A stretch of 64,000 nt of DNA, taken from NCBI RefSeq assembly GCF_900110105.1, contig NZ_FOCL01000016.1:1-64000 (forward strand), read 5' to 3'. This DNA is from Mucilaginibacter gossypiicola. GTDB lineage: Bacteria; Bacteroidota; Bacteroidia; Sphingobacteriales; Sphingobacteriaceae. The notes under the pieces were generated by a model, which saw only the letters and a program-made list of their open reading frames with translations, had not been told where the DNA came from and made no database searches. How positions within the stretch are numbered: the stretch's first letter is position 1; every line of letters begins with the position of its first letter. Made by a program: the position numbers and the translations under genes. Positions 1-64,000 of the stretch are shown in pieces.

Positions 1-24
1 AAGTGAAGAATTAACCGCCATATC

Positions 25-160
25 GACTCACCCCGACATCGCTACGCTCGTCACCCCTCTCTACGCAAGCGTAAAGAGGGGATTTTAATTTGTTTCTTTC
101 TTACCCTCTTTATCCGAAGGATAGAGAGGGTGGTCCAGCGTAGCGTAGACCGGGTGAGTC
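25..160. repeat. Inverted repeat pair with inner hairpins
   Basis: The left arm (from about 25, gactcacccc) and right arm (ending 160, cgggtgagtc) are imperfect reverse complements over roughly 58 bp each. Each arm holds its own small hairpin around a CTCTTT/AAAGAG stem (about 53-79 and 104-131). There is no ORF of quality. The form suggests a REP/BIME-like palindromic repeat, a type common between genes in this group. Family assignment is inference. Confidence 0.6.
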
Positions 161-210
161 AACTGTACGGCTTGTCATTTCCAGTCACTGTCTTTTTATG
201 GGTCATTACT

Positions 211-458
211 CTCTTGAGAGCTATCGTGTGGACATATCTTTAACAAAGATGTCATACGATTGAGCAGGGCAGGAAAAAGCGTAGGGGCGAAAGAGAAATC
301 TTCTACATCAGGCTCTACAACCATATCTGTAAAAGCAGGGCGTAGAAGATTTCTCCTCACCTCTGGCGCACAAACCCCACCCTTGGCTCGTCGAAATGAC
401 ATTGTTTCTGTTAATGATAAGATTAAAAAGATGTGTCCACACGATAGCTCTCAAGAGG
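211..458. repeat. Long imperfect palindrome, MITE/REP-like
   Basis: Outer arms 211-240 and 429-458 are reverse complements with one mismatch in 30 bp. Inner arms 293-306 and 342-355 (gagaaatcttctac and its complement) are exact. The two short ORFs readable here are products of the palindrome and carry no recognisable domain. The structure looks like two REP-type units head to head or a small non-autonomous fold-back element. From 459 to 688 nothing else is apparent apart from the upstream region of the next gene. Confidence 0.65.
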
Positions 459-688
459 GCTTCTTAAAATCTCTTGCCAATTGCTTTAGTTGACGGTTGT
501 GCTCTACGCGGGGCAAGCCGCTTTACGCTATGATCAACATATCGCAATTTCATATAGAAGGCAAATATCATGCGTCTGTACATTTAAACGGCTTTCGACA
601 AATACGCATGTTTTTCTACATATGGCTTTTTTCAGTGAGTATAGATAACCGTCATCACTGTCTTTCCCTATACATTATAAAAGCTTAT

Positions 689-2173
689 ATGAACAAATTC
701 CTGGCACTTACGTGCGCAACCATATTGCTGTTACAAACAGCCAAAGCACAAATTATAACTTATAAAGCACCGGAAAGCAATTTAGTTAATCATACAATCA
801 AGGTAGATGTGCGGCAGGGCAAAGGCAACTGGCTTCCGGTTGATGTATACAAGGCCAATGTGGCAGCCCGTTTTGATGCACAACAAATTATTAAAAAAAC
901 TGCCTTTAGTTATTTTGATTGTTCGGGCCCGGTAAGGTTGCGGGTTAAGCTAAACCAGGGTGTTATCAAAGATGTAAGGATCAGGCCTGCCAATTATGGT
1001 ATCAAACCTGAGGTGAAGGGCGATTTTATAGAATTTGAGTTAAACCCTTCGCAATACGTTTCCTTAGAGGTAAACGGGAATATTTTTGAGAACCTGCAGA
1101 TTTTTGCAAACCCGATAGAAACCAATCGCCCAACAAAAAACGATGCACAAACGCTTTATTTTGGCCCGGGGATTCATAAAGTTGGCCGAATGGTGGTTCC
1201 TTCAGGTAAAACAATTTATGTAGCCGGTGGCGCCATTGTTGAAGGATCATTAATTATTGACCATGCAGAGAATATAAGGATTTGTGGTCGCGGTATTCTT
1301 ACACAGCACCCGGTACAAAGCGACAGCAGCGCATTAAAGAAAACTGCAACAACACCATCCAAATTCAGGAACGATCATCTGATCATCCAGAACAGCAATA
1401 ACATCAGTGTCGACGGAATTATTGAGCTCCCGACGGGTTATTCTATTTTGATGGGCGAATCGAAGCATGTGAGCATAAGTAACTTCAAGGCCTTCAGTTC
1501 CAGCGGTAATGCCGATGGTATCGATATTTTTTGCAGCGAGGATATAAAACTCGATCATATATACATGCGAAACTCTGACGATTGCATCGCCATTTACGGC
1601 CACCGATGGGACTATTACGGTAATACCTCGGATATTACCATCAATAACGCCATTTTATGGGCAGATGTAGCCCACCCACTGCTGATAGGCACGCACGGAG
1701 ATACCGATCATCCCGATACTTTACAAAACATCAAGGTTCAAAACCTAACTATTCTTGACCATCACGAGAACCAGGTCGATTACCAGGGCTGCATATCACT
1801 TAATGCAGGCGACAGCAACCTGATCAGGAACGTGAGCTTTGAAAATGTGGAGATTGAGGATATTCGTAAGGGGCAATTATTTAATTTAAGGGTGATGTAT
1901 AACCATAAGTATAACACTTCTCCGGGGATGGGGATTGAGAATATACTGTTCAGAAATGTTAATTATAACGGGACGCACGCTAATATGTCTGTTATAGCCG
2001 GATATGACGATCAACACAAGATCAGGAATATTATATTTGAAAACCTAAAGATAAATGGCACCCTGATCTATGATCAAATGCCGGGTAAACCGGCCTTTTA
2101 TAAAACTGGCGATATGGCTAATATATTTATTGGCGAGCATGTGGATGGGATCCAATTTTTACGGAAAGATTGA
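689..2173 (+). CDS. Secreted GH28-like (polygalacturonase-fold) glycoside hydrolase
   Basis: Predicted 494-residue exported right-handed beta-helix enzyme. The ATG at 689 is chosen over upstream in-frame starts because it opens directly into a signal peptide (MNKFLALTCATILLLQTAKAQ). The middle carries GH28-type acid motifs: NADGIDIF (Asp about 276) and NSDDCIAIYGH (Asp297-Asp298), followed by repeated beta-helix strands of the form 'I.I.N..I'. GH28 enzymes hydrolyse galacturonan or rhamnogalacturonan backbones in the periplasm or outside the cell. The later His and RIK motifs of classical GH28 are not clear, so a GH49-like or other pectinase-fold specificity is possible. The GH43 gene follows 76 bp downstream on the same strand, suggesting joint plant-polysaccharide breakdown. 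Confidence 0.75.
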   Translation: MNKFLALTCATILLLQTAKAQIITYKAPESNLVNHTIKVDVRQGKGNWLPVDVYKANVAARFDAQQIIKKTAFSYFDCSGPVRLRVKLNQGVIKDVRIRPANYGIKPEVKGDFIEFELNPSQYVSLEVNGNIFENLQIFANPIETNRPTKNDAQTLYFGPGIHKVGRMVVPSGKTIYVAGGAIVEGSLIIDHAENIRICGRGILTQHPVQSDSSALKKTATTPSKFRNDHLIIQNSNNISVDGIIELPTGYSILMGESKHVSISNFKAFSSSGNADGIDIFCSEDIKLDHIYMRNSDDCIAIYGHRWDYYGNTSDITINNAILWADVAHPLLIGTHGDTDHPDTLQNIKVQNLTILDHHENQVDYQGCISLNAGDSNLIRNVSFENVEIEDIRKGQLFNLRVMYNHKYNTSPGMGIENILFRNVNYNGTHANMSVIAGYDDQHKIRNIIFENLKINGTLIYDQMPGKPAFYKTGDMANIFIGEHVDGIQFLRKD

Positions 2174-2249
2174 GCGGGAATCTGTTTAAGAGATAATCAG
2201 AATGTTTATCTCTTACGGCATTCATTACCTATTTACCTACACTAAGTTT

Positions 2250-4379
2250 ATGAGATATTTTTACTGTTTTAAAATACCGGCTACACTAATACTAAGCCTT
2301 TGTTTGTTTATTAAAACTGGTGGGGCACAGCAAGGCGTGGTAAAAGCAGGTGAACCGCAAAAGAGAACAACATGGATTTCTGATAATGGAAACGGTACTT
2401 TTACCAATCCCCTGTTTTATGATGAGTTTTCAGACCCGGATATGATCAGGGTAGGGAATGATTACTACCTCACCGGAACCACCATGCATACTATGCCAGG
2501 CTTGCCTGTTTTGCACTCAAAAGATTTGGTGAACTGGGAATTTATAAGCTATGCAGTAAATAAACTTGATCTTGGGCCTGCTTTCAGGCTCGAACAGGGA
2601 GAAAATGTTTACGGGCAGGGGATTTGGGCACCGTGTTTCCGGTATCATAACGGTAAGTATTATATTTTTAGCAATGTGAACCATTTTAGCACCCAGTTAT
2701 TTACAGCATCAAGCCCGGCGGGGCCGTGGACACAAACATCCATGAAGAAGAGTTTCCATGATCTTTCTGTTTTGTTTGATGACGATGGTAAAAACTACAT
2801 TATCTGGGGGTATGATGAAGTGCACCTTGCCGAACTAAACGATGAAATGACGGATATTAAACCGGGTTCAGAGCAGGTAATAGTTCCTAAAGGAAGCGGA
2901 GCAGGTGAAGGTTCACATTTTTATAAGATCAATGGTAAGTATTACATAACAAATACCAATTACGATCCTGTTTGTTACCAGGTATGTTTACGGGCCGAAA
3001 ATCCCCGCGGTCCTTACGAAGTTAATGTCATGAGTGCAAAGGAAAATCTCGGTATTGGAACAGGGTACAGGCTTGATAACGAACGGGGAACAGCACCTTT
3101 TAAGGTAAAGCCCCCGGTAGAGAACCTGGTTGGTGCTATCCCGATGCACCAGGGGGGGATTGTTCAGATCCAGTCGGGTGAATGGTGGGGATGGTCAATG
3201 ATGGATCATAATTCTGTTGGCAGATTGTTATGCCTTTCGCCGGTTACCTGGGAAAAGGAATGGCCATACTTCGGTTTGCCTGGTAACCTTACCCGGAGCC
3301 CGCAAACCTGGGTAAAACCCAATACCGGATTTGATGCAGCGCCTCATGCAACTTTCCGCAGAAGCGACGACTTTTCTTCAAAAACTCTTCAACCGGTATG
3401 GCAATGGAACCATGTTCCTGTAGATGACCGCTGGTCACTGTCTGAAAGAAAGGGATATCTACGGCTAAAATCTCTCCCCGCAGTTGATTTTTGGAATGCC
3501 AGAAATACCCTCACCCAACGGGCAATCGGACCGGAATCGGTTGTTACCATAGAGGCAGATCTGAAAAACCTTAAACAGGGCGACCTTGCCGGGCTTGCCT
3601 TATTAAATATGCCCTATGCCTGGATAGCGGCGGTTAAAAATCATGATACCATTGAAATCAGGCAGTTTGATCAACAAAGAAATAAAACGGTGACCGCGGT
3701 TGTAAAGAGTCCGCGCATCTGGTTTCGTGCAAGCTGCAATTTTGACACCGAAAAAGCAGTTTTCAGTTATAGTGAGGACGGTAAAAACTTTACCACTTTG
3801 GGCGATGAATATATCATGATTTATAATGGCCGTACATTTCAGGGAGAGCGGTATTGCCTTTTTAACTTTAACCTTTTAGGTAAAAATGGAGGTTATGCTG
3901 ATTTTAACTCGTTTGTGGTTGATGAACCAAGGGCAAACGGTTTAACCAGGCCTATTCCATATGGTAAGGTGATTACGTTTAAAAGCCTTGCCGATTCAAC
4001 TGTGTTGGTTAACTGGAAGGGGTTTTTAAGACCGGTGGCACAAAATAGCCCGTTTGCCGGAAACAATGCTACCGGTTTCCGGGTGTTTGACCGCGGGCAT
4101 GGCCGCATTGCGCTGCAATCCGTTACCGATGGGAGATGGGTTACCGTAAAGGGATTGGGCGGAATGGCCGAAGTACGGCTTGAAAACGAAGAAAAAGGCG
4201 AAGCATCGCAGTTTCAATGGCAGGATATGCTGCGGGGCGACCTCATGCTTATGTCGCTGGCCACCCATCGTTATCTTTTTGCCGATCCTTTTGGCCGCAG
4301 CCTAACCTCGGCCGATGCCCCCGGTGCCCGGCCCGACAGGAAAGACGGTTCTTGTTTTTCGTGGATAATTTTGGAATAA
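2250..4379 (+). CDS. Secreted GH43 glycosidase with concanavalin-like and beta-trefoil C-terminal domains
   Basis: About 709 residues. The start at 2250 (MRYFYCFKIPATLILSL) gives a signal peptide ending near GGAQ. The five-blade propeller of GH43 (about 30-340) shows all three catalytic acids in family context: base Asp62 in FSDPDM, pKa modulator Asp171 in HDLSVLFDDDG, and acid Glu220 in GEGSHFYK. A beta-sandwich domain typical of GH43 xylosidases follows (about 365-560, starting RRSDDF). The last roughly 130 residues resemble a fascin/ricin-type beta-trefoil (FRVFDRGHGRIALQS, RYLFAD), probably carbohydrate-binding. Likely activity is beta-xylosidase or alpha-arabinofuranosidase; substrate is not resolved. 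It pairs with the GH28-like gene upstream. Confidence 0.85.
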   Translation: MRYFYCFKIPATLILSLCLFIKTGGAQQGVVKAGEPQKRTTWISDNGNGTFTNPLFYDEFSDPDMIRVGNDYYLTGTTMHTMPGLPVLHSKDLVNWEFISYAVNKLDLGPAFRLEQGENVYGQGIWAPCFRYHNGKYYIFSNVNHFSTQLFTASSPAGPWTQTSMKKSFHDLSVLFDDDGKNYIIWGYDEVHLAELNDEMTDIKPGSEQVIVPKGSGAGEGSHFYKINGKYYITNTNYDPVCYQVCLRAENPRGPYEVNVMSAKENLGIGTGYRLDNERGTAPFKVKPPVENLVGAIPMHQGGIVQIQSGEWWGWSMMDHNSVGRLLCLSPVTWEKEWPYFGLPGNLTRSPQTWVKPNTGFDAAPHATFRRSDDFSSKTLQPVWQWNHVPVDDRWSLSERKGYLRLKSLPAVDFWNARNTLTQRAIGPESVVTIEADLKNLKQGDLAGLALLNMPYAWIAAVKNHDTIEIRQFDQQRNKTVTAVVKSPRIWFRASCNFDTEKAVFSYSEDGKNFTTLGDEYIMIYNGRTFQGERYCLFNFNLLGKNGGYADFNSFVVDEPRANGLTRPIPYGKVITFKSLADSTVLVNWKGFLRPVAQNSPFAGNNATGFRVFDRGHGRIALQSVTDGRWVTVKGLGGMAEVRLENEEKGEASQFQWQDMLRGDLMLMSLATHRYLFADPFGRSLTSADAPGARPDRKDGSCFSWIILE

Positions 4380-4411
4380 GTAATTTTATTAGGAAGATGG
4401 AGGCAAAGTAG

Positions 4412-4594
4412 GTGAATATTTTATATGTTGTCGGAGGTATTGCAGTAGCAATTTACGGAGCCTGGTTAGCGTATATCAGAGGGCGAAATATCTTAAACGG
4501 ACGGAAGAGCCTTCTCGGGGCAGATATCCAACTGTTTATAGTGGGTATCACTTGTATTGTTGCCGGGATTATAGTGGTTATTCAGCATATTTAA
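4412..4594 (+). CDS. Small two-helix membrane protein
   Basis: 60 residues with a GTG start, preceded by a purine-rich ggagg at 4399-4403. Two hydrophobic helices (about 3-23 and 39-58) flank a short basic loop (RGRNILNGRK). It starts 32 bp after the GH43 gene on the same strand. No family is recognised. The ORF is short, so it could be spurious, but the well-placed ribosome-binding sequence and clean two-helix pattern favour a real gene. Confidence 0.5.
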   Translation: MNILYVVGGIAVAIYGAWLAYIRGRNILNGRKSLLGADIQLFIVGITCIVAGIIVVIQHI

Positions 4595-4630
4595 TAGCAC
4601 AGAATCTGTCCGTTAAGAACTTGGTAAGTT

Positions 4631-4730
4631 GCACCAGCGGTGCAAAAGGTTTGTAGAAATACCAGATAGATTTTTAGTGTGCCAGAGGTACACAACTCCT
4701 TTTGCTTTTGTCGGGCACACCTGCGGTGTC
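4631..4730. repeat. Cluster of three short palindromes in a gene-free stretch
   Basis: Three similar hairpins occur in 100 bp: gcaccagcggtgc (4631-4643), gtgccagaggtac (4679-4691) and acacctgcggtgt (4717-4729). The 4595-4987 interval has no credible gene and is AT-rich after 4740, with loosely repeated tttcaaaa/ttttgaaa motifs. The hairpins resemble intergenic repeat units with a 'caccagcggtg' core. Their function is unknown. Confidence 0.5.
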
Positions 4731-4987
4731 TGTGGAAAATTTGCTGGGAAATTAGATATTAGTGACAATATCTTGTCAGTGTTCAATTTTCAAAAAGCAG
4801 CTGTTCAACTTTTGAAAATGTAATTTTGTAATTGGTTGATTATCAGTATTTATTTGTTCAAATCGCGATTTGGTGTAATTTAAACAAAATGTAAATTGCT
4901 GATTATTAATTATTTGTGTTTGGTGGAAAATGCGAAGTGTTTACACTTTTTAAAATTGAACACTTGTGAAATGAATAATTATCTTCA

Positions 4988-5383
4988 TTATCTCGTGCGC
5001 TCAATACAAGCCGCCAATACCTGTTCAAGCACCGGCCGTGAAACCGGTTTACTGAAGAAGCCGGTAACAAAATCGTAGCTGAGCGCCCGCTCCTTGTCGG
5101 TAGGGTCAATTGACGACGAAAATACATAGAGCAGCGGTTTAACCGGTAGTGCAGATTGCAAATCCACAAAACCTTCCAAAAAATCCCAGCCATCAAACCT
5201 CGGCATCCGGATATCCAGAAAAATAACGTCGGGGTGATTTGCAGGATTATCCGAAAAAGATTTTAACGCTTCTTCGCCGTCGTAGCTATGTAAAACGGGG
5301 TTGAAATCTTTGATCCCGGCTATGAGTTTATCCAGGATAATATGGTCAAGTTTACTGTCGTCAATAAAGAGTAATCTGAACAT
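4988..5383 (-). CDS. Single-domain response regulator
   Basis: 131 residues consisting of one receiver domain and nothing else. The acidic pair is Asp8-Asp9 (LLFIDDS), the phospho-acceptor is Asp57 in VIFLDIRMP, the switch Ser/Thr lies in YVFSSS, and the invariant Lys is in FFSKPVS. Without an output domain it probably acts by phosphorelay or protein-protein contact, for example with a hybrid kinase encoded elsewhere. No kinase is adjacent. The start at 5383 gives a full-length beta1 strand. Confidence 0.9.
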   Translation of the reverse strand: MFRLLFIDDSKLDHIILDKLIAGIKDFNPVLHSYDGEEALKSFSDNPANHPDVIFLDIRMPRFDGWDFLEGFVDLQSALPVKPLLYVFSSSIDPTDKERALSYDFVTGFFSKPVSRPVLEQVLAACIERTR

Positions 5384-5517
5384 GATAGGCTGTTATGATG
5401 TAGGCGCATAAGTTAGGATATATTATCCGCTTTTTAAAAAAATGGATAGTATTACTATGCTTAAACTTACAACCAGGGGGAATTATTAGGGTTATTAATT
5501 CCTTTTATAGTAAATAC

Positions 5518-5566
5518 ACTAAAAGGGTATGTATTTTACAGCCGCATAATACATACCCCCTTTAGT
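5518..5566 (-). terminator. Hairpin downstream of the GH16 gene
   Basis: Left arm 5518-5535 (actaaaagggtatgtatt) pairs with 5548-5566 with a single extra C. It lies 58 bp beyond the stop of the minus-strand GH16 gene. A poly-U run is not obvious, so it may be a terminator or an mRNA-stabilising 3' hairpin. Confidence 0.45.
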
Positions 5567-5623
5567 ATTAATTAACCCAAACGTTACAGCTACCGGAAAA
5601 GCAAACCTATGGTTTGGTTGAAA

Positions 5624-6448
5624 TTATAATGTAGCGCTTTTTTCCACTATCACATTCCTTGCGCGCATGTAGGTGGTGCCGGTAGGGCCCGGTGATCCGG
5701 ACGATCCTTCCATTTGGTAATCAATAATGATATTCAGGTTTTTCCCAACAAAGTTAGCGCCTGTTTGCGTGCTTTTTAAAACACCGTCTATCCAGTATTC
5801 GATAGATACATCGGTTGTATTGGTTTTGGTCATATAAACCGAATAGGTGTGCCAGTTGCCGGGGATGGAAATTGCTGTACCCACGCTTGACCAGCCACCA
5901 CTTGCATTTTTGTAGGTATTTGTCCAGCAGGTAGCGCTTCCTTTAAATTCCATAAAGTCACTTTCGGGTGGCCATGAGTCAGCACCGGTAACCCAAAAGG
6001 CCGGCCATGTTCCGGTTTGTGATTCGCACTGAAATTCACCTTTAAAATGCCATTTAGGCCATGAGTCGGTTACAACCGGTACTGTTTTGGCATAAACTGT
6101 TCCTGAGTAATAGTGGATGGGTAAGTATGGGTCTTTACTGCTGTTGCCAACGCTTCCGCTGGGTTCGCTGGTTAAGGTAAGCACACCTCCGGAAACTGAA
6201 ATATCTTGTGAGCGCATACGGGCAGATCCGTTATGGTCTGATCCCCATGGGTACAGATCATTCCAGTAAGTGCTGTATGAGCTAAAGGATGTTGCAGGAA
6301 TAACATTTACCCACGATACAGTATTAGTTGTAAGCCGGCTTGCCGAAGTATTTGTGGTAGAGTTAGCGGTGCCCGTATTATCTTTTCTACACGCAAAAAA
6401 CGATGTAATCGCAATAAATGCAATTGAAACAAAAGTTAAATTTTTCAT
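5624..6448 (-). CDS. GH16-family lipoprotein (beta-glucanase-like)
   Basis: 274 residues. The N-terminus is a lipoprotein signal with Cys20 in SFFACRKD, then a Ser/Thr/Asn-rich linker of about 30 residues. The remainder is a GH16 jelly-roll. The catalytic signature E-x-D-x-x-E is present as PPESDFMEF with Glu162 (nucleophile), Asp164 and Glu167 (acid/base). Trp-rich stretches around it (WPKWHF, TWPAFWV) fit the sugar cleft. GH16 enzymes cut internal beta-1,3/1,4 links in laminarin, lichenan or related glycans. It is probably surface- or periplasm-tethered. It stands alone between terminator-like hairpins, with no SusCD partner adjacent. Confidence 0.85.
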   Translation of the reverse strand: MKNLTFVSIAFIAITSFFACRKDNTGTANSTTNTSASRLTTNTVSWVNVIPATSFSSYSTYWNDLYPWGSDHNGSARMRSQDISVSGGVLTLTSEPSGSVGNSSKDPYLPIHYYSGTVYAKTVPVVTDSWPKWHFKGEFQCESQTGTWPAFWVTGADSWPPESDFMEFKGSATCWTNTYKNASGGWSSVGTAISIPGNWHTYSVYMTKTNTTDVSIEYWIDGVLKSTQTGANFVGKNLNIIIDYQMEGSSGSPGPTGTTYMRARNVIVEKSATL

Positions 6449-6644
6449 AATAAAGATTTTTTAGGTTAATAGGTGTTCTTCTCCCGATAGTTAATGAGAG
6501 TATTGGTTAATTGGTGACACAAATTAACACACTTAAAACCCTACCAATGGGGGACAAAGCTGGAATTTATAGGGGTTATTATTATATATGAACCAGATAA
6601 AATAATAGGAAATATGGCTTCGAAAATAAGCCCGAAAATAAAAA

Positions 6645-6676
6645 AAGGTTGTTTCCTTTTCGAAAACAACCTTTTT
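6645..6676 (-). terminator. Intrinsic terminator after the DUF3857 operon
   Basis: The stem aaggttgttt/aaacaacctt surrounds a short loop, with T-runs outside the stem on both strands. It lies about 80 bp past the stop of the minus-strand gene ending at 6758, so it would end that three-gene transcript. The rest of 6449-6757 shows no gene and must hold the GH16 promoter. Confidence 0.75.
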
Positions 6677-6757
6677 TGACTTGGGGCCTTAATAAGCGCC
6701 CTTGATTATCTCAGTATATGCTTTTTGATCAGCAGTTTAGTACTGCCATCCTGGAGC

Positions 6758-8725
6758 TTATGATTTTTTTTCAAGTACTAAAACAACCTTATTGAAATCT
6801 GAAGAAGCATTGATGATTTTCCTGAAATCAGCAAACTGGCTAAGTGGGTAACCTGTTTTTCTGTATTCTTCCATAATATGAATAACCAGCAGGTTGCCTT
6901 TTAATTCGTAATCAGATACAAAACCCATGGTTAGTTCGCCGTTATCCTTGTAGGTTTGGCTGATTTTTAAATCATTCAAATTACTCACCTGGTAGCCTTC
7001 CGGAATGGTAACCTCAAGTTTCCTTTCTTCAGTGTGCCCAAAACCGGTATCTACCGACTCCTGTCGTGGTTTTTCCTGGTACATTTCAATCTGCGGACCA
7101 ATGGCCATTCCGATTTTTAAAAGCAGTTTGTTACCCGCTCTTTCTATCAATGTGCCGGTTTTTGCCTTTGTATGTAATATAACCGGCAAATTGCCCTGGC
7201 TTTCGAAAGATTGGTTTAATATTTCGGAGAATAGCAGGTTTTCAGAATTGGAATACCTCTGGGTAATATCTTTAATGATATCTTTTCTTTGCTCATCGTT
7301 TGAAAAGTTGAATGCATTTCTGTAACCGATAGAAGGATACCCTGAAAAAATTTGTTTTTCATCAATAATCAATGAATCGAGGTCATTGCTGAACGCAAGC
7401 TTAACATCCATGTTCTGGGCAGATTTTGTATAATCTTCCAGCGGAATTTCCTTTACTTCGGCAATTGCGGTTGAGAAAGTTCCGAGCGTAGTGCTTTTGC
7501 AGTAAAGACCATTTGTTGAACCCCATACAGGATTTATCCACGGATAGCGAAGATCGGGCCGGGTAGGGGCCATAAACTTGTTTTCAGCCGGAAAGTAAAA
7601 TATAGGGTAGTCGCAGTTATTCCAATTTTCAAATTCTTTATCTATTAAAAACTTATCGCGGCTACCGGTTAAAACAAACTGATATTTGATACCAAGATTT
7701 TGGAATATACCGCTGTAAAGGCGCATAATACCTATTGTACCTGCATTTTTATTCTGAAGGATTTTCTCAACAACATTGTCATTTTCGGTTTTTAAATCCT
7801 CGTTGTATGAAAAACTCTTTTTTATATAATTTTCAACAGCAATTATTTTGCTTTTTTCATCTCCAATTGCATCCCAACCATTTTTCTTAACAAGGTCGGC
7901 AATTAATTTTACCTCCTTATCGGTATTTCCTGTGTATACCCCATATAGCCTTTTAGCCAGGATGTTCCAGGTAAAAAGACGTTCGCCATTGGTTGTTGCC
8001 TGGTTGTAAGAGAGTTTATATTCAAGTCTCCTTAAATTGGCATAGTAACTTGCATATTTTTCTTCCTCGGCACCCGCGGTGTTTTTGAAGTTGCATTGCG
8101 TAAACCGTTTTTCATTAATCACGGTATCCGTAACGGGAACTTCAAAATTATAAGGCTTGATTTCAAACTTTAAACGCTTTGGGGCAACAATCTGGAAAGA
8201 GCTTTCCAGTATCGGGAAACTTTGTTGCAGTACTTCACGACCAAAAAATGAAGTTGTTTTTTTGTAGGTGTAGTAGTATTCAACATCACAGCCTTTTTCA
8301 AGACCATCCATGGCAAAAATCTTGTAAACCTCGTCGTCTTTATCTTTAATGTCTTTGATGTTGTTTTTATCGAGCTCGATGATCTTTCCGTTAGGAAGTA
8401 CATTGCGGGCTTTAATTTCAACTATATCCGCATTTTCACTTACTCCGAGATATATTTTATTAAAGTTTTCGATACCCTTATCGTCATTGATATGGATAAT
8501 TTTATGGATGGTATAGTACTCGTCGATCATGTCTTTTGGCTGATCCACGAATTCAACTCGCCTTTTGTCTGAGATTATAACTGCTGCTTCTTTATCATAT
8601 TTACTGTCAACCTTATTAATTACAGGTTTTTCGGCCCATTTTTCTTTTTCAACTTGGCCGGTTTGAGCTTGTGCATACTCAATTGACAGTACTGCTGTCA
8701 ACAAGCACAGGGTTTGCTTTATCAT
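6758..8725 (-). CDS. DUF3857 / transglutaminase-like protein with lost catalytic triad
   Basis: 655 residues with signal peptide (MIKQTLCLLTAVLSIEYAQAQ). An N-terminal DUF3857 beta-domain (about 55-230) is followed by a transglutaminase-like fold and a C-terminal beta-rich DUF2569/DUF3858-like part. Compared with the neighbour encoded immediately upstream (8730-10652), the catalytic Cys motif GDCKD is replaced here by AGTIG, the catalytic His position by Asp (NCDYPIF) and the Asp position by a Pro/Thr stretch. The fold is probably kept but not the cysteine chemistry. It starts 4 bp after the upstream gene's stop and is last in the operon. It may be a non-enzymatic binding partner of the active paralogue. 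Confidence 0.8.
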   Translation of the reverse strand: MIKQTLCLLTAVLSIEYAQAQTGQVEKEKWAEKPVINKVDSKYDKEAAVIISDKRRVEFVDQPKDMIDEYYTIHKIIHINDDKGIENFNKIYLGVSENADIVEIKARNVLPNGKIIELDKNNIKDIKDKDDEVYKIFAMDGLEKGCDVEYYYTYKKTTSFFGREVLQQSFPILESSFQIVAPKRLKFEIKPYNFEVPVTDTVINEKRFTQCNFKNTAGAEEEKYASYYANLRRLEYKLSYNQATTNGERLFTWNILAKRLYGVYTGNTDKEVKLIADLVKKNGWDAIGDEKSKIIAVENYIKKSFSYNEDLKTENDNVVEKILQNKNAGTIGIMRLYSGIFQNLGIKYQFVLTGSRDKFLIDKEFENWNNCDYPIFYFPAENKFMAPTRPDLRYPWINPVWGSTNGLYCKSTTLGTFSTAIAEVKEIPLEDYTKSAQNMDVKLAFSNDLDSLIIDEKQIFSGYPSIGYRNAFNFSNDEQRKDIIKDITQRYSNSENLLFSEILNQSFESQGNLPVILHTKAKTGTLIERAGNKLLLKIGMAIGPQIEMYQEKPRQESVDTGFGHTEERKLEVTIPEGYQVSNLNDLKISQTYKDNGELTMGFVSDYELKGNLLVIHIMEEYRKTGYPLSQFADFRKIINASSDFNKVVLVLEKKS

Positions 8726-8729
8726 TGTA

Positions 8730-10652
8730 CTAAATTTTTGTGAGGCTTAAGGTTTCTTTATATAGCGGGAACAGGGTTTCAAGTACCTTATTCCATTGTT
8801 CAAATTCATCATTTGTAGTCATCAGGTGATCGTTATCAAACTCCTGGGTTAGTATTACATAATTGTCTTTCTGTTCATACTTTAAATCAAAACCCCAGGT
8901 TTTATTATGGAAACTTTTGCTTTGTGGCAAGTATGAAACCTTATAACCGTCAGGTACTTTAAATAAGGTTACATATTTAGTTTCAAAGTTGAAATCGTGT
9001 TCTATAGGTACTTTTCGTTTGGGATAATCGATACGTGAACTCTGAAAAAACTTAAAAAGATTAAGGTTCAGGTAATAATCATTCCCCAGCTTTTTAGCAT
9101 AAGCGGGTAAGCTAAAATCAGCCGACATAGAAAACTCTCCCGCGCTTTTCTTTTTATCAATATTGAAGGTGTCGAGCTTAAACTTATTTGATCCCCTTTC
9201 AAGTTGGTTCTCCATAATTTCAGCCATGTTTTTTTTGTCCCAGTAAATAAGTTTGCCATGCATCTCCATGGCGAAGTATCCCTTAAAATCCTTTTTTACG
9301 TGGCCCTTTATGCCGGTAGGGGTGAGCGTTAACCAGGTTGAATCAATCAGTACGTTTTTGTTTTTCTCAATAACAGGCACCTTTAAAATTTGAAAATCTT
9401 TTTCGTTTACAGCTATCATAGCTTCTTTATCCTGTATGGCCGACGATGGCATTCCGAAAACGCAGGTGGGATCTGTTCCATCCAAAAAAACGAACTTATC
9501 GTTAAGCTTGATAGTGCAAATCATATGGTTACTAACCAACGGTAGTGGAGTTTTGATAAAGCTGTACGGTAAGTCGCGCGTACCTATCCAGGTAAAGTAG
9601 GCTTTTACACCTGCCACGTTAAGCATTTCGGTAAGGATGCTGGCCATATCCTTACAATCTCCAAAACGCCGGCTGCAGACCAAGCCTGCATCACGGGGTA
9701 TAAAGCCGCCCATTCCATCTTCAAAAGCAACATATTTAATGTTATTTTGAACCCATGCATATATGTTTCTTGCCTTAAGTTCTTCAGAGTTTATCCCTTT
9801 TGTCAAAGAATCTACAATATGTTTAAGCTCGGGGCTGGTTTGGTTATTTACAGTTTTTATGTAATTATAACTCAGATGGTACAGATCGTTTACATTGGAT
9901 AAGTATGAGGTGTTGCTTCCCTGGTTATTTTTATAGCTTCCGATGTAAAAAACCACATGGGGCGAATACCATGCAAAACCGGGCGCATCATCGTAACTTT
10001 TATCGGCCGGGCAGTTTTTATACTGAAATGTATAAACGTTATTACGATGTTCTGTTTTTACGCTTACCGTTATATTGCTGGTATCTAATCCTATAAGCTG
10101 ATATTTTAACGATATATCTTTAGATACGGTTAATTTTAATTCGCTGTTAATGGTAGGTATGTTGCTTGTGAAATAAAAAGGCGATAAAAGATGCGGATCT
10201 TTATTAAACCATGATACCTGTAAGTTTCCTATAGCGCCGGGCTCAACCGAGGGGAAGTGAAAGGTTGTTTCTTTAATATCATCGTAAAAAACAAATCCCT
10301 CTTTATCAGTATTGGTTTTAAACTCGCTAACCTTTAATTTTTTATCATCGGGAGTTCGGGTGAATGCCTCATATGATACCAGTTGGTGAAAATCGCTGTG
10401 CGAAAAACCAAATTTGCCCATATAGGCTGTGGCACTGCCCAAAAGGTATTCTATCTGCTGCAACTCTTTACTTGTTACATACGGTTCGCCGTTCTTTAAA
10501 TCAATGTTATATTCATAAACACGGTTTAAAAGCACGGCTTTTTCATCGGGGAACTGCTTACGTAAGGCGTCAAAACTTTGGGCCTTTACTAAACCCGAAA
10601 ACAAAGAGAAACACAGACATAAAGGAAAAAACAACAGCAGCGGCCTATTCAT
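8730..10652 (-). CDS. Exported DUF3857 / transglutaminase-superfamily protein, triad intact
   Basis: About 640 residues. The ATG at 10652 (MNRPLLLFFPLCLCFSLFSG) is preferred over one 24 bp upstream because it starts the signal peptide; it overlaps the preceding gene by 8 bp. DUF3857 covers about 60-240 and the transglutaminase core about 285-400, with Cys333 in FGDCKD, His376 in SNHMIC and Asp391 in FLDGTD. Superfamily members act as proteases or transamidases; the substrate here is unknown. A C-terminal beta-rich domain follows. Tight coupling with the TPR/MORN gene and the degenerate paralogue suggests the three products work together in the periplasm or outer membrane. Confidence 0.85.
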   Translation of the reverse strand: MNRPLLLFFPLCLCFSLFSGLVKAQSFDALRKQFPDEKAVLLNRVYEYNIDLKNGEPYVTSKELQQIEYLLGSATAYMGKFGFSHSDFHQLVSYEAFTRTPDDKKLKVSEFKTNTDKEGFVFYDDIKETTFHFPSVEPGAIGNLQVSWFNKDPHLLSPFYFTSNIPTINSELKLTVSKDISLKYQLIGLDTSNITVSVKTEHRNNVYTFQYKNCPADKSYDDAPGFAWYSPHVVFYIGSYKNNQGSNTSYLSNVNDLYHLSYNYIKTVNNQTSPELKHIVDSLTKGINSEELKARNIYAWVQNNIKYVAFEDGMGGFIPRDAGLVCSRRFGDCKDMASILTEMLNVAGVKAYFTWIGTRDLPYSFIKTPLPLVSNHMICTIKLNDKFVFLDGTDPTCVFGMPSSAIQDKEAMIAVNEKDFQILKVPVIEKNKNVLIDSTWLTLTPTGIKGHVKKDFKGYFAMEMHGKLIYWDKKNMAEIMENQLERGSNKFKLDTFNIDKKKSAGEFSMSADFSLPAYAKKLGNDYYLNLNLFKFFQSSRIDYPKRKVPIEHDFNFETKYVTLFKVPDGYKVSYLPQSKSFHNKTWGFDLKYEQKDNYVILTQEFDNDHLMTTNDEFEQWNKVLETLFPLYKETLSLTKI

Positions 10653-13600
10653 TTTTAGCAGATAAAAGTTTACCATAGTAGTAGTTCAGTGTTTTAACCA
10701 GCTTACCGTTTTCATTAAAATACCTGGTTGGGCCATGGCTTATCCCATTTATATAATGTATTTCCTTTTTCAAATTCCCGTTGTTATAAAATTCTTTGCA
10801 AGTGCCATCGGGGTTGTCATTTACATAATAGTATTCCAGCTCTGTTTTTCCGTTGGGATAATAGTTTTTTGTTAAGCCTTCGGCCGTGCCATATGCAGGT
10901 TTATCGGCAGAGCGTACCTGGCCATTAGTATAATAAATGGCATCATTGCCATTTTTAACACCATCACTATAGGCACATTCGCGGGAGAGTTTTCCGTTTT
11001 GGAAATATGCTTTTATGGAGCCATTTAAAAAGTCAATTGGTTTTTCGGGTACCAATTTACCATCGGGCCCTAAATATGAATAGGATACTGCAAGATTGTT
11101 GCTAAATCTTACCTGGTAAGCGAGGCTGCCATCGGGGTCATATTTTTTTGAGATACCGTCAAGGATACCGTTTTTATAATTGCCTATATAATCTTTTATG
11201 CCGGTTTCAAAAAAGTAGGTTTTTTCTCCGTCAATTTCATCTGCAGCATAATTAGCGGCGCTGCTCAATTTGCCGTCTTCATCGTATGCTTTCCATTCGC
11301 CAATCTTATCGCCATTGCGAAGGCGTCCTTCGCTGTATTTTTTGCCTCCGTAGTAGTAGCTTACATAAGTGCTGTCAATGCTGCCTTTTTTGTAGAAATA
11401 AGAGCTTTCTGTTGAGCCATCGGTATAGTATGATTTAAAAGGGCCATCAAAGTTGCCGTTAACGTAATTGCCCTGTACCCTTAACTGCCCCCCGGGATAT
11501 AGCAGCCGGTACTTTCCCGTACATTTTGGAAATGTATCAACTGCAATTACATTTTCTAAGGTATCATACTGGGTTATTTTTTCGAGCCAGCCCAAATGGT
11601 ATTTTTCTTCCATGTTTTTTTTACCATTGTGATCGTAGCTTTCTTTATAGCCATAAACGTCATCATTTAAATAGTATGACCGGTTACTTAATTTGCCACC
11701 CTCGTCGTAAAAAAGCCATTCGCCCTGGTGTTGTCCCTCACGAAGCCAGCCTTCTGATTCGGGGTTGCCATTTTGATAAAAGGTTGTTAAATACCCGTCA
11801 TGCTTACCATCTGTTAAGTTAATTTCTGATTTAATTTTTCCGTTAAGAAAGTAAGTAACAGAAGGGCCGTTCATAACCCCGTTTTTATACTGGTTTATCT
11901 GGTTTATTTTACCCGATGGATAAAATATAGTATCCGGCCCATCCAATTCGCCTTTTGCGTTATAGTAAGCATGTGCGTTTTTATAACCGTCGGTATGGTA
12001 CGAAATGATGTTAATAGCATCACTTTTTATATTGGCTGTATAAATTTTATTACCCGCCTGGTTAAGATAATCTACCAGCCTTGGAACATCGTTATTATAA
12101 ACGTATTTTGAAAGCACTTTACCGTTTTCATAATAAGTTATCGCTTCGCCGTCTATTTTTCCTTTTTTGCGGGTGTAACTGGTCAGTATCTGCCCGTTTT
12201 CATAAAACTCCTGATGTGGGCCGTCTTCGGCCCCACCAATGTAATGCCGCTTTTCTTTAACCTTGCCCGATGCATAATAGTAGGTAAAATCACCCTCCGG
12301 GTTGTCCTTTATAAATTGCCCTTCGGTATCCGTGTGCCCGTTTTCGTAATAGGCTTTGTAAGGTCCATCTATTTTTCCTGCAACATAATGCGTAGTGCTT
12401 TTAACTTTGCCACTTTTAAAATATTCTGTTACCAGACCATTAAGTAGATTGGCAGTATAGTGGTTAACTATTTCCAGGTTACCGTTTTCGTAAAACTGTT
12501 TCTCTTCACCCTCTTTTTTGTCAAGTTTATAATTAACAGATGAACGTGTATTGCCGTTATAGTAATAGGTGGTAACCAGCCCTTCCGCAACTCCGTTTAC
12601 ATAAGTTTCGCGCGAGGTTAGATTGCCGTTATCGTAATAATACTCCTGCACGCCGGTTAGCTTGCCTTCCTTAAAAAGTTCCTTTGCCCTGATGTCTCCG
12701 TTTCTGAAATAATAAGTCCACAGGCCTTCCCGTTTACCGGCAGAACTGTAATTACCGGTTGATTTTTTATTGCCTGCAGGGTAATCTGATTCCCATGGCC
12801 CAATTACTGTTTGGCCATTATTAATTAAGGTTCCCCTTCCTATAAATTTACCATCTTCAAAATAGTATTTAACCTTAATTGAATCCCGTTTAGTAAAATT
12901 CAGTTCGCGGGTGCTTCTTACAAGGTTAAAATAGGCTGCGGCATCGCTAACAAAGGCATCAAGAACTTTTTTATTCTTTTTATTGTAGTCCTGCACCTGT
13001 GGGATATTTACGTTGGAGAAGGCGTGGAATACAAAAGGTTCAAATTTGCCTTCGCTGTAAACTTTTTTATAAAACGGGAGATAATACTGTACCCAAAAGT
13101 CCCTGCTCTCTTTTTTGTATTCCATTTTTTCAAAAACGGCCTGCATTTGCCTTGAAATAGGATCATCAATTGATATAATGGTTTTATATGATTTGTCGAG
13201 CGCTATTTTTGAAAGCACTATTTCTTCTATTTCTCCATAAGCTTCATCCTGAGGGCCTGAGCGCTTGTTTTTCAATTCAAGTATATCATCGGTACTTTTT
13301 GTTATTTTATCTAACATATTGATCGACTTTGACCAATATTTACCCTCGGGGTTAACCATTAAATAGCCCGTAAAACTTAAAAATGCCTGTATTATTTTAC
13401 CCTGTTGTAATGCCATTAAACCTAATTGATAATGAGCGCTATACATATATGGGTTTATAAGTAAAGTTTTTTCAAATTGTGCTTCGGCATCGGCATAACG
13501 TTTTAATGCAATCAGCGCAACGCCTTTATTAAAATACAGGAGGGAGTAAGCCGGGTATTTAGCTATGGCAATGTCAAAAACTTTGATGGCGTTTTCGGGT

Positions 13601-13941
13601 TGCTGCATATCGTTCAGCGTATTTCCGTACGTGTTATAAAGGTCGGGTTCAAATTCACGCTGCTCTTTCATGGAAAGGCCTTCCTTGCAATATTTTATTG
13701 CCTGGGTAAATTGGCTGTCGGCTTCGCAGTTGATAGCTTTTTCATAAATGGCCCGTACGTAATTGGTGTCGCTGCGGTTTACTTTGCCAAGCAATTTAAG
13801 CGCGGGTTTATACTGACTGGAGTCGTAAAGCGTTGCAGCTTTATCAATCAGTTCGCCTGAATTTATGAGTTCAACTTTTTGCGCAAATGATGTTTTAGAT
13901 AAAACAAATAGTAGTAAAAACGAGAAAAAAAAATACTTCAT
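10645..13941 (-). CDS. Exported TPR + MORN-repeat protein
   Basis: 1098 residues with signal peptide (MKYFFFSFLLLFVLSKTSFAQ). Tetratricopeptide-type helices fill about 40-220 (KVFDIAIAKYP, LYFNKGVALIALKRYADAEAQFEKTLLINP). From about 365 to the end the sequence is a long run of MORN_2/YwqK-type repeats of about 23 residues with the pattern 'G.....YY.NG.....' (for example EYYYDNGNLTSRETYVNG). Such repeats form extended beta-hairpin surfaces, but the ligand is not predictable. It is first of three genes; its stop overlaps the next start by 8 bp, so translation is probably coupled. The annotation 'toxin-antitoxin YwqK antitoxin', often given to this repeat, is not supported here. Confidence 0.85.
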   Translation of the reverse strand: MKYFFFSFLLLFVLSKTSFAQKVELINSGELIDKAATLYDSSQYKPALKLLGKVNRSDTNYVRAIYEKAINCEADSQFTQAIKYCKEGLSMKEQREFEPDLYNTYGNTLNDMQQPENAIKVFDIAIAKYPAYSLLYFNKGVALIALKRYADAEAQFEKTLLINPYMYSAHYQLGLMALQQGKIIQAFLSFTGYLMVNPEGKYWSKSINMLDKITKSTDDILELKNKRSGPQDEAYGEIEEIVLSKIALDKSYKTIISIDDPISRQMQAVFEKMEYKKESRDFWVQYYLPFYKKVYSEGKFEPFVFHAFSNVNIPQVQDYNKKNKKVLDAFVSDAAAYFNLVRSTRELNFTKRDSIKVKYYFEDGKFIGRGTLINNGQTVIGPWESDYPAGNKKSTGNYSSAGKREGLWTYYFRNGDIRAKELFKEGKLTGVQEYYYDNGNLTSRETYVNGVAEGLVTTYYYNGNTRSSVNYKLDKKEGEEKQFYENGNLEIVNHYTANLLNGLVTEYFKSGKVKSTTHYVAGKIDGPYKAYYENGHTDTEGQFIKDNPEGDFTYYYASGKVKEKRHYIGGAEDGPHQEFYENGQILTSYTRKKGKIDGEAITYYENGKVLSKYVYNNDVPRLVDYLNQAGNKIYTANIKSDAINIISYHTDGYKNAHAYYNAKGELDGPDTIFYPSGKINQINQYKNGVMNGPSVTYFLNGKIKSEINLTDGKHDGYLTTFYQNGNPESEGWLREGQHQGEWLFYDEGGKLSNRSYYLNDDVYGYKESYDHNGKKNMEEKYHLGWLEKITQYDTLENVIAVDTFPKCTGKYRLLYPGGQLRVQGNYVNGNFDGPFKSYYTDGSTESSYFYKKGSIDSTYVSYYYGGKKYSEGRLRNGDKIGEWKAYDEDGKLSSAANYAADEIDGEKTYFFETGIKDYIGNYKNGILDGISKKYDPDGSLAYQVRFSNNLAVSYSYLGPDGKLVPEKPIDFLNGSIKAYFQNGKLSRECAYSDGVKNGNDAIYYTNGQVRSADKPAYGTAEGLTKNYYPNGKTELEYYYVNDNPDGTCKEFYNNGNLKKEIHYINGISHGPTRYFNENGKLVKTLNYYYGKLLSAKNE

Positions 13942-14033
13942 ATGATAAGGGGCAAATCAATTCTATTTGCAAGAGTGAAAATAAAATAAATTCGCAAACA
14001 AATAAAGTGTTTTTGTGTATTAACGGTTTACAT

Positions 14034-14597
14034 CTATTTTCTTACTTCGTAGCATAGTTCTACCATGCCGCTTTTATGGGCTGTTACACTTTTTAGATGT
14101 AATGCCTGTTCTTGCCCTATCTGATCAAAAAACGGAATGCCTTCACCTAAAATAACCGGCAGGATTGATTGTCTTATTTCATCGGTAAGGTTTAACCGGA
14201 TGAAATCTTTGGCAAGTTTGGCGCCGCCTACCAGCCAAACATTTTTGTAGTTTGGTTTCAGTTGTTCATCTACAAACATGTGCAAATCGCCCGAATAGAT
14301 TTTAATGTTCGGCCGGTCAACGGGCAGTTTTCTGTGGGTTAATACAATAGTTGGTACATCTCCGTAAGCCCAGCCATATGATTTTGAAAGTTCTAAAGCG
14401 TGTTCATAGGTACGGGCACCCATTATATAGCAATCTATCGTTTTTAAAAACTCTTTTGCATCCTCTTCTGTAACATTAACACCCTGCTCATAATTGTCGG
14501 ATGTTTCAAACCACGAAACGCTATTGTCTTTTTTGGCAATATAGCCGTCAACACTTGAAACCATATGTATGGTTATTTTAAATGAATCTGTTGCCAT
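14034..14597 (-). CDS. Dihydrofolate reductase / RibD C-terminal family protein
   Basis: 187 residues with no export signal. Family motifs are the N-terminal strand and substrate loop (SSVDGYIAKKDNSVSWF), a mid-region IMGARTYEHAL (like the 'MGRKTYE' motif of DHFR-like reductases), TIVLTHRKLP, and VWLVGGAKLAKDFI with the NADPH-binding double Gly. Proteins of this type reduce pteridine- or riboflavin-like compounds with NADPH, and many are uncharacterised 'dihydrofolate reductase family proteins'. It is monocistronic; a 92-bp gap precedes the TPR/MORN gene on the same strand. Confidence 0.85.
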   Translation of the reverse strand: MATDSFKITIHMVSSVDGYIAKKDNSVSWFETSDNYEQGVNVTEEDAKEFLKTIDCYIMGARTYEHALELSKSYGWAYGDVPTIVLTHRKLPVDRPNIKIYSGDLHMFVDEQLKPNYKNVWLVGGAKLAKDFIRLNLTDEIRQSILPVILGEGIPFFDQIGQEQALHLKSVTAHKSGMVELCYEVRK

Positions 14598-14736
14598 GGG
14601 TGCATTGTTTATTTAGAAAAAGTGTTGTGGGCTGTAATTCTTTAGCAAGATTGTTTATTTAACAAGAATCATCAGCTAAACAAATGTAGATAAAGGGATT
14701 ATCTGTTGCCAATAGCTAATGTTATACAGTGCATAT

Positions 14737-14777
14737 AAAAGCAGCAAGCTTTTGGGGGAAGAAGGCTTGCTGCTTTT
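14737..14777. terminator. Strong bidirectional terminator hairpin
   Basis: A 13-bp stem aaaagcagcaagc/gcttgctgctttt with A and T runs at its base lies in the 422-bp gene-free stretch 14598-15019. It is 240 bp past the GH32 stop and upstream of the reductase, so it insulates the fructan operon from its neighbour. Confidence 0.7.
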
Positions 14778-14833
14778 GTACTTTATTTATCGGAAGAGAC
14801 TTCAGATGGGGGGAGAAAAATTTAAGATTTGAT

Positions 14834-14863
14834 TTTGTTTTGCTAAAAATATTAGTATTTTTG
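14834..14863 (+). promoter_or_regulatory. Bacteroidota-type promoter with no annotated gene
   Basis: TTTG at 14834-14837 and TATTTTTG at 14856-14863 match the -33 TTTG and -7 TAnnTTTG consensus with 18 bp between them. No plus-strand ORF follows; a hairpin at 14950-14980 could end a transcript of about 110-120 nt. Confidence 0.4.
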
Positions 14864-14949
14864 TATTGAACAAAACGGAGTAATACACTGATTAAGTTCA
14901 GAATAAATAATCTTTTACCTAAACCATATCACAGAGAATAAATCTGTAG

Positions 14950-14980
14950 GAATTGCACCTCCACTTGGAGAGTGCAATTC
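14950..14980. terminator. Hairpin between the fructan operon and the upstream region
   Basis: gaattgcac (14950-14958) pairs exactly with gtgcaattc (14972-14980). On the plus strand it is followed by a T-rich run (tgtttcaaatctttttg), terminator-like. On the minus strand it lies 40 bp after the GH32 stop but lacks a strong U-tract. Confidence 0.5.
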
Positions 14981-15019
14981 TGTTTCAAATCTTTTTGTTC
15001 TTTGGCTCTGTGCTAACCG

Positions 15020-16549
15020 TTATTTCCAAATAGATTTCAGGCCCGAAATACTAAGGTTATCAATCATCAATTTTCCGTTTGTTTTAATGGCAAGTTTGCT
15101 GAAGTCTTCGGTTGGGAAATAAATTGTGGTCATGGTGGTTAAACCACCGTCGGCAAACAACTCTACAGATGATTTATCGATTACCAAAGTGAGGTCCGAA
15201 TTTTTAGCTGTGCTTAACCGTGGTGCAGTAAAGCGACCCGAAAAGTCTTTTTGAAAATCCATTTTCCCGGCTTTGGTACGGTCTATATAATATTGCTCCT
15301 TCGTTTGGTCATAACCTATAAGCACTTCTTCGCCTTTGGCGTTTGATAGCCTGATGCCATAATCTTTCAAAGTATTGAGGCTTAGTTTTAAAACATAGCG
15401 GCTTTTGAGCTTATTGATTTTTGAAGAAAGATCAAGAGAACCGTTAACCGTAAGCTGGCTTAATGCAATAGGTTTCGTCTCGATGTTTTTTAGCTCGGCT
15501 ACCGGCCTGGAAGCCAGTAAAATTTGCCCTTTGCTTTGCTGCAGGCTGAGTTCACGTGCGATAGTTGCTGCGTTGCGCCATGTTTTTGTTGGTACCTGGT
15601 TGGCATATTGCCAGTTGCTCATCCATCCTAAAAATATTTTACGATTGCCGGTGTTGCTCCAGGTGATACCAGCATATTCGTCCGGACCGTAATCAAGCCA
15701 CCTGGTGCTTGAATCAAGGGGACTAAACTTGTTCCCGTCAAAATTCCCTACAAAATATTGGGTTGCCGAGCCTCCATTGGGCCCGCCGGGGTTAAGATTT
15801 ACGATCAGGATCCAATAGGTTTTTCCGTTCATTTTTAGCGTAAATAGGTCGGGGCATTCCCATACGCCTCCATGTGCACCTTCTTTAAGCCCGAATTCAC
15901 TTTCCTTTTTCCAGTTTTTAAGATCGGGGGCCGAATAGAAGGAGATATGGTCCTGCGTTGCAAGGGTCATTATCCATTTTTTTTCCGGGGCATACCACAT
16001 CACCTTAGGGTCGCGAAAATCTTTGATTCCCGGGTTTTTGAGCACCGGGTTGCCGCTGTATTTAGTCCATGAGCTGCCGCCATCCAGGCTGTAGGCAAGG
16101 CTTTGGTTTTGAAATTTATCGGTACCCTCTTTTTCGCCTTTAGGGTCATGATGGGTAAATATGGCTACCAGGGGTGTTTTGCCATTTTTACCGAAACCGG
16201 ATGTATTATTGGCATCAACAACAGCACTACCCGAAAAGATATATCCAAGACTATCGGGGTATAAAGCGATAGGTAATTGTTTCCAGTGGATCAGGTCTTT
16301 ACTTTCGGCATGGCCCCAGTGCATTGGCCCCCACACAATATCTTTTGGATAATACTGAAAAAACAAGTGATAGGTACCGTTATAATAAACCATACCGTTA
16401 GGGTCGTTCATCCAATGTGCAGCGGGCGAAAAATGTACCTGCGGCCGGTATTGCTCTGTGTAAGTTTTTTGGGGCGAATCCTGGGCTTTGCAGATACCAT
16501 TTACGATAGTAAATGCAATCAGCATTAATATGCCACATTTTGTTTTCAT
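15020..16549 (-). CDS. GH32 fructan hydrolase (levanase/inulinase type)
   Basis: 509 residues with signal peptide (MKTKCGILMLIAFTIVNG, cleavage near KAQ). The GH32 five-blade propeller is unmistakable: nucleophile Asp49 in HWMNDPNG, transition-state stabiliser Asp180 in DFRDPK, and acid/base Glu231 in WECPDLF. A C-terminal beta-sandwich (about 370-509) ends with SVELFADGG, a family hallmark. It releases fructose or fructo-oligosaccharides from levan, inulin or sucrose outside the cytoplasm. Last gene of the locus MFS-kinase-SusC-SusD-GH32; a hairpin separates it from susD, perhaps tuning its expression. Only one GH32 is present, fewer than in the related Bacteroides locus. Confidence 0.95.
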   Translation of the reverse strand: MKTKCGILMLIAFTIVNGICKAQDSPQKTYTEQYRPQVHFSPAAHWMNDPNGMVYYNGTYHLFFQYYPKDIVWGPMHWGHAESKDLIHWKQLPIALYPDSLGYIFSGSAVVDANNTSGFGKNGKTPLVAIFTHHDPKGEKEGTDKFQNQSLAYSLDGGSSWTKYSGNPVLKNPGIKDFRDPKVMWYAPEKKWIMTLATQDHISFYSAPDLKNWKKESEFGLKEGAHGGVWECPDLFTLKMNGKTYWILIVNLNPGGPNGGSATQYFVGNFDGNKFSPLDSSTRWLDYGPDEYAGITWSNTGNRKIFLGWMSNWQYANQVPTKTWRNAATIARELSLQQSKGQILLASRPVAELKNIETKPIALSQLTVNGSLDLSSKINKLKSRYVLKLSLNTLKDYGIRLSNAKGEEVLIGYDQTKEQYYIDRTKAGKMDFQKDFSGRFTAPRLSTAKNSDLTLVIDKSSVELFADGGLTTMTTIYFPTEDFSKLAIKTNGKLMIDNLSISGLKSIWK

Positions 16550-16606
16550 AATTTAAGCTTTTATTGGTTTTATATTGAGCAGGGTAATGCAAAAACTTTA
16601 ATAGCG

Positions 16607-16640
16607 AAAATCCCGGCCTGCTATATCAGACCGGGTTTTC
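16607..16640 (-). terminator. Hairpin between susD-like and GH32 genes
   Basis: cccggcctg/cagaccggg form a 9-bp stem with one mismatch and a 6-nt loop, followed on the minus strand by attttc. It sits inside the operon, so it could be a partial terminator or RNA-processing site that lowers GH32 expression relative to susCD. Confidence 0.45.
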
Positions 16641-16656
16641 GTTATTTTATTATAGT

Positions 16657-18363
16657 TTAATATCCAGGGTTTTGTTTATATAAACCGTTGGTGAATGTAA
16701 TTTCTGATTGTGGAATTGGGAGATATTCATCTCTACCGGCAGTAAATTTAGCCGTTGCTAAAAATGGCCTTCTCACTTTTTCAACGTTAATATAGTCGTT
16801 TAAAGTTTTTTCTGCAATTCCCCATCTAACTAAATCAAAGAAACGTGCGCCTTCGGTTGCAAATTCCAACCGCCTTTCCCATTGTAGCGCTTTACGGGCA
16901 TAGTCCTGGGTCCAGTTTGCCGAAGTGTAGGGTTTTAAATTGTAAGATGAAGGAAAGGTCCCGTCCAGTTTTTTAAGGCGTCCGGTACTGGCAGCAGCCC
17001 TGTTTCTGATTTGATTTATTAACGGCAGCGCATTTGCCTGCTGGCCTAACTCAATATAAGCTTCGGCCTGCATTAACAAGATATCATCATACCTCAGGAT
17101 ATCATAGTTTTTAGCCGAGCCCATAAATGGCCCAAGCTTAAAATAAGATGAGCTTGTGGCTAATTGCTGGTTGCGCATGGTATGGAAATTACCGTACACA
17201 CCCGGATCACGTACCCAGCTATTGCTGAATGGTTTGGTGTTGTCATATTTATACGGATGCCCGTCTATACCAACAGTATGATCTAACCGTGGGTCTACGG
17301 TAACTTTTGATAAATCGGCTATGCTATTGTTAAACGTATCAAAATTAGGCAGGCCGTTGGCATCAGTTGTATAGGCATTAACTAAGTTCTGGCTTGCAGC
17401 GTGGAACCCGCAGCAGCCATATTGAGGTGCCCCGTGCGGATAGTTCAACCCATCTTCAAAATTTAAACGCCCGGCGGTAGTACCATCATTGATGGTAAAT
17501 TGTATGGCGAATACCGATTCGGGGCCGTTCTCTGTTTCAGGTAAAAAGTTATCAGCAATATCGGGGCTTAGCGAGTATTTACCAGATGCTATAACTGCTT
17601 GTGTAAGTGTAACAACCTCCTGTAACCTTGTTTTATTGATATTGATCACATGGTGATTATTATCCTGCTCGTATGCCTGGTATAATTTTAATTTGGCTAA
17701 ATAAGCCTGGGCATTCAACTTATTGGCCCTTGCTAAATCAGGCTGTGTGGCTGGTAAATTATCAACTGCATATTGAAAATCGGCTGCGATTTTATTCCAT
17801 GAATCATCATTTGATAAAGTATTTGAAACTTTGAGGATATCGGCAGCAGTTGCAGTTTCGTCAAAAATGGGAATGTTTTTGTACAGCAACTTCATGGTAA
17901 AATAGCTATGAGCACGCAAAAACTTCAATTCGGCCAAACGGATCTTTTTGTTTGGGAAATCAGCATCCGAAAGTGAATTAACCGCCCTAAGCGCTACGTT
18001 TGCCCTTGAAATTGATTTGAACAGGTTTTTCCAGGTTCGTGAAACAAACGAATCCATAGAGGGGGTTACCAGGTTGTAATGCTCCAAAGCATCTACCTCG
18101 CCAACATCGCCTGTACCGCCACCGCCTTTGTAGGCATCATCTGAGCGAACGCTGCCGTAAGCCCAGTCGCTGTATATTGGCCCAATCATATCGCCGTTTC
18201 CGATAGCTGCATAAGCTGCAGTTACCAAACCTTCAACAGCATCGGGTGATTTTAAATCTGAAGATGATAGTACACCCTTTGGTGTATAATCTAATGCTTT
18301 TTTACAGGAGCTTAAAATTATCAGCCCCGATAAAACAGTTGTTACTAATATTTTCGCTTTCAT
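16657..18363 (-). CDS. SusD/RagB-type surface glycan-binding lipoprotein
   Basis: 568 residues. The lipoprotein signal has Cys20 in LILSSCKKALDY. The SusD N-terminal region (about 22-220, with helical TPR-like elements such as LAELKFLRAHSYFTMKLLY) and the C-terminal RagB/SusD domain (DILRYDDILLMQAEAYIELGQ, LEFATEGARFFDLVRWG) are both complete. It caps the SusC channel on the cell surface and hands over glycan, here presumably fructan or its fragments given GH32 and fructokinase alongside. It starts 18 bp after susC. Confidence 0.95.
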   Translation of the reverse strand: MKAKILVTTVLSGLIILSSCKKALDYTPKGVLSSSDLKSPDAVEGLVTAAYAAIGNGDMIGPIYSDWAYGSVRSDDAYKGGGGTGDVGEVDALEHYNLVTPSMDSFVSRTWKNLFKSISRANVALRAVNSLSDADFPNKKIRLAELKFLRAHSYFTMKLLYKNIPIFDETATAADILKVSNTLSNDDSWNKIAADFQYAVDNLPATQPDLARANKLNAQAYLAKLKLYQAYEQDNNHHVININKTRLQEVVTLTQAVIASGKYSLSPDIADNFLPETENGPESVFAIQFTINDGTTAGRLNFEDGLNYPHGAPQYGCCGFHAASQNLVNAYTTDANGLPNFDTFNNSIADLSKVTVDPRLDHTVGIDGHPYKYDNTKPFSNSWVRDPGVYGNFHTMRNQQLATSSSYFKLGPFMGSAKNYDILRYDDILLMQAEAYIELGQQANALPLINQIRNRAAASTGRLKKLDGTFPSSYNLKPYTSANWTQDYARKALQWERRLEFATEGARFFDLVRWGIAEKTLNDYINVEKVRRPFLATAKFTAGRDEYLPIPQSEITFTNGLYKQNPGY

Positions 18364-18381
18364 ATTGAATAGTTTTTTTCG

Positions 18382-21300
18382 TTAAAATGATGCGTTGACG
18401 CCAAAACTGAAGATCCGTGGGATGGGGATAGGATTAAGATCAATCCGCTCAGGATCGGGGCTCAGGTACTTGCTGCTTTTTACAGTAAAGATGTTTTCGG
18501 CCATGGCAAACACCCTTAGCCTGGTAAATACAGCTTTAGGTAAAATGGTATATCCAATTTGAATGTTCCTTAGTTTGAAATAGGAAGTGTTTACAATGAA
18601 ATAATCAGAAGTACGGCCTTCATTGTTATTGTCTTTCAGTGTTAATGCAGGCACGGTGGTGTTGGTATGTTGCGGTGTCCAGCCGTCAAATACACCGGGG
18701 CCAACATTTTCGCGGCTGTGCATCAAATTATTATAAAGCGTATATACATCAAACCCTTTGCGACCGGCAACGCCTGATCCAAATATGGAAAGGTCGAATT
18801 TTTTGTATGTCAGATCAATTCTTGCGCCGTACTCTAAGGCTGGCAGGGTAGTACCTATCCATGTTTGATCGTTGGCATCAATTTTTCCGTCGTGATTGAT
18901 ATCAACATAACGGATCCTGCCCGGCCCTGCGCCAATTTGCGTTGGCGCTGCATCAACTTCGGCCTGCGATTGGAACAAACCGGCCGTTTTATAGCCAAAT
19001 ATGTCAAACTGCGAATGGCCTATGATGGTGTTGTCTATATTGCCAGGGTAGGCGGGTCTAACATTCTCCGGCAAATCTGTGATCTTGTCCCTGAAATGAG
19101 AGAAGTTTAAAGTAACGTTGTAATTAAAGTCTCCTGCGTGTTGACCGTGATAGGTAACCGAAAACTCCCAGCCTTTATTGGTTTTTGATGCTCCGTTAAC
19201 AGTTTTAGATTGCCCTTCGCCCAAGGCCGATGCAACCGGAGGGGTAATCAGGATACCGGTGGTTTTCCTGGTGAAATAATCAAATGAACCGGAGATTTTT
19301 CCGTTTAATATGGCAAAGTCAAGGCCAGTGTTTAGCTCGTCGGTAGTTTCCCATTTAAGGGCAGGGTTTTCTGCCTGCGTTTGAACAAAGCCGGATGGTA
19401 ATGAACCTGTATTGGCTCCGGATAACGAATATGCAGTACCCACATTCATATATTGCTCCCAAAAGCCGGGGGTAAGCTGATTTTGGGTAGTGCCATAACG
19501 GGTGTTGTAAAGCGCATAACGCGACAGGTCGCCGATTTCCTGGTTACCTACGCGGCCTATGCCTGCCCTTAATTTCAGTTCAGAAAAAAGGCTCCCGTTT
19601 TTCATGAAATTTTCCTGGTCTATTTTCCAGCCCAGTGAAGCAGAAGGGAAAATACCATACTGGTTATTTGCGCCAAACCTTGATGAACCATCACGACGAA
19701 CGGTAGCCGACACCAGGTATTTGCCTGCATAGTTGTAATCAAAACGGCCAAACTGTGAAAACAACTGGTTACCAGTCGATCTGCCGGTAACAATGGTATT
19801 TCCTGTGCCGGCATCTAACGTAAAGTAGTCTTCTGTTTGAATGGCATATCCTTGTTTTAAGGTTGTTTGAAAATCAGTAAAGGTTTTAACGTACTCTGTA
19901 CCCACCAATATCTTAAAGTGATGCTTGTTGTTTAAATCATAACTATATCTTAAAGTGTTTGAAAGCGTGGTGCTTAAATAGTGATTTTGATCAAAGAATA
20001 AGCTGTTGGTAGTACGGTTTAGGGCACCTTCCGAAAAAGTTGGTGTAATTACCTTGCTCAGGTAGTCGGAATTATCCGCGCCATAATTTGATCTGAAGAA
20101 TAAATTCTTAATGGGCTGTATTTCTAAAAACACGTTGCCAAAAGTGTTTAACTTGTTGGTGTTATTCCATTTTGCAAGGTCCTGCATATGCAGCGGGTTG
20201 TTCCTGTCAGAGTAGCCTGCACCCGATTCGCCGGCATAGGTTACGCCATCTTTTTGATATACAGGGATGGTTGGTGCCAGCGTAACTGCCAGGAATGGAG
20301 TTGTGGCACCACCCAGATCTGTTGTGGTAAGGGTTTCGTTTGAGTTGGTGATTTTGATATTAACGCCAAAAGTAACTTTGCTGTCAAAGGCTTTGGTTAT
20401 GGCGTTGATGCTCCCGGTGGTACGTCCGTATTTGGTAAAGCGCACAAGACCGGTATTTTTTATGTTTCCAAAGTTTATCTGGATAGATGAGTTTTTATTA
20501 CCTACCGAAGCCGTGAAATCATTGTTGTAAACAAAGGCTGTTTTATACAACACGCTTTGCCAGTCGGTATCGCCAACGGGAGTATTTTGATCACCGCCAA
20601 CGTATGGTTTAGGGGTAACGCTGTTTAAAACAGGATTATTGAAGTTGTTATTCCAGTCAAAATTGTAGATCTCTCCGTAACCTGCGGCGGGGTCTTGCCC
20701 GTCATTAACCGATGCCTGCCACAAAGCTTTGCCCCTGTCAACGGCGTTCAGCATTTTAAACCTTAACGATTTTTCGGACTGGATGGAAGTGCTGTTATTG
20801 AACTGAAACTGCACCTTACCATCTGTATTGCCGCCGTTTTTGGTGGTAACGATGATAACGCCGTTAGATGCGCGTGAACCGTAAATTGATTCGGACGAAG
20901 CATCCTTTAATACCTGCACCGATGCAATATTTGAAGGCGACAGGTTTTGAAATACTTCCGGCCTGGTGGTAGGTATCCCATCGATAATGTATAGTGGGTT
21001 ATTGTTACCTAAAGTATTGGCTCCCCTGATTAGGATTCTGCTGGTTGCACCATTTGCCGATCCGTCTTTTTCGATGTATAAACCCGCAACACGGCCCTGC
21101 AATGCCTGCATTGTATTTCCTGAGCTATTGTTTTTTACCGGTGCCAGATCAACAACCGCAACTGCGCCTGTCAGGTCTTTCTTTCTTTCAGAAGTATAAC
21201 CGGTTACAACTACCTCATTAAGCTTGTTTTCGGCATCTTTAAATACTACATCAAGTGTTTTGGTATCGGCAGTAATAGTTATGACTATTGGCTTTGCGCC

Positions 21301-21522
21301 CACGTACGAAAACCGCACCGACTGGCCGTTTTTTACTGCGATGCTGAACTTTCCGCTGGCATCTGATAGTGTTGATTTTTGGGTTTCAACAACCACTATG
21401 GTAACTCCGTCTATAGGTTTCGAGGAGTTATCTAACACGGTCCCGGTAATGGTTCGGGATTGCGCGTATCCTTCACTTATTAACAGTATAAGAAAGGAAC
21501 AGATAAGTAATAATTTTCTCAT
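18382..21522 (-). CDS. SusC/RagA-type TonB-dependent transporter
   Basis: 1046 residues, full length for the family. After the signal peptide (MRKLLLICSFLILLISEGYAQ) comes a carboxypeptidase-regulatory-like domain (about 22-105, TITGTVLDNSSKPIDGVTI), then a plug domain (NEVVVTGYTSERKKDLTGAV, GRVAGLYIEKDG, RGANTLGNNNPLYIIDG, SIYGSRASNGVIIVTTK) and a 22-strand barrel ending in Phe (SFGVNASF). With SusD it imports oligosaccharides using the TonB/ExbBD proton-motive system. The adjacent GH32, fructokinase and sugar porter indicate fructan as substrate. Confidence 0.95.
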   Translation of the reverse strand: MRKLLLICSFLILLISEGYAQSRTITGTVLDNSSKPIDGVTIVVVETQKSTLSDASGKFSIAVKNGQSVRFSYVGAKPIVITITADTKTLDVVFKDAENKLNEVVVTGYTSERKKDLTGAVAVVDLAPVKNNSSGNTMQALQGRVAGLYIEKDGSANGATSRILIRGANTLGNNNPLYIIDGIPTTRPEVFQNLSPSNIASVQVLKDASSESIYGSRASNGVIIVTTKNGGNTDGKVQFQFNNSTSIQSEKSLRFKMLNAVDRGKALWQASVNDGQDPAAGYGEIYNFDWNNNFNNPVLNSVTPKPYVGGDQNTPVGDTDWQSVLYKTAFVYNNDFTASVGNKNSSIQINFGNIKNTGLVRFTKYGRTTGSINAITKAFDSKVTFGVNIKITNSNETLTTTDLGGATTPFLAVTLAPTIPVYQKDGVTYAGESGAGYSDRNNPLHMQDLAKWNNTNKLNTFGNVFLEIQPIKNLFFRSNYGADNSDYLSKVITPTFSEGALNRTTNSLFFDQNHYLSTTLSNTLRYSYDLNNKHHFKILVGTEYVKTFTDFQTTLKQGYAIQTEDYFTLDAGTGNTIVTGRSTGNQLFSQFGRFDYNYAGKYLVSATVRRDGSSRFGANNQYGIFPSASLGWKIDQENFMKNGSLFSELKLRAGIGRVGNQEIGDLSRYALYNTRYGTTQNQLTPGFWEQYMNVGTAYSLSGANTGSLPSGFVQTQAENPALKWETTDELNTGLDFAILNGKISGSFDYFTRKTTGILITPPVASALGEGQSKTVNGASKTNKGWEFSVTYHGQHAGDFNYNVTLNFSHFRDKITDLPENVRPAYPGNIDNTIIGHSQFDIFGYKTAGLFQSQAEVDAAPTQIGAGPGRIRYVDINHDGKIDANDQTWIGTTLPALEYGARIDLTYKKFDLSIFGSGVAGRKGFDVYTLYNNLMHSRENVGPGVFDGWTPQHTNTTVPALTLKDNNNEGRTSDYFIVNTSYFKLRNIQIGYTILPKAVFTRLRVFAMAENIFTVKSSKYLSPDPERIDLNPIPIPRIFSFGVNASF

Positions 21523-21551
21523 TGATTTTTGTTTAAGTGTAATTGGTTTGG

Positions 21552-22463
21552 TTAAAACATTTTGTTTATAAAGTCTTGGTATTCTTTGATTTTATAATCC
21601 GGACAACCTCCTTTCTTTGTTGCAATAAAGCCGCCCATAGCTATTGCATTTTTTAATAATATTTCGGGTGATGCGCCACGGTAATGGTTGGCTATGAATG
21701 CTGCTAAAAATGAGTCGCCGCTGCCTATGGTGTCCCTTACCTTTACCTCGCGCCCGGCAATGTGCCAGGCCTTTTCTTCTTTATAATAGGAAGCACCGAA
21801 CTCGCCTTTGGTAACTATGATTTCGGGTATGTTAAAATGATCCTGTATAAATTTGATCTGTTCCGATTCTTTCCAAAACGAACCCCTGAACAGGCCCTGT
21901 ACCATCTCAAGTTCGGCCTGGTTAAATTTTACGATGTTGGCTTTGTGTAGCAGGTCGGCCAGCAGATCGCGGCTTATAAAAGGCGGCCTCAAGTTAATGT
22001 CGAATACTTTGATAGCATCACTTTCCAGCAGCTCAAACAAAGTATTGCGCGATACGCTGTTCCTCGACGCAAGGCTGCCGAAAACGAAATAGGTTGAAGG
22101 CTTGATCTGTGTTTTAATATGCTCGCTGTCATTGATGAAATCCCAGGCCACGGGGAAAATGATTTCGTATGATACCTCATTGCCATTATTCATTTTGGCT
22201 ATCACCTGGCTGGTTGGGTGTTCGGTATCTGTTTGCAGCAGGTGCTTTTTTATCCCCCAGTTATCGAGCAGGTTTTCAAGTTTTTGGCCATCAGCATCGT
22301 TACCTATTTTGCTTACCAGGCTTGCAGGCATGCCCAGTTTATTAAGATGGTACGAAACATTTAACAATGCCCCGCCGGGCTGCGGGCCATCCGGCAAAAC
22401 ATCCCAGAGTATTTCGCCATAGCAAATGGCCGGTGTTAAGGTATTTGTATGTAAGTTCATCAT
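21552..22463 (-). CDS. PfkB-family fructokinase
   Basis: 303 residues, cytoplasmic. PfkB signatures are the N-terminal ICYGEILWDVLPDG and PGGALLNVSYHLNKLG (sugar-binding Gly-Gly) and the C-terminal VRDTIGSGDSFLAAF, containing the catalytic Asp of the anion-hole motif GxGD. Locus context makes fructose the likely substrate, giving fructose 6-phosphate (or 1-phosphate). It lies 12 bp downstream of the MFS porter and 29 bp upstream of susC, so it is co-transcribed. Confidence 0.92.
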   Translation of the reverse strand: MMNLHTNTLTPAICYGEILWDVLPDGPQPGGALLNVSYHLNKLGMPASLVSKIGNDADGQKLENLLDNWGIKKHLLQTDTEHPTSQVIAKMNNGNEVSYEIIFPVAWDFINDSEHIKTQIKPSTYFVFGSLASRNSVSRNTLFELLESDAIKVFDINLRPPFISRDLLADLLHKANIVKFNQAELEMVQGLFRGSFWKESEQIKFIQDHFNIPEIIVTKGEFGASYYKEEKAWHIAGREVKVRDTIGSGDSFLAAFIANHYRGASPEILLKNAIAMGGFIATKKGGCPDYKIKEYQDFINKMF

Positions 22464-22475
22464 CGCAGATCTTGA

Positions 22476-23801
22476 TTAATGCATTACCATGTTAGTTTCA
22501 ATTTGCTCCAGCGACCGGCCTTTGGTTTCGGGCATCAGCCTCCACACAAAAATTAACTGGCATATCATCATGGTGCCGAAAAAGGAAAATGTTATTGTGC
22601 CGCCAAGTTTTTCGGCGAAATACGGAAAGGAGAAAGCGATCAATGCCGCCATGATCCAATGGGTTGAGCTGCCCAGTGTTTGCCCTTTTGCCCGTACCTG
22701 GTTTGGAAATATTTCTGATATAAATACCCAGATAACAGCGCCCTGCGAAAACGCAAAGAATGCGATGAACAGCATCATGTAAGCAGGCACGGCAAAGCCA
22801 CTCATGTGCCCCGAGTAAAAAGTATAGGCTACCAGGAACAGGGAAATGATAAGGCCAACCGAGCCAATAAGCATCAGGATACGGCGCCCTACTTTATCAA
22901 TAATATTAATGGCCGCAAGGGTGAATACAAAGTTGATTGCCCCAAGGCCCACTGTTGATAATAAAGATGAATGGGCACCCAAACCAGCCATTTCAAATAT
23001 GCGCGGTGCGTAGTAAATGATGGCATTTATGCCCGATACCTGGTTGAAAAAGGCAAACAGCACGGCCAGTATAACAGGTGTTTTATATTGACCCGAAAAG
23101 AGGCTGCCGCTTAAAGCCGTATCATTTAAAGTTGAATTTTTGATAGATTCCAACTCCTGATCGCAGTTGAGCGGGTTAATGATCCGTAGTATGCCGAGTG
23201 CTTTTGCCATTTCGCCCTTTTTAAGGATCAGCCAGCGCGGGCTTTCGGGTATAAAGTAGATGAGCACAAAAAACAATGCTGAAGGAAAGGCCTGCACACC
23301 AAGCATCCATCGCCATGAAGTTTCGCCAACCTGGCTTATCAGGTAGTTGGACAGGTACGAGATCAGTATCCCCAATACCACGTTAAACTGAAACAAACCC
23401 ACCAGCCTGCCCCGGCGGTCGGCCGGTGAAACTTCTGAAATATAGATAGGTGCCGTAACTGATGATATGCCAACGCCGAGGCCTCCCAATAACCTGAAAA
23501 CCAGGAACACATACCAGCTATCGGCCAGTGCAGTGCCTAATGATGATAGTAAATACGCTGCGGCTACAAAGTAAAGCGTGTTTTTGCGGCCAAACAGATC
23601 TGATGGCCGTGCCCCTAATAATGAGCCGATAACCGTTCCTATTAATGCGATAGATATGGTAAGCCCATGTTCTACTACGGATAAGTGCCAGAACTGCTGG
23701 ATAGATTTTTCGGCGCCTGATATTACAGCGGTATCAAACCCGAAAAGGAAGCCACCAAGGGCCACGACCATGGACCAGGCCAGGACGGAGTGTTTTCTCA
23801 T
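22476..23801 (-). CDS. MFS sugar porter (probable fructose transporter)
   Basis: About 441 residues from ATG 23801 (MRKHSVLAWSMVVALGG); an earlier in-frame start only adds a non-membrane tail. Twelve membrane segments are apparent. Sugar-porter motifs are present: RPSDLFGRKNT (loop 2-3), ADRRGRLVG, FIPESPRWLILKKG after helix 6, the QVSGINAIIYYAP motif in helix 7, VDKVGRRILM-like (IIDKVGRRILM), and PETKGRSLEQIE at the end. It would move monosaccharide, presumably fructose released by GH32, across the inner membrane by proton symport. First gene of the operon, divergent from the sensor-regulator. Confidence 0.92.
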   Translation of the reverse strand: MRKHSVLAWSMVVALGGFLFGFDTAVISGAEKSIQQFWHLSVVEHGLTISIALIGTVIGSLLGARPSDLFGRKNTLYFVAAAYLLSSLGTALADSWYVFLVFRLLGGLGVGISSVTAPIYISEVSPADRRGRLVGLFQFNVVLGILISYLSNYLISQVGETSWRWMLGVQAFPSALFFVLIYFIPESPRWLILKKGEMAKALGILRIINPLNCDQELESIKNSTLNDTALSGSLFSGQYKTPVILAVLFAFFNQVSGINAIIYYAPRIFEMAGLGAHSSLLSTVGLGAINFVFTLAAINIIDKVGRRILMLIGSVGLIISLFLVAYTFYSGHMSGFAVPAYMMLFIAFFAFSQGAVIWVFISEIFPNQVRAKGQTLGSSTHWIMAALIAFSFPYFAEKLGGTITFSFFGTMMICQLIFVWRLMPETKGRSLEQIETNMVMH

Positions 23802-24043
23802 AATAATTATAAAAGGTGTTATATTGGATTTATTGAGGCCAAAGTAGGGCAATAGGCCGTGCAGGGGTTATTGATTTCGTATCAATAAAGTATAAAAATC
23901 AATCTGTATTTAACTTGTTGATTTTTAGTTAGATAAAATTATTGATGTTGCTATTTTGTAGCCCGATGTTTGTTTATGTTACCCGTTACTTTCAATTTGG
24001 TTACATTACCATGGTTGTTGCGAAGGCTGCCTGCCCCCTTAAA

Positions 24044-24076
24044 TTTGTTTTTCAGGAACGTTTATAGATATCTTTA
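24044..24076 (+). promoter_or_regulatory. Possible promoter of the hybrid regulator gene
   Basis: TTTG (24044-24047) and TATCTTTA (24069-24076, one base from TAnnTTTG) are 21 bp apart, about 78 bp before the start codon. The 352-bp divergent region 23802-24153 must also hold the operon promoter and regulator sites; no convincing minus-strand consensus or clear operator could be picked out by eye. Confidence 0.3.
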
Positions 24077-24153
24077 CTTTGTTTAACCCTCAAAGGGAAA
24101 AAATAAACCAATAAGTAATCCTGTTAATTACCATTTTCTTCCAAACTGATGTT

Positions 24154-26940
24154 ATGGCCTTTTTCAACAAATGGCATGCTGAAAACTTACTGACCGGCAT
24201 CTTGCTGATCTGTTTTATGGTGCTTATTGCTGCCGGATGTAAAAAGACAGATAAAACATCGCAGTATACAATTGGCTTTTCACAGTGTATCGGTTCTGAC
24301 CTGTGGCGTCGTACTATGCTTGATGAAATGAGGATGGAGCTTTCATTACATCCAGATGCGCAGTTCGTTTATGCCGATGCCGACGGTAACAGCGCCAGGC
24401 AGGTTGAACAGGTAAAGAAGATGCTTGACGACGGTATCGACCTGCTGATCATATCGCCCAATGAGGCACAACCCCTTACCGGAATAGTGGAGCAGGCCTA
24501 TAGTAAAGGGATCCCGGTAATTGTGATTGATCGCAAAACGTCATCGGCTTTATATACGGCTTATGTTGGTGCTGATAACTACCAGATTGGTAAAATGGCA
24601 GGTGAATATGCCGGCTCTATATTAAAAGGCAGCGGGAACATTGTAGAAGTAATGGGGCTGCCAGGCTCTTCTCCGGCAATTGAGCGGGACCGCGGCTTTT
24701 CTGATGGCCTTAAGAAATATACTGATATAACTATAGCTGCCAGGGTATATGGCGATTGGTTGAAGGATAGCGCTAAAAAACAATTGATAAGGATAGCACC
24801 GGTTATAAAAAATGCTAATGTGATATTTGCCCATAATGATGTTATGGCCCATGGCACAAGGGAAGTGCTCGATGAACTCAAAATCCGGGGTGTTAAAGTA
24901 TTGGGGGTTGATGCCTTACCAGGCAATGGAGGAGGCTTGCAAATGGTTGCTTCAAAAAACATCAACGCCAGTATGATATATCCTACAGGAGGTAAGGAAG
25001 CCATTATGACTGCCTTCAGGATCCTGAATAAAGAATCTTTCGCCCGGGAAAACCTGTTGCAGTCGGTTGTTATCGACTCTTCAAACGTGCAGTTAATGAA
25101 AATGCAATGGGGCAAAATAAACAGCCAGCAAAAGGATATTGAGCGGCAACAATCGTTATTGGAAGAGCAGCGCGAAGTGTATAATAGCCAGCAATTGGTT
25201 TTAAATGTAATTGTAATATCGCTGGTGCTGGCCATTGTTTTTGGTGGCCTTGCATTTTACTGGCTCATGGAAAACCGGAAGATCAATAAAAGCCTGGAAG
25301 TTAAAAACAACGAAATTTTACAGCAGCGTAACCAGCTGATCGAGATGTCGGCAAAAGCTGAGGTGGCAACAGAAGCCAAACTGCAGTTCTTTACCAATAT
25401 TTCCCATGAGTTCCGCACCCCGCTCACGCTTATCCTCTCGCCGGTAGAAGATATGATGGCCAATGAAAAACTGAACCTTGTGGCCGGCAAAAGTCTGAAA
25501 CTGATCCATAAAAACGTATACCGTTTGTTGCGCCTGGTTAATCAGCTGATAGAGTATCGTAAAATAGAATACGATAAACAGCAGATCAATGTATCGCCTA
25601 ACAATATTGTTGAATTTGCGAGGGAAATCATAACCAGCTTTCAGGAAAATGCGCAGAAACGCAATATCAGCATCAGCCTGTTAAGCGATGAGCAACAGAT
25701 AGTGGTTTGGTATGATGTCAACTTGTTAGATAAGGTATTTTTTAACGTCATAGCTAATGCCTTAAAATTTACCAGCGATAATGGCAGGATACAGGTAAGT
25801 TTCAAAAGGAAAGAAAATAACTCGGTTGATATTGCCATACAGGATAATGGGATAGGTATGGAAGCACAGGAAACCGCTCATGTATTTGAGCAGTTTTACC
25901 AGGCCGAGAATAGCTTATCTGGGGGATCGGGTTTGGGGCTTGCTTTGTCAAAAGAAATTATTTCTTTGCATCAGGGCAGTATAGATGTAGTAAGTAAAAA
26001 GTGGGAGGGAACTACGTTTATCATTAACTTATTATTGGGTAATAACCACTTTGACCGTGATGTGCAGGGGCACGCTAACACCGCACAAACAGATATTGAG
26101 GAACGGGCGAAAGTTTATGTTACAGACCTGGCCGCACCCATTGCCGTAGCGGATGAAGGACAAACATTCGGAGCCCCGAGGGAGCAATCTATCCTGATCA
26201 TTGAAGATAACAAAGACCTGTTAAATTACCTGAGTGAAAAACTGGGTACTACTTACGAGATATTTACGGCGGATAACGGCATAAGCGGGTTAAATGAAAC
26301 TTTTGAGCGCGTTCCAGATCTGATCATATCTGATGTAGTATTGCCGGGCATGTCTGGTAAAACTTTAACGGTGAAATTAAAAACAGATATCCGTACCTCG
26401 CATATCCCCATTATTCTTTTAACTGCACAAGGCAGCGTTGAACAGCAGATTGACGGTATAACCTGTATGGCCGATGCTTATATTGTTAAACCGTTTAACT
26501 TTGAATACCTGTTTGCCTCCGTAAAAAATTTAATTAAAAGCAGGGTGATGCTAAAAGAACATTTTACCAGCGACGTAAGTAAAACTACTGTGCCTGTATC
26601 CAAGGCGCTTGATAAAAAGTTCCTGAATGATTTTGCAGGTATCGTAGAGCAAAATTTAGCCAATGAAAATTTTAATGTCGACGAGATATGTAAATTGATA
26701 GGTGTTTCAAGAATTCAGCTTTACCGTAAAGTTAAGGCGCTGCTTGGCTGCAGCATATCTGATTACATATTAAACCGCCGGCTAAAAAAAGCAAAGTATT
26801 TATTAATGAACGAGAGTTACCCGATCTCGGAAATAACCTACATGGTAGGATTTTCTACACCTAATTACTTTTCTACCGTTTTTAAAGCCAAATACGGTTG
26901 CACGCCAAGTGAGTACAAACGCAAACAGCAGCAAACATAG
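24154..26940 (+). CDS. Hybrid two-component sensor/regulator with periplasmic sugar-binding domain
   Basis: 928 residues combining sensor kinase and transcription factor. After an N-terminal membrane/lipoprotein-like signal, a periplasmic type I solute-binding domain (about 38-320; YTIGFSQCIGSDLWR, KGIPVIVIDRKT, VIFAHNDVMAHGT) replaces the beta-propeller of many such proteins. A membrane helix lies at about 348-370. The kinase core has phospho-acceptor His418 (NISHEFRTPLTLI) and N/G boxes (NALKFTSDNGR, GSGLGLALS). A receiver follows with Asp727 (LIISDVVLPGMSG) and Lys in IVKPFNF, then an AraC-type helix-turn-helix to the end. The Bacteroides thetaiotaomicron fructose sensor BT1754 has this design, so fructose is the expected ligand and the divergent fructan operon the target. 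Confidence 0.93.
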   Translation: MAFFNKWHAENLLTGILLICFMVLIAAGCKKTDKTSQYTIGFSQCIGSDLWRRTMLDEMRMELSLHPDAQFVYADADGNSARQVEQVKKMLDDGIDLLIISPNEAQPLTGIVEQAYSKGIPVIVIDRKTSSALYTAYVGADNYQIGKMAGEYAGSILKGSGNIVEVMGLPGSSPAIERDRGFSDGLKKYTDITIAARVYGDWLKDSAKKQLIRIAPVIKNANVIFAHNDVMAHGTREVLDELKIRGVKVLGVDALPGNGGGLQMVASKNINASMIYPTGGKEAIMTAFRILNKESFARENLLQSVVIDSSNVQLMKMQWGKINSQQKDIERQQSLLEEQREVYNSQQLVLNVIVISLVLAIVFGGLAFYWLMENRKINKSLEVKNNEILQQRNQLIEMSAKAEVATEAKLQFFTNISHEFRTPLTLILSPVEDMMANEKLNLVAGKSLKLIHKNVYRLLRLVNQLIEYRKIEYDKQQINVSPNNIVEFAREIITSFQENAQKRNISISLLSDEQQIVVWYDVNLLDKVFFNVIANALKFTSDNGRIQVSFKRKENNSVDIAIQDNGIGMEAQETAHVFEQFYQAENSLSGGSGLGLALSKEIISLHQGSIDVVSKKWEGTTFIINLLLGNNHFDRDVQGHANTAQTDIEERAKVYVTDLAAPIAVADEGQTFGAPREQSILIIEDNKDLLNYLSEKLGTTYEIFTADNGISGLNETFERVPDLIISDVVLPGMSGKTLTVKLKTDIRTSHIPIILLTAQGSVEQQIDGITCMADAYIVKPFNFEYLFASVKNLIKSRVMLKEHFTSDVSKTTVPVSKALDKKFLNDFAGIVEQNLANENFNVDEICKLIGVSRIQLYRKVKALLGCSISDYILNRRLKKAKYLLMNESYPISEITYMVGFSTPNYFSTVFKAKYGCTPSEYKRKQQQT

Positions 26941-26943
26941 GCT

Positions 26944-27735
26944 TTAATCAACTTGTGGAATGGGCAGTTCGGTTACAGTGGTTGCCTGTTCCTGAAAATT
27001 GCGGGTGAGCAAAGTGAGTTGTTTTTTGAGCCTGGCCGACTGTTTCTTCAGGCCATTAGCTATCCCGTCGCTACTGCCGGTTTCCCCGGTTGCAAAAAGT
27101 TCAAGAGCCAGTTGATTGTCATGCCAGTTGCCAATAGCTTCCTGCACCTGGTCAATATAAGCTTCATTGAAAGAAATCTCTAATTCCGGACCGGCCAGCG
27201 TATAATTATATAACAGTACTTTCAGTTGTTTACGACAGGTATGCAGGCTTTCATCAAAGCGCAGCTGGTTTAAGGCTGTTGCAATGCTTTCCAGTTGTTG
27301 GTAGTAATACAATGTAAGGTGTAGTTTACTAACCGACCTGATCCGCTTTAATATACTGCGACGTGTTTTTCGGAGCCTCAACCGGTGTTGGTCTTTATCT
27401 GCATTAAAGGCCAGGGTAGCGGTTTCCATGATCTGCTGCTGTTCCCTCATAAAATCGGTGTTTTCACCTACTGCTTTACCCAGCTCCTGGTTTATATAAG
27501 CATTCCTGATTTCGCCGGCCTGCTTAAATATTTTACGAACGGGTTTGAAACGTTTTTCCAGCCCGGGCGATTTTTCTGCGCTATCTGCGAGGATCAAAAG
27601 TGCCCGCAGCTTTTTTACCCCGGTACGAAAATGGTGCAAATCTTCCTGTTCGCCGTTTTTGATAAAAGAGCGGAGATGGCGTTTCATTGACCGCCATATT
27701 TTCATTACATATTTCCGTTCTGTTTCCTTTTTCAT
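26944..27735 (-). CDS. CHAD domain protein
   Basis: About 263 residues from ATG 27735 (an in-frame GTG lies 12 bp upstream). Helical protein with the conserved His/Arg/Lys pattern of CHAD domains: LHHFRTGVKKLRALLIL near 40-55, then HRLRLRKTRRSILKRI and LHTCRKQLKVLLYNY. CHAD domains bind polyphosphate through basic residues and often accompany CYTH triphosphatases; no such neighbour is present. It is convergent with the sensor-regulator, with 3 bp between stop codons. Confidence 0.82.
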   Translation of the reverse strand: MKKETERKYVMKIWRSMKRHLRSFIKNGEQEDLHHFRTGVKKLRALLILADSAEKSPGLEKRFKPVRKIFKQAGEIRNAYINQELGKAVGENTDFMREQQQIMETATLAFNADKDQHRLRLRKTRRSILKRIRSVSKLHLTLYYYQQLESIATALNQLRFDESLHTCRKQLKVLLYNYTLAGPELEISFNEAYIDQVQEAIGNWHDNQLALELFATGETGSSDGIANGLKKQSARLKKQLTLLTRNFQEQATTVTELPIPQVD

Positions 27736-27928
27736 AACGGCTGGCACCTTGTTGTTATTCGCCTTATTTCAAAAATACAATTTAAAAACAATAAATTTTA
27801 AGGCTGAATGAGCAGTTAAGCGGGTGAAAATCAACAGCGAAATAGGGGGGAGTTTTATTTTGTAATAAGTTTTTTACATTCGGATGATATAAATATCTTA
27901 GCAGGAACACTTATAAACCCCTGATCAA

Positions 27929-29218
27929 TTGGCTCCCGCTGTTTACCGGCTTACCCTTACTTTGTTCGTACTTTTAAGTACCTGTAAGCTTTTTGCCCAA
28001 ACCCTGGCCGATCCGGTTGACTCCTTACAATCACAGGTAGATGCCAACGGTATTTTGGCTGCCTTTTTCAGTGGCAAAAGCAGTAAACCATCAGTAGCAA
28101 CTACACAAACACAAAACCGTACTTACTGGTCGGTACTGCCTTCTGCCGCTTATAATCCAAGTGTGGGTTTTGCTGTAGGGGTAATTTCATCCGGAGGGAA
28201 ATACTTTGGTGATCCTGCAAATACAACCCTTTCGGTAATCAATGCAGGTTTTTACTTGTCAACAAGCGGACTTTCTACTTTTGAATTTAAGCAAAACGCT
28301 TTTTCGGCACAAAACCAATGGAACCTGCAGGGCACCGTACAAATAGGGAAAACCGTTGCCATGGATAACGGTCTTGGCACCGGCAGGCGCAGTTTTGGCG
28401 AAGGGAGCTTTTTTATGAATAATACACACTTTGAAAACAACCCTGATGCCTTTCCCATCCGCTATTTGTATATCAAAGCCAACGAGCGCATCTACCGTAA
28501 ATTGGCTCATCATATATACGTAGGTGCGGGGCTAAGCTTTAATTATTATAGCCATATAGATGATGACCGCAAGGATATTCCTATAACCCAAACACACAAT
28601 TACCGTTATAGTATCCGCAATGGTTTCCCCGTTAGTTCTTACCAGGCAAATGGATTACTATTCAATTTCCAGTTCAATAATCGTGATCAACCCAATCGCC
28701 CGTTCAGGGGTATTTATGCTGATATAGTTTTGAGGAGCAACCAAACCTGGCTGGGCAGCAACCGCAATGCCATGCAGTTAAAATTCGAATTCAGAAAGTA
28801 CTGGAGCCTGTCATCAACCCATCCCGAACATGTGTTTGCCGTGTGGCACTGGTCAAACTACTTGTTAAGCGGGGCGTTGCCCTATCTTGAACTGCCCGGA
28901 ACCGGCAGCGATGCCTATGGCCGTATTGGCAGGGCGTTTATCATAGGGCGTTTTAAGGGCATGTCGTTTGTATATAATGAGGCCGAATACCGGTTTCCGT
29001 TAACAAGCAATAAGTTGCTCAGCGGTGTTGCTTTTGTTAATGCCGAAACAGCTGACAATCAGCAACGCATAAAACTATTCAGATACTGGGAACCCGGTGG
29101 CGGTGCAGGATTGCGACTGTTGTTTAATAAATACACGCGCTCCAATCTTTGTATTGATTATGCCAGGGGAACTTATGGTTCAAGCGGTTTCTTTTTAGGG
29201 CTTAATGAAGTGTTTTAG
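27929..29218 (+). CDS. Outer-membrane beta-barrel protein, BamA/surface-antigen-like
   Basis: 429 residues. The start is a TTG directly followed by a plausible signal peptide (APAVYRLTLTLFVLLSTCKLFAQ); an in-frame stop 15 bp upstream rules out longer starts. The body is a run of amphipathic strands (AVGVISSGGKYFG, FNFQFNNRDQPNRPFRGIYADI, FEFRKYW, NEAEYRFPL) with the 'NRDQPNRPFRGIYADI' turn and glycine-rich end typical of Omp85-type barrels (GGGAGLRLLFNK). POTRA domains are absent, so it resembles short 'BamA/TamA family' barrels of unknown cargo. Confidence 0.7.
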   Translation: MAPAVYRLTLTLFVLLSTCKLFAQTLADPVDSLQSQVDANGILAAFFSGKSSKPSVATTQTQNRTYWSVLPSAAYNPSVGFAVGVISSGGKYFGDPANTTLSVINAGFYLSTSGLSTFEFKQNAFSAQNQWNLQGTVQIGKTVAMDNGLGTGRRSFGEGSFFMNNTHFENNPDAFPIRYLYIKANERIYRKLAHHIYVGAGLSFNYYSHIDDDRKDIPITQTHNYRYSIRNGFPVSSYQANGLLFNFQFNNRDQPNRPFRGIYADIVLRSNQTWLGSNRNAMQLKFEFRKYWSLSSTHPEHVFAVWHWSNYLLSGALPYLELPGTGSDAYGRIGRAFIIGRFKGMSFVYNEAEYRFPLTSNKLLSGVAFVNAETADNQQRIKLFRYWEPGGGAGLRLLFNKYTRSNLCIDYARGTYGSSGFFLGLNEVF

Positions 29219-29306
29219 CTGTAATTGCCCCGGGTTAAGGGGCGTTTCGCCATAAATGGTGTCATTTTTGTTCTAAAAATGTTTTTCATTAAGTAATCTA
29301 TCACAA

Positions 29307-29993
29307 ATGCGCACTCCGTTAACCTCGCAACTACTTGGTGACCTGATTGAAAAGGGCTACGAATATGTATTGGTAAAAGTAACAGTAAACCAACAAACCG
29401 AAGAGGTTGTTGATATTACTCTTGTACCTGTTAAAGTTAAGCCGGAGCTTAACAATTTGCCCGCTGGCTTTGAAACATTTTACCGCATAACACGTGAGCC
29501 TATGCAGTTGGTATGCGGAGTTGACAAAACCAGTATTTTTATAGAATACCAATCATTTGATGATGAAGTGACCGACAAAGATATTTTTGATGATACCTAT
29601 TTTAGGATGAGCGAAGAATTTTTCAGGCAGGTACTGGACAGTCTTGAAGATTACGCGGTGATAACTACCGACAAAAACGGGAATATCAATAGCTGGAATA
29701 CCGGTGCCCAGAAAGTTCTTGGCTATGCCGAACAGGAAGCTTTGGGCCTTAATGTCCGGATATTTTTTACTATTGAAGATATTGCCGCCGGTAAACCCGA
29801 AATAGAATTAAAAAAGGCATTAAGTATGGGCAGGGCCATTGATGAGCGCTACCATGTGCGAAAGGACGGCACACGTTTTTGGGGGAGCGGATTGTTTTTT
29901 CCCTTATTTGATGAAGAACATAATCACCGCGGCTTCACCAAAATAATGCGCAATCAGCGCGAAGAGCAACAAGCAAAGGAGCTTGGTATATAA
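29307..29993 (+). CDS. PAS-domain protein without output domain
   Basis: 228 residues, cytoplasmic. Residues 1-95 form an unrecognised alpha/beta segment. A PAS fold follows (about 105-220: VITTDKNGNINSWNTGAQKVLGYAEQEALG, then RYHVRKDGTRFWGSGLFFPLFDEE and a PAC-type end, GFTKIMRNQRE). No kinase, cyclase or DNA-binding domain is attached, so it may be a sensory adaptor acting on a separate kinase. The gene ends 3-4 bp before a strong terminator. Confidence 0.8.
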   Translation: MRTPLTSQLLGDLIEKGYEYVLVKVTVNQQTEEVVDITLVPVKVKPELNNLPAGFETFYRITREPMQLVCGVDKTSIFIEYQSFDDEVTDKDIFDDTYFRMSEEFFRQVLDSLEDYAVITTDKNGNINSWNTGAQKVLGYAEQEALGLNVRIFFTIEDIAAGKPEIELKKALSMGRAIDERYHVRKDGTRFWGSGLFFPLFDEEHNHRGFTKIMRNQREEQQAKELGI

Positions 29994-29995
29994 AA

Positions 29996-30026
29996 CAAAA
30001 AAGGCACCCATTGAGTGCCTTTTTTG
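29996..30026. terminator. Bidirectional intrinsic terminator
   Basis: aaaaaggcac/gtgccttttt stem with a short loop and flanking A/T runs sits between the convergent PAS gene and the SPW membrane protein gene, serving both. Confidence 0.85.
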
Positions 30027-30052
30027 TTTTATATCTTTTTTTAGAAAAATAA

Positions 30053-30451
30053 TTATGCGTTATAGCTTACGCCGTGATCTTCTTCTTTTTGCACGTTAAT
30101 AAATGGAGAGCCTTTGGTAAAGCAACCAACAATTAAAAGGTAAGCACCAAAAATCAATTGCGGAGCTACCAATTTATCAGAAAAGGCATAAACCCATGGC
30201 GAGCAAAACAAAAACGAGCCCATAAGTACGTCACCGGCATTGTGCATAACCATCGGGAATTGTTTGATAAAACCCATTTCGTTTTTAGCAAAGATAGCCA
30301 TGATCAACTGTAACCAGCCAATGATCAGAGGCAGGAATAAAGCAGCGCCGCCAACATGAATTGTATCAAAAGTCCATAATGATGAAATCATTAACAGGGC
30401 TACAACGTAGTTTAAAAATCCGTAAGTTTTGGTTGAGATGAAGCCTTTCAT
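30053..30451 (-). CDS. SPW-repeat small membrane protein
   Basis: 132 residues with four hydrophobic helices in two similar halves. The second half contains FCSPWVYAFSD, matching the SPW motif, and the first the equivalent ISSLWTFDT. SPW proteins are inner-membrane proteins of unknown function. It has its own promoter region (118 bp to the next gene) and ends at a shared terminator. Confidence 0.75.
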   Translation of the reverse strand: MKGFISTKTYGFLNYVVALLMISSLWTFDTIHVGGAALFLPLIIGWLQLIMAIFAKNEMGFIKQFPMVMHNAGDVLMGSFLFCSPWVYAFSDKLVAPQLIFGAYLLIVGCFTKGSPFINVQKEEDHGVSYNA

Positions 30452-30569
30452 TTTTATAGCTTATTTATAAAGTATCAATATAGATGATTTATATCTAAAT
30501 TTTGTGCCAAAGGTAAACATTTGCACGGCTTAAGTACAGTAAAATTTAAAAATTTGATCAGCGGGTTAA

Positions 30570-31055
30570 TTAATTGGCTACCAGGTCACGAAATAACTGG
30601 ATATGCCAGCTATCTTTGAAAGGCACCTCCCATTTAGTTTCAAGCTCGTTTAAGTTTTGTACCAGGTTATTATAAACAACAGTTTCCTTATTGATGCTGC
30701 CGTCTTTCAGTTTAGCCTCAAAATCATGCCGTGGTAATGAAAGCACTTCCTCGCCTTCGCGATAAGCCAAATTAAACCTGTCGAAAAGATTGATGCCCAA
30801 ATGCTGTTGAACCTGCTGCATAAAATGAACCGATTTATCGATAGAACACCCGCTGGCGCCTGCCTGGCTTTCATCAACTATCAATATAAAAAAACGGTTA
30901 TACCTGATCTCGGTCTTTGCTTTAAGCTGGTTGTTATGAGCTGTCCAGTTGGCGGCAAACCTATCCAGCTCGGGCTGGATCTGCTGTACTTCCTGGTCGG
31001 TTAATTTCCTGTCCGACTGATAGATCCAAACTCTTGACTGTGGAGAAAATTTCAT
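30570..31055 (-). CDS. Conserved hypothetical protein
   Basis: About 161 residues from ATG 31055 (MKFSPQSRVWIYQSDR). It is cytoplasmic and mixed alpha/beta, with characteristic stretches YQSDRKLTDQEV, NRFFILIVDESQAGASGCSIDKSVHF and FDRFNLAYREG. Homologues in Bacteroidota databases are sometimes labelled 'ABC transporter ATPase', but there is no Walker A or B motif here, so that name is unsupported. The central Cys in GASGCSIDKS is conspicuous. Divergent from the next gene with 45 bp between starts. Confidence 0.7.
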   Translation of the reverse strand: MKFSPQSRVWIYQSDRKLTDQEVQQIQPELDRFAANWTAHNNQLKAKTEIRYNRFFILIVDESQAGASGCSIDKSVHFMQQVQQHLGINLFDRFNLAYREGEEVLSLPRHDFEAKLKDGSINKETVVYNNLVQNLNELETKWEVPFKDSWHIQLFRDLVAN

Positions 31056-31100
31056 TTTCAAAAATATCAATTTATTAACTTCGGGTTACATTTTGTTGTC

Positions 31101-31583
31101 ATGAAAATATCAATTCTGCCATCAATTGGAAAAAACGCACTCATTACATCACTTTTAGCCCTTAGTGTGCTAAATTACGGTTTTAAAGCCGAAATGAGCG
31201 AACAGGAATGGTTAAACTGGAGCAATAAATGCCTCAACGGCTCATTTAACCCCACGCCTGATATCAACCTCAAAAAGTGGGAGTTAACCCTTACCAGCGA
31301 CTATTTTTTACGTTTGCGAAAAACTTATCAACAGGGTAAACAGGAATATTTTTCCTTTAACCTTCACCGCTTAACCAATGTTGGTTACGTGGGCAGCGAC
31401 ACTACGGGTACAGTAAAATTCAATACGCAAGCTGATGATATCATTGTACAAACCTACGAAGACCCTGAGGGTAATATCGACTCAATGGCTACTACACTTG
31501 GCTTACCGGTGCACAATATGAATTTGGCCCGGTTTGATAGCCTGAAGAGTGCGCTGAATTATTTGAGGGTGAAGAGTTTATAG
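31101..31583 (+). CDS. Hypothetical protein
   Basis: 160 residues. The N-terminal hydrophobic segment (NALITSLLALSVLNYGFKA) could be a weak signal peptide. The rest is soluble, with strands such as KKWELTLTSDYFLRLRKTYQQG and GTVKFNTQADDIIVQTYED. No family is recognised. Stop codons of this gene and the next (opposite strand) are 4 bp apart. Confidence 0.6.
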   Translation: MKISILPSIGKNALITSLLALSVLNYGFKAEMSEQEWLNWSNKCLNGSFNPTPDINLKKWELTLTSDYFLRLRKTYQQGKQEYFSFNLHRLTNVGYVGSDTTGTVKFNTQADDIIVQTYEDPEGNIDSMATTLGLPVHNMNLARFDSLKSALNYLRVKSL

Positions 31584-31587
31584 AAGT

Positions 31588-31995
31588 TTAATTTCTGTGC
31601 GCCTTTCTGAATTTGGCCAATGAAATGTAATTTCCTGATACAACATCCAAAACTTCTAAGTAAGGCCTGATGTCTTCTTTGTTTACATAAGAGTTCTTTA
31701 TTCTGAACCAATACCGTGTTTCATAATGCCAAGGGCCATTGTAACCTACCGAAATTTCATAATAAGGAGATTGGACAGAAGGTGTTTCCCGCGTCATGAA
31801 CGATGCATTGGCCTTGTATTTCTTTAGTTCTTTATCCAGCTTTTTTATTTCTTTCAATTCAAACAACTTATCAGTCAATCGGTCTTCTTCAGAAGTGTTT
31901 TTTAGAGACTGGGCTAAAAGAACATTACTTTTTGCGTCAGCGAGCAATAACGAAAAGATTAATGCAGCGTAAAAAAACAGCCTTTTGCCTGACAT
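31588..31995 (-). CDS. Exported hypothetical protein
   Basis: 135 residues with a predicted signal peptide (MSGKRLFFYAALIFSLLLADAKSNVLLAQ). A charged coiled-coil-like stretch (DRLTDKLFELKEIKKLDKELKKY) is followed by an aromatic-rich part (YYEISVGYNGPWHYETRYWFRIKN). It begins 2 bp after the Fe-S protein gene on the same strand, so it is probably transcribed with it. No function can be assigned. Confidence 0.6.
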   Translation of the reverse strand: MSGKRLFFYAALIFSLLLADAKSNVLLAQSLKNTSEEDRLTDKLFELKEIKKLDKELKKYKANASFMTRETPSVQSPYYEISVGYNGPWHYETRYWFRIKNSYVNKEDIRPYLEVLDVVSGNYISLAKFRKAHRN

Positions 31996-31997
31996 AT

Positions 31998-32801
31998 CTA
32001 TAAACCATTAGCTCTCACGGTGATCTCAGCAATATCCAGCACCTTTATCTCCTGTTCTTTATCCTGGTTTTTTACGCCATCGGTAAGCATGGTCATGCAA
32101 AACGGACAGGCAGCGGCTACCACCTGGGCCTTAGTTTCAATAACATCGGCAATCCGTTCAATATTGATGTCTCTTTTGCCTGGCTCGGGTTCCTTAAACA
32201 TTTGCGCACCACCGGCACCACAGCATAAGCCGTTTGATTTGCAGCGCTTCATTTCTACCAGCTCAGTATCCAATATCTCCAATGCTGCCCGCGGCGCTTC
32301 ATAAACATCATTTCCACGACCTAAATAACAGGGGTCATGATAGGTGATCCTTTTTCCTTTAAAGCTTTCTCCGCCTTCGGCTTTGAGTTTGCCGGCATCA
32401 ATTAACTGCTGGATCAATTGCGAGTGATGGATCACTTCGTAATTGCCACCCAAACCCGGATATTCGTTTTTTATGGTATTGAAACAATGCGGACAACCAG
32501 TAACTATTTTTTTAATGTTATAACCATCCAGCACCTGGATATTCATCATGGCCTGCATCTGAAACAGAAATTCATTCCCTGCCCGTTTGGCTGGGTCGCC
32601 GGTGCAGTTTTCTTCCGTACCTAAAACAGCGTAGCTAATGCCTACGTGGTGCAGTATCTTGCAAATATCGCGGGTAATTTTGCGGGCACGCTCATCAAAG
32701 CTACCGGCACAACCAACCCAAAACAAAATTTCGGGTTCTTTGCCCTCAGCAGCCATTTCGGCCATGGTAGGTATTTTTATTTCGGATTTCGAATTTTCCA
32801 T
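31998..32801 (-). CDS. Fe-S-binding CCG-domain protein (HdrD/DsrK/LutA-like)
   Basis: 267 residues, cytoplasmic. Two CCG cysteine-rich domains: the first with WVGCAG, ENCTGD and TGCPHC, the second with HDPCYLGR, GLCCGAGG and AACPFC. Such domains bind an unusual [4Fe-4S] cluster for disulfide reduction or electron transfer in heterodisulfide reductase, Dsr and lactate/glycolate oxidase systems. The first domain has one Cys where the canonical CC pair lies. The membrane Fe-S gene precedes it by 57 bp, so the two form a DsrMK/HdrED-like module, probably coupled to menaquinol. Confidence 0.85.
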   Translation of the reverse strand: MENSKSEIKIPTMAEMAAEGKEPEILFWVGCAGSFDERARKITRDICKILHHVGISYAVLGTEENCTGDPAKRAGNEFLFQMQAMMNIQVLDGYNIKKIVTGCPHCFNTIKNEYPGLGGNYEVIHHSQLIQQLIDAGKLKAEGGESFKGKRITYHDPCYLGRGNDVYEAPRAALEILDTELVEMKRCKSNGLCCGAGGAQMFKEPEPGKRDINIERIADVIETKAQVVAAACPFCMTMLTDGVKNQDKEQEIKVLDIAEITVRANGL

Positions 32802-32858
32802 CTCGGATTTAAAATTTGAATTAAAAAAGCAAACTGCTAACTAAAAACTGTTAACCGC

Positions 32859-34160
32859 CTACTGTTCTTCTGCCCAGTTAAACCTGTCGGCCTGGCTGTA
32901 TTTCCAGGGGGCGCCATTATTTTCAACATTGCCAAACATATTGTTTAGGCTTGCCGGGGCCTGCGATTCTTCCATTACGATATAACGGCGCATTTCGGTT
33001 ATGATCTCCAGCGGATTGATATTTACCGGGCAAGCCTCTGCACAGGCATTGCAACTGGTGCAAGCCCAAAGCTCTTCGCGGGTAACGTAATTATCAAGCA
33101 GTGATTTATTGTCGTTGTAATCTTTGCCATGTTTATCAATATTATTCCCGATTTCGGTGATCCGATCGCGGGTATCCATCATGATCTTACGCGGTGAAAG
33201 CAGTTTCCCTGTAATATTTGCCGGGCAAACCGAGGTGCACCTGCCGCACTCGGTGCAGGTATAAGCCTCCATCAGGTTTTTCCAGGTAAGATCAGTTACG
33301 TCCTTGGCACCAAAGCGCGCTGGTTCGCCGGTATTTTCAGGCACGAACGAGGGATCCAGCATGGCTTTCACCTCGTTGGTAACCGATGCCATATTGGTAA
33401 ATTTACCTTTAGGGTTCAGGTTTGAATAGTACGTATTCGGGAACGCCAGCAGGATATGAAAATGTTTTGAGTAGGGCAGGTAATTTAAAAAACACAGGAT
33501 CCCTATGATGTGAAACCACCAGCAAACCCGTTCGGTAATTACCAATGCCGAAGCTCCATCAGGAAGCAACGGCGCCAGCAAAGAGCTTACAGGGAAACTT
33601 CCGGCAGTAACATAATGGCCAAAGTGTAGTAATTGTAATTTATAATCTGCGGCGTTCATAGTCAGGAAAGCCGTCATGAGCAAAATCTCGGTAATAAGGA
33701 TATAATTAGCATCCGATTTTGGCCATTGGGTCATTTCTGTACCGGTAAATCTTTTCAGGTGTACAACATTGCGCCGGCACAGGAAAACGATACAGGCCGT
33801 AAGCACCAGCACTGCCAGTATCTCAAATGCGCCTATAAGGAAACCATACAAACCACCAAGCGGGCGCGAAAAGATGCGGTGCGAGCCAAAGATGCCGTCA
33901 ATCATGATCTCCAGTACCTCGAGGTTGATAATGATAAAACCGATATAAATAAAAAAGTGCATTACCGCTGCTACGGGGCGCTTAACCATTTTGGTTTGCC
34001 CCAGGGCTATTTTTGCCATCGTTTTCCAGCGCAGGGCGGGCTGGTCGTTACGGTCGGTATCCTTACCCAATAAAATGTTACGCCTTATTTTAGCCACATT
34101 TTTGCTAAACAGGTAAACAGCGGCCGCCAGGATGATAATAAATATAAATTGAGCAATCAT
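32859..34160 (-). CDS. Membrane-bound 4Fe-4S protein (HdrE/DsrM-like with ferredoxin domain)
   Basis: About 433 residues from ATG 34160 (MIAQFIFIIILAAAVYLF); an upstream TTG would add 8 residues. Five or six membrane helices in the first about 255 residues resemble cytochrome b/nitrate reductase gamma-type subunits. The cytoplasmic C-terminal part has two 4Fe-4S motifs: CTECGRCTSVCPANITG and CTSCNACAEACPVNINP. Several His in the helices could bind haem b. With the CCG protein after it, it would pass electrons between quinol and a soluble partner; the physiological donor is unknown. Confidence 0.85.
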   Translation of the reverse strand: MIAQFIFIIILAAAVYLFSKNVAKIRRNILLGKDTDRNDQPALRWKTMAKIALGQTKMVKRPVAAVMHFFIYIGFIIINLEVLEIMIDGIFGSHRIFSRPLGGLYGFLIGAFEILAVLVLTACIVFLCRRNVVHLKRFTGTEMTQWPKSDANYILITEILLMTAFLTMNAADYKLQLLHFGHYVTAGSFPVSSLLAPLLPDGASALVITERVCWWFHIIGILCFLNYLPYSKHFHILLAFPNTYYSNLNPKGKFTNMASVTNEVKAMLDPSFVPENTGEPARFGAKDVTDLTWKNLMEAYTCTECGRCTSVCPANITGKLLSPRKIMMDTRDRITEIGNNIDKHGKDYNDNKSLLDNYVTREELWACTSCNACAEACPVNINPLEIITEMRRYIVMEESQAPASLNNMFGNVENNGAPWKYSQADRFNWAEEQ

Positions 34161-34310
34161 TATGCGTGCATAGTATTTTATCAAAGTTAAATGAATTGTT
34201 CTAAGTGCAAAATGTTTTGAGATCGAAAAAAAATTTGAAAATTAATTGGCTGATTACCTGTGTACTTATTTAAAAAACACGGCTAAATAGAAACTTTTTT
34301 CAAAAAAAAG

Positions 34311-34340
34311 TTTTCAAACATAAAAAAAAACCTACATTTG
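34311..34340 (+). promoter_or_regulatory. Promoter of tRNA-Phe
   Basis: TACATTTG at 34333-34340 fits the -7 TAnnTTTG box, 26 bp before the tRNA. A TTTTC element at 34311-34315 lies 17 bp upstream in an A-tract. Confidence 0.55.
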
Positions 34341-34365
34341 CACTCCCCAATCACGGGAACGGTTT

Positions 34366-34438
34366 GGTACCATAGCTCAGATGGTAGAGCAAAGGACTGA
34401 AAATCCTTGTGTCACTGGTTCGATCCCAGTTGGTACCA
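34366..34438 (+). tRNA. tRNA-Phe (GAA)
   Basis: 73 nt. The acceptor GGTACCA pairs with TGGTACC, the D arm holds GCTCAGATGGTAGAGC, the anticodon loop ACTGAAAAT gives GAA, and the T arm is CTGGTTCGATCCCAG. The discriminator is A and a full CCA is not encoded. A terminator follows immediately. The 3' part of this gene is the repeated attachment sequence of the island described below. Confidence 0.97.
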
Positions 34439-34440
34439 CA
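34391..34440 (+). repeat. Attachment-site core (attL) within tRNA-Phe
   Basis: 50 bp, from the anticodon arm to 2 bp beyond the tRNA, is identical to 58876-58925 in the same orientation. A long exact tRNA 3'-end duplication is the classic footprint of tyrosine-recombinase integration at a tRNA. Confidence 0.85.
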
Positions 34441-34446
34441 AGTATA

Positions 34447-34481
34447 AAAAAGGTCATTTTCGATAAGAAAATGGCCTTTTT
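34447..34481 (+). terminator. Terminator of tRNA-Phe
   Basis: aaaaggtcattttc/gaaaatggcctttt stem with a 5-nt loop, ending in TTTTT, directly follows the tRNA. Confidence 0.85.
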
Positions 34482-34515
34482 AGCGTTTAAAGGCATATTT
34501 TCTCTTTCGACTTTT

Positions 34516-36195
34516 CTATGTTGCTTGATCAAGGGATTTAGCAGCTTTAGTCTCTAAATCTTCCAAATGGAACTCGTCAGAAATTTGCTTAGAAAAAAGC
34601 GTCTTTTTTAAATTATAGTTTAATCGATTCTTCGGATCCGCCGATTTCACGATGTCTCCAAATAATGGAAGAGAGTCGTTTATGGTTGTCCCATTATATT
34701 TATCCAACTTAGTTAGCCACCTTCTGATGACATTTGCGCTAATGTAATTTTCAATTTCTTTTTCAGTTGTAATCCAACATCTATCTTCGCCAATCTCCGC
34801 TTGAATCCTTTTTTTTGTATCGTTTATTTCTGTCTTCGGCCCAAGTTTATCACTGTCAATCACAACAAATGCATGTCTATTTATCTTCAACAATGGAATA
34901 ATGTCAATCATAGCATCCTTGTTTTCGTCATCTATTGAACCAATAAATGAAACATTCGCGAGATTTTTTCCACCATAAAACATTATTGAAAAATGTAATC
35001 CTTCCTTTAAAGTACCATCAATTAACGAAAGCCATTTTAATAGATAATTGCGGTCACTTGGCCCCTCAACCCAAATTATACCATTTGCTTGGATTAAGTC
35101 GCTCGCCTTATATCCCATATCATCTAATAAGTTATACGCGGCTTTGCTATTTTCTATTTTTGAGATATGGCTTTTATTTTTATCATGTTCAATGTGGTAA
35201 ATAGAAATATTTGATGAGTAATTTAATAGTGTATTGGAATGAGTAGTAATGAAATAAATGTTTTCCGTTTCATTTGATATAAAATCGAAGAACTTTCTTT
35301 GCAATTCGGGATGCAAGTGACTTTCTGGTTCCTCCATGCATATTACCTTATCGTCGTTAGCCAACAGTGCGCCACAGAGTAAAATTATTTGATAAATCCC
35401 TGAACCATAATTCTCTAAGGGCAATCTTTTCCCATGCATCTTAATCAGGATAGATTTTTTGTCATGTGAGATCTCGAGTTGCAAATCGTTAGTATTAAGC
35501 AATGATTTAACCAAACGTTCCAACTTGTCAAAGTTTTCTCTTTTATAATCTTCACCGGGGTTCGGGTGCTGCATTTGGTGCAGTTCCTCGATTATGTTTG
35601 AACCGTTAATTTTGGAATTCCCTGAATTATGAGATTGAGATGGATTGATAATACGAAAATCGGGTATATATATAAGATCTTTAAGTGTTTTGATTCGAGC
35701 AGAAAAATTCTGGTCAATTAAATCAGCTAAATCGTTCAAAATCCTTTCCGTACTAAATGTCCCACTTTCCTTTTTAAAAGACATTAATTGCGTGATGTTA
35801 AGACTTTGTAGCTCTTGTGGTAGAATATCACTGCTAACTCTGTCCTTATTTGAGGGAAGCCAAACTTTGAACGGATCACTTAGTGAATCGGTTAACTTTG
35901 AGGTATCAAATTGAGTATCATTAATTCGATGAGGGAAGTCTAACTCTGCATGGGAAAAGCTGAATCCTATAGATACGACTTCGCCGCTAACATGGGTGTC
36001 GATGTAGCTTAAATTACCCAACTTATATATATTATTTATGTTTTCTGAAATAAGCTTTAAAAATCGGAGAAAGTTTGATTTACCACTATTGTTCTTTCCG
36101 ACTAAAACATTGATTTTTGATAGGTTATCTAAAAAAACGCCGTTCAAATCAAAGCTTCGATAATTTTTTACCCCTATATTTTTCAGCATCACCAT
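34516..36195 (-). CDS. OLD-family ATP-dependent endonuclease (AAA + TOPRIM)
   Basis: About 559 residues from ATG 36195 (MVMLKNIGVKNYRSF); an ATG 6 bp further in is equally possible. The N-terminal ABC/SMC-type ATPase has Walker A VGKNNSGKSN, signature-like LENYGSGIYQ and Walker B VICMEEPESHLHPE with a His switch (FITTHSN). The C-terminal TOPRIM-like half has WVEGPSDRNYLLKW and FVVIDSDK, the acidic metal-binding sites of OLD nucleases. OLD proteins degrade DNA and often act in anti-phage defence (P2 Old, Gabija GajA). No GajB-type helicase is adjacent, so this would be a stand-alone class. First gene inside the island. Confidence 0.85.
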   Translation of the reverse strand: MVMLKNIGVKNYRSFDLNGVFLDNLSKINVLVGKNNSGKSNFLRFLKLISENINNIYKLGNLSYIDTHVSGEVVSIGFSFSHAELDFPHRINDTQFDTSKLTDSLSDPFKVWLPSNKDRVSSDILPQELQSLNITQLMSFKKESGTFSTERILNDLADLIDQNFSARIKTLKDLIYIPDFRIINPSQSHNSGNSKINGSNIIEELHQMQHPNPGEDYKRENFDKLERLVKSLLNTNDLQLEISHDKKSILIKMHGKRLPLENYGSGIYQIILLCGALLANDDKVICMEEPESHLHPELQRKFFDFISNETENIYFITTHSNTLLNYSSNISIYHIEHDKNKSHISKIENSKAAYNLLDDMGYKASDLIQANGIIWVEGPSDRNYLLKWLSLIDGTLKEGLHFSIMFYGGKNLANVSFIGSIDDENKDAMIDIIPLLKINRHAFVVIDSDKLGPKTEINDTKKRIQAEIGEDRCWITTEKEIENYISANVIRRWLTKLDKYNGTTINDSLPLFGDIVKSADPKNRLNYNLKKTLFSKQISDEFHLEDLETKAAKSLDQAT

Positions 36196-36306
36196 TCTAC
36201 GTTTTTTAAGAGCGATAAATATAAAGAGCAATAATTGGCACCAATATATTCATACTTTCTCTTCTGTTTATTCGAACTATTTCTTTTCTTCAATGATATC
36301 TGCCAA

Positions 36307-37632
36307 TTATATTGAATAGCCTAACAAAATTTCTATCGCCTTATAGAAAAATAATCTATTACATAAGTTAACCATTGGGATAACATCTTCATTTCCCGAT
36401 TTGAAGAAAAATAAAGTTTTTTCAAAGTTTTTATGTTGAATTCGTAGCTCTCCTCCTTTTGAGTACATTTTCTTTATATCATTGAACTTATAGGTGAATT
36501 CTTGTCCAGCTGGCTTGATAAACGTTATAAAACCAATGCCTACTTTTATATATTTTTGGAAAGCGTTTTTTTCGTGAGAATAAAGTGAAAATATTATATA
36601 GCCATCTTTTTGCAAGTCACTTTCCAGCCGATCCAATAGATATACAGTCCAATATTTTTCAATAGTTCTATAAAAGTTCAACATTACCCCTTGGTTTTTT
36701 ATATCGGTGGTTTTCTTAAAATCACCATCCCTAGCCAAGAGTATTTTGCCGGTTGTTCTGTTTAGGCAGACGTAAACGTAATTCGTATGTTGATATACAT
36801 AATTCCTTTTAACTTCTGTATAATGGGAATAAAAATCAGTCATGTCATTGAAATTAACCTCTAAATCAATGGGCAAATTTTTCCGTTTATCCACAAACGA
36901 AAACTGGGCAAAGCCGTTTATGCCAATGTACAGATTCGTGTGAGCGAAATCATTATTAGCGGCACTTAACAATAAGGCTCCAAGTGAAGGAACGGCAAAC
37001 CAAATGGTTATCCAAAGAGGATCTTCAAGTCGAGCTATAAAGTAAATAAATAGACCTGGTATCAATCCAAAGAAAAAGAATTTGATATTTTTTTTAGCCT
37101 TTTGACCTGAATTCATGGGCTGTGCATCCTGAATTAGGTCAGAAAAACCAACTATAATTTTACCGATCCTTGCAGGTAATTTAAAAAACTCTAAATTCTT
37201 TGGCAACGGTTCTCCCCAAAAGCTTTGTGTTGGGTTATATTTCGGAGTTTCTTGCTGTTCTCGATCAAAGGGCGAGTAAAATTGTTTAAAAGGGTCATGT
37301 CTAAACCTTTCTTCTTCTTGCTCGTTGGTTTTTTTTCGTTCCTGTTTTTCTGTGTTACGGTATGAGTAGGAGTATGTGGTAGATTGTTCTTGAGTTTCGT
37401 TTATAGTGGTTTTAAAATATTCGCTATAAACAGAATTGAATTTTGAACGACTATCAGCATCAATTAAGATTGTATAAGCGTCTTTTATTTCTTGAAACTT
37501 CTTTGTAAAAAAAGGATCATCGAAATGTTTGTCTGGATGGAATTTTATAGCGTTTGAGCGGTAAGCTTTTTTTATTTGGTCATCGGTCGCATTGGAATCA
37601 ATGCCGAGAATTTCATAATAATCAACGAACAT
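36307..37632 (-). CDS. J-domain (DnaJ-like) membrane-anchored protein
   Basis: 441 residues. The N-terminal J-domain (about 3-70) is YYEILGIDSNATDDQIKKAY with an intact HPD tripeptide (KFHPDKHF), so it can stimulate an Hsp70 ATPase. A charged, Gln-rich linker follows, then two hydrophobic segments (about 185-225: FFFFGLIPGLFIYFIA, ITIWFAVPSLGALLL) and a soluble C-terminal region of unknown fold rich in aromatic strands. No zinc-finger or client-binding domains of DnaJ are present. J-domain proteins of this shape occur in several uncharacterised defence loci. It sits between the OLD nuclease and the SIR2 gene. Confidence 0.8.
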   Translation of the reverse strand: MFVDYYEILGIDSNATDDQIKKAYRSNAIKFHPDKHFDDPFFTKKFQEIKDAYTILIDADSRSKFNSVYSEYFKTTINETQEQSTTYSYSYRNTEKQERKKTNEQEEERFRHDPFKQFYSPFDREQQETPKYNPTQSFWGEPLPKNLEFFKLPARIGKIIVGFSDLIQDAQPMNSGQKAKKNIKFFFFGLIPGLFIYFIARLEDPLWITIWFAVPSLGALLLSAANNDFAHTNLYIGINGFAQFSFVDKRKNLPIDLEVNFNDMTDFYSHYTEVKRNYVYQHTNYVYVCLNRTTGKILLARDGDFKKTTDIKNQGVMLNFYRTIEKYWTVYLLDRLESDLQKDGYIIFSLYSHEKNAFQKYIKVGIGFITFIKPAGQEFTYKFNDIKKMYSKGGELRIQHKNFEKTLFFFKSGNEDVIPMVNLCNRLFFYKAIEILLGYSI

Positions 37633-37750
37633 TTTAAGTGAGTAAGGTTTTTCAATAAATATATGAAGTATTATTAATAACCAATAATGTCTCTATTAAA
37701 TTCGGTAGTTGCACTAGTCCTTTTAATAAAGCTCATTAAATCGTTTTTTG

Positions 37751-37780
37751 TAAGCCGCCAATCTCGAGATAGGCGGCTTA
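37751..37780. terminator. Near-perfect 30-bp palindrome after the SIR2-TraJ gene
   Basis: taagccgcc and ggcggctta enclose atctcgagat, palindromic throughout except one pair. It lies 9 bp beyond the stop at 37790. There is no U-run on the minus strand, so it may be a terminator or a relic of the conjugative-element DNA that supplied traJ. Confidence 0.5.
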
Positions 37781-37789
37781 TTAGAAATC

Positions 37790-40700
37790 TTATAACGCTC
37801 CGGCAACGGTTTTCTTTACCAACGTTGTTGCAGCGGCAGTTTGCCTTCCGAAAGTAGAGGCGGCAGAACTGATACCTGAAGTGGAAATTATCCAGGTAGA
37901 GATGCTGGGTACCGTGAACATAGCGATAGCGCCGATCAGGAAAGTAATGATAACTATACCAAATGATAATATACCGTTACCTGCGAAACGAGTTAATTCA
38001 GCCATTTTATTTATCGTTTCGGTTCCGTGGAGCAGACCTTCATAGCGGCTGATCTCAACGGTTAAAGCATATTGCTGAATATAGGCAGATAACCACATAA
38101 TGAGATAAGCTATCGCCCCGTAAAGGTTCACCGATACGAACCGGGCGATCCACGTGGTAAAACTATCCCGGAACGCGGGCAAGATACTGACCGCGACAGC
38201 AAACGGCCCGAGCAGCACAAGGATGCTTGAATAAAACACCTGTATGAAGAACACAAAATAAGTAGCTATTCGCAGAATCCATACGGCAAGCAGTTCAAGC
38301 AGTTGCGTAAGCAGCAATTGTATGCTGATCTGTAGTCGCTCTTTCAATTCGAGTATCGGGGTAACAATGGTAGAAATTCCTTTTTTGACGGTACTCGTTA
38401 CTTGATCCCAGGCCTGGTCATACCATGTATCAGATTCCTTGGCAGCAACTTCCGTCTGTGCCTGGAAATTATAAAGGCTGTCAGCCATTTCCTTCATCAA
38501 CTGCGCCCTTTTCACCCGCAGGTTATCCGCTTCGGTCTGTGCGCCTTTCCATTTCTCCTTGGATTGATTTTCCACTACCTCGCATGGAAAGGCGACTACC
38601 TTGACGAAGACGTTCCACCATAAAATGATCATCGCCAGGCTGAATGGCCTGAGCAATGGCATAATTTCAAGTTGCTTATCGCCAACCATCATTTCGTAAG
38701 ACTTTATGGCAAAAAATATGATCATGAAAATAGCGGATAACGCTTTTGCATCATCTATAAATGTTATACCCTCGCCCCAAATAAGGTTCCGTTTATTCTT
38801 CAAACTGCTTTTAACGAGCAGCCGCGATAAAATTAACGGCACAGCATGTCTCTTTCTCTGTGATTCTTTGCTTTCAATAGGTTGAGCTAACACTTTATAA
38901 CCCAAATCAAGAAAATAGCTAATCAGTCGGTTACATTCTGCCCGGGGTACTTTATTGATGAAACTCCTTGTGAGCAGTTCCTTCGCACTTTTTTCCTGTC
39001 CGGAACGCATGATCAATCCCAATGCCCATGACGTCGAAGAAGGACCAATTCGAAGTATGGCTTCTTTTAAGGGTTTATCACCATAGGTCGAATTTCCGAT
39101 TTTTGGTGGAATACCTGTATCTTCCAAATACCGTATAAACTGGTAGGCTGAAAGCAGGTCTTTGTTAGTGCTTCCGAGATGGTGTGTCGTTGATTTTTTG
39201 CCGATTCGAAATTCTTGCACGTCCTCAACTTCTGTGAAATCACGGGCTGGATGTTCAAGCATGAGCTCGAAGGTTTCCAGTTCCTGCCACGGATCGCAAT
39301 TAAACAATCTCAAATTGTTCTGGCGATCTACAAAATCTTTGCTATCGGCCTCCAGGCGTAGTATGTCCTTTGCAGCGGTAATGCTTCTAGTTACATACCG
39401 GAGCAATTGCATTAATAACGCTTCTTGTGAGACCCATGTGAAATCCGTTAGGTTATCGACCCTCGGCGTTCGCTTACGTACGCTGGCCAAAGCCTGCTCC
39501 AAAATAAGTGCCGCCTCGCTCGCGTTACCGGTTTCTGCGAGTAGCATGGCCCTTTTACCTTCCCAATAAGGCAGGCCCGGATTTGGCGGCCATTCCGAAA
39601 TACATTTTGTAACAACCTGATGATCCAGCGCATAAAGATGAAAAAGACATTTTTCATACCAGATACTCGCTATCCTTTCCCCTTCTAAAAATGGAAGAAA
39701 GCTGTCCATAGTGGAGGCACAGGCTTGCCATCGGTTGACAAAGCCTTCTTCACGATAATAACGCCAAACATTGAAATAGATAGACAACCATTGCTCTTCT
39801 AGCTGACCGCCTCGCCTGTTCGTGATGTTTTCGGTGACTTGGTGTTCATATTTTTGAAGTAAGGCCTCGTAGCTCGGCAGATCACTATCTTGTATGGGGC
39901 AAAGGCAACGCTCCATCCGCCAGTTGTATTCATAGAGTAGTTGGATATCTTCAGGGCCTAAAATCTCTGAAATTTTTGACCTGCTTAATCGGAAATTACG
40001 CGTCACGCTCCAAAGGTCTTTGCGTTGCTGAAGCGGGGCGATCAGCCAGTTTGGATAACTGAGACGGAGATCAGTCCAATGCTGCAATATTTCAGATGTC
40101 TTATGTGGCAGATCATTCTCAGTATAATGGACGGGCTTATCAGGCCAGTCAAGAGGGCGTTCGTTTTCGCGATAGTGCTGCAAGTAATCGAGAAATTTCT
40201 GTAAAAGTTCCTGGTGAGCCGGCTGTTGTCCTTCCTCGTTCAGCTTGACGACAATAATATTGCGCGTTTGAAGAAGGCGGCGTTGGGCGTCGGATAAATT
40301 CGACGACCCCACGAGATATATTTTAGGCGCGTTGTTGACGCCTAGATTGTCGTTTATCCAACTGATCCAGTTTAAGAAGTTGGGATCGTCCGCAGAAAAG
40401 CCAAGTAGACAAAAGGTATTTTCAAGTAGAGACTGTTGAACCGTATTGACAAAAGGAGCAAAGTCATGCGGATATTTTCGGTAATCTTCTTCACTGACAA
40501 TAAATGGCCGTTCTGATGGCATGCTGCCATGTAGCTTGACAATCCGCGGTTGCTCAGCAAATATTAGTTCATTCTTGTTGACAACAAGGTCGTACTTATA
40601 ATTATATACATTTTGACTTGCTCTTTCGAGTAACGTATCATAATTCGTCGTAAAGATATCGGTCCAGGGCAAGTTGAGCAGCCCAATATGGACATCGGAG

Positions 40701-41029
40701 GGACTATGATCAAGGTCTGGTAAGCTATCAATGACGAGTTTGTCCAACACCGGTCGACCAAAAGCGGCCTGGACCTCATCAGCTATCTTTAATATATTAA
40801 GATAGGTTTCTTTCGTGCCTGGTTTTTTGCCATTTAGTTTTTCATATAAAAGATCGCCAAGACCGGGCCACGTGGGGAAGTCCGGTTTGGTATGGTCATT
40901 TTTCTGGGCATTCCTGCTAAAACCTGATCCGATCATGACTGCCGCATGCTTCGACCAGAGGCGCTCCGCGATCTCTTTTATATAAGGCCTAGCATCTGCC
41001 GGGAATTCATTTATATCTACAGTTTTCAT
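37790..41029 (-). CDS. SIR2-domain protein fused to a TraJ C-terminal region
   Basis: 1079 residues in one frame. Residues 1-260 are a SIR2-like NAD-binding domain: VMIGSGFSRNA, IFTTNYDTLLERA, VKLHGSMPS, CLLGFSADD. A helical region follows to about 735, as in defence-associated sirtuins that deplete NAD after phage attack. From about 745 the sequence changes to a membrane protein matching Bacteroidota conjugative-transposon TraJ: AKALSAIFMIIFFAIKSYEMM, EIMPLLRPFSLAMIILWWN, a coiled segment, then helices to the end (ATYFVFFIQVFYSSILVLLGP). The join looks like a recombination scar in which traJ lost its start. Whether the fusion is stable and functional is unknown. Confidence 0.85.
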   Translation of the reverse strand: MKTVDINEFPADARPYIKEIAERLWSKHAAVMIGSGFSRNAQKNDHTKPDFPTWPGLGDLLYEKLNGKKPGTKETYLNILKIADEVQAAFGRPVLDKLVIDSLPDLDHSPSDVHIGLLNLPWTDIFTTNYDTLLERASQNVYNYKYDLVVNKNELIFAEQPRIVKLHGSMPSERPFIVSEEDYRKYPHDFAPFVNTVQQSLLENTFCLLGFSADDPNFLNWISWINDNLGVNNAPKIYLVGSSNLSDAQRRLLQTRNIIVVKLNEEGQQPAHQELLQKFLDYLQHYRENERPLDWPDKPVHYTENDLPHKTSEILQHWTDLRLSYPNWLIAPLQQRKDLWSVTRNFRLSRSKISEILGPEDIQLLYEYNWRMERCLCPIQDSDLPSYEALLQKYEHQVTENITNRRGGQLEEQWLSIYFNVWRYYREEGFVNRWQACASTMDSFLPFLEGERIASIWYEKCLFHLYALDHQVVTKCISEWPPNPGLPYWEGKRAMLLAETGNASEAALILEQALASVRKRTPRVDNLTDFTWVSQEALLMQLLRYVTRSITAAKDILRLEADSKDFVDRQNNLRLFNCDPWQELETFELMLEHPARDFTEVEDVQEFRIGKKSTTHHLGSTNKDLLSAYQFIRYLEDTGIPPKIGNSTYGDKPLKEAILRIGPSSTSWALGLIMRSGQEKSAKELLTRSFINKVPRAECNRLISYFLDLGYKVLAQPIESKESQRKRHAVPLILSRLLVKSSLKNKRNLIWGEGITFIDDAKALSAIFMIIFFAIKSYEMMVGDKQLEIMPLLRPFSLAMIILWWNVFVKVVAFPCEVVENQSKEKWKGAQTEADNLRVKRAQLMKEMADSLYNFQAQTEVAAKESDTWYDQAWDQVTSTVKKGISTIVTPILELKERLQISIQLLLTQLLELLAVWILRIATYFVFFIQVFYSSILVLLGPFAVAVSILPAFRDSFTTWIARFVSVNLYGAIAYLIMWLSAYIQQYALTVEISRYEGLLHGTETINKMAELTRFAGNGILSFGIVIITFLIGAIAMFTVPSISTWIISTSGISSAASTFGRQTAAATTLVKKTVAGAL

Positions 41030-41290
41030 TGTAAGGTTAGGGGAAACAAGTATGCAAGTTAATCAAATCGAAATGACTTTAGTTTATAATAAACAAATAA
41101 AGCAACTTTAAACTGATCGCCAAACCATTTGTCCCTTCGCCAGATTATAAGCTCTCCTGCCCAGCAATTAATATTAGGCGCATGTCACTGATCTAATAGC
41201 GATGACCTGTTTTAATAATTTCCTTCCAATATTACTAGGAAGGTTCAGTTATTGGGTAGCATTTAGGGTGTTTTGCAGCCCGAGAAGGAC

Positions 41291-41533
41291 TCGAACCATA
41301 AACTGTACGGTTCGAATTCCGCCCAGTCAGGGATTGTTAAAAGTGCTTTAATTCGCTTAAAACACGCATTTGATCAATTAAGTGGTTCGAATTCCGCCCA
41401 GTTAGGGGATGTTAAAAGTGCTCTAATGAGCTTAAAACCCGCATTTGTTCTAATAGTTGGTTCGAATTCCGACCAGTAAGGCATCATAAAAGAATCACTA
41501 ATTTTCTCAAAATTCGCACCTGATGTTAGGCCG
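41291..41533. repeat. 75-bp-period tandem repeat, locus A (three units)
   Basis: Units begin at 41309, 41384 and 41459, exactly 75 bp apart, each with ggttcgaattccgcccag or a close variant, then 'ttaaaagtgct.taat..gcttaaaa..cgcattt'. The third unit is diverged. The lead-in at 41291-41297 (tcgaacc) is the exact complement of the first unit's ggttcga. The core resembles a tRNA T-arm. Short ORFs read across it are periodic artefacts. The remainder of 41030-42063 shows no other gene; it is very AT-rich after 41750 and should contain the precursor promoter. Confidence 0.8.
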
Positions 41534-42063
41534 GTGTTTTTGTTCGGTGTAGCGTATTTAACTTTTGTTTTTAGTTTGCGGGCGTTCAGTTTGAGAATCA
41601 AGAATAATGATTTAGCTGGACTCGGCGACCGGCCTTGCGCGGCTATTCGATAAAATATACATCCTAAATGGAATTCGCGTAACCACGCCTTACTCGATTG
41701 TATAAGCCATGAAATGATTTCTTCTAAACATGGTGTTGAGATTCTACATCGAATGTATTATTGAAATTAGATCGAGTGTTATTTATTATCGATTCTTTTA
41801 GAATATTTAAACGATAGGTAATAGCCACTGAAAAAATCAAAAATTTATAAAAATAAATTATTTAAAGTTAATACTATTTTCATATATTGCTTTGATTTAC
41901 ATCAGTAGCATTTTTTTCTAGAGTTAATATGTGGTCAACCCTAGTCTTATTATTAATACATACGATGAATGTTATTAAATAGCCTAATCTTCATCTGTTA
42001 TTTAAGTCAAAAACCTAAAAAATCTTAAAAAAATAAATAATTCACAAATCAACAATACCAAAA

Positions 42064-42267
42064 ATGAAAAAGAACCTTTATTTAAAAAGTTTAAGTAACT
42101 ACAAGAGCCTTAAAGCGGATACCTACAACACTACATTTGGAGGTTATGCGTCTACTGACCACGACGATTCAAATACCTTTGACAATTCACAAAGTTTCGA
42201 TTCATCTGATGAAAATGACAATTCAGTCTCAAATGACTTTTCATTTAGTTTGGACAATGTTTGGTAG
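42064..42267 (+). CDS. RiPP precursor peptide 1 (double-glycine leader)
   Basis: 67 residues. Leader of about 27 residues with the family pattern KSLSNYKSLKADT and a Gly-Gly site in TTFGG, the expected cut for a C39 peptidase. The roughly 40-residue core is nearly all Asp, Ser, Asn, Phe and Thr (YASTDHDDSNTFDNSQ onward), ends FSLDNVW and has no Lys or Cys. Repeated D-S and S-D pairs would suit Ser/Thr-to-Asp ester macrocycles made by an ATP-grasp ligase. It matches the style of 'grasp-with-spasm' modified peptides. Linkages are inferred, not seen. Confidence 0.8.
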   Translation: MKKNLYLKSLSNYKSLKADTYNTTFGGYASTDHDDSNTFDNSQSFDSSDENDNSVSNDFSFSLDNVW

Positions 42268-42310
42268 AAATAATTGCATTCCATTTTAATTTTTAAATAA
42301 TCCTTATTTT

Positions 42311-42514
42311 ATGAAAACCTTAACTTTAGTAAGCCTAACCAATTTCAAATCATTGACCGCTGAAACTTTTAATTTTACAATTGGCGGTAAAGCATCGCAA
42401 GATCATGATGATTCCAGCACCTTCGATAGTTCGAGCAGCTATGACTCATCCGATAGCAATGATAGTTCAAATAGCACGGACACAGAATCTTTGAGCTACG
42501 ATAACGTATTGTAA
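42311..42514 (+). CDS. RiPP precursor peptide 2 (double-glycine leader)
   Basis: 67 residues, a clear paralogue of precursor 1, 43 bp downstream. Leader MKTLTLVSLTNFKSLTAET with Gly-Gly in FTIGG. Core KASQDHDDSSTFDSSSSYDS and on, ending SLSYDNVL, parallels precursor 1 position by position (DHDDS, TFD, YDSSD/FDSSD, YDNV/LDNV). The only Lys is the first core residue. A good terminator 36 bp after the stop makes 1 and 2 a separate bicistronic unit that can be expressed far above the enzyme genes. Confidence 0.8.
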   Translation: MKTLTLVSLTNFKSLTAETFNFTIGGKASQDHDDSSTFDSSSSYDSSDSNDSSNSTDTESLSYDNVL

Positions 42515-42549
42515 GTCGCTATTTAAACAGCCATACAAATTTCTTTATC

Positions 42550-42584
42550 AGTTCCCGGTGACGCGTACTACCGGGAACTTTTTC
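42550..42584 (+). terminator. Terminator of the first precursor pair
   Basis: agttcccggt/accgggaact, a perfect 10-bp stem with a 10-nt loop and TTTTT tail. Confidence 0.9.
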
Positions 42585-42666
42585 AGGGAATAAATCTTTG
42601 AAGTTTCGAAGAGTTACTTTGTAATACTCTATTGCGAACCTAAATTTCACAATAATTAGTATTATT

Positions 42667-44016
42667 CTAATTAACAAGATTGATTGTTATGGAGTTTACC
42701 CAAACAATGCTTTTATCCTGACTTTTTTTCAATTGTCCTAAATAGAAATTTTTATCCGGCTTGACTAATTTTTTGAACAATTCTTTATTGTTAACAACCA
42801 CGCTTATTTGTTTATTCAAGTCTAACATTTTAGGACTTATAAGCAGTGTAAATTTTGTTATACGTGATGTTAAAATGTTAATTGTGTTATTGTGAATTTC
42901 TGCCTTTATAGCTGCACTTTCATCTAACTTATAATAGTCAAACGGAAAATAGGATTGCATTTTTTTATTGTATGCTTTAAGGTTGAATATTTTGTGCCAA
43001 GCAGCTCTGGGTAAGTTTAAATCCCAACTATTAACTTCTATCCAACTAAGACCTTCAAACAAAGAATTACTGGTCTCCCAATAGAGTTGTTTGGGGTATG
43101 GATTTCGGAATGTATTCGTAATGAATTTAATACTGTTGGGATAATCAATATCTAAATGTTTGTCTTCATGCGTGTAACCAAAATATTCCTTGTATTCCAA
43201 GGGCACATGTAAGGAATCCAGAATTTTAACAATATCTCTCGTTTGTTGAATTGGTCTAATATCGTCTTTGTCCGAATGTACAAGGCGAAGTGGGCGGTTG
43301 ACCGCATTAGCGATATAAAGATCATGAGCAAATATGTTGGAAAGCTTAGAATTATAAGCAATCATACCAGCGAAAATTGTAGGTTTATACAAGTCAAATG
43401 CAAAAGCACCATCCGATCCATCAGAATGTCCAAACACAAATACCTTACTGTCATCAAAATTGATTGTTTTCTTTAGTTCATAAATGATATTTTCAAGTGT
43501 ACTAAAAGTATAGTTTTTACTACCTCCAAATGAATTTGCAGCCCAATCAAACCCTTTACCGGGATCAGCAAATGGCTTTACGACGATGAAATTGGAATTG
43601 CAAAGTTTCGAATAAAAAGGATCGTCATCCGGCTGCACTTTTGAATTCTCAGCATCGGAAAATTTGGATTGCCCCACTGCTCCATGAAGTAATAAAATAA
43701 CAGTATGGCGCTGACTGGGATCATAGTTTTCCGGGATATAAAGTTTGAATGGAACATTTCCAAACACGGAATCCTGCATAAAGAATATATGTTCGCCTGT
43801 GAATTTGTCTAATGATGGATAATTATTAAAATTATGGATCTCATTAATAAGCTTTTCAAATGAAGAGTTTGCTGAAGTATTCACGGTTTGGTCGATGGAT
43901 ACTCTCGGCAAATCCTTGATGCTTACGGTTTGTGCCATTCCATTCAATTTGAAGCACGAGAATAACAACGTGATAAAAATATTGTTTAAATATTTGTTTT
44001 GATTTAAAATTTTCAT
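42667..44016 (-). CDS. Secreted alpha/beta hydrolase (esterase/peptidase-like) in the RiPP cluster
   Basis: 449 residues with signal peptide (ending near NGMAQ). An alpha/beta-hydrolase fold spans about 90-320: oxyanion strand VILLLHGAVGQ, nucleophile elbow FGHSDGSDGAF with Ser198, an acid candidate in VHSDKDD and a catalytic His candidate in GYTHEDKH. A C-terminal beta-rich domain of about 120 residues (KAEIHNNTINILTSRITKFTLLI) resembles those on bacterial feruloyl esterase-like proteins. It is encoded opposite to all other cluster genes, between the precursors and the receptor. Hydrolysis of the cluster's own ester-linked peptide is an attractive hypothesis; a general carbohydrate or peptide esterase is the alternative. 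Confidence 0.75.
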   Translation of the reverse strand: MKILNQNKYLNNIFITLLFSCFKLNGMAQTVSIKDLPRVSIDQTVNTSANSSFEKLINEIHNFNNYPSLDKFTGEHIFFMQDSVFGNVPFKLYIPENYDPSQRHTVILLLHGAVGQSKFSDAENSKVQPDDDPFYSKLCNSNFIVVKPFADPGKGFDWAANSFGGSKNYTFSTLENIIYELKKTINFDDSKVFVFGHSDGSDGAFAFDLYKPTIFAGMIAYNSKLSNIFAHDLYIANAVNRPLRLVHSDKDDIRPIQQTRDIVKILDSLHVPLEYKEYFGYTHEDKHLDIDYPNSIKFITNTFRNPYPKQLYWETSNSLFEGLSWIEVNSWDLNLPRAAWHKIFNLKAYNKKMQSYFPFDYYKLDESAAIKAEIHNNTINILTSRITKFTLLISPKMLDLNKQISVVVNNKELFKKLVKPDKNFYLGQLKKSQDKSIVWVNSITINLVN

Positions 44017-44189
44017 AAACGAGGCAGATTATAAATAAACAAATTCATGTGAAATTTGCTAAAAATAATCAAAAAAATGTAAATTATTCACTGTAAAATA
44101 TGATAATTCACATCAATATTAATTTTTTTAAAAAAAAATAATTTTTTTGTTGAATTTATTAAATATATTGCCAAAGTGATTTAAGCCTT

Positions 44190-46454
44190 ATGAATAAACA
44201 TCTAAAAATACTTTTAGCGACTCTTATTTGCATTTTTTTTAAAAACAACTCCTTCGCCACATCGGGAGTATATTTAGCAAAAGGCGATTTGAAACTAAAT
44301 GAAGCCCATAGAAGACGTAGCTGTATTCAACTCGATACAGGAAGGCACCAAAACATTATCATTAAAGATACAACTAAACAAAAAGCCGATACGTCCCGAC
44401 TAAGAAACAACGTGTTAAAAGGGGTTACAATTAAGGGTAAAAGGGTATTGCTCGTACAAAACGTTGACCGGTCAATTGTCACAGTCGAAAATAACAGGTT
44501 GTTTTTAGGAAGTAATCTTGAAGAAGTTTTAGAAAAAATACCGGGTGTTACTATTGATGGCAATAATCACCTTATTGTCAACGGCAATGGATCAGTAAAA
44601 TTTCAGATAAACGGAAGAGATATTCCAATTTCTGGTAATTCAATTTCATCATTCTTGAAGTCGATTCAATCTTCTGCCATAAAATCGGTCGAAATAATTA
44701 ACCCCTCGGCTAAGTCAGACGCCCAAAGTTCGGCTAAAATTTTAAATATAAATACTGTACAACAAACAACAGATGGGTTTACGCTAAGTCCAGGGTTAAC
44801 ATATTCTCAAGGTAAGTATGCGCGAACTGGAATAAATTTATTTTCCCAGGCAAAAGTTAAAAAATTCACCTTTCAATTACTTTCATTTGCCGATCTGTCA
44901 AATGAGTATTCTACCGAGAAGTCGTCGCGAATTTTTCGAAACACGACAAATTTCATCAATGAGTCGAAAGCATTGAACCGCAAAAGATCTTATCTAAACA
45001 AAATTGACATCAATTATAATTTTGATAAGAAAAACATTTTAGGACTAAGTTTCTATAACACACAGTCAAACCAGAAAAATTCAACTAACTCATTTTTTGA
45101 ATTTAGAAATAACACATCTCCGGACTCTTCATACTTGAACAACAGTTTGGGTAAACAAAACTTATCCTATTCAATTTATAGTGGCTATTTTAAACATGCA
45201 TTTGATGAAGATGAGGAATATATTTCTTTTAATGTCGATGTCAACAGAGCTACAAACAGACAAAACTACTTATTTACAAATCAGTCTATTTATTCAACTG
45301 TCGACTCCATCGGTACCAGATTAGATCAATCAACGCATTCCAACTCTAGCCTCTGGGTGCCCTCAGTGTACATAAACTATAGCAAACCATTGATAAAAAG
45401 TACGGGGCGTTTAGATCTTGGTCTGAAATATACTTCCACCAAAGACCACGAGTATTATGACGGCCAAAATGACTTAAATAACGCCTATTCATATAATGAA
45501 TCAGTTGCTGCCGGATATGTTTCTTTCTTATATGACAAGAAAGCATTCAGTTTTCAAGGTGGGTTTAGAGCGGAAAATTCGAGTACTAAGGGCGAGATAA
45601 ATAATAATTCAGTGACCGATAAAAAATATTTTAACCTATTCCCTTCCATCTCTTTACAGCGGAAATTTCATAACGATGACTACATTGTTTCCGTAAATTA
45701 TAGGAAAAGAATTATTCGGCCCACATTCCTGGCGTTAAGTCCTTTTCTTTATTTTACTTCTCCTTATGAAGCATTCCGCGGAGATGCGACGTTATCCCCC
45801 ACACTGATAGACGATTTTAATGCGTCATTTACTATTAAAGGGGTATACATCAACGCCAATTATAGTAGTATGCATAATGTGATATCGCAGTTGCCAATAA
45901 TTGACGATTCACTTACTACTATTACAAATCAATATATCAACATTGGTGCCGAGCATTACCGCTCGATCAATGTATCTTATCCATTCAACATAAAAACTGT
46001 TAGCCTCACACCTAGCGTGAATGCCGAATCCGCATCAAGCCACTTGACGATAAATTCTCAGAATCTGCTGAAGAACACCAGTGATATTTCATTTAACTTA
46101 AATGGGGTTTATCGCTGTGATAAGACCAGCAGATTCGAAATCAGGTCGTTTTATGTTCCTAAAGTGATAACGGTATCATCTACCATAAACCACAAAAGTG
46201 GCGTGACGATAAGATATATAAAAACGTTCTTAGACGGTAATTTAAGCATGAGAGCTGCAGTTGAGGATATTTTTAATGCCAATAAAGAAAGTGGATCAAA
46301 CAATTTCGGTGGATATGTAGGAACATTTTCAAATTTCTATGACAACAGAAGAGCCAGCCTTTCTTTAACCTATTCATTAAGAAAAGGAAAACGCGTGAGT
46401 ATTAACGCTCCGGGACAGGAAAATAGTGATACTAACGAAAGAATAAAAAACTAA
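44190..46454 (+). CDS. TonB-dependent-receptor-like outer-membrane barrel
   Basis: 754 residues with signal peptide (MNKHLKILLATLICIFFKNNSFA). There is no carboxypeptidase-regulatory domain; a short linker leads to a plug-like region (about 80-190: LKGVTIKGKRVLLVQ, VLEKIPGVTIDGN, INPSAKSDAQSSAKILNI) and a barrel of the 'outer membrane beta-barrel family' type (YRKRIIRPTFLALSPF, SLTYSLRKG). A similar but larger receptor lies at 54.1-56.5 kb. It is divergent from the hydrolase with 173 bp between, and in line with the modification genes 43 bp downstream. It may import, sense or export the modified peptide. Confidence 0.85.
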   Translation: MNKHLKILLATLICIFFKNNSFATSGVYLAKGDLKLNEAHRRRSCIQLDTGRHQNIIIKDTTKQKADTSRLRNNVLKGVTIKGKRVLLVQNVDRSIVTVENNRLFLGSNLEEVLEKIPGVTIDGNNHLIVNGNGSVKFQINGRDIPISGNSISSFLKSIQSSAIKSVEIINPSAKSDAQSSAKILNINTVQQTTDGFTLSPGLTYSQGKYARTGINLFSQAKVKKFTFQLLSFADLSNEYSTEKSSRIFRNTTNFINESKALNRKRSYLNKIDINYNFDKKNILGLSFYNTQSNQKNSTNSFFEFRNNTSPDSSYLNNSLGKQNLSYSIYSGYFKHAFDEDEEYISFNVDVNRATNRQNYLFTNQSIYSTVDSIGTRLDQSTHSNSSLWVPSVYINYSKPLIKSTGRLDLGLKYTSTKDHEYYDGQNDLNNAYSYNESVAAGYVSFLYDKKAFSFQGGFRAENSSTKGEINNNSVTDKKYFNLFPSISLQRKFHNDDYIVSVNYRKRIIRPTFLALSPFLYFTSPYEAFRGDATLSPTLIDDFNASFTIKGVYINANYSSMHNVISQLPIIDDSLTTITNQYINIGAEHYRSINVSYPFNIKTVSLTPSVNAESASSHLTINSQNLLKNTSDISFNLNGVYRCDKTSRFEIRSFYVPKVITVSSTINHKSGVTIRYIKTFLDGNLSMRAAVEDIFNANKESGSNNFGGYVGTFSNFYDNRRASLSLTYSLRKGKRVSINAPGQENSDTNERIKN

Positions 46455-46497
46455 TAAATTACTTAACCACTTATCATCTTAGCGATTTTAATTTTCC

Positions 46498-47472
46498 ATG
46501 ATAGTTATCCTCTCATTTAGTTATTATGAACAAGGTACAGATCCAGTTATTGACTGGCTATTATATTATAAGGTTCCATTTGTTAAAATTTGTGTCGAAG
46601 ATTTATTGACGAAGAGTCATGAATATAATTTAGACGTCAATACCGGTAGGCTTTCCATAGCTGGGACAGACATTACAGACAAAATTAAGGTGATATTTTT
46701 TAGACGATTTTATCGCTATCTGCAATTCGAAAATAAAGAAACCTTGGGGGAAATTTCCAGAAAAATATTTTATGAGTCAAATGAAGAATTAAATGGATTG
46801 ACTCAATTTTTATATAAAATATTTGAAGAAAAAATTTGGTTCCCCAGACCTGAAGTTGTCAATGTTAATAAACTGACGATTACCTACATTGCAAGTAAAT
46901 TAGGGATTAAAACGCCCAAATCGGCTATAATAAATAACAAAAATGATGTTGTCAAATTTCATAATTCGTGCAGCCAGGGTATCATAAATAAACCGATAGG
47001 AAGACTAAGTTACTATACGTTCGGCAGATACACTTACAACACTTACACTACAAAATATACTGAGGAAAAGATTGAAAAGCTTCAAAATTCGTTTTTCCCC
47101 TCTTTATTTCAGGAGGCTGTAATTAGTCAATATGAAGTTAGGGTCTTTTATATTGACGGTGATTTTTATGCGACAGCGGCGGTTTCAAGCAATAAAGATC
47201 GCAACATTGACATCAAACGAAGTTTTAATACGAAGGAATTGCGTTGGATTCCTTATGCTCTGCCGGAAAGTGTAAAGTTGGATATTACTAAATTAATGAA
47301 GGAAATTGATTTAGTTACAGGCTCAATTGATCTCTTGGTAGACGATGAGAACAATTTTACATTTATTGAAGTCAACCCTGTCGGTCAATATTTGGCACCC
47401 TCAAATCAAAGCAACTATTATATAGATAAAATAATCGCAGAATGGCTAATAAAAAAATTGCAGCTAGCATAG
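46498..47472 (+). CDS. gwsG: ATP-grasp peptide maturase, grasp-with-spasm type
   Basis: 324 residues. N-terminal pre-ATP-grasp region (MIVILSFSYYEQGTDPVIDWL, VIFFRRFYR), then the ATP-grasp fold: a nucleotide-binding strand (GIINKPIGRLSYYTFG), an external-element motif (FQEAVISQYEVRVFYIDGDFY), and the metal/ATP site TFIEVNPVGQYLAP, close to the FxEVNPxGQ of microviridin and other graspetide ligases. These enzymes activate Asp/Glu side chains as acyl-phosphates and join them to Ser/Thr/Lys as esters or amides. With Lys-free precursors, esters are expected. Four cotranscribed genes follow with overlapping ends. Confidence 0.88.
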   Translation: MIVILSFSYYEQGTDPVIDWLLYYKVPFVKICVEDLLTKSHEYNLDVNTGRLSIAGTDITDKIKVIFFRRFYRYLQFENKETLGEISRKIFYESNEELNGLTQFLYKIFEEKIWFPRPEVVNVNKLTITYIASKLGIKTPKSAIINNKNDVVKFHNSCSQGIINKPIGRLSYYTFGRYTYNTYTTKYTEEKIEKLQNSFFPSLFQEAVISQYEVRVFYIDGDFYATAAVSSNKDRNIDIKRSFNTKELRWIPYALPESVKLDITKLMKEIDLVTGSIDLLVDDENNFTFIEVNPVGQYLAPSNQSNYYIDKIIAEWLIKKLQLA

Positions 47473-47708
47473 TTTCAAATGATGAAGATACTCCGTTTGA
47501 TGAGGAGCTCTTGCTTAAAATACCATTAGGTTATAGATCTATGGTTAAAAAGGAAACGGAATTTATTGGAGAACTATATCGACGTGTGAAGTTTAGTGGT
47601 TCTAAGCTTTTTCAGTCGAATCAGTACTCGAATTTCCCGTCACATAAACCAATTTCGAATCTACTACTGGATTTAAGAATTCAAGAAACCATTGAAACAG
47701 ATGAGTAA
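47442..47708 (+). CDS. Unknown 88-residue RiPP-cluster protein
   Basis: 88 residues, overlapping the end of the ATP-grasp gene by 31 bp and the next gene's ATG by 8 bp, so almost certainly translated with them. Acidic start (SNDEDTPFDEELLLKIP) and a basic, aromatic middle (YRRVKFSGSKLFQSNQYSN). No signal peptide, no membrane helix, no cysteines. I do not recognise a family. Position between ligase and SPASM partner suggests a role in leader recognition or complex assembly, which is inference from gene order only. Confidence 0.7.
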   Translation: MANKKIAASIVSNDEDTPFDEELLLKIPLGYRSMVKKETEFIGELYRRVKFSGSKLFQSNQYSNFPSHKPISNLLLDLRIQETIETDE

Positions 47709-48651
47709 GCATTTAATTCTCCACGCCCATTGTATCCCGGTTCGAGGTAAAGAACAAGGGGCTATATATGATTTACAAAAAGGGTCACTTATGTTCATTC
47801 CAAATTCGATGATTGATTTGATAGAATATATGAGGGACGAAAGCTATCATAAAACTAGAAAAGTGGTCAACTCTTTAGCGTTTTTCAAGGAGCATGTAGA
47901 TTTTATTTTATCGAATGGCCTAGGATTTTTTACCGATCACCCTCAGCGATTTATTGCTCTTCCCGATCAATATCATTCGCCGGAGGAAATATCGACAGCG
48001 GTTATAGAATACGGAGCTGACAAATTTGATTTAAAGTCCGTAATTAATGAATTGAATATGTTGCGTTGTAAACACATTGAATTCCGTTATATTGACTGTA
48101 ACCCTGATTTCTCAGAACTAAGAACATTGATTGGATACACAAACAATTCTACCATACGGTCGATTGAGCTTCATTTGACTCAAAACGAAAAGATAAGTAA
48201 AGTCAATTTACTCGGTCTGGCAGGCGAGTTTAAGAAGCTTAGAACAATTAACGTTCATAATTCAGCAAGTGCGGATTATGATTTTAAGAATAATATTTTC
48301 TTCCTTGAGAGCGATTGGAAAACTGTCGAGCAAAAACATTTTCCCCATGATGTGTACATTGTCAATATGAAGTTTTTTATGGAAAGTCAGAAGTTCAATA
48401 CTTTTTATAACCAAAAAGTCTGTATTTCCAGAGATGGGTATATTAAAAACTCCTTATTGAACGTAAGGCATTTTGGTCAATATAGTACAAATAATACACT
48501 TACAGATGTAGTTAGAACTGATGAGTTTAAGAAATTATGGTTTATTAGTCCGGATATGATAGAGGAAGTCAAAGAATCTGAAACGAGGTATGCGACCTTG
48601 TTTTCACAAGATGTAGAATTAATAGATGGAAAATATCATTTAATTCATTAA
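47701..48651 (+). CDS. gwsS: SPASM-domain maturase partner, grasp-with-spasm type, cysteine-poor
   Basis: 316 residues from ATG 47701. The middle is an alpha/beta repeat region (IEYGADKFDLKSVINELNML, HIEFRYIDCNPDFSELRTLI) like a radical-SAM barrel lacking its CxxxCxxC. The C-terminal part follows the SPASM layout of this family: FYNQKVCISRDGYIKN, HFGQYS, EFKKLWFISPDMIEEV, ETRYATLF. Cysteines expected after KN, in the 'C-x-DC' and in 'RY-x-C' are Ser, Val/Ser and Thr/other here; only the KVC cysteine remains. The Fe-S clusters are therefore probably not bound. It overlaps the exporter gene by one base (TAATG). Confidence 0.8.
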   Translation: MSKHLILHAHCIPVRGKEQGAIYDLQKGSLMFIPNSMIDLIEYMRDESYHKTRKVVNSLAFFKEHVDFILSNGLGFFTDHPQRFIALPDQYHSPEEISTAVIEYGADKFDLKSVINELNMLRCKHIEFRYIDCNPDFSELRTLIGYTNNSTIRSIELHLTQNEKISKVNLLGLAGEFKKLRTINVHNSASADYDFKNNIFFLESDWKTVEQKHFPHDVYIVNMKFFMESQKFNTFYNQKVCISRDGYIKNSLLNVRHFGQYSTNNTLTDVVRTDEFKKLWFISPDMIEEVKESETRYATLFSQDVELIDGKYHLIH

Positions 48652-50879
48652 TGAAGAGTCTGCAAAGCAAATTTGTCTTTTATCACCAAGCTGATCATAT
48701 GGATTGCGCTGCTACTTGCTTAAGAATGGTAGCTAGATACTACGGCGCAGACTATGATGTCTCACATCTGAGAGATTTGGTAAATACAACCAGGCAGGGG
48801 GCTAGCCTTGCTGGCATCCAAGATGGTGCAGGAGCGATCAGGTTAAAAACACTTGTATCAAAGGGGACAGTGGAAAATTTGGTTAAAGAGCACTTGTTAC
48901 CTGCGGTATTATATTGGAATCCAGATCACTATGTGGTACTTTACAAGATTTCCGAGACAAAAAAAGGCGAATACATATTCTTTATTGCCGATCCCGCACT
49001 TTCAAAATATAAAGTATCTGAAAAAAAATTTAGAGAAAAGTGGGTTAGTGACAACGCCGACGGTGAAGGATTGATCGTGTTTTTCGAGCCGGGCGAGGAC
49101 TTCATGGAAACATACGATGAATATGCGTTAAATTACGTGAAGCCATCGAGGCACTTTTACTGGGAATATGTTAAAGCTCACAAAGCCTCGTTCTCATTGA
49201 TATTGTTAATAACGATAATCTCTTCATTATTTAATCTGGTATTTCCTGTACTTACACAAAAAATTGTAGATACGGGCATCCCGAATAAAGACCTGTCACT
49301 TATCTCACTTTTCTTGTTGTTTCAGATTGGGGCATTTATTGGCAGTTCAGTGTTCGACATGGTTAAGGGTAGGTTATTATATGTTGTTACGACTAGAATT
49401 AATATAAATATATTAACAGAATTTCTTTTAAAGTTAACTAGGCTATCCGTTCGTTATTTCGACAATAAGGTCGCGAGCGATATTACGCAAAGAATTGCTG
49501 ATCATTCGCGCATTGAAAAATTCCTGACAACGAATTTGATTGGAACCATATTTTCGGTTTTCAACTTTGCTTTTTTTTCTTTCTTGATCTTAAAATATGA
49601 TTATAAGATTTTTTTAATCTTCCTGAGCATCACCGTATTTTCCATTTTATGGATGTTCATGTTTGTTAAGAGGCGTAAATCAATAGAATATAAGCGTTTT
49701 GAAGCATACAAGGATTCCTCAAATTCTTCATATGAAGTGATTTATGGAATGAAGGAACTAAAGTTGAATAATGCACAAATAGCCAAAATAGAAGATTGGG
49801 GTGTTGATCAAAAAAAAATCTACGCGATTAACAAAGAGTCGATGCTTTTGGAGCAGAGGCAAAATATAGGAAATGTCTTGATAAATCAAACCAGAAGTGC
49901 ATTAGTAACATTTTACTGCGCTTTTTTGGTCATCCACGGGAAGATATCAATTGGTGAAATGTTAAGTATTTCATTTATGTTAGGTCAATTATCATCTCCT
50001 TTTACACAATTTTTTGAATTTATTAAAGGATGGAACGAGGCATATTTCAGTTTTGATCGGATTAATGAAGTAAAGGAGAGACAAGACGAGGATGATGAAT
50101 TCCTCCCTCATGGTCATACCCTAAAAACAGTTTCGGCATTTGAAAGAATATTGATTTCTAATTTGAATTTTAAATACGATAAAAGTTCTCCGGTTAATGT
50201 TTTGGACGGCATCAATATTGAAATAAAAAAGGGGCAAAAGGTGGCTTTTGTTGGTAATAGCGGAAGCGGGAAGACTACATTGGTTAAATTGTTGTTGAAA
50301 TTTTACCTACCGTCTAAAGGAATTATTAGCGTAGACAGTAATGACTTAGCAGAGTTAGAAGCAAACAGTTGGCGGCAAAAATGCGGTGTTGTGATGCAGG
50401 ATGGATATATATTTTCAGCAACAATATTACAGAATATTTGCTTGGATTCGAAAAAAGTGGATCTGGAACGGGTTAAGCAAGTTTGCCATCTGGCGAACAT
50501 CAAGGATTATATAGAATCCTTGCCAAAAAAATATAACACCAAGATCGGCGGTTCCGGTGTTGGTTTAAGTGGAGGCCAAATTCAACGCATTTTGATAGCG
50601 CGGGCATTATATAAAAATCCTGAAGTGTTGTTTTTTGATGAAGCTACAAGTTCCTTGGATACGGAAAACGAGCGTATAATAATGGAAAACATTAATGAGT
50701 TCAGCACGGGTAAAACGCTCGTTGTTGTCGCTCATAGATTAAGTACTGTAAAAAATGCAGATATGATTTATGTTTTTAATAACGGTAAAATAGTGGAGGC
50801 TGGTAATCATGTTGAGTTATTGGTGAATAAAGGCTTTTATTATAAATTGGTTTCAAATCAATTGGAGTTATCAAACTAA
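48651..50879 (+). CDS. C39-peptidase-containing ABC exporter
   Basis: 742 residues. N-terminal C39 peptidase (about 8-150): catalytic Cys19 in MDCAATCLRMVARYYG, His in PDHYVVLY, Asp in IADPA; it should cut precursor leaders after Gly-Gly. A six-helix transmembrane domain fills about 175-460. The ATPase has Walker A GNSGSGKTT (about 534), signature GLSGGQIQR (about 640), Walker B VLFFDEATSSLD and switch His in VVAHRLS. It processes and exports the modified peptides through the inner membrane. No HlyD-type adaptor is in the window, so passage across the outer membrane needs other components. Confidence 0.95.
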   Translation: MKSLQSKFVFYHQADHMDCAATCLRMVARYYGADYDVSHLRDLVNTTRQGASLAGIQDGAGAIRLKTLVSKGTVENLVKEHLLPAVLYWNPDHYVVLYKISETKKGEYIFFIADPALSKYKVSEKKFREKWVSDNADGEGLIVFFEPGEDFMETYDEYALNYVKPSRHFYWEYVKAHKASFSLILLITIISSLFNLVFPVLTQKIVDTGIPNKDLSLISLFLLFQIGAFIGSSVFDMVKGRLLYVVTTRININILTEFLLKLTRLSVRYFDNKVASDITQRIADHSRIEKFLTTNLIGTIFSVFNFAFFSFLILKYDYKIFLIFLSITVFSILWMFMFVKRRKSIEYKRFEAYKDSSNSSYEVIYGMKELKLNNAQIAKIEDWGVDQKKIYAINKESMLLEQRQNIGNVLINQTRSALVTFYCAFLVIHGKISIGEMLSISFMLGQLSSPFTQFFEFIKGWNEAYFSFDRINEVKERQDEDDEFLPHGHTLKTVSAFERILISNLNFKYDKSSPVNVLDGINIEIKKGQKVAFVGNSGSGKTTLVKLLLKFYLPSKGIISVDSNDLAELEANSWRQKCGVVMQDGYIFSATILQNICLDSKKVDLERVKQVCHLANIKDYIESLPKKYNTKIGGSGVGLSGGQIQRILIARALYKNPEVLFFDEATSSLDTENERIIMENINEFSTGKTLVVVAHRLSTVKNADMIYVFNNGKIVEAGNHVELLVNKGFYYKLVSNQLELSN

Positions 50880-51035
50880 AAGCCTTTTTTCCTCTTTTAT
50901 TGCCAGGTCCTCAATGAACTATTCGCGATGTCCAATATTATCTGAATAAAAAAAGTCGACACAACTATTTACTTCAAAAGGCGATCTTATTTGTTTGCAT
51001 GACCTTGTATTAAATACGTAATAAATTAATAGAAT

Positions 51036-51257
51036 ATGAAAAAACAAACAATTTGTTTAGAAAATCTCTTGGATTTTAGAAGTGGAGAGCAACAAATCAC
51101 AATTTTGTCCACGACATTTGGTGGTGTCTATTGTCACGACGGTGATGTATCCTATTCACAAGACACCTCAACGTCAGGTGATGTATCACAATTGGATGAC
51201 AATTCGCAATCAACGGATGATTCGGAAACTTTGGATAGCAGTGATAACCATGATTGA
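51036..51257 (+). CDS. RiPP precursor peptide 3 (double-glycine leader)
   Basis: 73 residues. Leader with the CLENLLDF block and Gly-Gly in STTFGG. The core of about 43 residues (VYCHDGDVSYSQDTSTSGDV onward) repeats short Asp-Ser/Thr units and ends DSSDNHD, the same ending as precursor 5. There is one Cys in the core and no Lys. It follows the exporter by 156 bp and is probably the first of three tandem precursors. Confidence 0.8.
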   Translation: MKKQTICLENLLDFRSGEQQITILSTTFGGVYCHDGDVSYSQDTSTSGDVSQLDDNSQSTDDSETLDSSDNHD

Positions 51258-51360
51258 CTTTATTTATTAAAAAAAAAATAATCAAGTTTTGTCGTATTAT
51301 TTTATATTATCAAAGTTTATTTTTATATTTAAATGAGCTTATAATCTAAATCTAATTTAT

Positions 51361-51585
51361 ATGACAAAACCTACAATTACCTTAGAAAATCTTCAGATTT
51401 TCAACACAAAAAATCAAATTGCAACCAATTTGTTTGCAACTTACGGTGGTGTTCTTCAATCACACGATAATGATCAATCGGATCAAAACGACTACTCTTA
51501 TTCGAATGATATTTCGGAATACTCGGATTCGAGCCAGCATAACGACGATTGTACTGCCGGTGACACCAGCGCATCAGCAGATTAA
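51361..51585 (+). CDS. RiPP precursor peptide 4 (double-glycine leader)
   Basis: 74 residues. Leader ITLENLQIF and Gly-Gly in FATYGG, then a core of about 44 residues rich in Asp, Ser, Asn, Tyr and Gln (SHDNDQSDQNDYSYSNDIS). It has one Cys (DDCTAG), no Lys, and ends SASAD. The leader block resembles precursors 3 and 5, whereas the core is its own, consistent with a shared enzyme set acting on diversified substrates. Confidence 0.8.
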   Translation: MTKPTITLENLQIFNTKNQIATNLFATYGGVLQSHDNDQSDQNDYSYSNDISEYSDSSQHNDDCTAGDTSASAD

Positions 51586-51603
51586 TTTTATCAAAAGAAA
51601 ATC

Positions 51604-51813
51604 ATGAAAAAAATCAATTTAGAAAGTTTATCAAACTTTAAAGAACAATCCGGCAGCATCTTGTATGCAGTGCTAGGCGGGCAACAGTCAGTATCATATG
51701 ATACATCAGGTATTGGCGATACGTCAACGAATAATGATACGTCAACGGCCGCGGATAACTCCACTGACCACGATGGATCTGATTCTTACGATACATCAGA
51801 TAATCACGATTAA
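51604..51813 (+). CDS. RiPP precursor peptide 5 (double-glycine leader)
   Basis: 69 residues, 18 bp after precursor 4. Leader NLESLSNFKEQSG with Gly-Gly in YAVLGG. The core has the most regular repeat of the five, a D-T-S spacing about every 7-8 residues (YDTSGIGDTSTNNDTSTAAD), ending YDTSDNHD. It contains no Cys or Lys. The regular acid-hydroxyl spacing is what a repeated-macrocycle graspetide would need. A terminator lies 57 bp downstream. Confidence 0.8.
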   Translation: MKKINLESLSNFKEQSGSILYAVLGGQQSVSYDTSGIGDTSTNNDTSTAADNSTDHDGSDSYDTSDNHD

Positions 51814-51870
51814 TAAATCAATCCTCGTCGCTTACACAGCTGCGTTAAAAGTTAAATTAAATAAGCTCAG

Positions 51871-51905
51871 AATCTCGTTCCAATATTTGGAATGAGATTT
51901 TTTAT
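51871..51905 (+). terminator. Terminator of the second precursor group
   Basis: aatctcgttccaa/ttggaatgagatt stem (13 bp, one G-U pair) with a TAT loop and TTTTTT tail. Beyond it, 51906-52520 holds no gene, only the repeat locus and palindrome listed next. Confidence 0.88.
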
Positions 51906-52207
51906 TTAGGAATACAGCATTCCGCCAGATTTGATCCCCTACATTGCCGTGTTAACCGTAAAACGTGCAGGCTTCAATTTTAAAGCAGCAAATATCAGTT
52001 GCAATACCATTGAACTTAGTGAATCATATTTATAACTGAATAGGATGTTACTTGTTTGATACTTTGATAGTCATAACTTGTTGATATCCAAAATATAGCT
52101 AATTTCTGGATGCAGCTTAAAAGGGTTGCTATTATTTTTATATCAATCAATAAGCGGTTTGGCTTTATTTCTACTCGGACTACCAATAACCTCAGTCATA
52201 TGATCAC

Positions 52208-52330
52208 TCGAACAATAAACAGTGCGGTTCGAAAATTGCACAGTCAGGGATAATTAAAAGTGCTCTAATTCGTTTAAAGCACGCATTTGATCTAAAAAGT
52301 GGTTCGAATTCCACCCAGTTTAGGGGATCC
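52208..52330. repeat. 75-bp-period repeat, locus B
   Basis: Units begin at 52226 and 52301 (75 bp apart), the second partial. The lead-in ctcgaacaataaacagtgc corresponds to that of locus A. Same orientation as loci A and C. It closes the RiPP block opened by locus A. Confidence 0.8.
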
Positions 52331-52340
52331 CTAAAGCTGT

Positions 52341-52360
52341 AGTACTCGATTTCGAGTACT
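52341..52360. repeat. Perfect short palindrome beside repeat locus B
   Basis: agtactcga and tcgagtact are exact complements separated by tt, 10 bp past the last repeat. It could be a protein-binding or recombination site; it lacks a T-run, so it is not a convincing terminator. Confidence 0.45.
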
Positions 52361-52520
52361 AACTATTACAAATGTTAAGAGCATTTAACGTACTAGTTGC
52401 TACTAAAGGGCACTGCGAAATAAAATCCGTTCCAAATCCGCAAAAAATCTTGTTCGTTGAAATAATAGTTATTAGCAATAAAATCTACCGTAGAATTTGT
52501 TCGCAATTAATATGTTTGGA

Positions 52521-54074
52521 TTATTCGACTTTAATCAAAATAGGAATGGAGTGTTCACTTTCATTCTTAAGTCTGTCTATCGCGGTAACAACATAGCGGT
52601 ATGTTTTTCCTTTGATGATCCCTCTGTCTGTATAAGTAGTATCGGTGTTGTATTGAATATGGATAATTTTCTTTGGATCGTCGGTGGTTATTAGGTTGTC
52701 GCTTTCATCAAAACGATAAATTACATAGCCATATGCAGGTTCATTATCTGTGGCAGGCAAAGGTTGCTGCCAGGTAAGGGTTACTGATCCAGCAGAAGAA
52801 GTAGCTGCAACCCGGTGGGCTGGATTTGGCGCTACAGAATCGAGCCATAACATAACTGGAGGGAGCGCCGGGTAACGGTAATAGTTGTTTTTTAAAGAGT
52901 CGGTAAAGCCCAGCGGGTTTTTAATAAGCGAGTTTGAACTGAAATAAACACTGCCCTGTACGCGTGGGTTTTTGCGCAGGTATTTAACCTGATTAGGTAA
53001 TTGAGATGGCAGCCTGAACCCTGCAAGCTTGTTTTCAATAATGCGGTAGGGGCCCTGGCCAATGTATAAATGCCGTCCGTATGTATTATTGCCCCACCAA
53101 TCAACCAAAACATTAAAGGCAACCGAGCGGTCATTAAGCAAACGATACAATTGCGGATTGATATAGTCAACCCAGCCTTCTTTTACCCATTTTTTGGAAT
53201 CGGCGTATAGTTCGTAATAGGAGTCGCCACCACGTGTACCAGAGCCTTCTGGATTTTGATATTTATTGGCCCAAATGCCAGAGGGGCTTACGCCGAATTT
53301 TAACCGCGGATTATGCTGATGAATGCTATCGCTTAGCATTTTAACCAATCGGTTAACGTTATCCCTCCGCCATTCCCTGATATCGGTAAATGCCGACCCA
53401 TATTTGGCAAATGTTTGTGAATCGTTGATTTGCTGGCCGGCTACATGGTAGGGATAAAAGTAATCGTCGAGATGGATACCATCAACATCGTAATTATCCA
53501 CCACATCAAGTACAACCCGCACTATATATTCCCTAACTTCGGGAATCCCCGGATCAAACAACTTTTGGCCGCCGTAGGTAAAAAACCATTCGGGCTTAAT
53601 GTTGGTAATGTGGTGCGGACTTAAAGCAGCATAATTAGCATCCTTAGTTGCCCTGTAAGGGTTAAACCAGGCGTGCAGTTCCATGCCACGTTTGTGCGCC
53701 TGTTCTATAGCAAATTGGAGAGGATCATATAAGGGATCGGGTGCTTTGCCCTGTTTGCCGGTAAGCCATTTTGACCATGGCTCGCGGCTTTTAGCGTAAA
53801 ATGCATCGGCGGCAGGCCTTACCTGTAACATAATGGCGTTAATGCCAGCTGCCTGGTGCTGGTCAAAAATGTCAACGAGTTCTTTCTGCTGCTGGGCAGT
53901 GCTTTCTGTAGCGGTTTGAGGCCAGTCTATATTTTCAACAGTTGCTATCCAAACCCCTCTGAATTCTCTTTTAGGGTACGCGTTAACTTTTGTAGTATCC
54001 GTTACCTGCGCGGTTGCTCTGAAGCCTAAAAGGGAAGCCAAAAGTAATCCAGCGATGCTTATTGTTAGTTTCAT
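52521..54074 (-). CDS. DigH/YddW-like glycosyl hydrolase (GHL10) with C-terminal Fn3-like domain
   Basis: About 517 residues from ATG 54074 (MKLTISIAGLLLASLLGF signal). The GHL10 TIM barrel (about 35-370) carries the family's conserved stretches: FRGVWIATVENIDWP, GINAIMLQVRPAADAFY, HKRGMELHAWFNPYRAT, LFDPGIPEVREYIV, DGIHLDDYFYP, KFGVSPSGIWANKY, YINPQLY. Escherichia coli DigH, which cleaves peptidoglycan glycan strands stripped of stem peptides, shares this pattern. Residues about 405-517 look like a fibronectin type III domain (SVTLTWQQPLPATDNEPAYG). Last gene of a four-gene operon that also encodes an amidase able to create denuded glycan. Confidence 0.85.
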   Translation of the reverse strand: MKLTISIAGLLLASLLGFRATAQVTDTTKVNAYPKREFRGVWIATVENIDWPQTATESTAQQQKELVDIFDQHQAAGINAIMLQVRPAADAFYAKSREPWSKWLTGKQGKAPDPLYDPLQFAIEQAHKRGMELHAWFNPYRATKDANYAALSPHHITNIKPEWFFTYGGQKLFDPGIPEVREYIVRVVLDVVDNYDVDGIHLDDYFYPYHVAGQQINDSQTFAKYGSAFTDIREWRRDNVNRLVKMLSDSIHQHNPRLKFGVSPSGIWANKYQNPEGSGTRGGDSYYELYADSKKWVKEGWVDYINPQLYRLLNDRSVAFNVLVDWWGNNTYGRHLYIGQGPYRIIENKLAGFRLPSQLPNQVKYLRKNPRVQGSVYFSSNSLIKNPLGFTDSLKNNYYRYPALPPVMLWLDSVAPNPAHRVAATSSAGSVTLTWQQPLPATDNEPAYGYVIYRFDESDNLITTDDPKKIIHIQYNTDTTYTDRGIIKGKTYRYVVTAIDRLKNESEHSIPILIKVE

Positions 54075-54087
54075 TATCAATCAAATA

Positions 54088-56538
54088 TTAATTTACGCCA
54101 GCCCGGCCTCGTTCCGTTTCCAAACCACTTTTGTTTATCCGCTTTTTGCCTTCCAATCCAAACCGGTAGGCCAATGTTAGGTTTATCTGCCGGGTATCAT
54201 TAATAATATTGCTTGTTATCCATGCATTATTTACCCGGATTTCACGCCGGATCTTCCACGAATGAAAAATATCTGAGCCGGCAAGGGTAATAGTAGCCTT
54301 GTTGTTAAATATCTTTTTTTGCAGGCTTGTGTTTACCCGAAACATCGGCAGATAATATCCTTGTCCAAATGTTGTGCGGGTACGATAAAATCCACTTATT
54401 TCTGCGCTCAAGCCTTTGTTTATTTTAAACTGATTATTACCAGATGCCTCGAAGGTAAACACCCTGTTATAAAGAAAATCATTATTGATTGCTTCGCCCC
54501 GAAATAATTGCTCTGAAACCTGGCCGAAAAGGTTTGCCGTCCACCATTTAAAAATTGGTACAGCTACTGTGGAATAAAGCGCGAGATTATAATTGCTGCA
54601 GATATTCAATGAGGTATTAACCAGCGATTGGCCGTTCACATAGTAAAACTGGATGATCGTATTGCGGCCTTTTTTAAAAGATGTTCCTACGGTTAAAATG
54701 CCCGAGTGAGTAAATGATAAATCGAAGTTAATTGTTTTTTCGGGCAGTAACGAAGCATTTCCCTGGAAAGAAGTATACCTGTCGAAATAAAACGCAAACG
54801 GATTAAGAGATGAATAATCGGGCCGGTTGATCTGGTAGTCGAAAGAGAAATTAAAAGTGTTTACCGAAGCGGTATCTAATTTATAGGCAACATAAAGCTT
54901 TGGAAATAAATTGTTGTAGTTTAAATGTAAAGCAGGATAGGGTATGCCGGCATAATTATACTGCCTGGCTTGCGAACTACTGTTCTCGAACCGCAAACCT
55001 AATTCAAAGCTGAATTTCTTCAGATTTTTATTGAGGCTGATATAAGCGGCGTTGATATGCTCTGTGTAGGTATTACTGCTTGTTAATGAATCGTTTGGTA
55101 TGCCGGGCCGGTTGAAATAAATACCGTTGCTGCCCCTTTTAGAGTAAATGCTTTGTAATCCTGCCGATAATTTGATATCAGCAAAGGTTTTTGTTTCATA
55201 ATCTGATTTTAAGCTGTACACATTTGCCTCAAAAGGATTTTGTGTGATGAGGTTATAATTGTTTGCAAGCTCCGTGCTGTTGGGCAGGTATGTATCGCTG
55301 TTCAGCAGTTGCAGGGCGTTGTCGGTGTAGTGCAGATAATCGGCATCTATCCTGATGTTTTCTCCTGCTTTTTTAAACTTATGCTGATAATAAAGATTGA
55401 GCGCTACATCATTGGTAGGCCTGTTAAGGTCACTTTGTGTTTTGATAATTGAATCGGGCAAGGCATGATTAAATTGCAGCAAATAATTGCCCTGTTCTTT
55501 ATAGGGACTTACGGAACCATCAATTACCAACCCAATGCTGGTGTTTGTATCGAGCGCTGCATCAAAACCCAGCTTATACCGTGTAGTTTTCCTGTTATTG
55601 GTTTCCAGGTTATTTTGTTTGATTGTGTAGTTGTCCGCAGGATTAGCAAAACTAAAATCTCTTTCCCTGTCTACCTTGTAATAATTATTATTAGATGTGT
55701 AAGCAGCATTTCCAAATAAATTTAGCTTCCCCGTTTTATAATTAAGATTTAAGCTATAGTTTGCTTTGTCGTAATGTCCTCGCCCATTAGTGGCTGTCAA
55801 ACCGCCGTTAAATCCCCCAGTATGATTTTTTTTGGTAATGATATTGATCAAACCTGCGTTGCCCTCCACATGATATTTTGCTGGCGGTACCGGCATTAGT
55901 TCTAATTTTTCGATAGTGCCCGAAGGCAGGGACTTTAAATAGTTTACCAATTGTGTTCCGTCTAAAAAGGTTTGCCGGCCGTCAATGTATATCGTTACGC
56001 CTTGTTTTCCGCGCAATGATATGGCATCGTCTGTAACACTAACCCCGGGGGCGTTATTTAAAACCTCAACGGCGCTTACACCGTTGTTTGAAAGCAGTTG
56101 ACTAACATTTACAATGGTCCGGTCTATTTTCTGTTCGGTATAAGGTTTTTGTCCGGCCCTGATCACAACTTCCTTTAAATCATTTTCGGCCAACTCCAAT
56201 TTAATTTCGGACAGATTTGCGGATGGTTTTACCGCATTGATAATCAGCTGCCCGATGGTAACTTCCTTATAGCCCAAATGTTTTATTTGCAGGGAATAAG
56301 TTCCGCTTTGGAGGTTTTTAAATTCAAAGGCTCCCGATTGGTCGCTATTAATAGCATTTTTATACAAGCTGTCTTTCTGGCTTTTAATGATAATCGTTGC
56401 GCCTTCAATCGCCAGGCCATCCTTTACGGTGACAACTTTTCCGCTGATGATGCCCCTTGTTATTTCCACTTTCCCGGTATTTTGAGCCATTGAGTTTAGG
56501 GAAAGCAGTAGCAATAAGGCTGATAAAATCACCTTCAT
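54088..56538 (-). CDS. Outer-membrane TonB-dependent-receptor family barrel
   Basis: 816 residues with signal peptide (MKVILSALLLLLSLNSMAQ). Carboxypeptidase-regulatory-like domain (about 30-115, GIISGKVVTVKDGLAIEGATI), plug (about 120-235: VVIRAGQKPYTEQKIDRTIVN, VLNNAPGVSVTDDAISLRGK, IYIDGRQTF, GLINIITKKN) and a beta-barrel of the 'outer membrane beta-barrel family' class (PDYSSLNPFAFYFDRYT). Genes lie 13 bp downstream and 70 bp upstream. Uptake or sensing of a cell-wall fragment would suit its companions, but no substrate motif is visible. Confidence 0.88.
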   Translation of the reverse strand: MKVILSALLLLLSLNSMAQNTGKVEITRGIISGKVVTVKDGLAIEGATIIIKSQKDSLYKNAINSDQSGAFEFKNLQSGTYSLQIKHLGYKEVTIGQLIINAVKPSANLSEIKLELAENDLKEVVIRAGQKPYTEQKIDRTIVNVSQLLSNNGVSAVEVLNNAPGVSVTDDAISLRGKQGVTIYIDGRQTFLDGTQLVNYLKSLPSGTIEKLELMPVPPAKYHVEGNAGLINIITKKNHTGGFNGGLTATNGRGHYDKANYSLNLNYKTGKLNLFGNAAYTSNNNYYKVDRERDFSFANPADNYTIKQNNLETNNRKTTRYKLGFDAALDTNTSIGLVIDGSVSPYKEQGNYLLQFNHALPDSIIKTQSDLNRPTNDVALNLYYQHKFKKAGENIRIDADYLHYTDNALQLLNSDTYLPNSTELANNYNLITQNPFEANVYSLKSDYETKTFADIKLSAGLQSIYSKRGSNGIYFNRPGIPNDSLTSSNTYTEHINAAYISLNKNLKKFSFELGLRFENSSSQARQYNYAGIPYPALHLNYNNLFPKLYVAYKLDTASVNTFNFSFDYQINRPDYSSLNPFAFYFDRYTSFQGNASLLPEKTINFDLSFTHSGILTVGTSFKKGRNTIIQFYYVNGQSLVNTSLNICSNYNLALYSTVAVPIFKWWTANLFGQVSEQLFRGEAINNDFLYNRVFTFEASGNNQFKINKGLSAEISGFYRTRTTFGQGYYLPMFRVNTSLQKKIFNNKATITLAGSDIFHSWKIRREIRVNNAWITSNIINDTRQINLTLAYRFGLEGKKRINKSGLETERGRAGVN

Positions 56539-56608
56539 GGTATTGAATTAAATGTGTGGATTATTGCAGAACCCCTATCAATCCTAAAATGTGGATTAGG
56601 CTTAAATA

Positions 56609-58054
56609 TTATTCGCCTGTGCCGTAAGCTACTACCGCATTGATGATCTTTTCGGCTATTTTATGCTGGTTATCTGTGTTTGTGATATAGTTAAGATCGG
56701 AAGGATCGGTCATGTAGCCCAATTCTAACAATACTGCCGGCGCTTTATTGTGCCGCAAAATATACAGCGTATTATCGGGCGAGGTTTCACTGATAACCAT
56801 TTTTCGCCGGGTGTTTATTCCGCTTAACTGTTGTAAGCTGGTTTTTAAATGGCGGGCCAGTTTTTTATTCAATGGATACAATTCGTTTTTGTCAATGATC
56901 ACCTCCATTCCATTGGTATGTCTGGCCCAATAGCCGGGCGCGTTTAGGTGTATAGAGATGAAAGCGTCACCTTTATACACAACCCTGCCGCGCAGATCCA
57001 GCTCGCTATCATCAGGCCGTGTTAAAATTGTGCGGATGCCTTGTTTTTCGGCTATGGCTTTGATTTGATTGACAATCTGGAGGTTCAGGTCTTTTTCAGT
57101 ATAACCTCCGGTGCCCACCGTACCGTACTGGCTGCCGCCGTGGCCCGCATCGAGCACCAATACAAAATCCTTTTTCAGGGCTTTGCCGTACACCTTTTCA
57201 ACCGAAGACCAATAGCCGTACATTGCCAATACCGGTACAATAGCCAGGTACCATAACTTTTTTACCGCCGGCGAATGGGCGCTAAATAGCATCACAATCC
57301 TGCTTTTTAAGCTATATGCGCTGAATTGATTAACGAGGCCTGTAGATGAAAAAGAAGATAATTTGAGTATTAACGATGCATATTGTTTAGTGTCGAAAAC
57401 GCCTTTCATTAAATGGTCAACCTCAAACTCGTGAACCTCGTTCAGAGCATTTGCAATAAGATAAACGAATGGGTTAAACCAAAAAAACGCTTTCACAACC
57501 TCCATATACAGGTTGTCGGCAGAGTGAAACAGGCGGGCATGTGTTTCTTCATGCGCTAATACCTGGGCTACTTCTGATGATTGCGTATTGGCCGAACTGA
57601 TAAAAATGTAGTTAAAGAATGATGCGTTCTTTTTATACCGATCCATCACCAAGTAATTTTCCCCGGATCTTACACCATGCTCTTTTGCCTGGTTTACTAT
57701 TTTCAACACGCTGTACGCCATTTTGATAAGTAGAGCTATGCAAATTGCACCATATATGATGCCGGCAATTAATGACCAGTTAGCGGTGTTGGCTTGATGT
57801 GAAATAGGGGGTAAATATTCCTTTTCGGGAGAGATGTTTTGAGAAACGATCACATCCTGGGTTGTTGGGTGGGCTAGAAGCGGCTCCCGTACCTTAATGT
57901 GTATCGCCGGGATTATCAAGCTTATTGTTACAATGAACAACAAGTAAAACCTGGTCATCGAGAAAAAGGTTAGGCACTTTAATACCAGCGGGTATAACGT
58001 ATATCCTAAGCCCATGCATGCACTTGCGCCGATCAGATAATTAAATACGCTCAT
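56609..58054 (-). CDS. M56 (BlaR1-like) membrane protease fused to N-acetylmuramoyl-L-alanine amidase
   Basis: 481 residues. Residues 1-285 are a BlaR1/MecR1-type M56 domain with four membrane helices and the zinc motif HEETH (His168, Glu169, His172) plus NEVHEFEVDH further on. Residues about 297-481 are an Amidase_3 domain: LVLDAGHGG (His305), a GGYTEKDLN glutamate, ISIHLNA and LLELGYMTD, i.e. both zinc His and both Glu are kept. In ordinary BlaR1 the C-terminal part is a penicillin-binding sensor; here it is an enzyme that removes stem peptides from peptidoglycan. It starts 2 bp after the BlaI repressor gene, so M56 cleavage of BlaI would be the usual regulatory logic. Confidence 0.88.
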   Translation of the reverse strand: MSVFNYLIGASACMGLGYTLYPLVLKCLTFFSMTRFYLLFIVTISLIIPAIHIKVREPLLAHPTTQDVIVSQNISPEKEYLPPISHQANTANWSLIAGIIYGAICIALLIKMAYSVLKIVNQAKEHGVRSGENYLVMDRYKKNASFFNYIFISSANTQSSEVAQVLAHEETHARLFHSADNLYMEVVKAFFWFNPFVYLIANALNEVHEFEVDHLMKGVFDTKQYASLILKLSSFSSTGLVNQFSAYSLKSRIVMLFSAHSPAVKKLWYLAIVPVLAMYGYWSSVEKVYGKALKKDFVLVLDAGHGGSQYGTVGTGGYTEKDLNLQIVNQIKAIAEKQGIRTILTRPDDSELDLRGRVVYKGDAFISIHLNAPGYWARHTNGMEVIIDKNELYPLNKKLARHLKTSLQQLSGINTRRKMVISETSPDNTLYILRHNKAPAVLLELGYMTDPSDLNYITNTDNQHKIAEKIINAVVAYGTGE

Positions 58055-58056
58055 AG

Positions 58057-58416
58057 CTATTGTTTATCAATCATTTTCTGGATTTCTTCAATGTCTTTTT
58101 CCGACAGGGTTTCTTCTTTTACCATGAATGACAGCAGTGACTGTGCCGATCCGTCAAAATAATTGGTGATCAGCTTGGTAAAAGAGTGTTTTCCGTATTC
58201 GGCTTTAGTAATGAGCGGATAATATTCATGCGTTTTTCCGTAGGCTTTATGGCCAATATAGTTTTTAGTTTCCAGGAGCCGCACCACAGATGATATCGTG
58301 TTATACGGCGGCTTAGGATCATCTGGCAGATGTTCAATGATATCTTTCACAAAAGCGGATTTCAAATCCCATAAAACCTGCATAATTCGTTCTTCGGTTC
58401 TGGTTAATTCCTCCAT
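58057..58416 (-). CDS. BlaI/MecI/CopY-family repressor
   Basis: 119 residues from ATG 58416 (MEELTRTEERIMQVLWDL); an upstream TTG would add two residues. Winged-helix DNA-binding domain about 1-70 (FVKDIIEHLPDDPKPPYNTISSVVRLLETKNYIGHKAYGK), then a helical dimerisation tail (SLLSFMVKEETLSEKDIEEIQKMIDKQ). BlaI proteins repress their own operon until cleaved by an M56 protease. The partner M56 protein is the next gene and tandem operator-like repeats lie just upstream, so autoregulation of the four-gene operon is likely. Confidence 0.93.
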   Translation of the reverse strand: MEELTRTEERIMQVLWDLKSAFVKDIIEHLPDDPKPPYNTISSVVRLLETKNYIGHKAYGKTHEYYPLITKAEYGKHSFTKLITNYFDGSAQSLLSFMVKEETLSEKDIEEIQKMIDKQ

Positions 58417-58423
58417 AACCAAA

Positions 58424-58463
58424 TATATAACTTATTTTTCAGTTATATAACTTATTTTTCAGT
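58424..58463 (-). promoter_or_regulatory. Probable BlaI operator: two exact 20-bp tandem copies
   Basis: The 20-bp sequence TATATAACTTATTTTTCAGT occurs twice in direct succession (58424-58443, 58444-58463), 8 bp before the blaI-like start codon. At the junction it forms the exact palindrome agttatataact (58441-58452). Position and dyad symmetry fit a repressor site overlapping the promoter. Confidence 0.65.
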
Positions 58464-58545
58464 TTTGTGAATATAGCCTGGTAAATGGCGAGAAAAAAGG
58501 AAGCGTGCCTAATTTTCTCAATTGCATAACCAAGCCCGAGCAAAA

Positions 58546-58660
58546 CTCGGACAACAAACTGTGCGGTTCGAAATGTGCACAGTTAGGGATCGTTAAAAGT
58601 GCTCTAATTCGCTTAAAATGCGCATTTGTTCTAAAAAGTGGTTCGAATTCCGCCCAGCCT
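58546..58660. repeat. 75-bp-period repeat, locus C
   Basis: Units begin at 58565 and 58640, 75 bp apart, the second partial, with the same lead-in (ctcggacaacaaactgtgc). At the first unit aactgtgc and gcacagtt form an 8-bp stem around ggttcgaaat. It marks the far edge of the BlaI operon block, about 215 bp before the tRNA-Phe remnant. The 58661-58875 stretch shows no gene. Confidence 0.8.
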
Positions 58661-58875
58661 CAGGAGCAAATATTATTTTCACCGTTTACAACGATTCCGT
58701 CCGCTAACCGGGCTCGAACCAATAGACAATTTGTTGGAATATCAAATTTAAGAATCAAATTTCATTATATTTGATTATCGGTTTGGAGAGACCGTGCTTT
58801 GTTTTACAAATGTTTTACAGTGAAAGAAAGCAAACTTCTAACGAATTGAAATTCAGCAATATACAAACACTGCCG

Positions 58876-58925
58876 AAAGGACTGAAAATCCTTGTGTCAC
58901 TGGTTCGATCCCAGTTGGTACCACA
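58876..58925 (+). repeat. tRNA-Phe 3'-end copy (attR)
   Basis: Exact 50-bp copy of 34391-34440, lacking the 5' part of the tRNA and so not a functional gene. It marks the right end of the island. A terminator hairpin follows it, as it does after the intact tRNA. Confidence 0.9.
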
Positions 58926-58929
58926 GATC

Positions 58930-58963
58930 AAAAGCTTCTTAGAATTCTCTAAGGAGCTTTTTT
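58930..58963 (+). terminator. Terminator following attR
   Basis: aaagcttcttaga/tctaaggagcttt stem with TTTTTTT tail. It probably was the native tRNA-Phe terminator before island insertion. Nothing further is seen in 58964-59242. Confidence 0.8.
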
Positions 58964-59242
58964 TATGCCTCAAAACTGCTATTGTAAGGTATAAATGCGG
59001 TTTTTTTAATAAAATCTTGTTCATTACTCGTTTGTTTTACTTGTCTGTTACATCTCTGTCTGTTCGTGTTTTCTACTGCTTTTAAAGGTTATTTGGCGCA
59101 CTTTCTAAAGTGAATTAAGAATTAATGGTCATTTTATTTTAAAAGCTTAAGAATCTCTCGGATGAATTTTTGAGAGCTTTTTATTTGTGTGTGTCGTTGT
59201 CCAAAGTGGGGCATATCGTTACATATTGCCTTTTGGTATTTA

Positions 59243-59953
59243 TTAAGCTCTTTTGATATCAAACCCTTCTAAATAAGATATTTTCCATTTGCCACCTTCC
59301 TTTATAACGTTGAATTTATAGGTAAAGCTTCTCCAATCGGGTGAAACGTTTTTAGGTAGACTCCCCCAAGTCCAATACATTTTGCCCCTTTCTTTATTTA
59401 ATTCAATAATATGCACATCAACTAAATTAGCCGCTATGCTAAATGCATTCTCACCATCATATGGTACGTCTTGGCAATCGCACCAAGGATCAGTATCGGT
59501 ATGGAAACCAAAAGGCGGTATTTCACCTGTTGAGAAAGGCTTGATTTCTTTATCTTTCATCTTTCGGGCAAGAGTTTGGATAATTTGGTTGTAGTTGTTA
59601 ACGAATTCACTAGAAAAAAAATTAGTAGTTTTTAAACTATCATCGATTCCCTGTAGTTTACTGAGATCAAAGCCTATGACTATACTATCCTGGCGATTTA
59701 TCACAAATGGAAGCAAGTCCGGAACCTTGTTACCATCTTCTGCCCAAACAAGTAAGTTACGAATGAGTTTTTGAATTTCCTGTTTATCCTTTGTAGTGTC
59801 AGTTGTTTGATTTACGCTAACTTTTGTGGTCAGTTGGGTTTGATTTTCGGTTGCTTTTGGTCTGTTATTTCCTTTACAACCCAGCAGGCTGATCATTAAA
59901 ATTGCAAAAGCAAATGCATTAATGGTGTGCTTGTTTCTTTTTAGAATGTTCAT
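59243..59953 (-). CDS. Hypothetical lipoprotein
   Basis: 236 residues with lipoprotein signal (AFAILMISLLGCKGN). A Thr/Gln-rich linker precedes a globular domain starting DKQEIQKLIRNLLVWAED, and ending in an antiparallel-strand pattern KFNVIKEGGKWKISYLEGF reminiscent of NTF2/DUF3828-like domains. WCDCQDVPYDG contains two Cys in a loop. No confident family and no operon partners. It lies between two tRNA-Phe end remnants. Confidence 0.65.
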   Translation of the reverse strand: MNILKRNKHTINAFAFAILMISLLGCKGNNRPKATENQTQLTTKVSVNQTTDTTKDKQEIQKLIRNLLVWAEDGNKVPDLLPFVINRQDSIVIGFDLSKLQGIDDSLKTTNFFSSEFVNNYNQIIQTLARKMKDKEIKPFSTGEIPPFGFHTDTDPWCDCQDVPYDGENAFSIAANLVDVHIIELNKERGKMYWTWGSLPKNVSPDWRSFTYKFNVIKEGGKWKISYLEGFDIKRA

Positions 59954-60063
59954 TTTGATAAAGCCTTAGGCGAATATAAATAAATTGAACTGTTTTTAAT
60001 TTAAGTCTAAATCTGCCAACCTTTTTAAATCGTAAAAGAAATGGTTTGTTATAATTAAAAGCT

Positions 60064-60111
60064 GCACCACAGAAACAAAAATCCTCTTAGTTAACGCTAA
60101 GGGGATTTTTT
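60064..60111 (+). repeat. Short tRNA-end remnant with terminator, first copy
   Basis: gcaccacaga echoes the tRNA-Phe end, followed by a terminator hairpin (about 60077-60111, tcctcttagttaacgctaag core, TTTTTT tail) that recurs almost exactly at 61277-61307. The rest of 59954-60431 has no gene. Confidence 0.55.
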
Positions 60112-60431
60112 GCGTTTAACCGTCTTTCCTGAGATGCAACCTTTTTTTGGGGATCAGTCCGAAAATTCATATTGTCCCGTATCTGATCAGATGATTTTTT
60201 TGTCTTTAAATAATTCATTAGCAAACTTTTAATAATTCGCTAACAAATTGTTTATGATATATATTATTTGTAAGTTTAGGTAACCAATTGTATTATTTAT
60301 GGTGGTAAAATTTTAGGCATTTATTTTGTCTTTACTTGGCTCTTTTACTAAGACGATTAAGTTATAAACCGCCAAATAAAAACCTCCACCAGACGAAATA
60401 AATTCCTATATCATATTAAACCTTAAGCATT

Positions 60432-61217
60432 ATGAATAAGATTTTGATTTTCGCAGCTTTATTTAGCTTCCTGATTTTTGGATGTAAGAAAAAAGAGAAG
60501 TCTTCCGAGACAGGCCTGTCGGGTGTATATGAACTTGAAAAACAAGTGCTCGATCGCGGAGGCAAAGATTCTGTTATTAAACGAACGCAAATTAAAATCT
60601 ACACAGATCATAACTATTTATATGCCAGTATAGTGCCCGACTCGTCTGTTGGGTTTGGTGTGGGTACTTATACACTTGACTCGGCTAACCGACTTAAGGA
60701 GCTTAGTATTTACACCAGCAGAGCGCTCGACTCATCCCTAACGTATAATCTTGAGGTTACAAAAAAGCCTGATGGTTATAGCCAGGTTATTCCCGACTTT
60801 GCCACAGTAAAAGGTGTAAAATATGCATTGAAAGAGGATTATAAAAAATTCCCGCCGGCGGATAGTTCTGCGCTTGATGGTTTATGGAAAATGGAAAAGA
60901 CCTATACCGTAAAAGGCAAAGACACGACCTCCACTGATGTAACACAGTATAAAATATTCTGGGGAGGGCATTTTATTTTCGTCCACAGGTTCGCTCAAAA
61001 TAAGGAAAAGAACATCTTTAAAAATGGGTTTGGTACCGGGGTATTTACTTTTAGTAATGATACGCTTAGGGAAGAAGAGCAAATATCAAATTACAAACTT
61101 CTTCAAGGTAATAAATTTACTGTTAAAGTCACGATGAACGGTCATGACGAATATACCCAGGTGATTAATAATGCAACAAATGGCCAATCTGTAGAAATAT
61201 ACAAGCGGGTCAAGTGA
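60432..61217 (+). CDS. Lipoprotein of two tandem lipocalin-like halves
   Basis: 261 residues. Lipoprotein signal with Cys18 in LIFGCKKKEK. Two homologous beta-rich halves, about 28-135 and 147-261, begin similarly (LSGVYELEKQVLDRGGKD and LDGLWKMEKTYTVKGKD) and share later features (GFGVGTYTLDS and GFGTGVFTFSND; VIPDFATVKGVKY and VINNATNGQSVEIY). This is an internal duplication of a small barrel that may bind a hydrophobic ligand. Function is unknown. The gene lies wholly within the 1.2-kb segment bounded by matching tRNA-end/terminator repeats. Confidence 0.75.
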   Translation: MNKILIFAALFSFLIFGCKKKEKSSETGLSGVYELEKQVLDRGGKDSVIKRTQIKIYTDHNYLYASIVPDSSVGFGVGTYTLDSANRLKELSIYTSRALDSSLTYNLEVTKKPDGYSQVIPDFATVKGVKYALKEDYKKFPPADSSALDGLWKMEKTYTVKGKDTTSTDVTQYKIFWGGHFIFVHRFAQNKEKNIFKNGFGTGVFTFSNDTLREEEQISNYKLLQGNKFTVKVTMNGHDEYTQVINNATNGQSVEIYKRVK

Positions 61218-61233
61218 AAATTCCTTATTTAAC

Positions 61234-61307
61234 CTTGCGTCACTGGTTTGATCCCTGTTGGTGCCACAGAAAAAGAAATCCTCTTAGTTAACGCTAAGGG
61301 GATTTTT
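61234..61307 (+). repeat. Degenerate tRNA-Phe 3' end with terminator, second copy
   Basis: 61234-61270 matches the tRNA-Phe anticodon-to-3' region with about five changes (ccttgcgtcactggtttg, then a ggtgccacaga end). The terminator at 61277-61307 has the same core as at 60077. It is probably the oldest attachment-site relic at this locus. Confidence 0.7.
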
Positions 61308-61504
61308 GCTTTGAAGTTGCTATTGGAAGCTAAAGAGAAAATGCAGGTTTTACATAATAACTGTTGATTTTTTGTTTGATACTTTTCCGTTTGTTTCGTA
61401 AGTCGAGGTTGTTTTGAAGGTGTTTTGGTGTGTATTGTTAATTGAAATAATGATTTATAGAGCCTCAATACGCGACAGCAGCTATAAACCTAATAATTCA
61501 TTAC

Positions 61505-61987
61505 TTACTCATTTTGGGTGTTATTACTTTTAAACAGGCACCATTTATAATCCAATCCATTTAAGTATGCTTGTGTAGAGCCTTTATGTGGTAACACATC
61601 TTTTATGTTTTGTACAGTTAAGCCATGGGGCGATGGTACAAAATCAACAGCATTACCTGTGACAATATCAAGGGTAACACCGTTATGGTATAATATTTTA
61701 AAAACACAATAACCCATGCCTGATTCACCCGCATCATAAAGTTTCTTCGAAAGTGAAGCGGGAAGGGCGTTTGGACTCTCACTTATGCTTGTTATTTCTT
61801 CAATAGGTATTAACATCTCATAGTTAATTCCTCCCCACGATCTTAAATAGTCGTCGTAATTTACTAAATACACGTTATCTAAAGTTACACCATTGCTCAA
61901 GGTAACTTGACATGGAGTCCAGTCCTGTGATGTGTGGATTTTAGCCAATTGCTTTCGTTGGTCTTCTGAGATTGTTTTGATTTCCAT
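61505..61987 (-). CDS. Hypothetical cytoplasmic protein
   Basis: 160 residues with no signal or membrane helix. The sequence contains two similar beta motifs, QVTLSNGVTLDNVYLVNYDDY and ILYHNGVTLDIVTGNAVDFV, suggesting a small duplicated beta-fold. No family recognised. It is monocistronic, 378 bp from rplM; the interval 61988-62280 shows nothing notable. Confidence 0.6.
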   Translation of the reverse strand: MEIKTISEDQRKQLAKIHTSQDWTPCQVTLSNGVTLDNVYLVNYDDYLRSWGGINYEMLIPIEEITSISESPNALPASLSKKLYDAGESGMGYCVFKILYHNGVTLDIVTGNAVDFVPSPHGLTVQNIKDVLPHKGSTQAYLNGLDYKWCLFKSNNTQNE

Positions 61988-62280
61988 AATGATTATACTA
62001 AGTTAATAGTTATCTAATCCCGATAAAGAAGGATTTCTCCTTGTACGATGGTTGATGATAACGCGCTGGCTGAGGTACATTTATCAAACACAAAGAGAAT
62101 ATTATTATTGACCAAGCAGAGTCAGAAAGTATTCATATAAATATGCCCGGCTAACGTTAATTTTCGGTAATTGAGACGCTCAAAAGTATGTCCCCTGTTA
62201 ATTGTTTGGCAGCTTATAAAGTAAAAAATACTAAAGCTGCAATTGCTTTACAGATACTTTAATAATTTCCTTAAAAACTA

Positions 62281-62311
62281 TTTGCTAATAAGATAATTAA
62301 CCCTATCTTTG
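62281..62311 (+). promoter_or_regulatory. Promoter of the rplM-rpsI-rpsB operon
   Basis: TTTG (62281-62284), 19 bp, TATCTTTG (62304-62311): an exact match to the Bacteroidota sigma-A consensus. A small cccg/cggg hairpin (about 62316-62329) at the expected transcript start might be a leader control element. Confidence 0.8.
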
Positions 62312-62365
62312 CAGTCCCGAAAATACGGGGTATAATAAACGTTTAAACAATTTAATTTAAAGCAA

Positions 62366-62803
62366 GTGAATACGTTAAGTTACAAAACTGTCTCAGCCAA
62401 CAAAAAAACCGTTAACAAACAATGGGTTGTTGTTGACGCCGAAGGCGAGATTTTGGGGCGCTTGTCTACGAAGATCGCAATGATCATTCGTGGTAAAACC
62501 AAGCCAGATTTCACCCCAAACGTAGACTGTGGTGATAATGTGATCGTTATCAACGCAGACAAGGTAAAACTGACCGGCAACAAACTAAGCGACAAAGTTT
62601 ATGTTCGTTACACTGGATATCCAGGTGGTCAGCGTTTTATTTCTCCTAAGGAGTTATTGGCGAAACATCCAACCCGCATCATCGAGAAAGCGGTACGTGG
62701 TATGTTACCTAAAAATCGTTTGGGTAAAGCATTATTCGGCAATTTGCATGTATATGCAGGTGCTGAGCATCCTCATGCTGCGCAAAACCCAAAAGCCATT
62801 TAA
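62366..62803 (+). CDS. rplM: Large-subunit ribosomal protein uL13
   Basis: 145 residues with GTG start. Characteristic L13 sequence: WVVVDAEGEILGRLSTKIA, GDNVIVINADKVKLTGNK, YVRYTGYPGG, RIIEKAVRGMLPKNRLGKA and the closing YAGAEHPHAAQNP. Length is normal. An rRNA-binding early-assembly protein of the 50S subunit. First gene of the operon with rpsI (25 bp on). Confidence 0.98.
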   Translation: MNTLSYKTVSANKKTVNKQWVVVDAEGEILGRLSTKIAMIIRGKTKPDFTPNVDCGDNVIVINADKVKLTGNKLSDKVYVRYTGYPGGQRFISPKELLAKHPTRIIEKAVRGMLPKNRLGKALFGNLHVYAGAEHPHAAQNPKAI

Positions 62804-62828
62804 TTTTTAATTTTTAAGGAGAAAAAAA

Positions 62829-63215
62829 ATGCCAACAACTAACACTTCAGGCAGAAGAAAAACAGCCGTTGCCCGCATCTACCTTACAGAAGGAAATGGC
62901 GCGATCATCGTTAACGGTAAAGATTACAAAGAGTACTTCCCTACTTTGCCATTGCAATATATCGTAACTCAGAGCACTGAGGTTTCTGGTAGCACCGGAA
63001 AATATGATGTTAAAGCAAACGTTGCAGGTGGTGGTGTAAAAGGACAGGCAGAAGCTGTTCGTTTAGCTATCGCTAAAGCTATTGTTGAACTTGATGCTGA
63101 AAAGAAACCGGCATTACGTGCTAAAGGCTTAATGACCCGCGATGACCGTATGGTTGAGCGTAAAAAACCAGGTCGCAGGAAAGCACGTAAGAGATTCCAA
63201 TTCAGTAAACGTTAA
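62829..63215 (+). CDS. rpsI: Small-subunit ribosomal protein uS9
   Basis: 128 residues. Standard S9: TSGRRKTAVARIYLTEGNG at the start, VAGGGVKGQAEAVRLAIAKA in the middle and the basic tail ending KRFQFSKR that reaches the ribosomal P site. A taaggag sequence precedes the ATG. Located between rplM and rpsB, the standard Bacteroidota order. Confidence 0.98.
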   Translation: MPTTNTSGRRKTAVARIYLTEGNGAIIVNGKDYKEYFPTLPLQYIVTQSTEVSGSTGKYDVKANVAGGGVKGQAEAVRLAIAKAIVELDAEKKPALRAKGLMTRDDRMVERKKPGRRKARKRFQFSKR

Positions 63216-63217
63216 TC

Positions 63218-63225
63218 AAAGGAGG
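63218..63225 (+). promoter_or_regulatory. Strong Shine-Dalgarno for rpsB
   Basis: aaaggagg, 8 bp before the ATG at 63234. Such a full anti-SD match is unusual in this phylum, where most genes here lack one, and fixes the rpsB start. Confidence 0.7.
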
Positions 63226-63233
63226 ACAACAAA

Positions 63234-64000
63234 ATGGCAAGAACAACTTATCAGGATTTACTGGACGCTGGTGTACACTTTGGTCACCTTACCCGCAAAT
63301 GGGATCCGAAAATGTCACAGTACATTTTCATGGAGCGTAACGGTATCCACATTATCGATTTAAATAAAACCTTAACTAAGGTTGAAGAAGCTGCTGCAGC
63401 TATAAAACAAATTGTAAAATCAGGCCGTAAGGTATTATTCGTAGCTACAAAGAAACAAGCGAAAGATATCGTTGCTGATTATGCAAAAAGCGTAAACATG
63501 CCATACATCACCGAGCGTTGGTTGGGTGGTATGTTAACTAACTTTGCTACTGTACGTAAGTCGATCAAAAAGATGTCAAACATCGATAAATTGACTAAAG
63601 ACGGTACTTACAGCAACCTTTCTAAAAAAGAGCGTCTGATGATTCAGCGTGAGCGTATCAAATTAGAAACCCTTTTAGGTGGTATCTCTGACTTGAACCG
63701 TTTACCAGCTGCTTTATTCCTGATCGACGTTAAGAAAGAGCACATTGCAGTTTCAGAAGCATTAAAGTTGAACATCCCTACATTTGCTATGGTTGATACC
63801 AACTCTGATCCTTCAAACATCGACTTCCCGATCCCTGCAAATGATGACGCTACCAAATCAATTTCATTGATCACCAGCATCATTATCAAAGCTATCGAAG
63901 AAGGTTTAGATGAGCGCAAACGCGAGAAAGAAGACGAAGCTGAAAAAGAAGCAGTAGCTGCAAAAGCTAAAGCTGATGCTCCTGAAGCTAACGAAGGCGG
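63234..64000 (+). CDS. rpsB: Small-subunit ribosomal protein uS2 (cut by window end)
   Basis: 255 full codons visible with no stop before the window ends. S2 hallmarks: TYQDLLDAGVHFGHLTRKWDPKM, HIIDLNKT, VLFVATKKQA, ITERWLGGMLTNF, PAALFLIDVKKEHIAVSEA, IPTFAMVDTNSDP and IPANDDATKSI. The C-terminal tail is a Glu/Ala/Lys-rich extension (EKEDEAEKEAVAAKAKA) as in other Bacteroidota. Probably followed by tsf outside the window. Confidence 0.97.
   Translation, partial: MARTTYQDLLDAGVHFGHLTRKWDPKMSQYIFMERNGIHIIDLNKTLTKVEEAAAAIKQIVKSGRKVLFVATKKQAKDIVADYAKSVNMPYITERWLGGMLTNFATVRKSIKKMSNIDKLTKDGTYSNLSKKERLMIQRERIKLETLLGGISDLNRLPAALFLIDVKKEHIAVSEALKLNIPTFAMVDTNSDPSNIDFPIPANDDATKSISLITSIIIKAIEEGLDERKREKEDEAEKEAVAAKAKADAPEANEG

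Follow-up and report, generated by a model that had tools for sequence, protein, structure and literature searches.

In a window of 64,000 nucleotides from Mucilaginibacter gossypiicola, the whole stretch of DNA analyzed here, we identified a run of four genes on the minus strand (58422-52521). Based on the ORF list and Pfam, these genes encode a BlaI repressor, an M56 membrane protease fused to an Amidase_3 domain, an outer-membrane barrel, and a GHL10 glycosidase. On balance, we favor the reading that the run contains a self-regulated BlaI/M56 circuit in which a periplasmic peptidoglycan amidase stands in for the beta-lactam-binding domain of BlaR1. The exchange of the penicillin-binding part for a wall-cutting enzyme suggests that what the circuit monitors is the condition of the bacterium's own wall.

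Gene content and the M56-amidase fusion

The intergenic gaps in the run are, in gene order, 2, 70, and 7 nt, and in neither of the two larger ones was a minus-strand site resembling a rho-independent terminator found. From this gene run, the four genes are predicted to form one operon (Table 1). The gene content given by the original prediction (BlaI, a fused M56/amidase, an outer-membrane protein, and a DigH-like glycosidase) was confirmed by Pfam and by matches to DigH and Cwp19. The DigH-like gene might have lain outside the regulator's transcript; as far as testable this did not come true, the GHL10 gene being only 7 nt downstream in the run.

Table 1. Positions of the genes and sequence elements described for the operon and its borders.
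Feature	Position	Strand	Basis or remark
BlaI/MecI-type repressor	58057-58422	minus	ORF of 121 aa; probable ATG at 58416; Pfam Penicillinase_R, E = 1.2e-29
M56 membrane metalloprotease and Amidase_3 fusion	56609-58054	minus	ORF of 481 aa; Pfam
Outer-membrane beta-barrel protein, TonB-receptor-like, CarboxypepD_reg-like N terminus	54088-56538	minus	ORF of 816 aa; Pfam
GHL10 glycosidase (DigH/Cwp19-like)	52521-54080	minus	ORF of 519 aa; ATG at 54074; Pfam
Candidate BlaI operator, two AACT-N8-AGTT dyads (58449-58464, 58429-58444), 4 nt apart	58429-58464		Comparative sequence
Putative -7 element, TATATTTG	58420-58427	minus	Fits TAnnTTTG
Terminator-like stem-loop, about 240 nt past the last gene, within the 113-nt repeat	52260-52282	minus	Consensus match only
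113-nt direct repeat copy, downstream side of operon	52206-52318	minus	Repeat comparison
113-nt direct repeat copy, upstream side of operon, 88% identical	58545-58657	minus	Repeat comparison

The BlaI protein scored 103.4 bits against the Penicillinase_R cut-off of 22.6 in Pfam, and the fusion matched both Amidase_3 (residues 300-474, E = 5.1e-39, 134.5 bits) and Peptidase_M56 (residues 34-256, E = 1.1e-12) above the cut-offs. The key residues of the amidase part (residues 300-474) are H305, E320, and H369, which we take to be zinc ligands, and E444, presumably the catalytic Glu. The fusion thereby resembles the Amidase_3 enzymes AmiA/B/C, CwlD, CwlV, and LytH, in which we assume the same roles for the H-E-H zinc set and the catalytic Glu, and differs from them in being joined to a membrane protease. 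The M56 part (residues 1-285) contains HEETH at 168-172 and E209xxxD213, as in the gluzincin HExxH and ExxxD motif of BlaR1-type M56 (PMC9834060), and a profile search matched positions 18-283 to the BlaR1 structure 8exp (E = 1.9e-5).

In the fusion of the window, none of the residues for metal binding or catalysis has been lost from either part. Among 47 fusions, the M56 residues H168, E169, H172, E209, and D213 were kept in every one, as were H305 and E320 of the amidase, while H369 was kept in 45 and E444 in 41. Six of the 47 lack the catalytic Glu, so catalysis cannot be needed in every case. Selection on the amidase domain is strongly purifying, with a dN/dS of 0.07 against M. gossypii (BlaI 0.01, M56 0.15), and amidase activity (MurNAc-L-Ala cleavage) is predicted from the domain and its kept residues. 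A penicillin-binding C-terminal domain was absent from the fusion, Amidase_3 occupying that place, and the NCBIfam BlaR1 model reached 20.4 bits against a cut-off of 400. The proposed substitution of an amidase for the beta-lactam-binding domain was thus borne out, and inactivity of the amidase, raised as a possible objection, did not come true as far as testable, the domain not being degenerate by its residues.

A simple hydropathy scan of the M56 part gave three clear hydrophobic segments, compared with the four transmembrane helices (N-out and C-out) of the BlaR1 type, and the AlphaFold2 model of the fusion, built with four sequences, had a mean pLDDT of 36.4; for these reasons, the topology was taken from homology. 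No report of an M56-Amidase_3 fusion was found in the open-access literature searched.

The barrel protein matched OMP_b-brl_3 (E = 5.9e-77) and CarboxypepD_reg, with Plug just below the cut-off (23.4 versus 23.9 bits). A SusC/SusD pair, as in a Sus-type polysaccharide utilisation locus, was not found, there being no SusD-like gene among the seven proteins scanned with Pfam (48.6-61.2 kb). The glycosidase matched GHL10 (E = 3.2e-74) and Clostridioides difficile Cwp19 (E = 3e-101), showed 36% identity to Escherichia coli DigH over 395 aligned positions, and kept DDYFYP together with the Asp and Arg proposed for the active site of the DigH/GHL10 pocket (PMC5765458). It has a signal peptide lacking a lipobox Cys, unlike DigH, whose start has a Cys by eye, and a weak fn3-like stretch at the C terminus; its link to a BlaI circuit also sets it apart from DigH and Cwp19.

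The candidate operator upstream of blaI

The tandem dyads directly abut the blaI start and a match to TAnnTTTG, which we take to be the Bacteroidetes -7 promoter element. Because this element ends 3 nt before the ATG, the blaI mRNA may be leaderless; an element of this type is present in 29 of 44 blaI upstream regions, no more than 10 nt from the ATG. The AACT-N8-AGTT dyad was present in 40 of these 44 regions (85 sites) and absent from four, and dinucleotide shuffles of the regions gave a mean of 0.44 regions with a dyad. Other spacings (N4-N12 except N8) occurred in 0-2 of the 44, and the gap between tandem dyads was exactly 4 nt in 37.

In the 8.2-Mb genome of the host, tandem dyads were found at only three sites (control, 0), each immediately preceding a BlaI-M56 pair, and no stand-alone target was seen. 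Across the family, 38 sites were found and 31 were examined; BlaI adjoined 27 of the 31. Two examined sites had no BlaI within approximately 1.5 kb on each side, being associated with a TPR protein (L174) and a MORN-like protein (L178), and two further sites (L180 and L184) were approximately 470-490 bp away from BlaI. We propose the tandem AACT-N8-AGTT as a new candidate operator to which BlaI would bind. BlaI control, as originally predicted, is thus supported by a candidate site, and a dyad operator at the regulator's own promoter, a mark of the BlaI/MecI family, is found by comparative sequence. The segment originally singled out ended at 58463, within this operator.

Distribution of the circuit and the place of GHL10

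The distribution check suggested with the original prediction found BlaI with the M56-amidase, and often a barrel, in no fewer than 38 of the 301 genomes sampled from the family. BlaI shared a gene run with the fusion in 43 of 44 loci, the 44th starting at a contig end, and the same kind of barrel gene followed the fusion in 23. The conserved unit is BlaI plus the M56-amidase, often with the barrel, and the outer-membrane protein, already named as a component, belongs to the conserved module. Synteny of the core module extends to another genus of Sphingobacteriaceae.

Linkage of GHL10 to BlaI and the M56-amidase was seen only in this window and in M. gossypii, whose barrel and GHL10 genes have been disrupted by a deletion. 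Among 44 other loci, GHL10 was beside the fusion in only one, and was truncated there. A GHL10 gene is present in 60 of 61 Mucilaginibacter genomes, and neither BlaI nor M56 genes were seen in eight other GHL10 regions with flanks (L202-L207, L210, and L211); on this basis, a conserved partnership with GHL10 was rejected. The self-regulated circuit combining an amidase with DigH therefore divides into a well-supported half, the BlaI and M56-amidase unit, and a pairing with DigH that looks incidental or recent, GHL10 resembling a late, optional addition. In region L202, a barrel-type gene lies nearby on the opposite strand.

On the M56 tree, which is rough and has many long branches, the amidase label changes at least nine times, five of these forced by well-supported branches; the domain therefore comes and goes, and a single origin of the fusion is not supported. 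BlaI-linked amidase domains lacking the catalytic Glu persist in several proteins (L117-L120). In two other Bacteroidota, Ancylomarina (L044) and Agaribacillus (L045), the gene after BlaI encodes, as here, an M56 protein joined to a wall hydrolase, although the joined domain is of the M23 endopeptidase type instead of an amidase; an M23 and M56 architecture is mentioned in PMC9662197. The C-terminal extensions of second M56 genes were considered as LptA/OstA domains and rejected, LptD_N giving only E = 0.042, below the cut-off.

Proposed mechanism and alternative readings

As in BlaI-BlaR1 and MecI-MecR1 of Staphylococcus and Bacillus, a BlaI-type repressor is encoded beside an M56 gluzincin membrane protease with kept HExxH and ExxxD, a C-terminal domain past the membrane part, and dyads at the regulator promoter. 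Unlike in those systems, the C-terminal domain is an Amidase_3 amidase and not a class-D-beta-lactamase-like sensor, the run has no beta-lactamase or PBP gene, and the operator is the tandem AACT-N8-AGTT. At rest, BlaI would be bound to the tandem dyads beside the promoter, keeping its own operon repressed. By homology to BlaR1, the fusion would lie in the inner membrane, its protease site on the cytoplasmic side and its amidase in the periplasm, where the amidase substrate is found. On meeting substrate or product in an altered wall, the amidase domain would activate the M56 site and BlaI would be inactivated; in S. aureus, for comparison, BlaI is cut directly by BlaR1 (PMC9834060). The binding of a peptidoglycan dipeptide by the BlaI/MecI proteins of Bacillus and Staphylococcus (PMC3305447) agrees with this mechanism, as do the BlaI-linked M56-M23 proteins. 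Against it count the fusions without catalytic Glu, the repeated changes of the amidase label on the tree, and the four upstream regions in which the dyad is absent. Derepression would raise the fusion itself, the barrel, and, in this lineage only, GHL10, which may be suited to cutting peptide-free glycan. The net effect, with ligand and direction presumed, would be a wall-turnover or wall-damage response. More tentatively, the Bacteroidota may possess a class of BlaI/M56 circuits in which peptidoglycan hydrolase domains (Amidase_3 and M23) replace the penicillin sensor and substrate engagement or turnover gates repressor proteolysis, the loss of the catalytic residue in some lineages leaving a pure receptor.

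The amidase could instead be an effector, its amount controlled while M56 senses something else, such as membrane or envelope state. Retention of the active-site residues in 41 of 47 fusions agrees with this, as does the strong purifying selection on the domain, and GHL10 would then add another effector to the operon; we nevertheless consider it unlikely, since an output enzyme fused to its own controlling protease is unusual and the domains without catalytic Glu (L117-L120) fit binding better than output. It is rather improbable that the operon scavenges wall polymer, with the barrel importing and GHL10 digesting peptidoglycan of foreign or recycled origin or another glycan, and the fusion detecting muropeptides. 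The TonB-receptor-like barrel and secreted glycosidase do share an operon in a large genome, yet no other degradative gene lies within the run, and of the 23 other loci with a barrel, 22 have retained it in the absence of GHL10. Moreover, a peptidoglycan substrate of GHL10 is presumed here, because GHL10 enzymes differ in substrate, DogH releasing maltose from starch (PMC9967864).

A classical beta-lactam response, in which the amidase reports antibiotic damage, seems very improbable. The BlaI/M56 architecture fits it, as does the disturbance of wall turnover by beta-lactams, and BlaI can respond to wall peptides (PMC3305447); however, the fusion lacks a penicillin-binding sensor domain and the three operators of the genome all precede BlaI-M56 pairs. 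Finally, homology to M. gossypii stops at the operator on one side and at GHL10 on the other (58466-52506), the flanks being unrelated; repeats bracket this segment, and two of its genes are broken in that species, as might be expected of a passenger cassette that does little in the strain today. We regard this as highly improbable, given dN/dS values of 0.01-0.19 over all parts and the synteny of the core module in the other genus.

For the circuit that we favor, in which the amidase serves as sensor, the candidate operator and the active-site residues are defined and can be mutated, so that wall sensing by such a circuit is directly testable in harmless soil bacteria. To our knowledge, the sensing of wall state by bacteria is little understood beyond beta-lactam sensors and PASTA kinases. 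The finding also points to a physiological role for those BlaI-M56 pairs of Bacteroidota in which a beta-lactam-binding domain is lacking.

BlaI operon and its fused M56-amidase protein

The window, on contig C16 of an 8.2-Mb genome, harbored four ORFs running in the same direction, with intergenic gaps of 2, 70, and 7 nt. The fusion protein shares 85% identity with its M. gossypii counterpart, making Mucilaginibacter the probable genus. ORF and Pfam analyses confirmed the original prediction that a BlaI gene, an M56/amidase fusion, an outer-membrane barrel gene, and a DigH-like gene (GHL10) lie together.

Coordinates of the operon, its surroundings, and related loci
Feature	Location	Strand	Remark
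BlaI	window 58422-58057	minus	ORF; Pfam family as expected
M56-amidase	window 58054-56609	minus	ORF; Pfam Peptidase_M56 and Amidase_3 in a single protein
Outer-membrane barrel	window 56538-54088	minus	ORF; Pfam family as expected
GHL10	window 54080-52521	minus	ORF; Pfam family as expected
-7 element and start codon of blaI	window 58414-58427		Stops 3-4 nt before the start codon
Homology with M. gossypii	window 58466-52506		Operator to just beyond the GHL10 stop
113-nt repeat family	window 52206-52318, 58545-58657, 41277-41401, 41384-41476		Also on contig C15
C39-peptidase ABC transporter	window 48651-50879	plus
Short acidic peptide ORFs	window about 51030-51860	minus	Similar leader-like starts (by eye)
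Integrase fragment	M. gossypii (L043) 7196-7546		Arm-DNA-binding
Other BlaI-M56 pairs	same genome, C11:432495 (L209), C14:423540 (L208)
BlaI, M56-Peptidase_M23	Ancylomarina (L044) 7604-9329
BlaI, M56-Peptidase_M23	Agaribacillus (L045) 5649-7413

The M56 profile matched solved BlaR1 structures (E=1.9e-5), and PDB structures related to the amidase part were likewise amidases or wall hydrolases from its own family. In an alignment of the window protein with 46 fusions from 44 other loci (47 in total), M56 residues H168, E169, H172, E209, and D213 were present in every protein, as were amidase H305 and E320, with H369 kept in 45 and E444 in 41. These four amidase residues, which we take to be the functional ones (E444 as the catalytic Glu), were all retained in the window fusion. 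E444 was absent from the BlaI-linked fusions of loci L117-L119 and L120 and from the second fusion genes at L113 and L114, where H369 was missing too. Compared with M. gossypii, the amidase domain showed a dN of 0.044 and a dS of 0.616 (ratio 0.07), and dN/dS was 0.15 for M56, 0.01 for BlaI, 0.19 for codons 1-155 of the barrel gene, and 0.06 for the shared GHL10 part, all from one species pair by a simple counting method.

Candidate operator and promoter

Upstream of blaI, two perfect AACT-N8-AGTT dyads are spaced 4 nt apart, the nearer stopping 12 nt short of the ATG. Between that dyad and the ATG, TATATTTG fits TAnnTTTG, the Bacteroidetes -7 promoter form. The N8 dyad was found in 40 of the 44 upstream regions of 200 nt (85 sites; none in L116, L120, L128, and L129), with every other spacing from N4 to N12 in 0-2 regions and shuffles averaging 0.44 regions. 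The tandem gap was exactly 4 in 37 of the 44 and took no other value from 0 to 8; many of these regions are orthologous and thus do not represent 44 independent events. The exact tandem form occurred at three places in the whole genome, each directly preceding a BlaI gene and then M56, and at 38 sites across 29 of 61 genomes in a family sample (control pattern, 0 in both searches). Among 31 of the family sites examined, 27 adjoined BlaI and two more had BlaI within 500 bp. From this sequence pattern, the tandem dyads are a candidate BlaI operator. In 29 of 44 regions, no more than 10 nt separated the end of TAnnTTTG from the ATG (the script detected no start in eight), and this closeness predicts a leaderless repressor mRNA.

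The other two sites precede genes for a TPR protein (L174) and a MORN-like protein (L178), each with the operator at about 1501 and no BlaI gene within the surrounding stretch; both are possible stand-alone regulon members. Of the three tandem sites in the genome, the two outside the window precede the BlaI-M56 pairs L208 and L209, one with M56 followed by a TonB_C domain and the other with a C terminus of no assigned domain.

The GHL10 gene and a probable cassette

By sequence, the GHL10 product is a genuine relative of DigH and Cwp19 (36% identical to the former; E=3e-101 to the latter). The pocket residues proposed in a report on Cwp19, Asp195, Asp196, Tyr197, and Arg132 (PMC5765458), are matched by D205, D206, Y207, and R143, with the offset inferred from the alignment. 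Unlike the start of DigH, that of the window protein has no lipobox Cys by eye. GHL10 was present in 60 of 61 genus genomes, the exception being 58% complete, and a second full-length copy lies on contig C19. Pairing of the amidase with DigH as the core of the system was not supported, since GHL10 adjoins the fusion only in the window and M. gossypii (1 of 44 other loci), and eight other GHL10 regions opened contained no BlaI or M56 gene. The pairing is local and probably recent. DigH has been described as a hydrolase specific for denuded glycan (PMC12288456), whereas DogH of the GHL10 family is described as acting on starch (PMC9967864); such varied substrates count against a wall reading, and any substrate assigned here is putative.

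In M. gossypii, a deletion of about 2.3 kb fuses the barrel gene to GHL10, breaking both, and BlaI and the fusion remain open. The operon flanks showed no homology to M. gossypii by blastn, and two 113-nt repeats containing a stem-loop (88% identical) flank the operon in the same orientation. Because homology is limited to the operator-GHL10 span and repeats bracket it, the four-gene set looks like a discrete cassette. The integrase fragment that immediately precedes the operon in M. gossypii is consistent with a mobile past. Elsewhere in the window, the C39-peptidase transporter and the several acidic-peptide ORFs resemble a cluster for bacteriocin production or peptide export.

Distribution and possible wall sensing

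Full-length fusion matches were found in 4 of 100 genus genomes, and the fusion in at least 38 of 301 genomes of a family sample (the genome of the window, G049, and the 36 genomes of L107-L126 and L131-L146) and at least 5 of 395 of a phylum sample (the genome of the window and L127-L130), the latter two being lower bounds because not every weaker match was opened. BlaI lay within the gene run at 43 of 44 loci, the remaining locus beginning at a contig end; at L109, a second M56 gene separates BlaI from the fusion. Another genus of the family, g14, showed a mostly syntenic order of BlaI, M56-amidase, often a second M56, and then a same-family barrel, the amidase of the second M56 genes being degenerate (L113, L114) or not detected. 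The barrel followed the fusion in 23 of 44 loci, including different surroundings (L107, L112, L116, L121, L043), and was truncated in L043 and split in L144. The predicted BlaI/M56-amidase circuit, the supported part of the original interpretation, is backed by its architecture, intact residues, candidate operator, and conservation.

For BlaR1, an outer domain that binds beta-lactam and a gluzincin site at the cytoplasmic face that cuts BlaI directly have been described (PMC9834060). BlaI/MecI are also reported to bind the wall dipeptide gamma-D-Glu-diamino acid, supplied, as those authors propose, by wall hydrolysis (PMC3305447). Since an amidase frees stem peptides, one fused to M56 could signal the condition of the wall and at the same time enlarge the peptide pool. 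The M56 site would inactivate BlaI by proteolysis, with a putative topology, ligand, and direction. Loss of the catalytic Glu in 6 of 47 fusions counts against this reading, as does repeated gain or loss of the amidase domain (the M56 tree requires nine label changes, well-supported branches forcing five, against a mean of about 34 in shuffles). The finding of only three clear hydrophobic segments in a simple scan of M56 and the failure of structure modelling to give a usable model of the fusion also count against it. The Ancylomarina and Agaribacillus proteins, by contrast with the window fusion, carry M23 in place of Amidase_3, and a phylum sample of 395 gave only three near-full-length M56-M23 matches, two with an internal stop. 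The M23 and M56 combination is in print as rare, with no role given in the passage concerned (PMC9662197), and our searches of open-access literature found no publication describing the M56-Amidase_3 fusion. Two unrelated wall hydrolases on BlaI-linked M56 proteins favor wall sensing over coincidence. What stands out is the BlaI/M56-amidase circuit and the tandem operator before it, a BlaI-BlaR1-type system in a new form.
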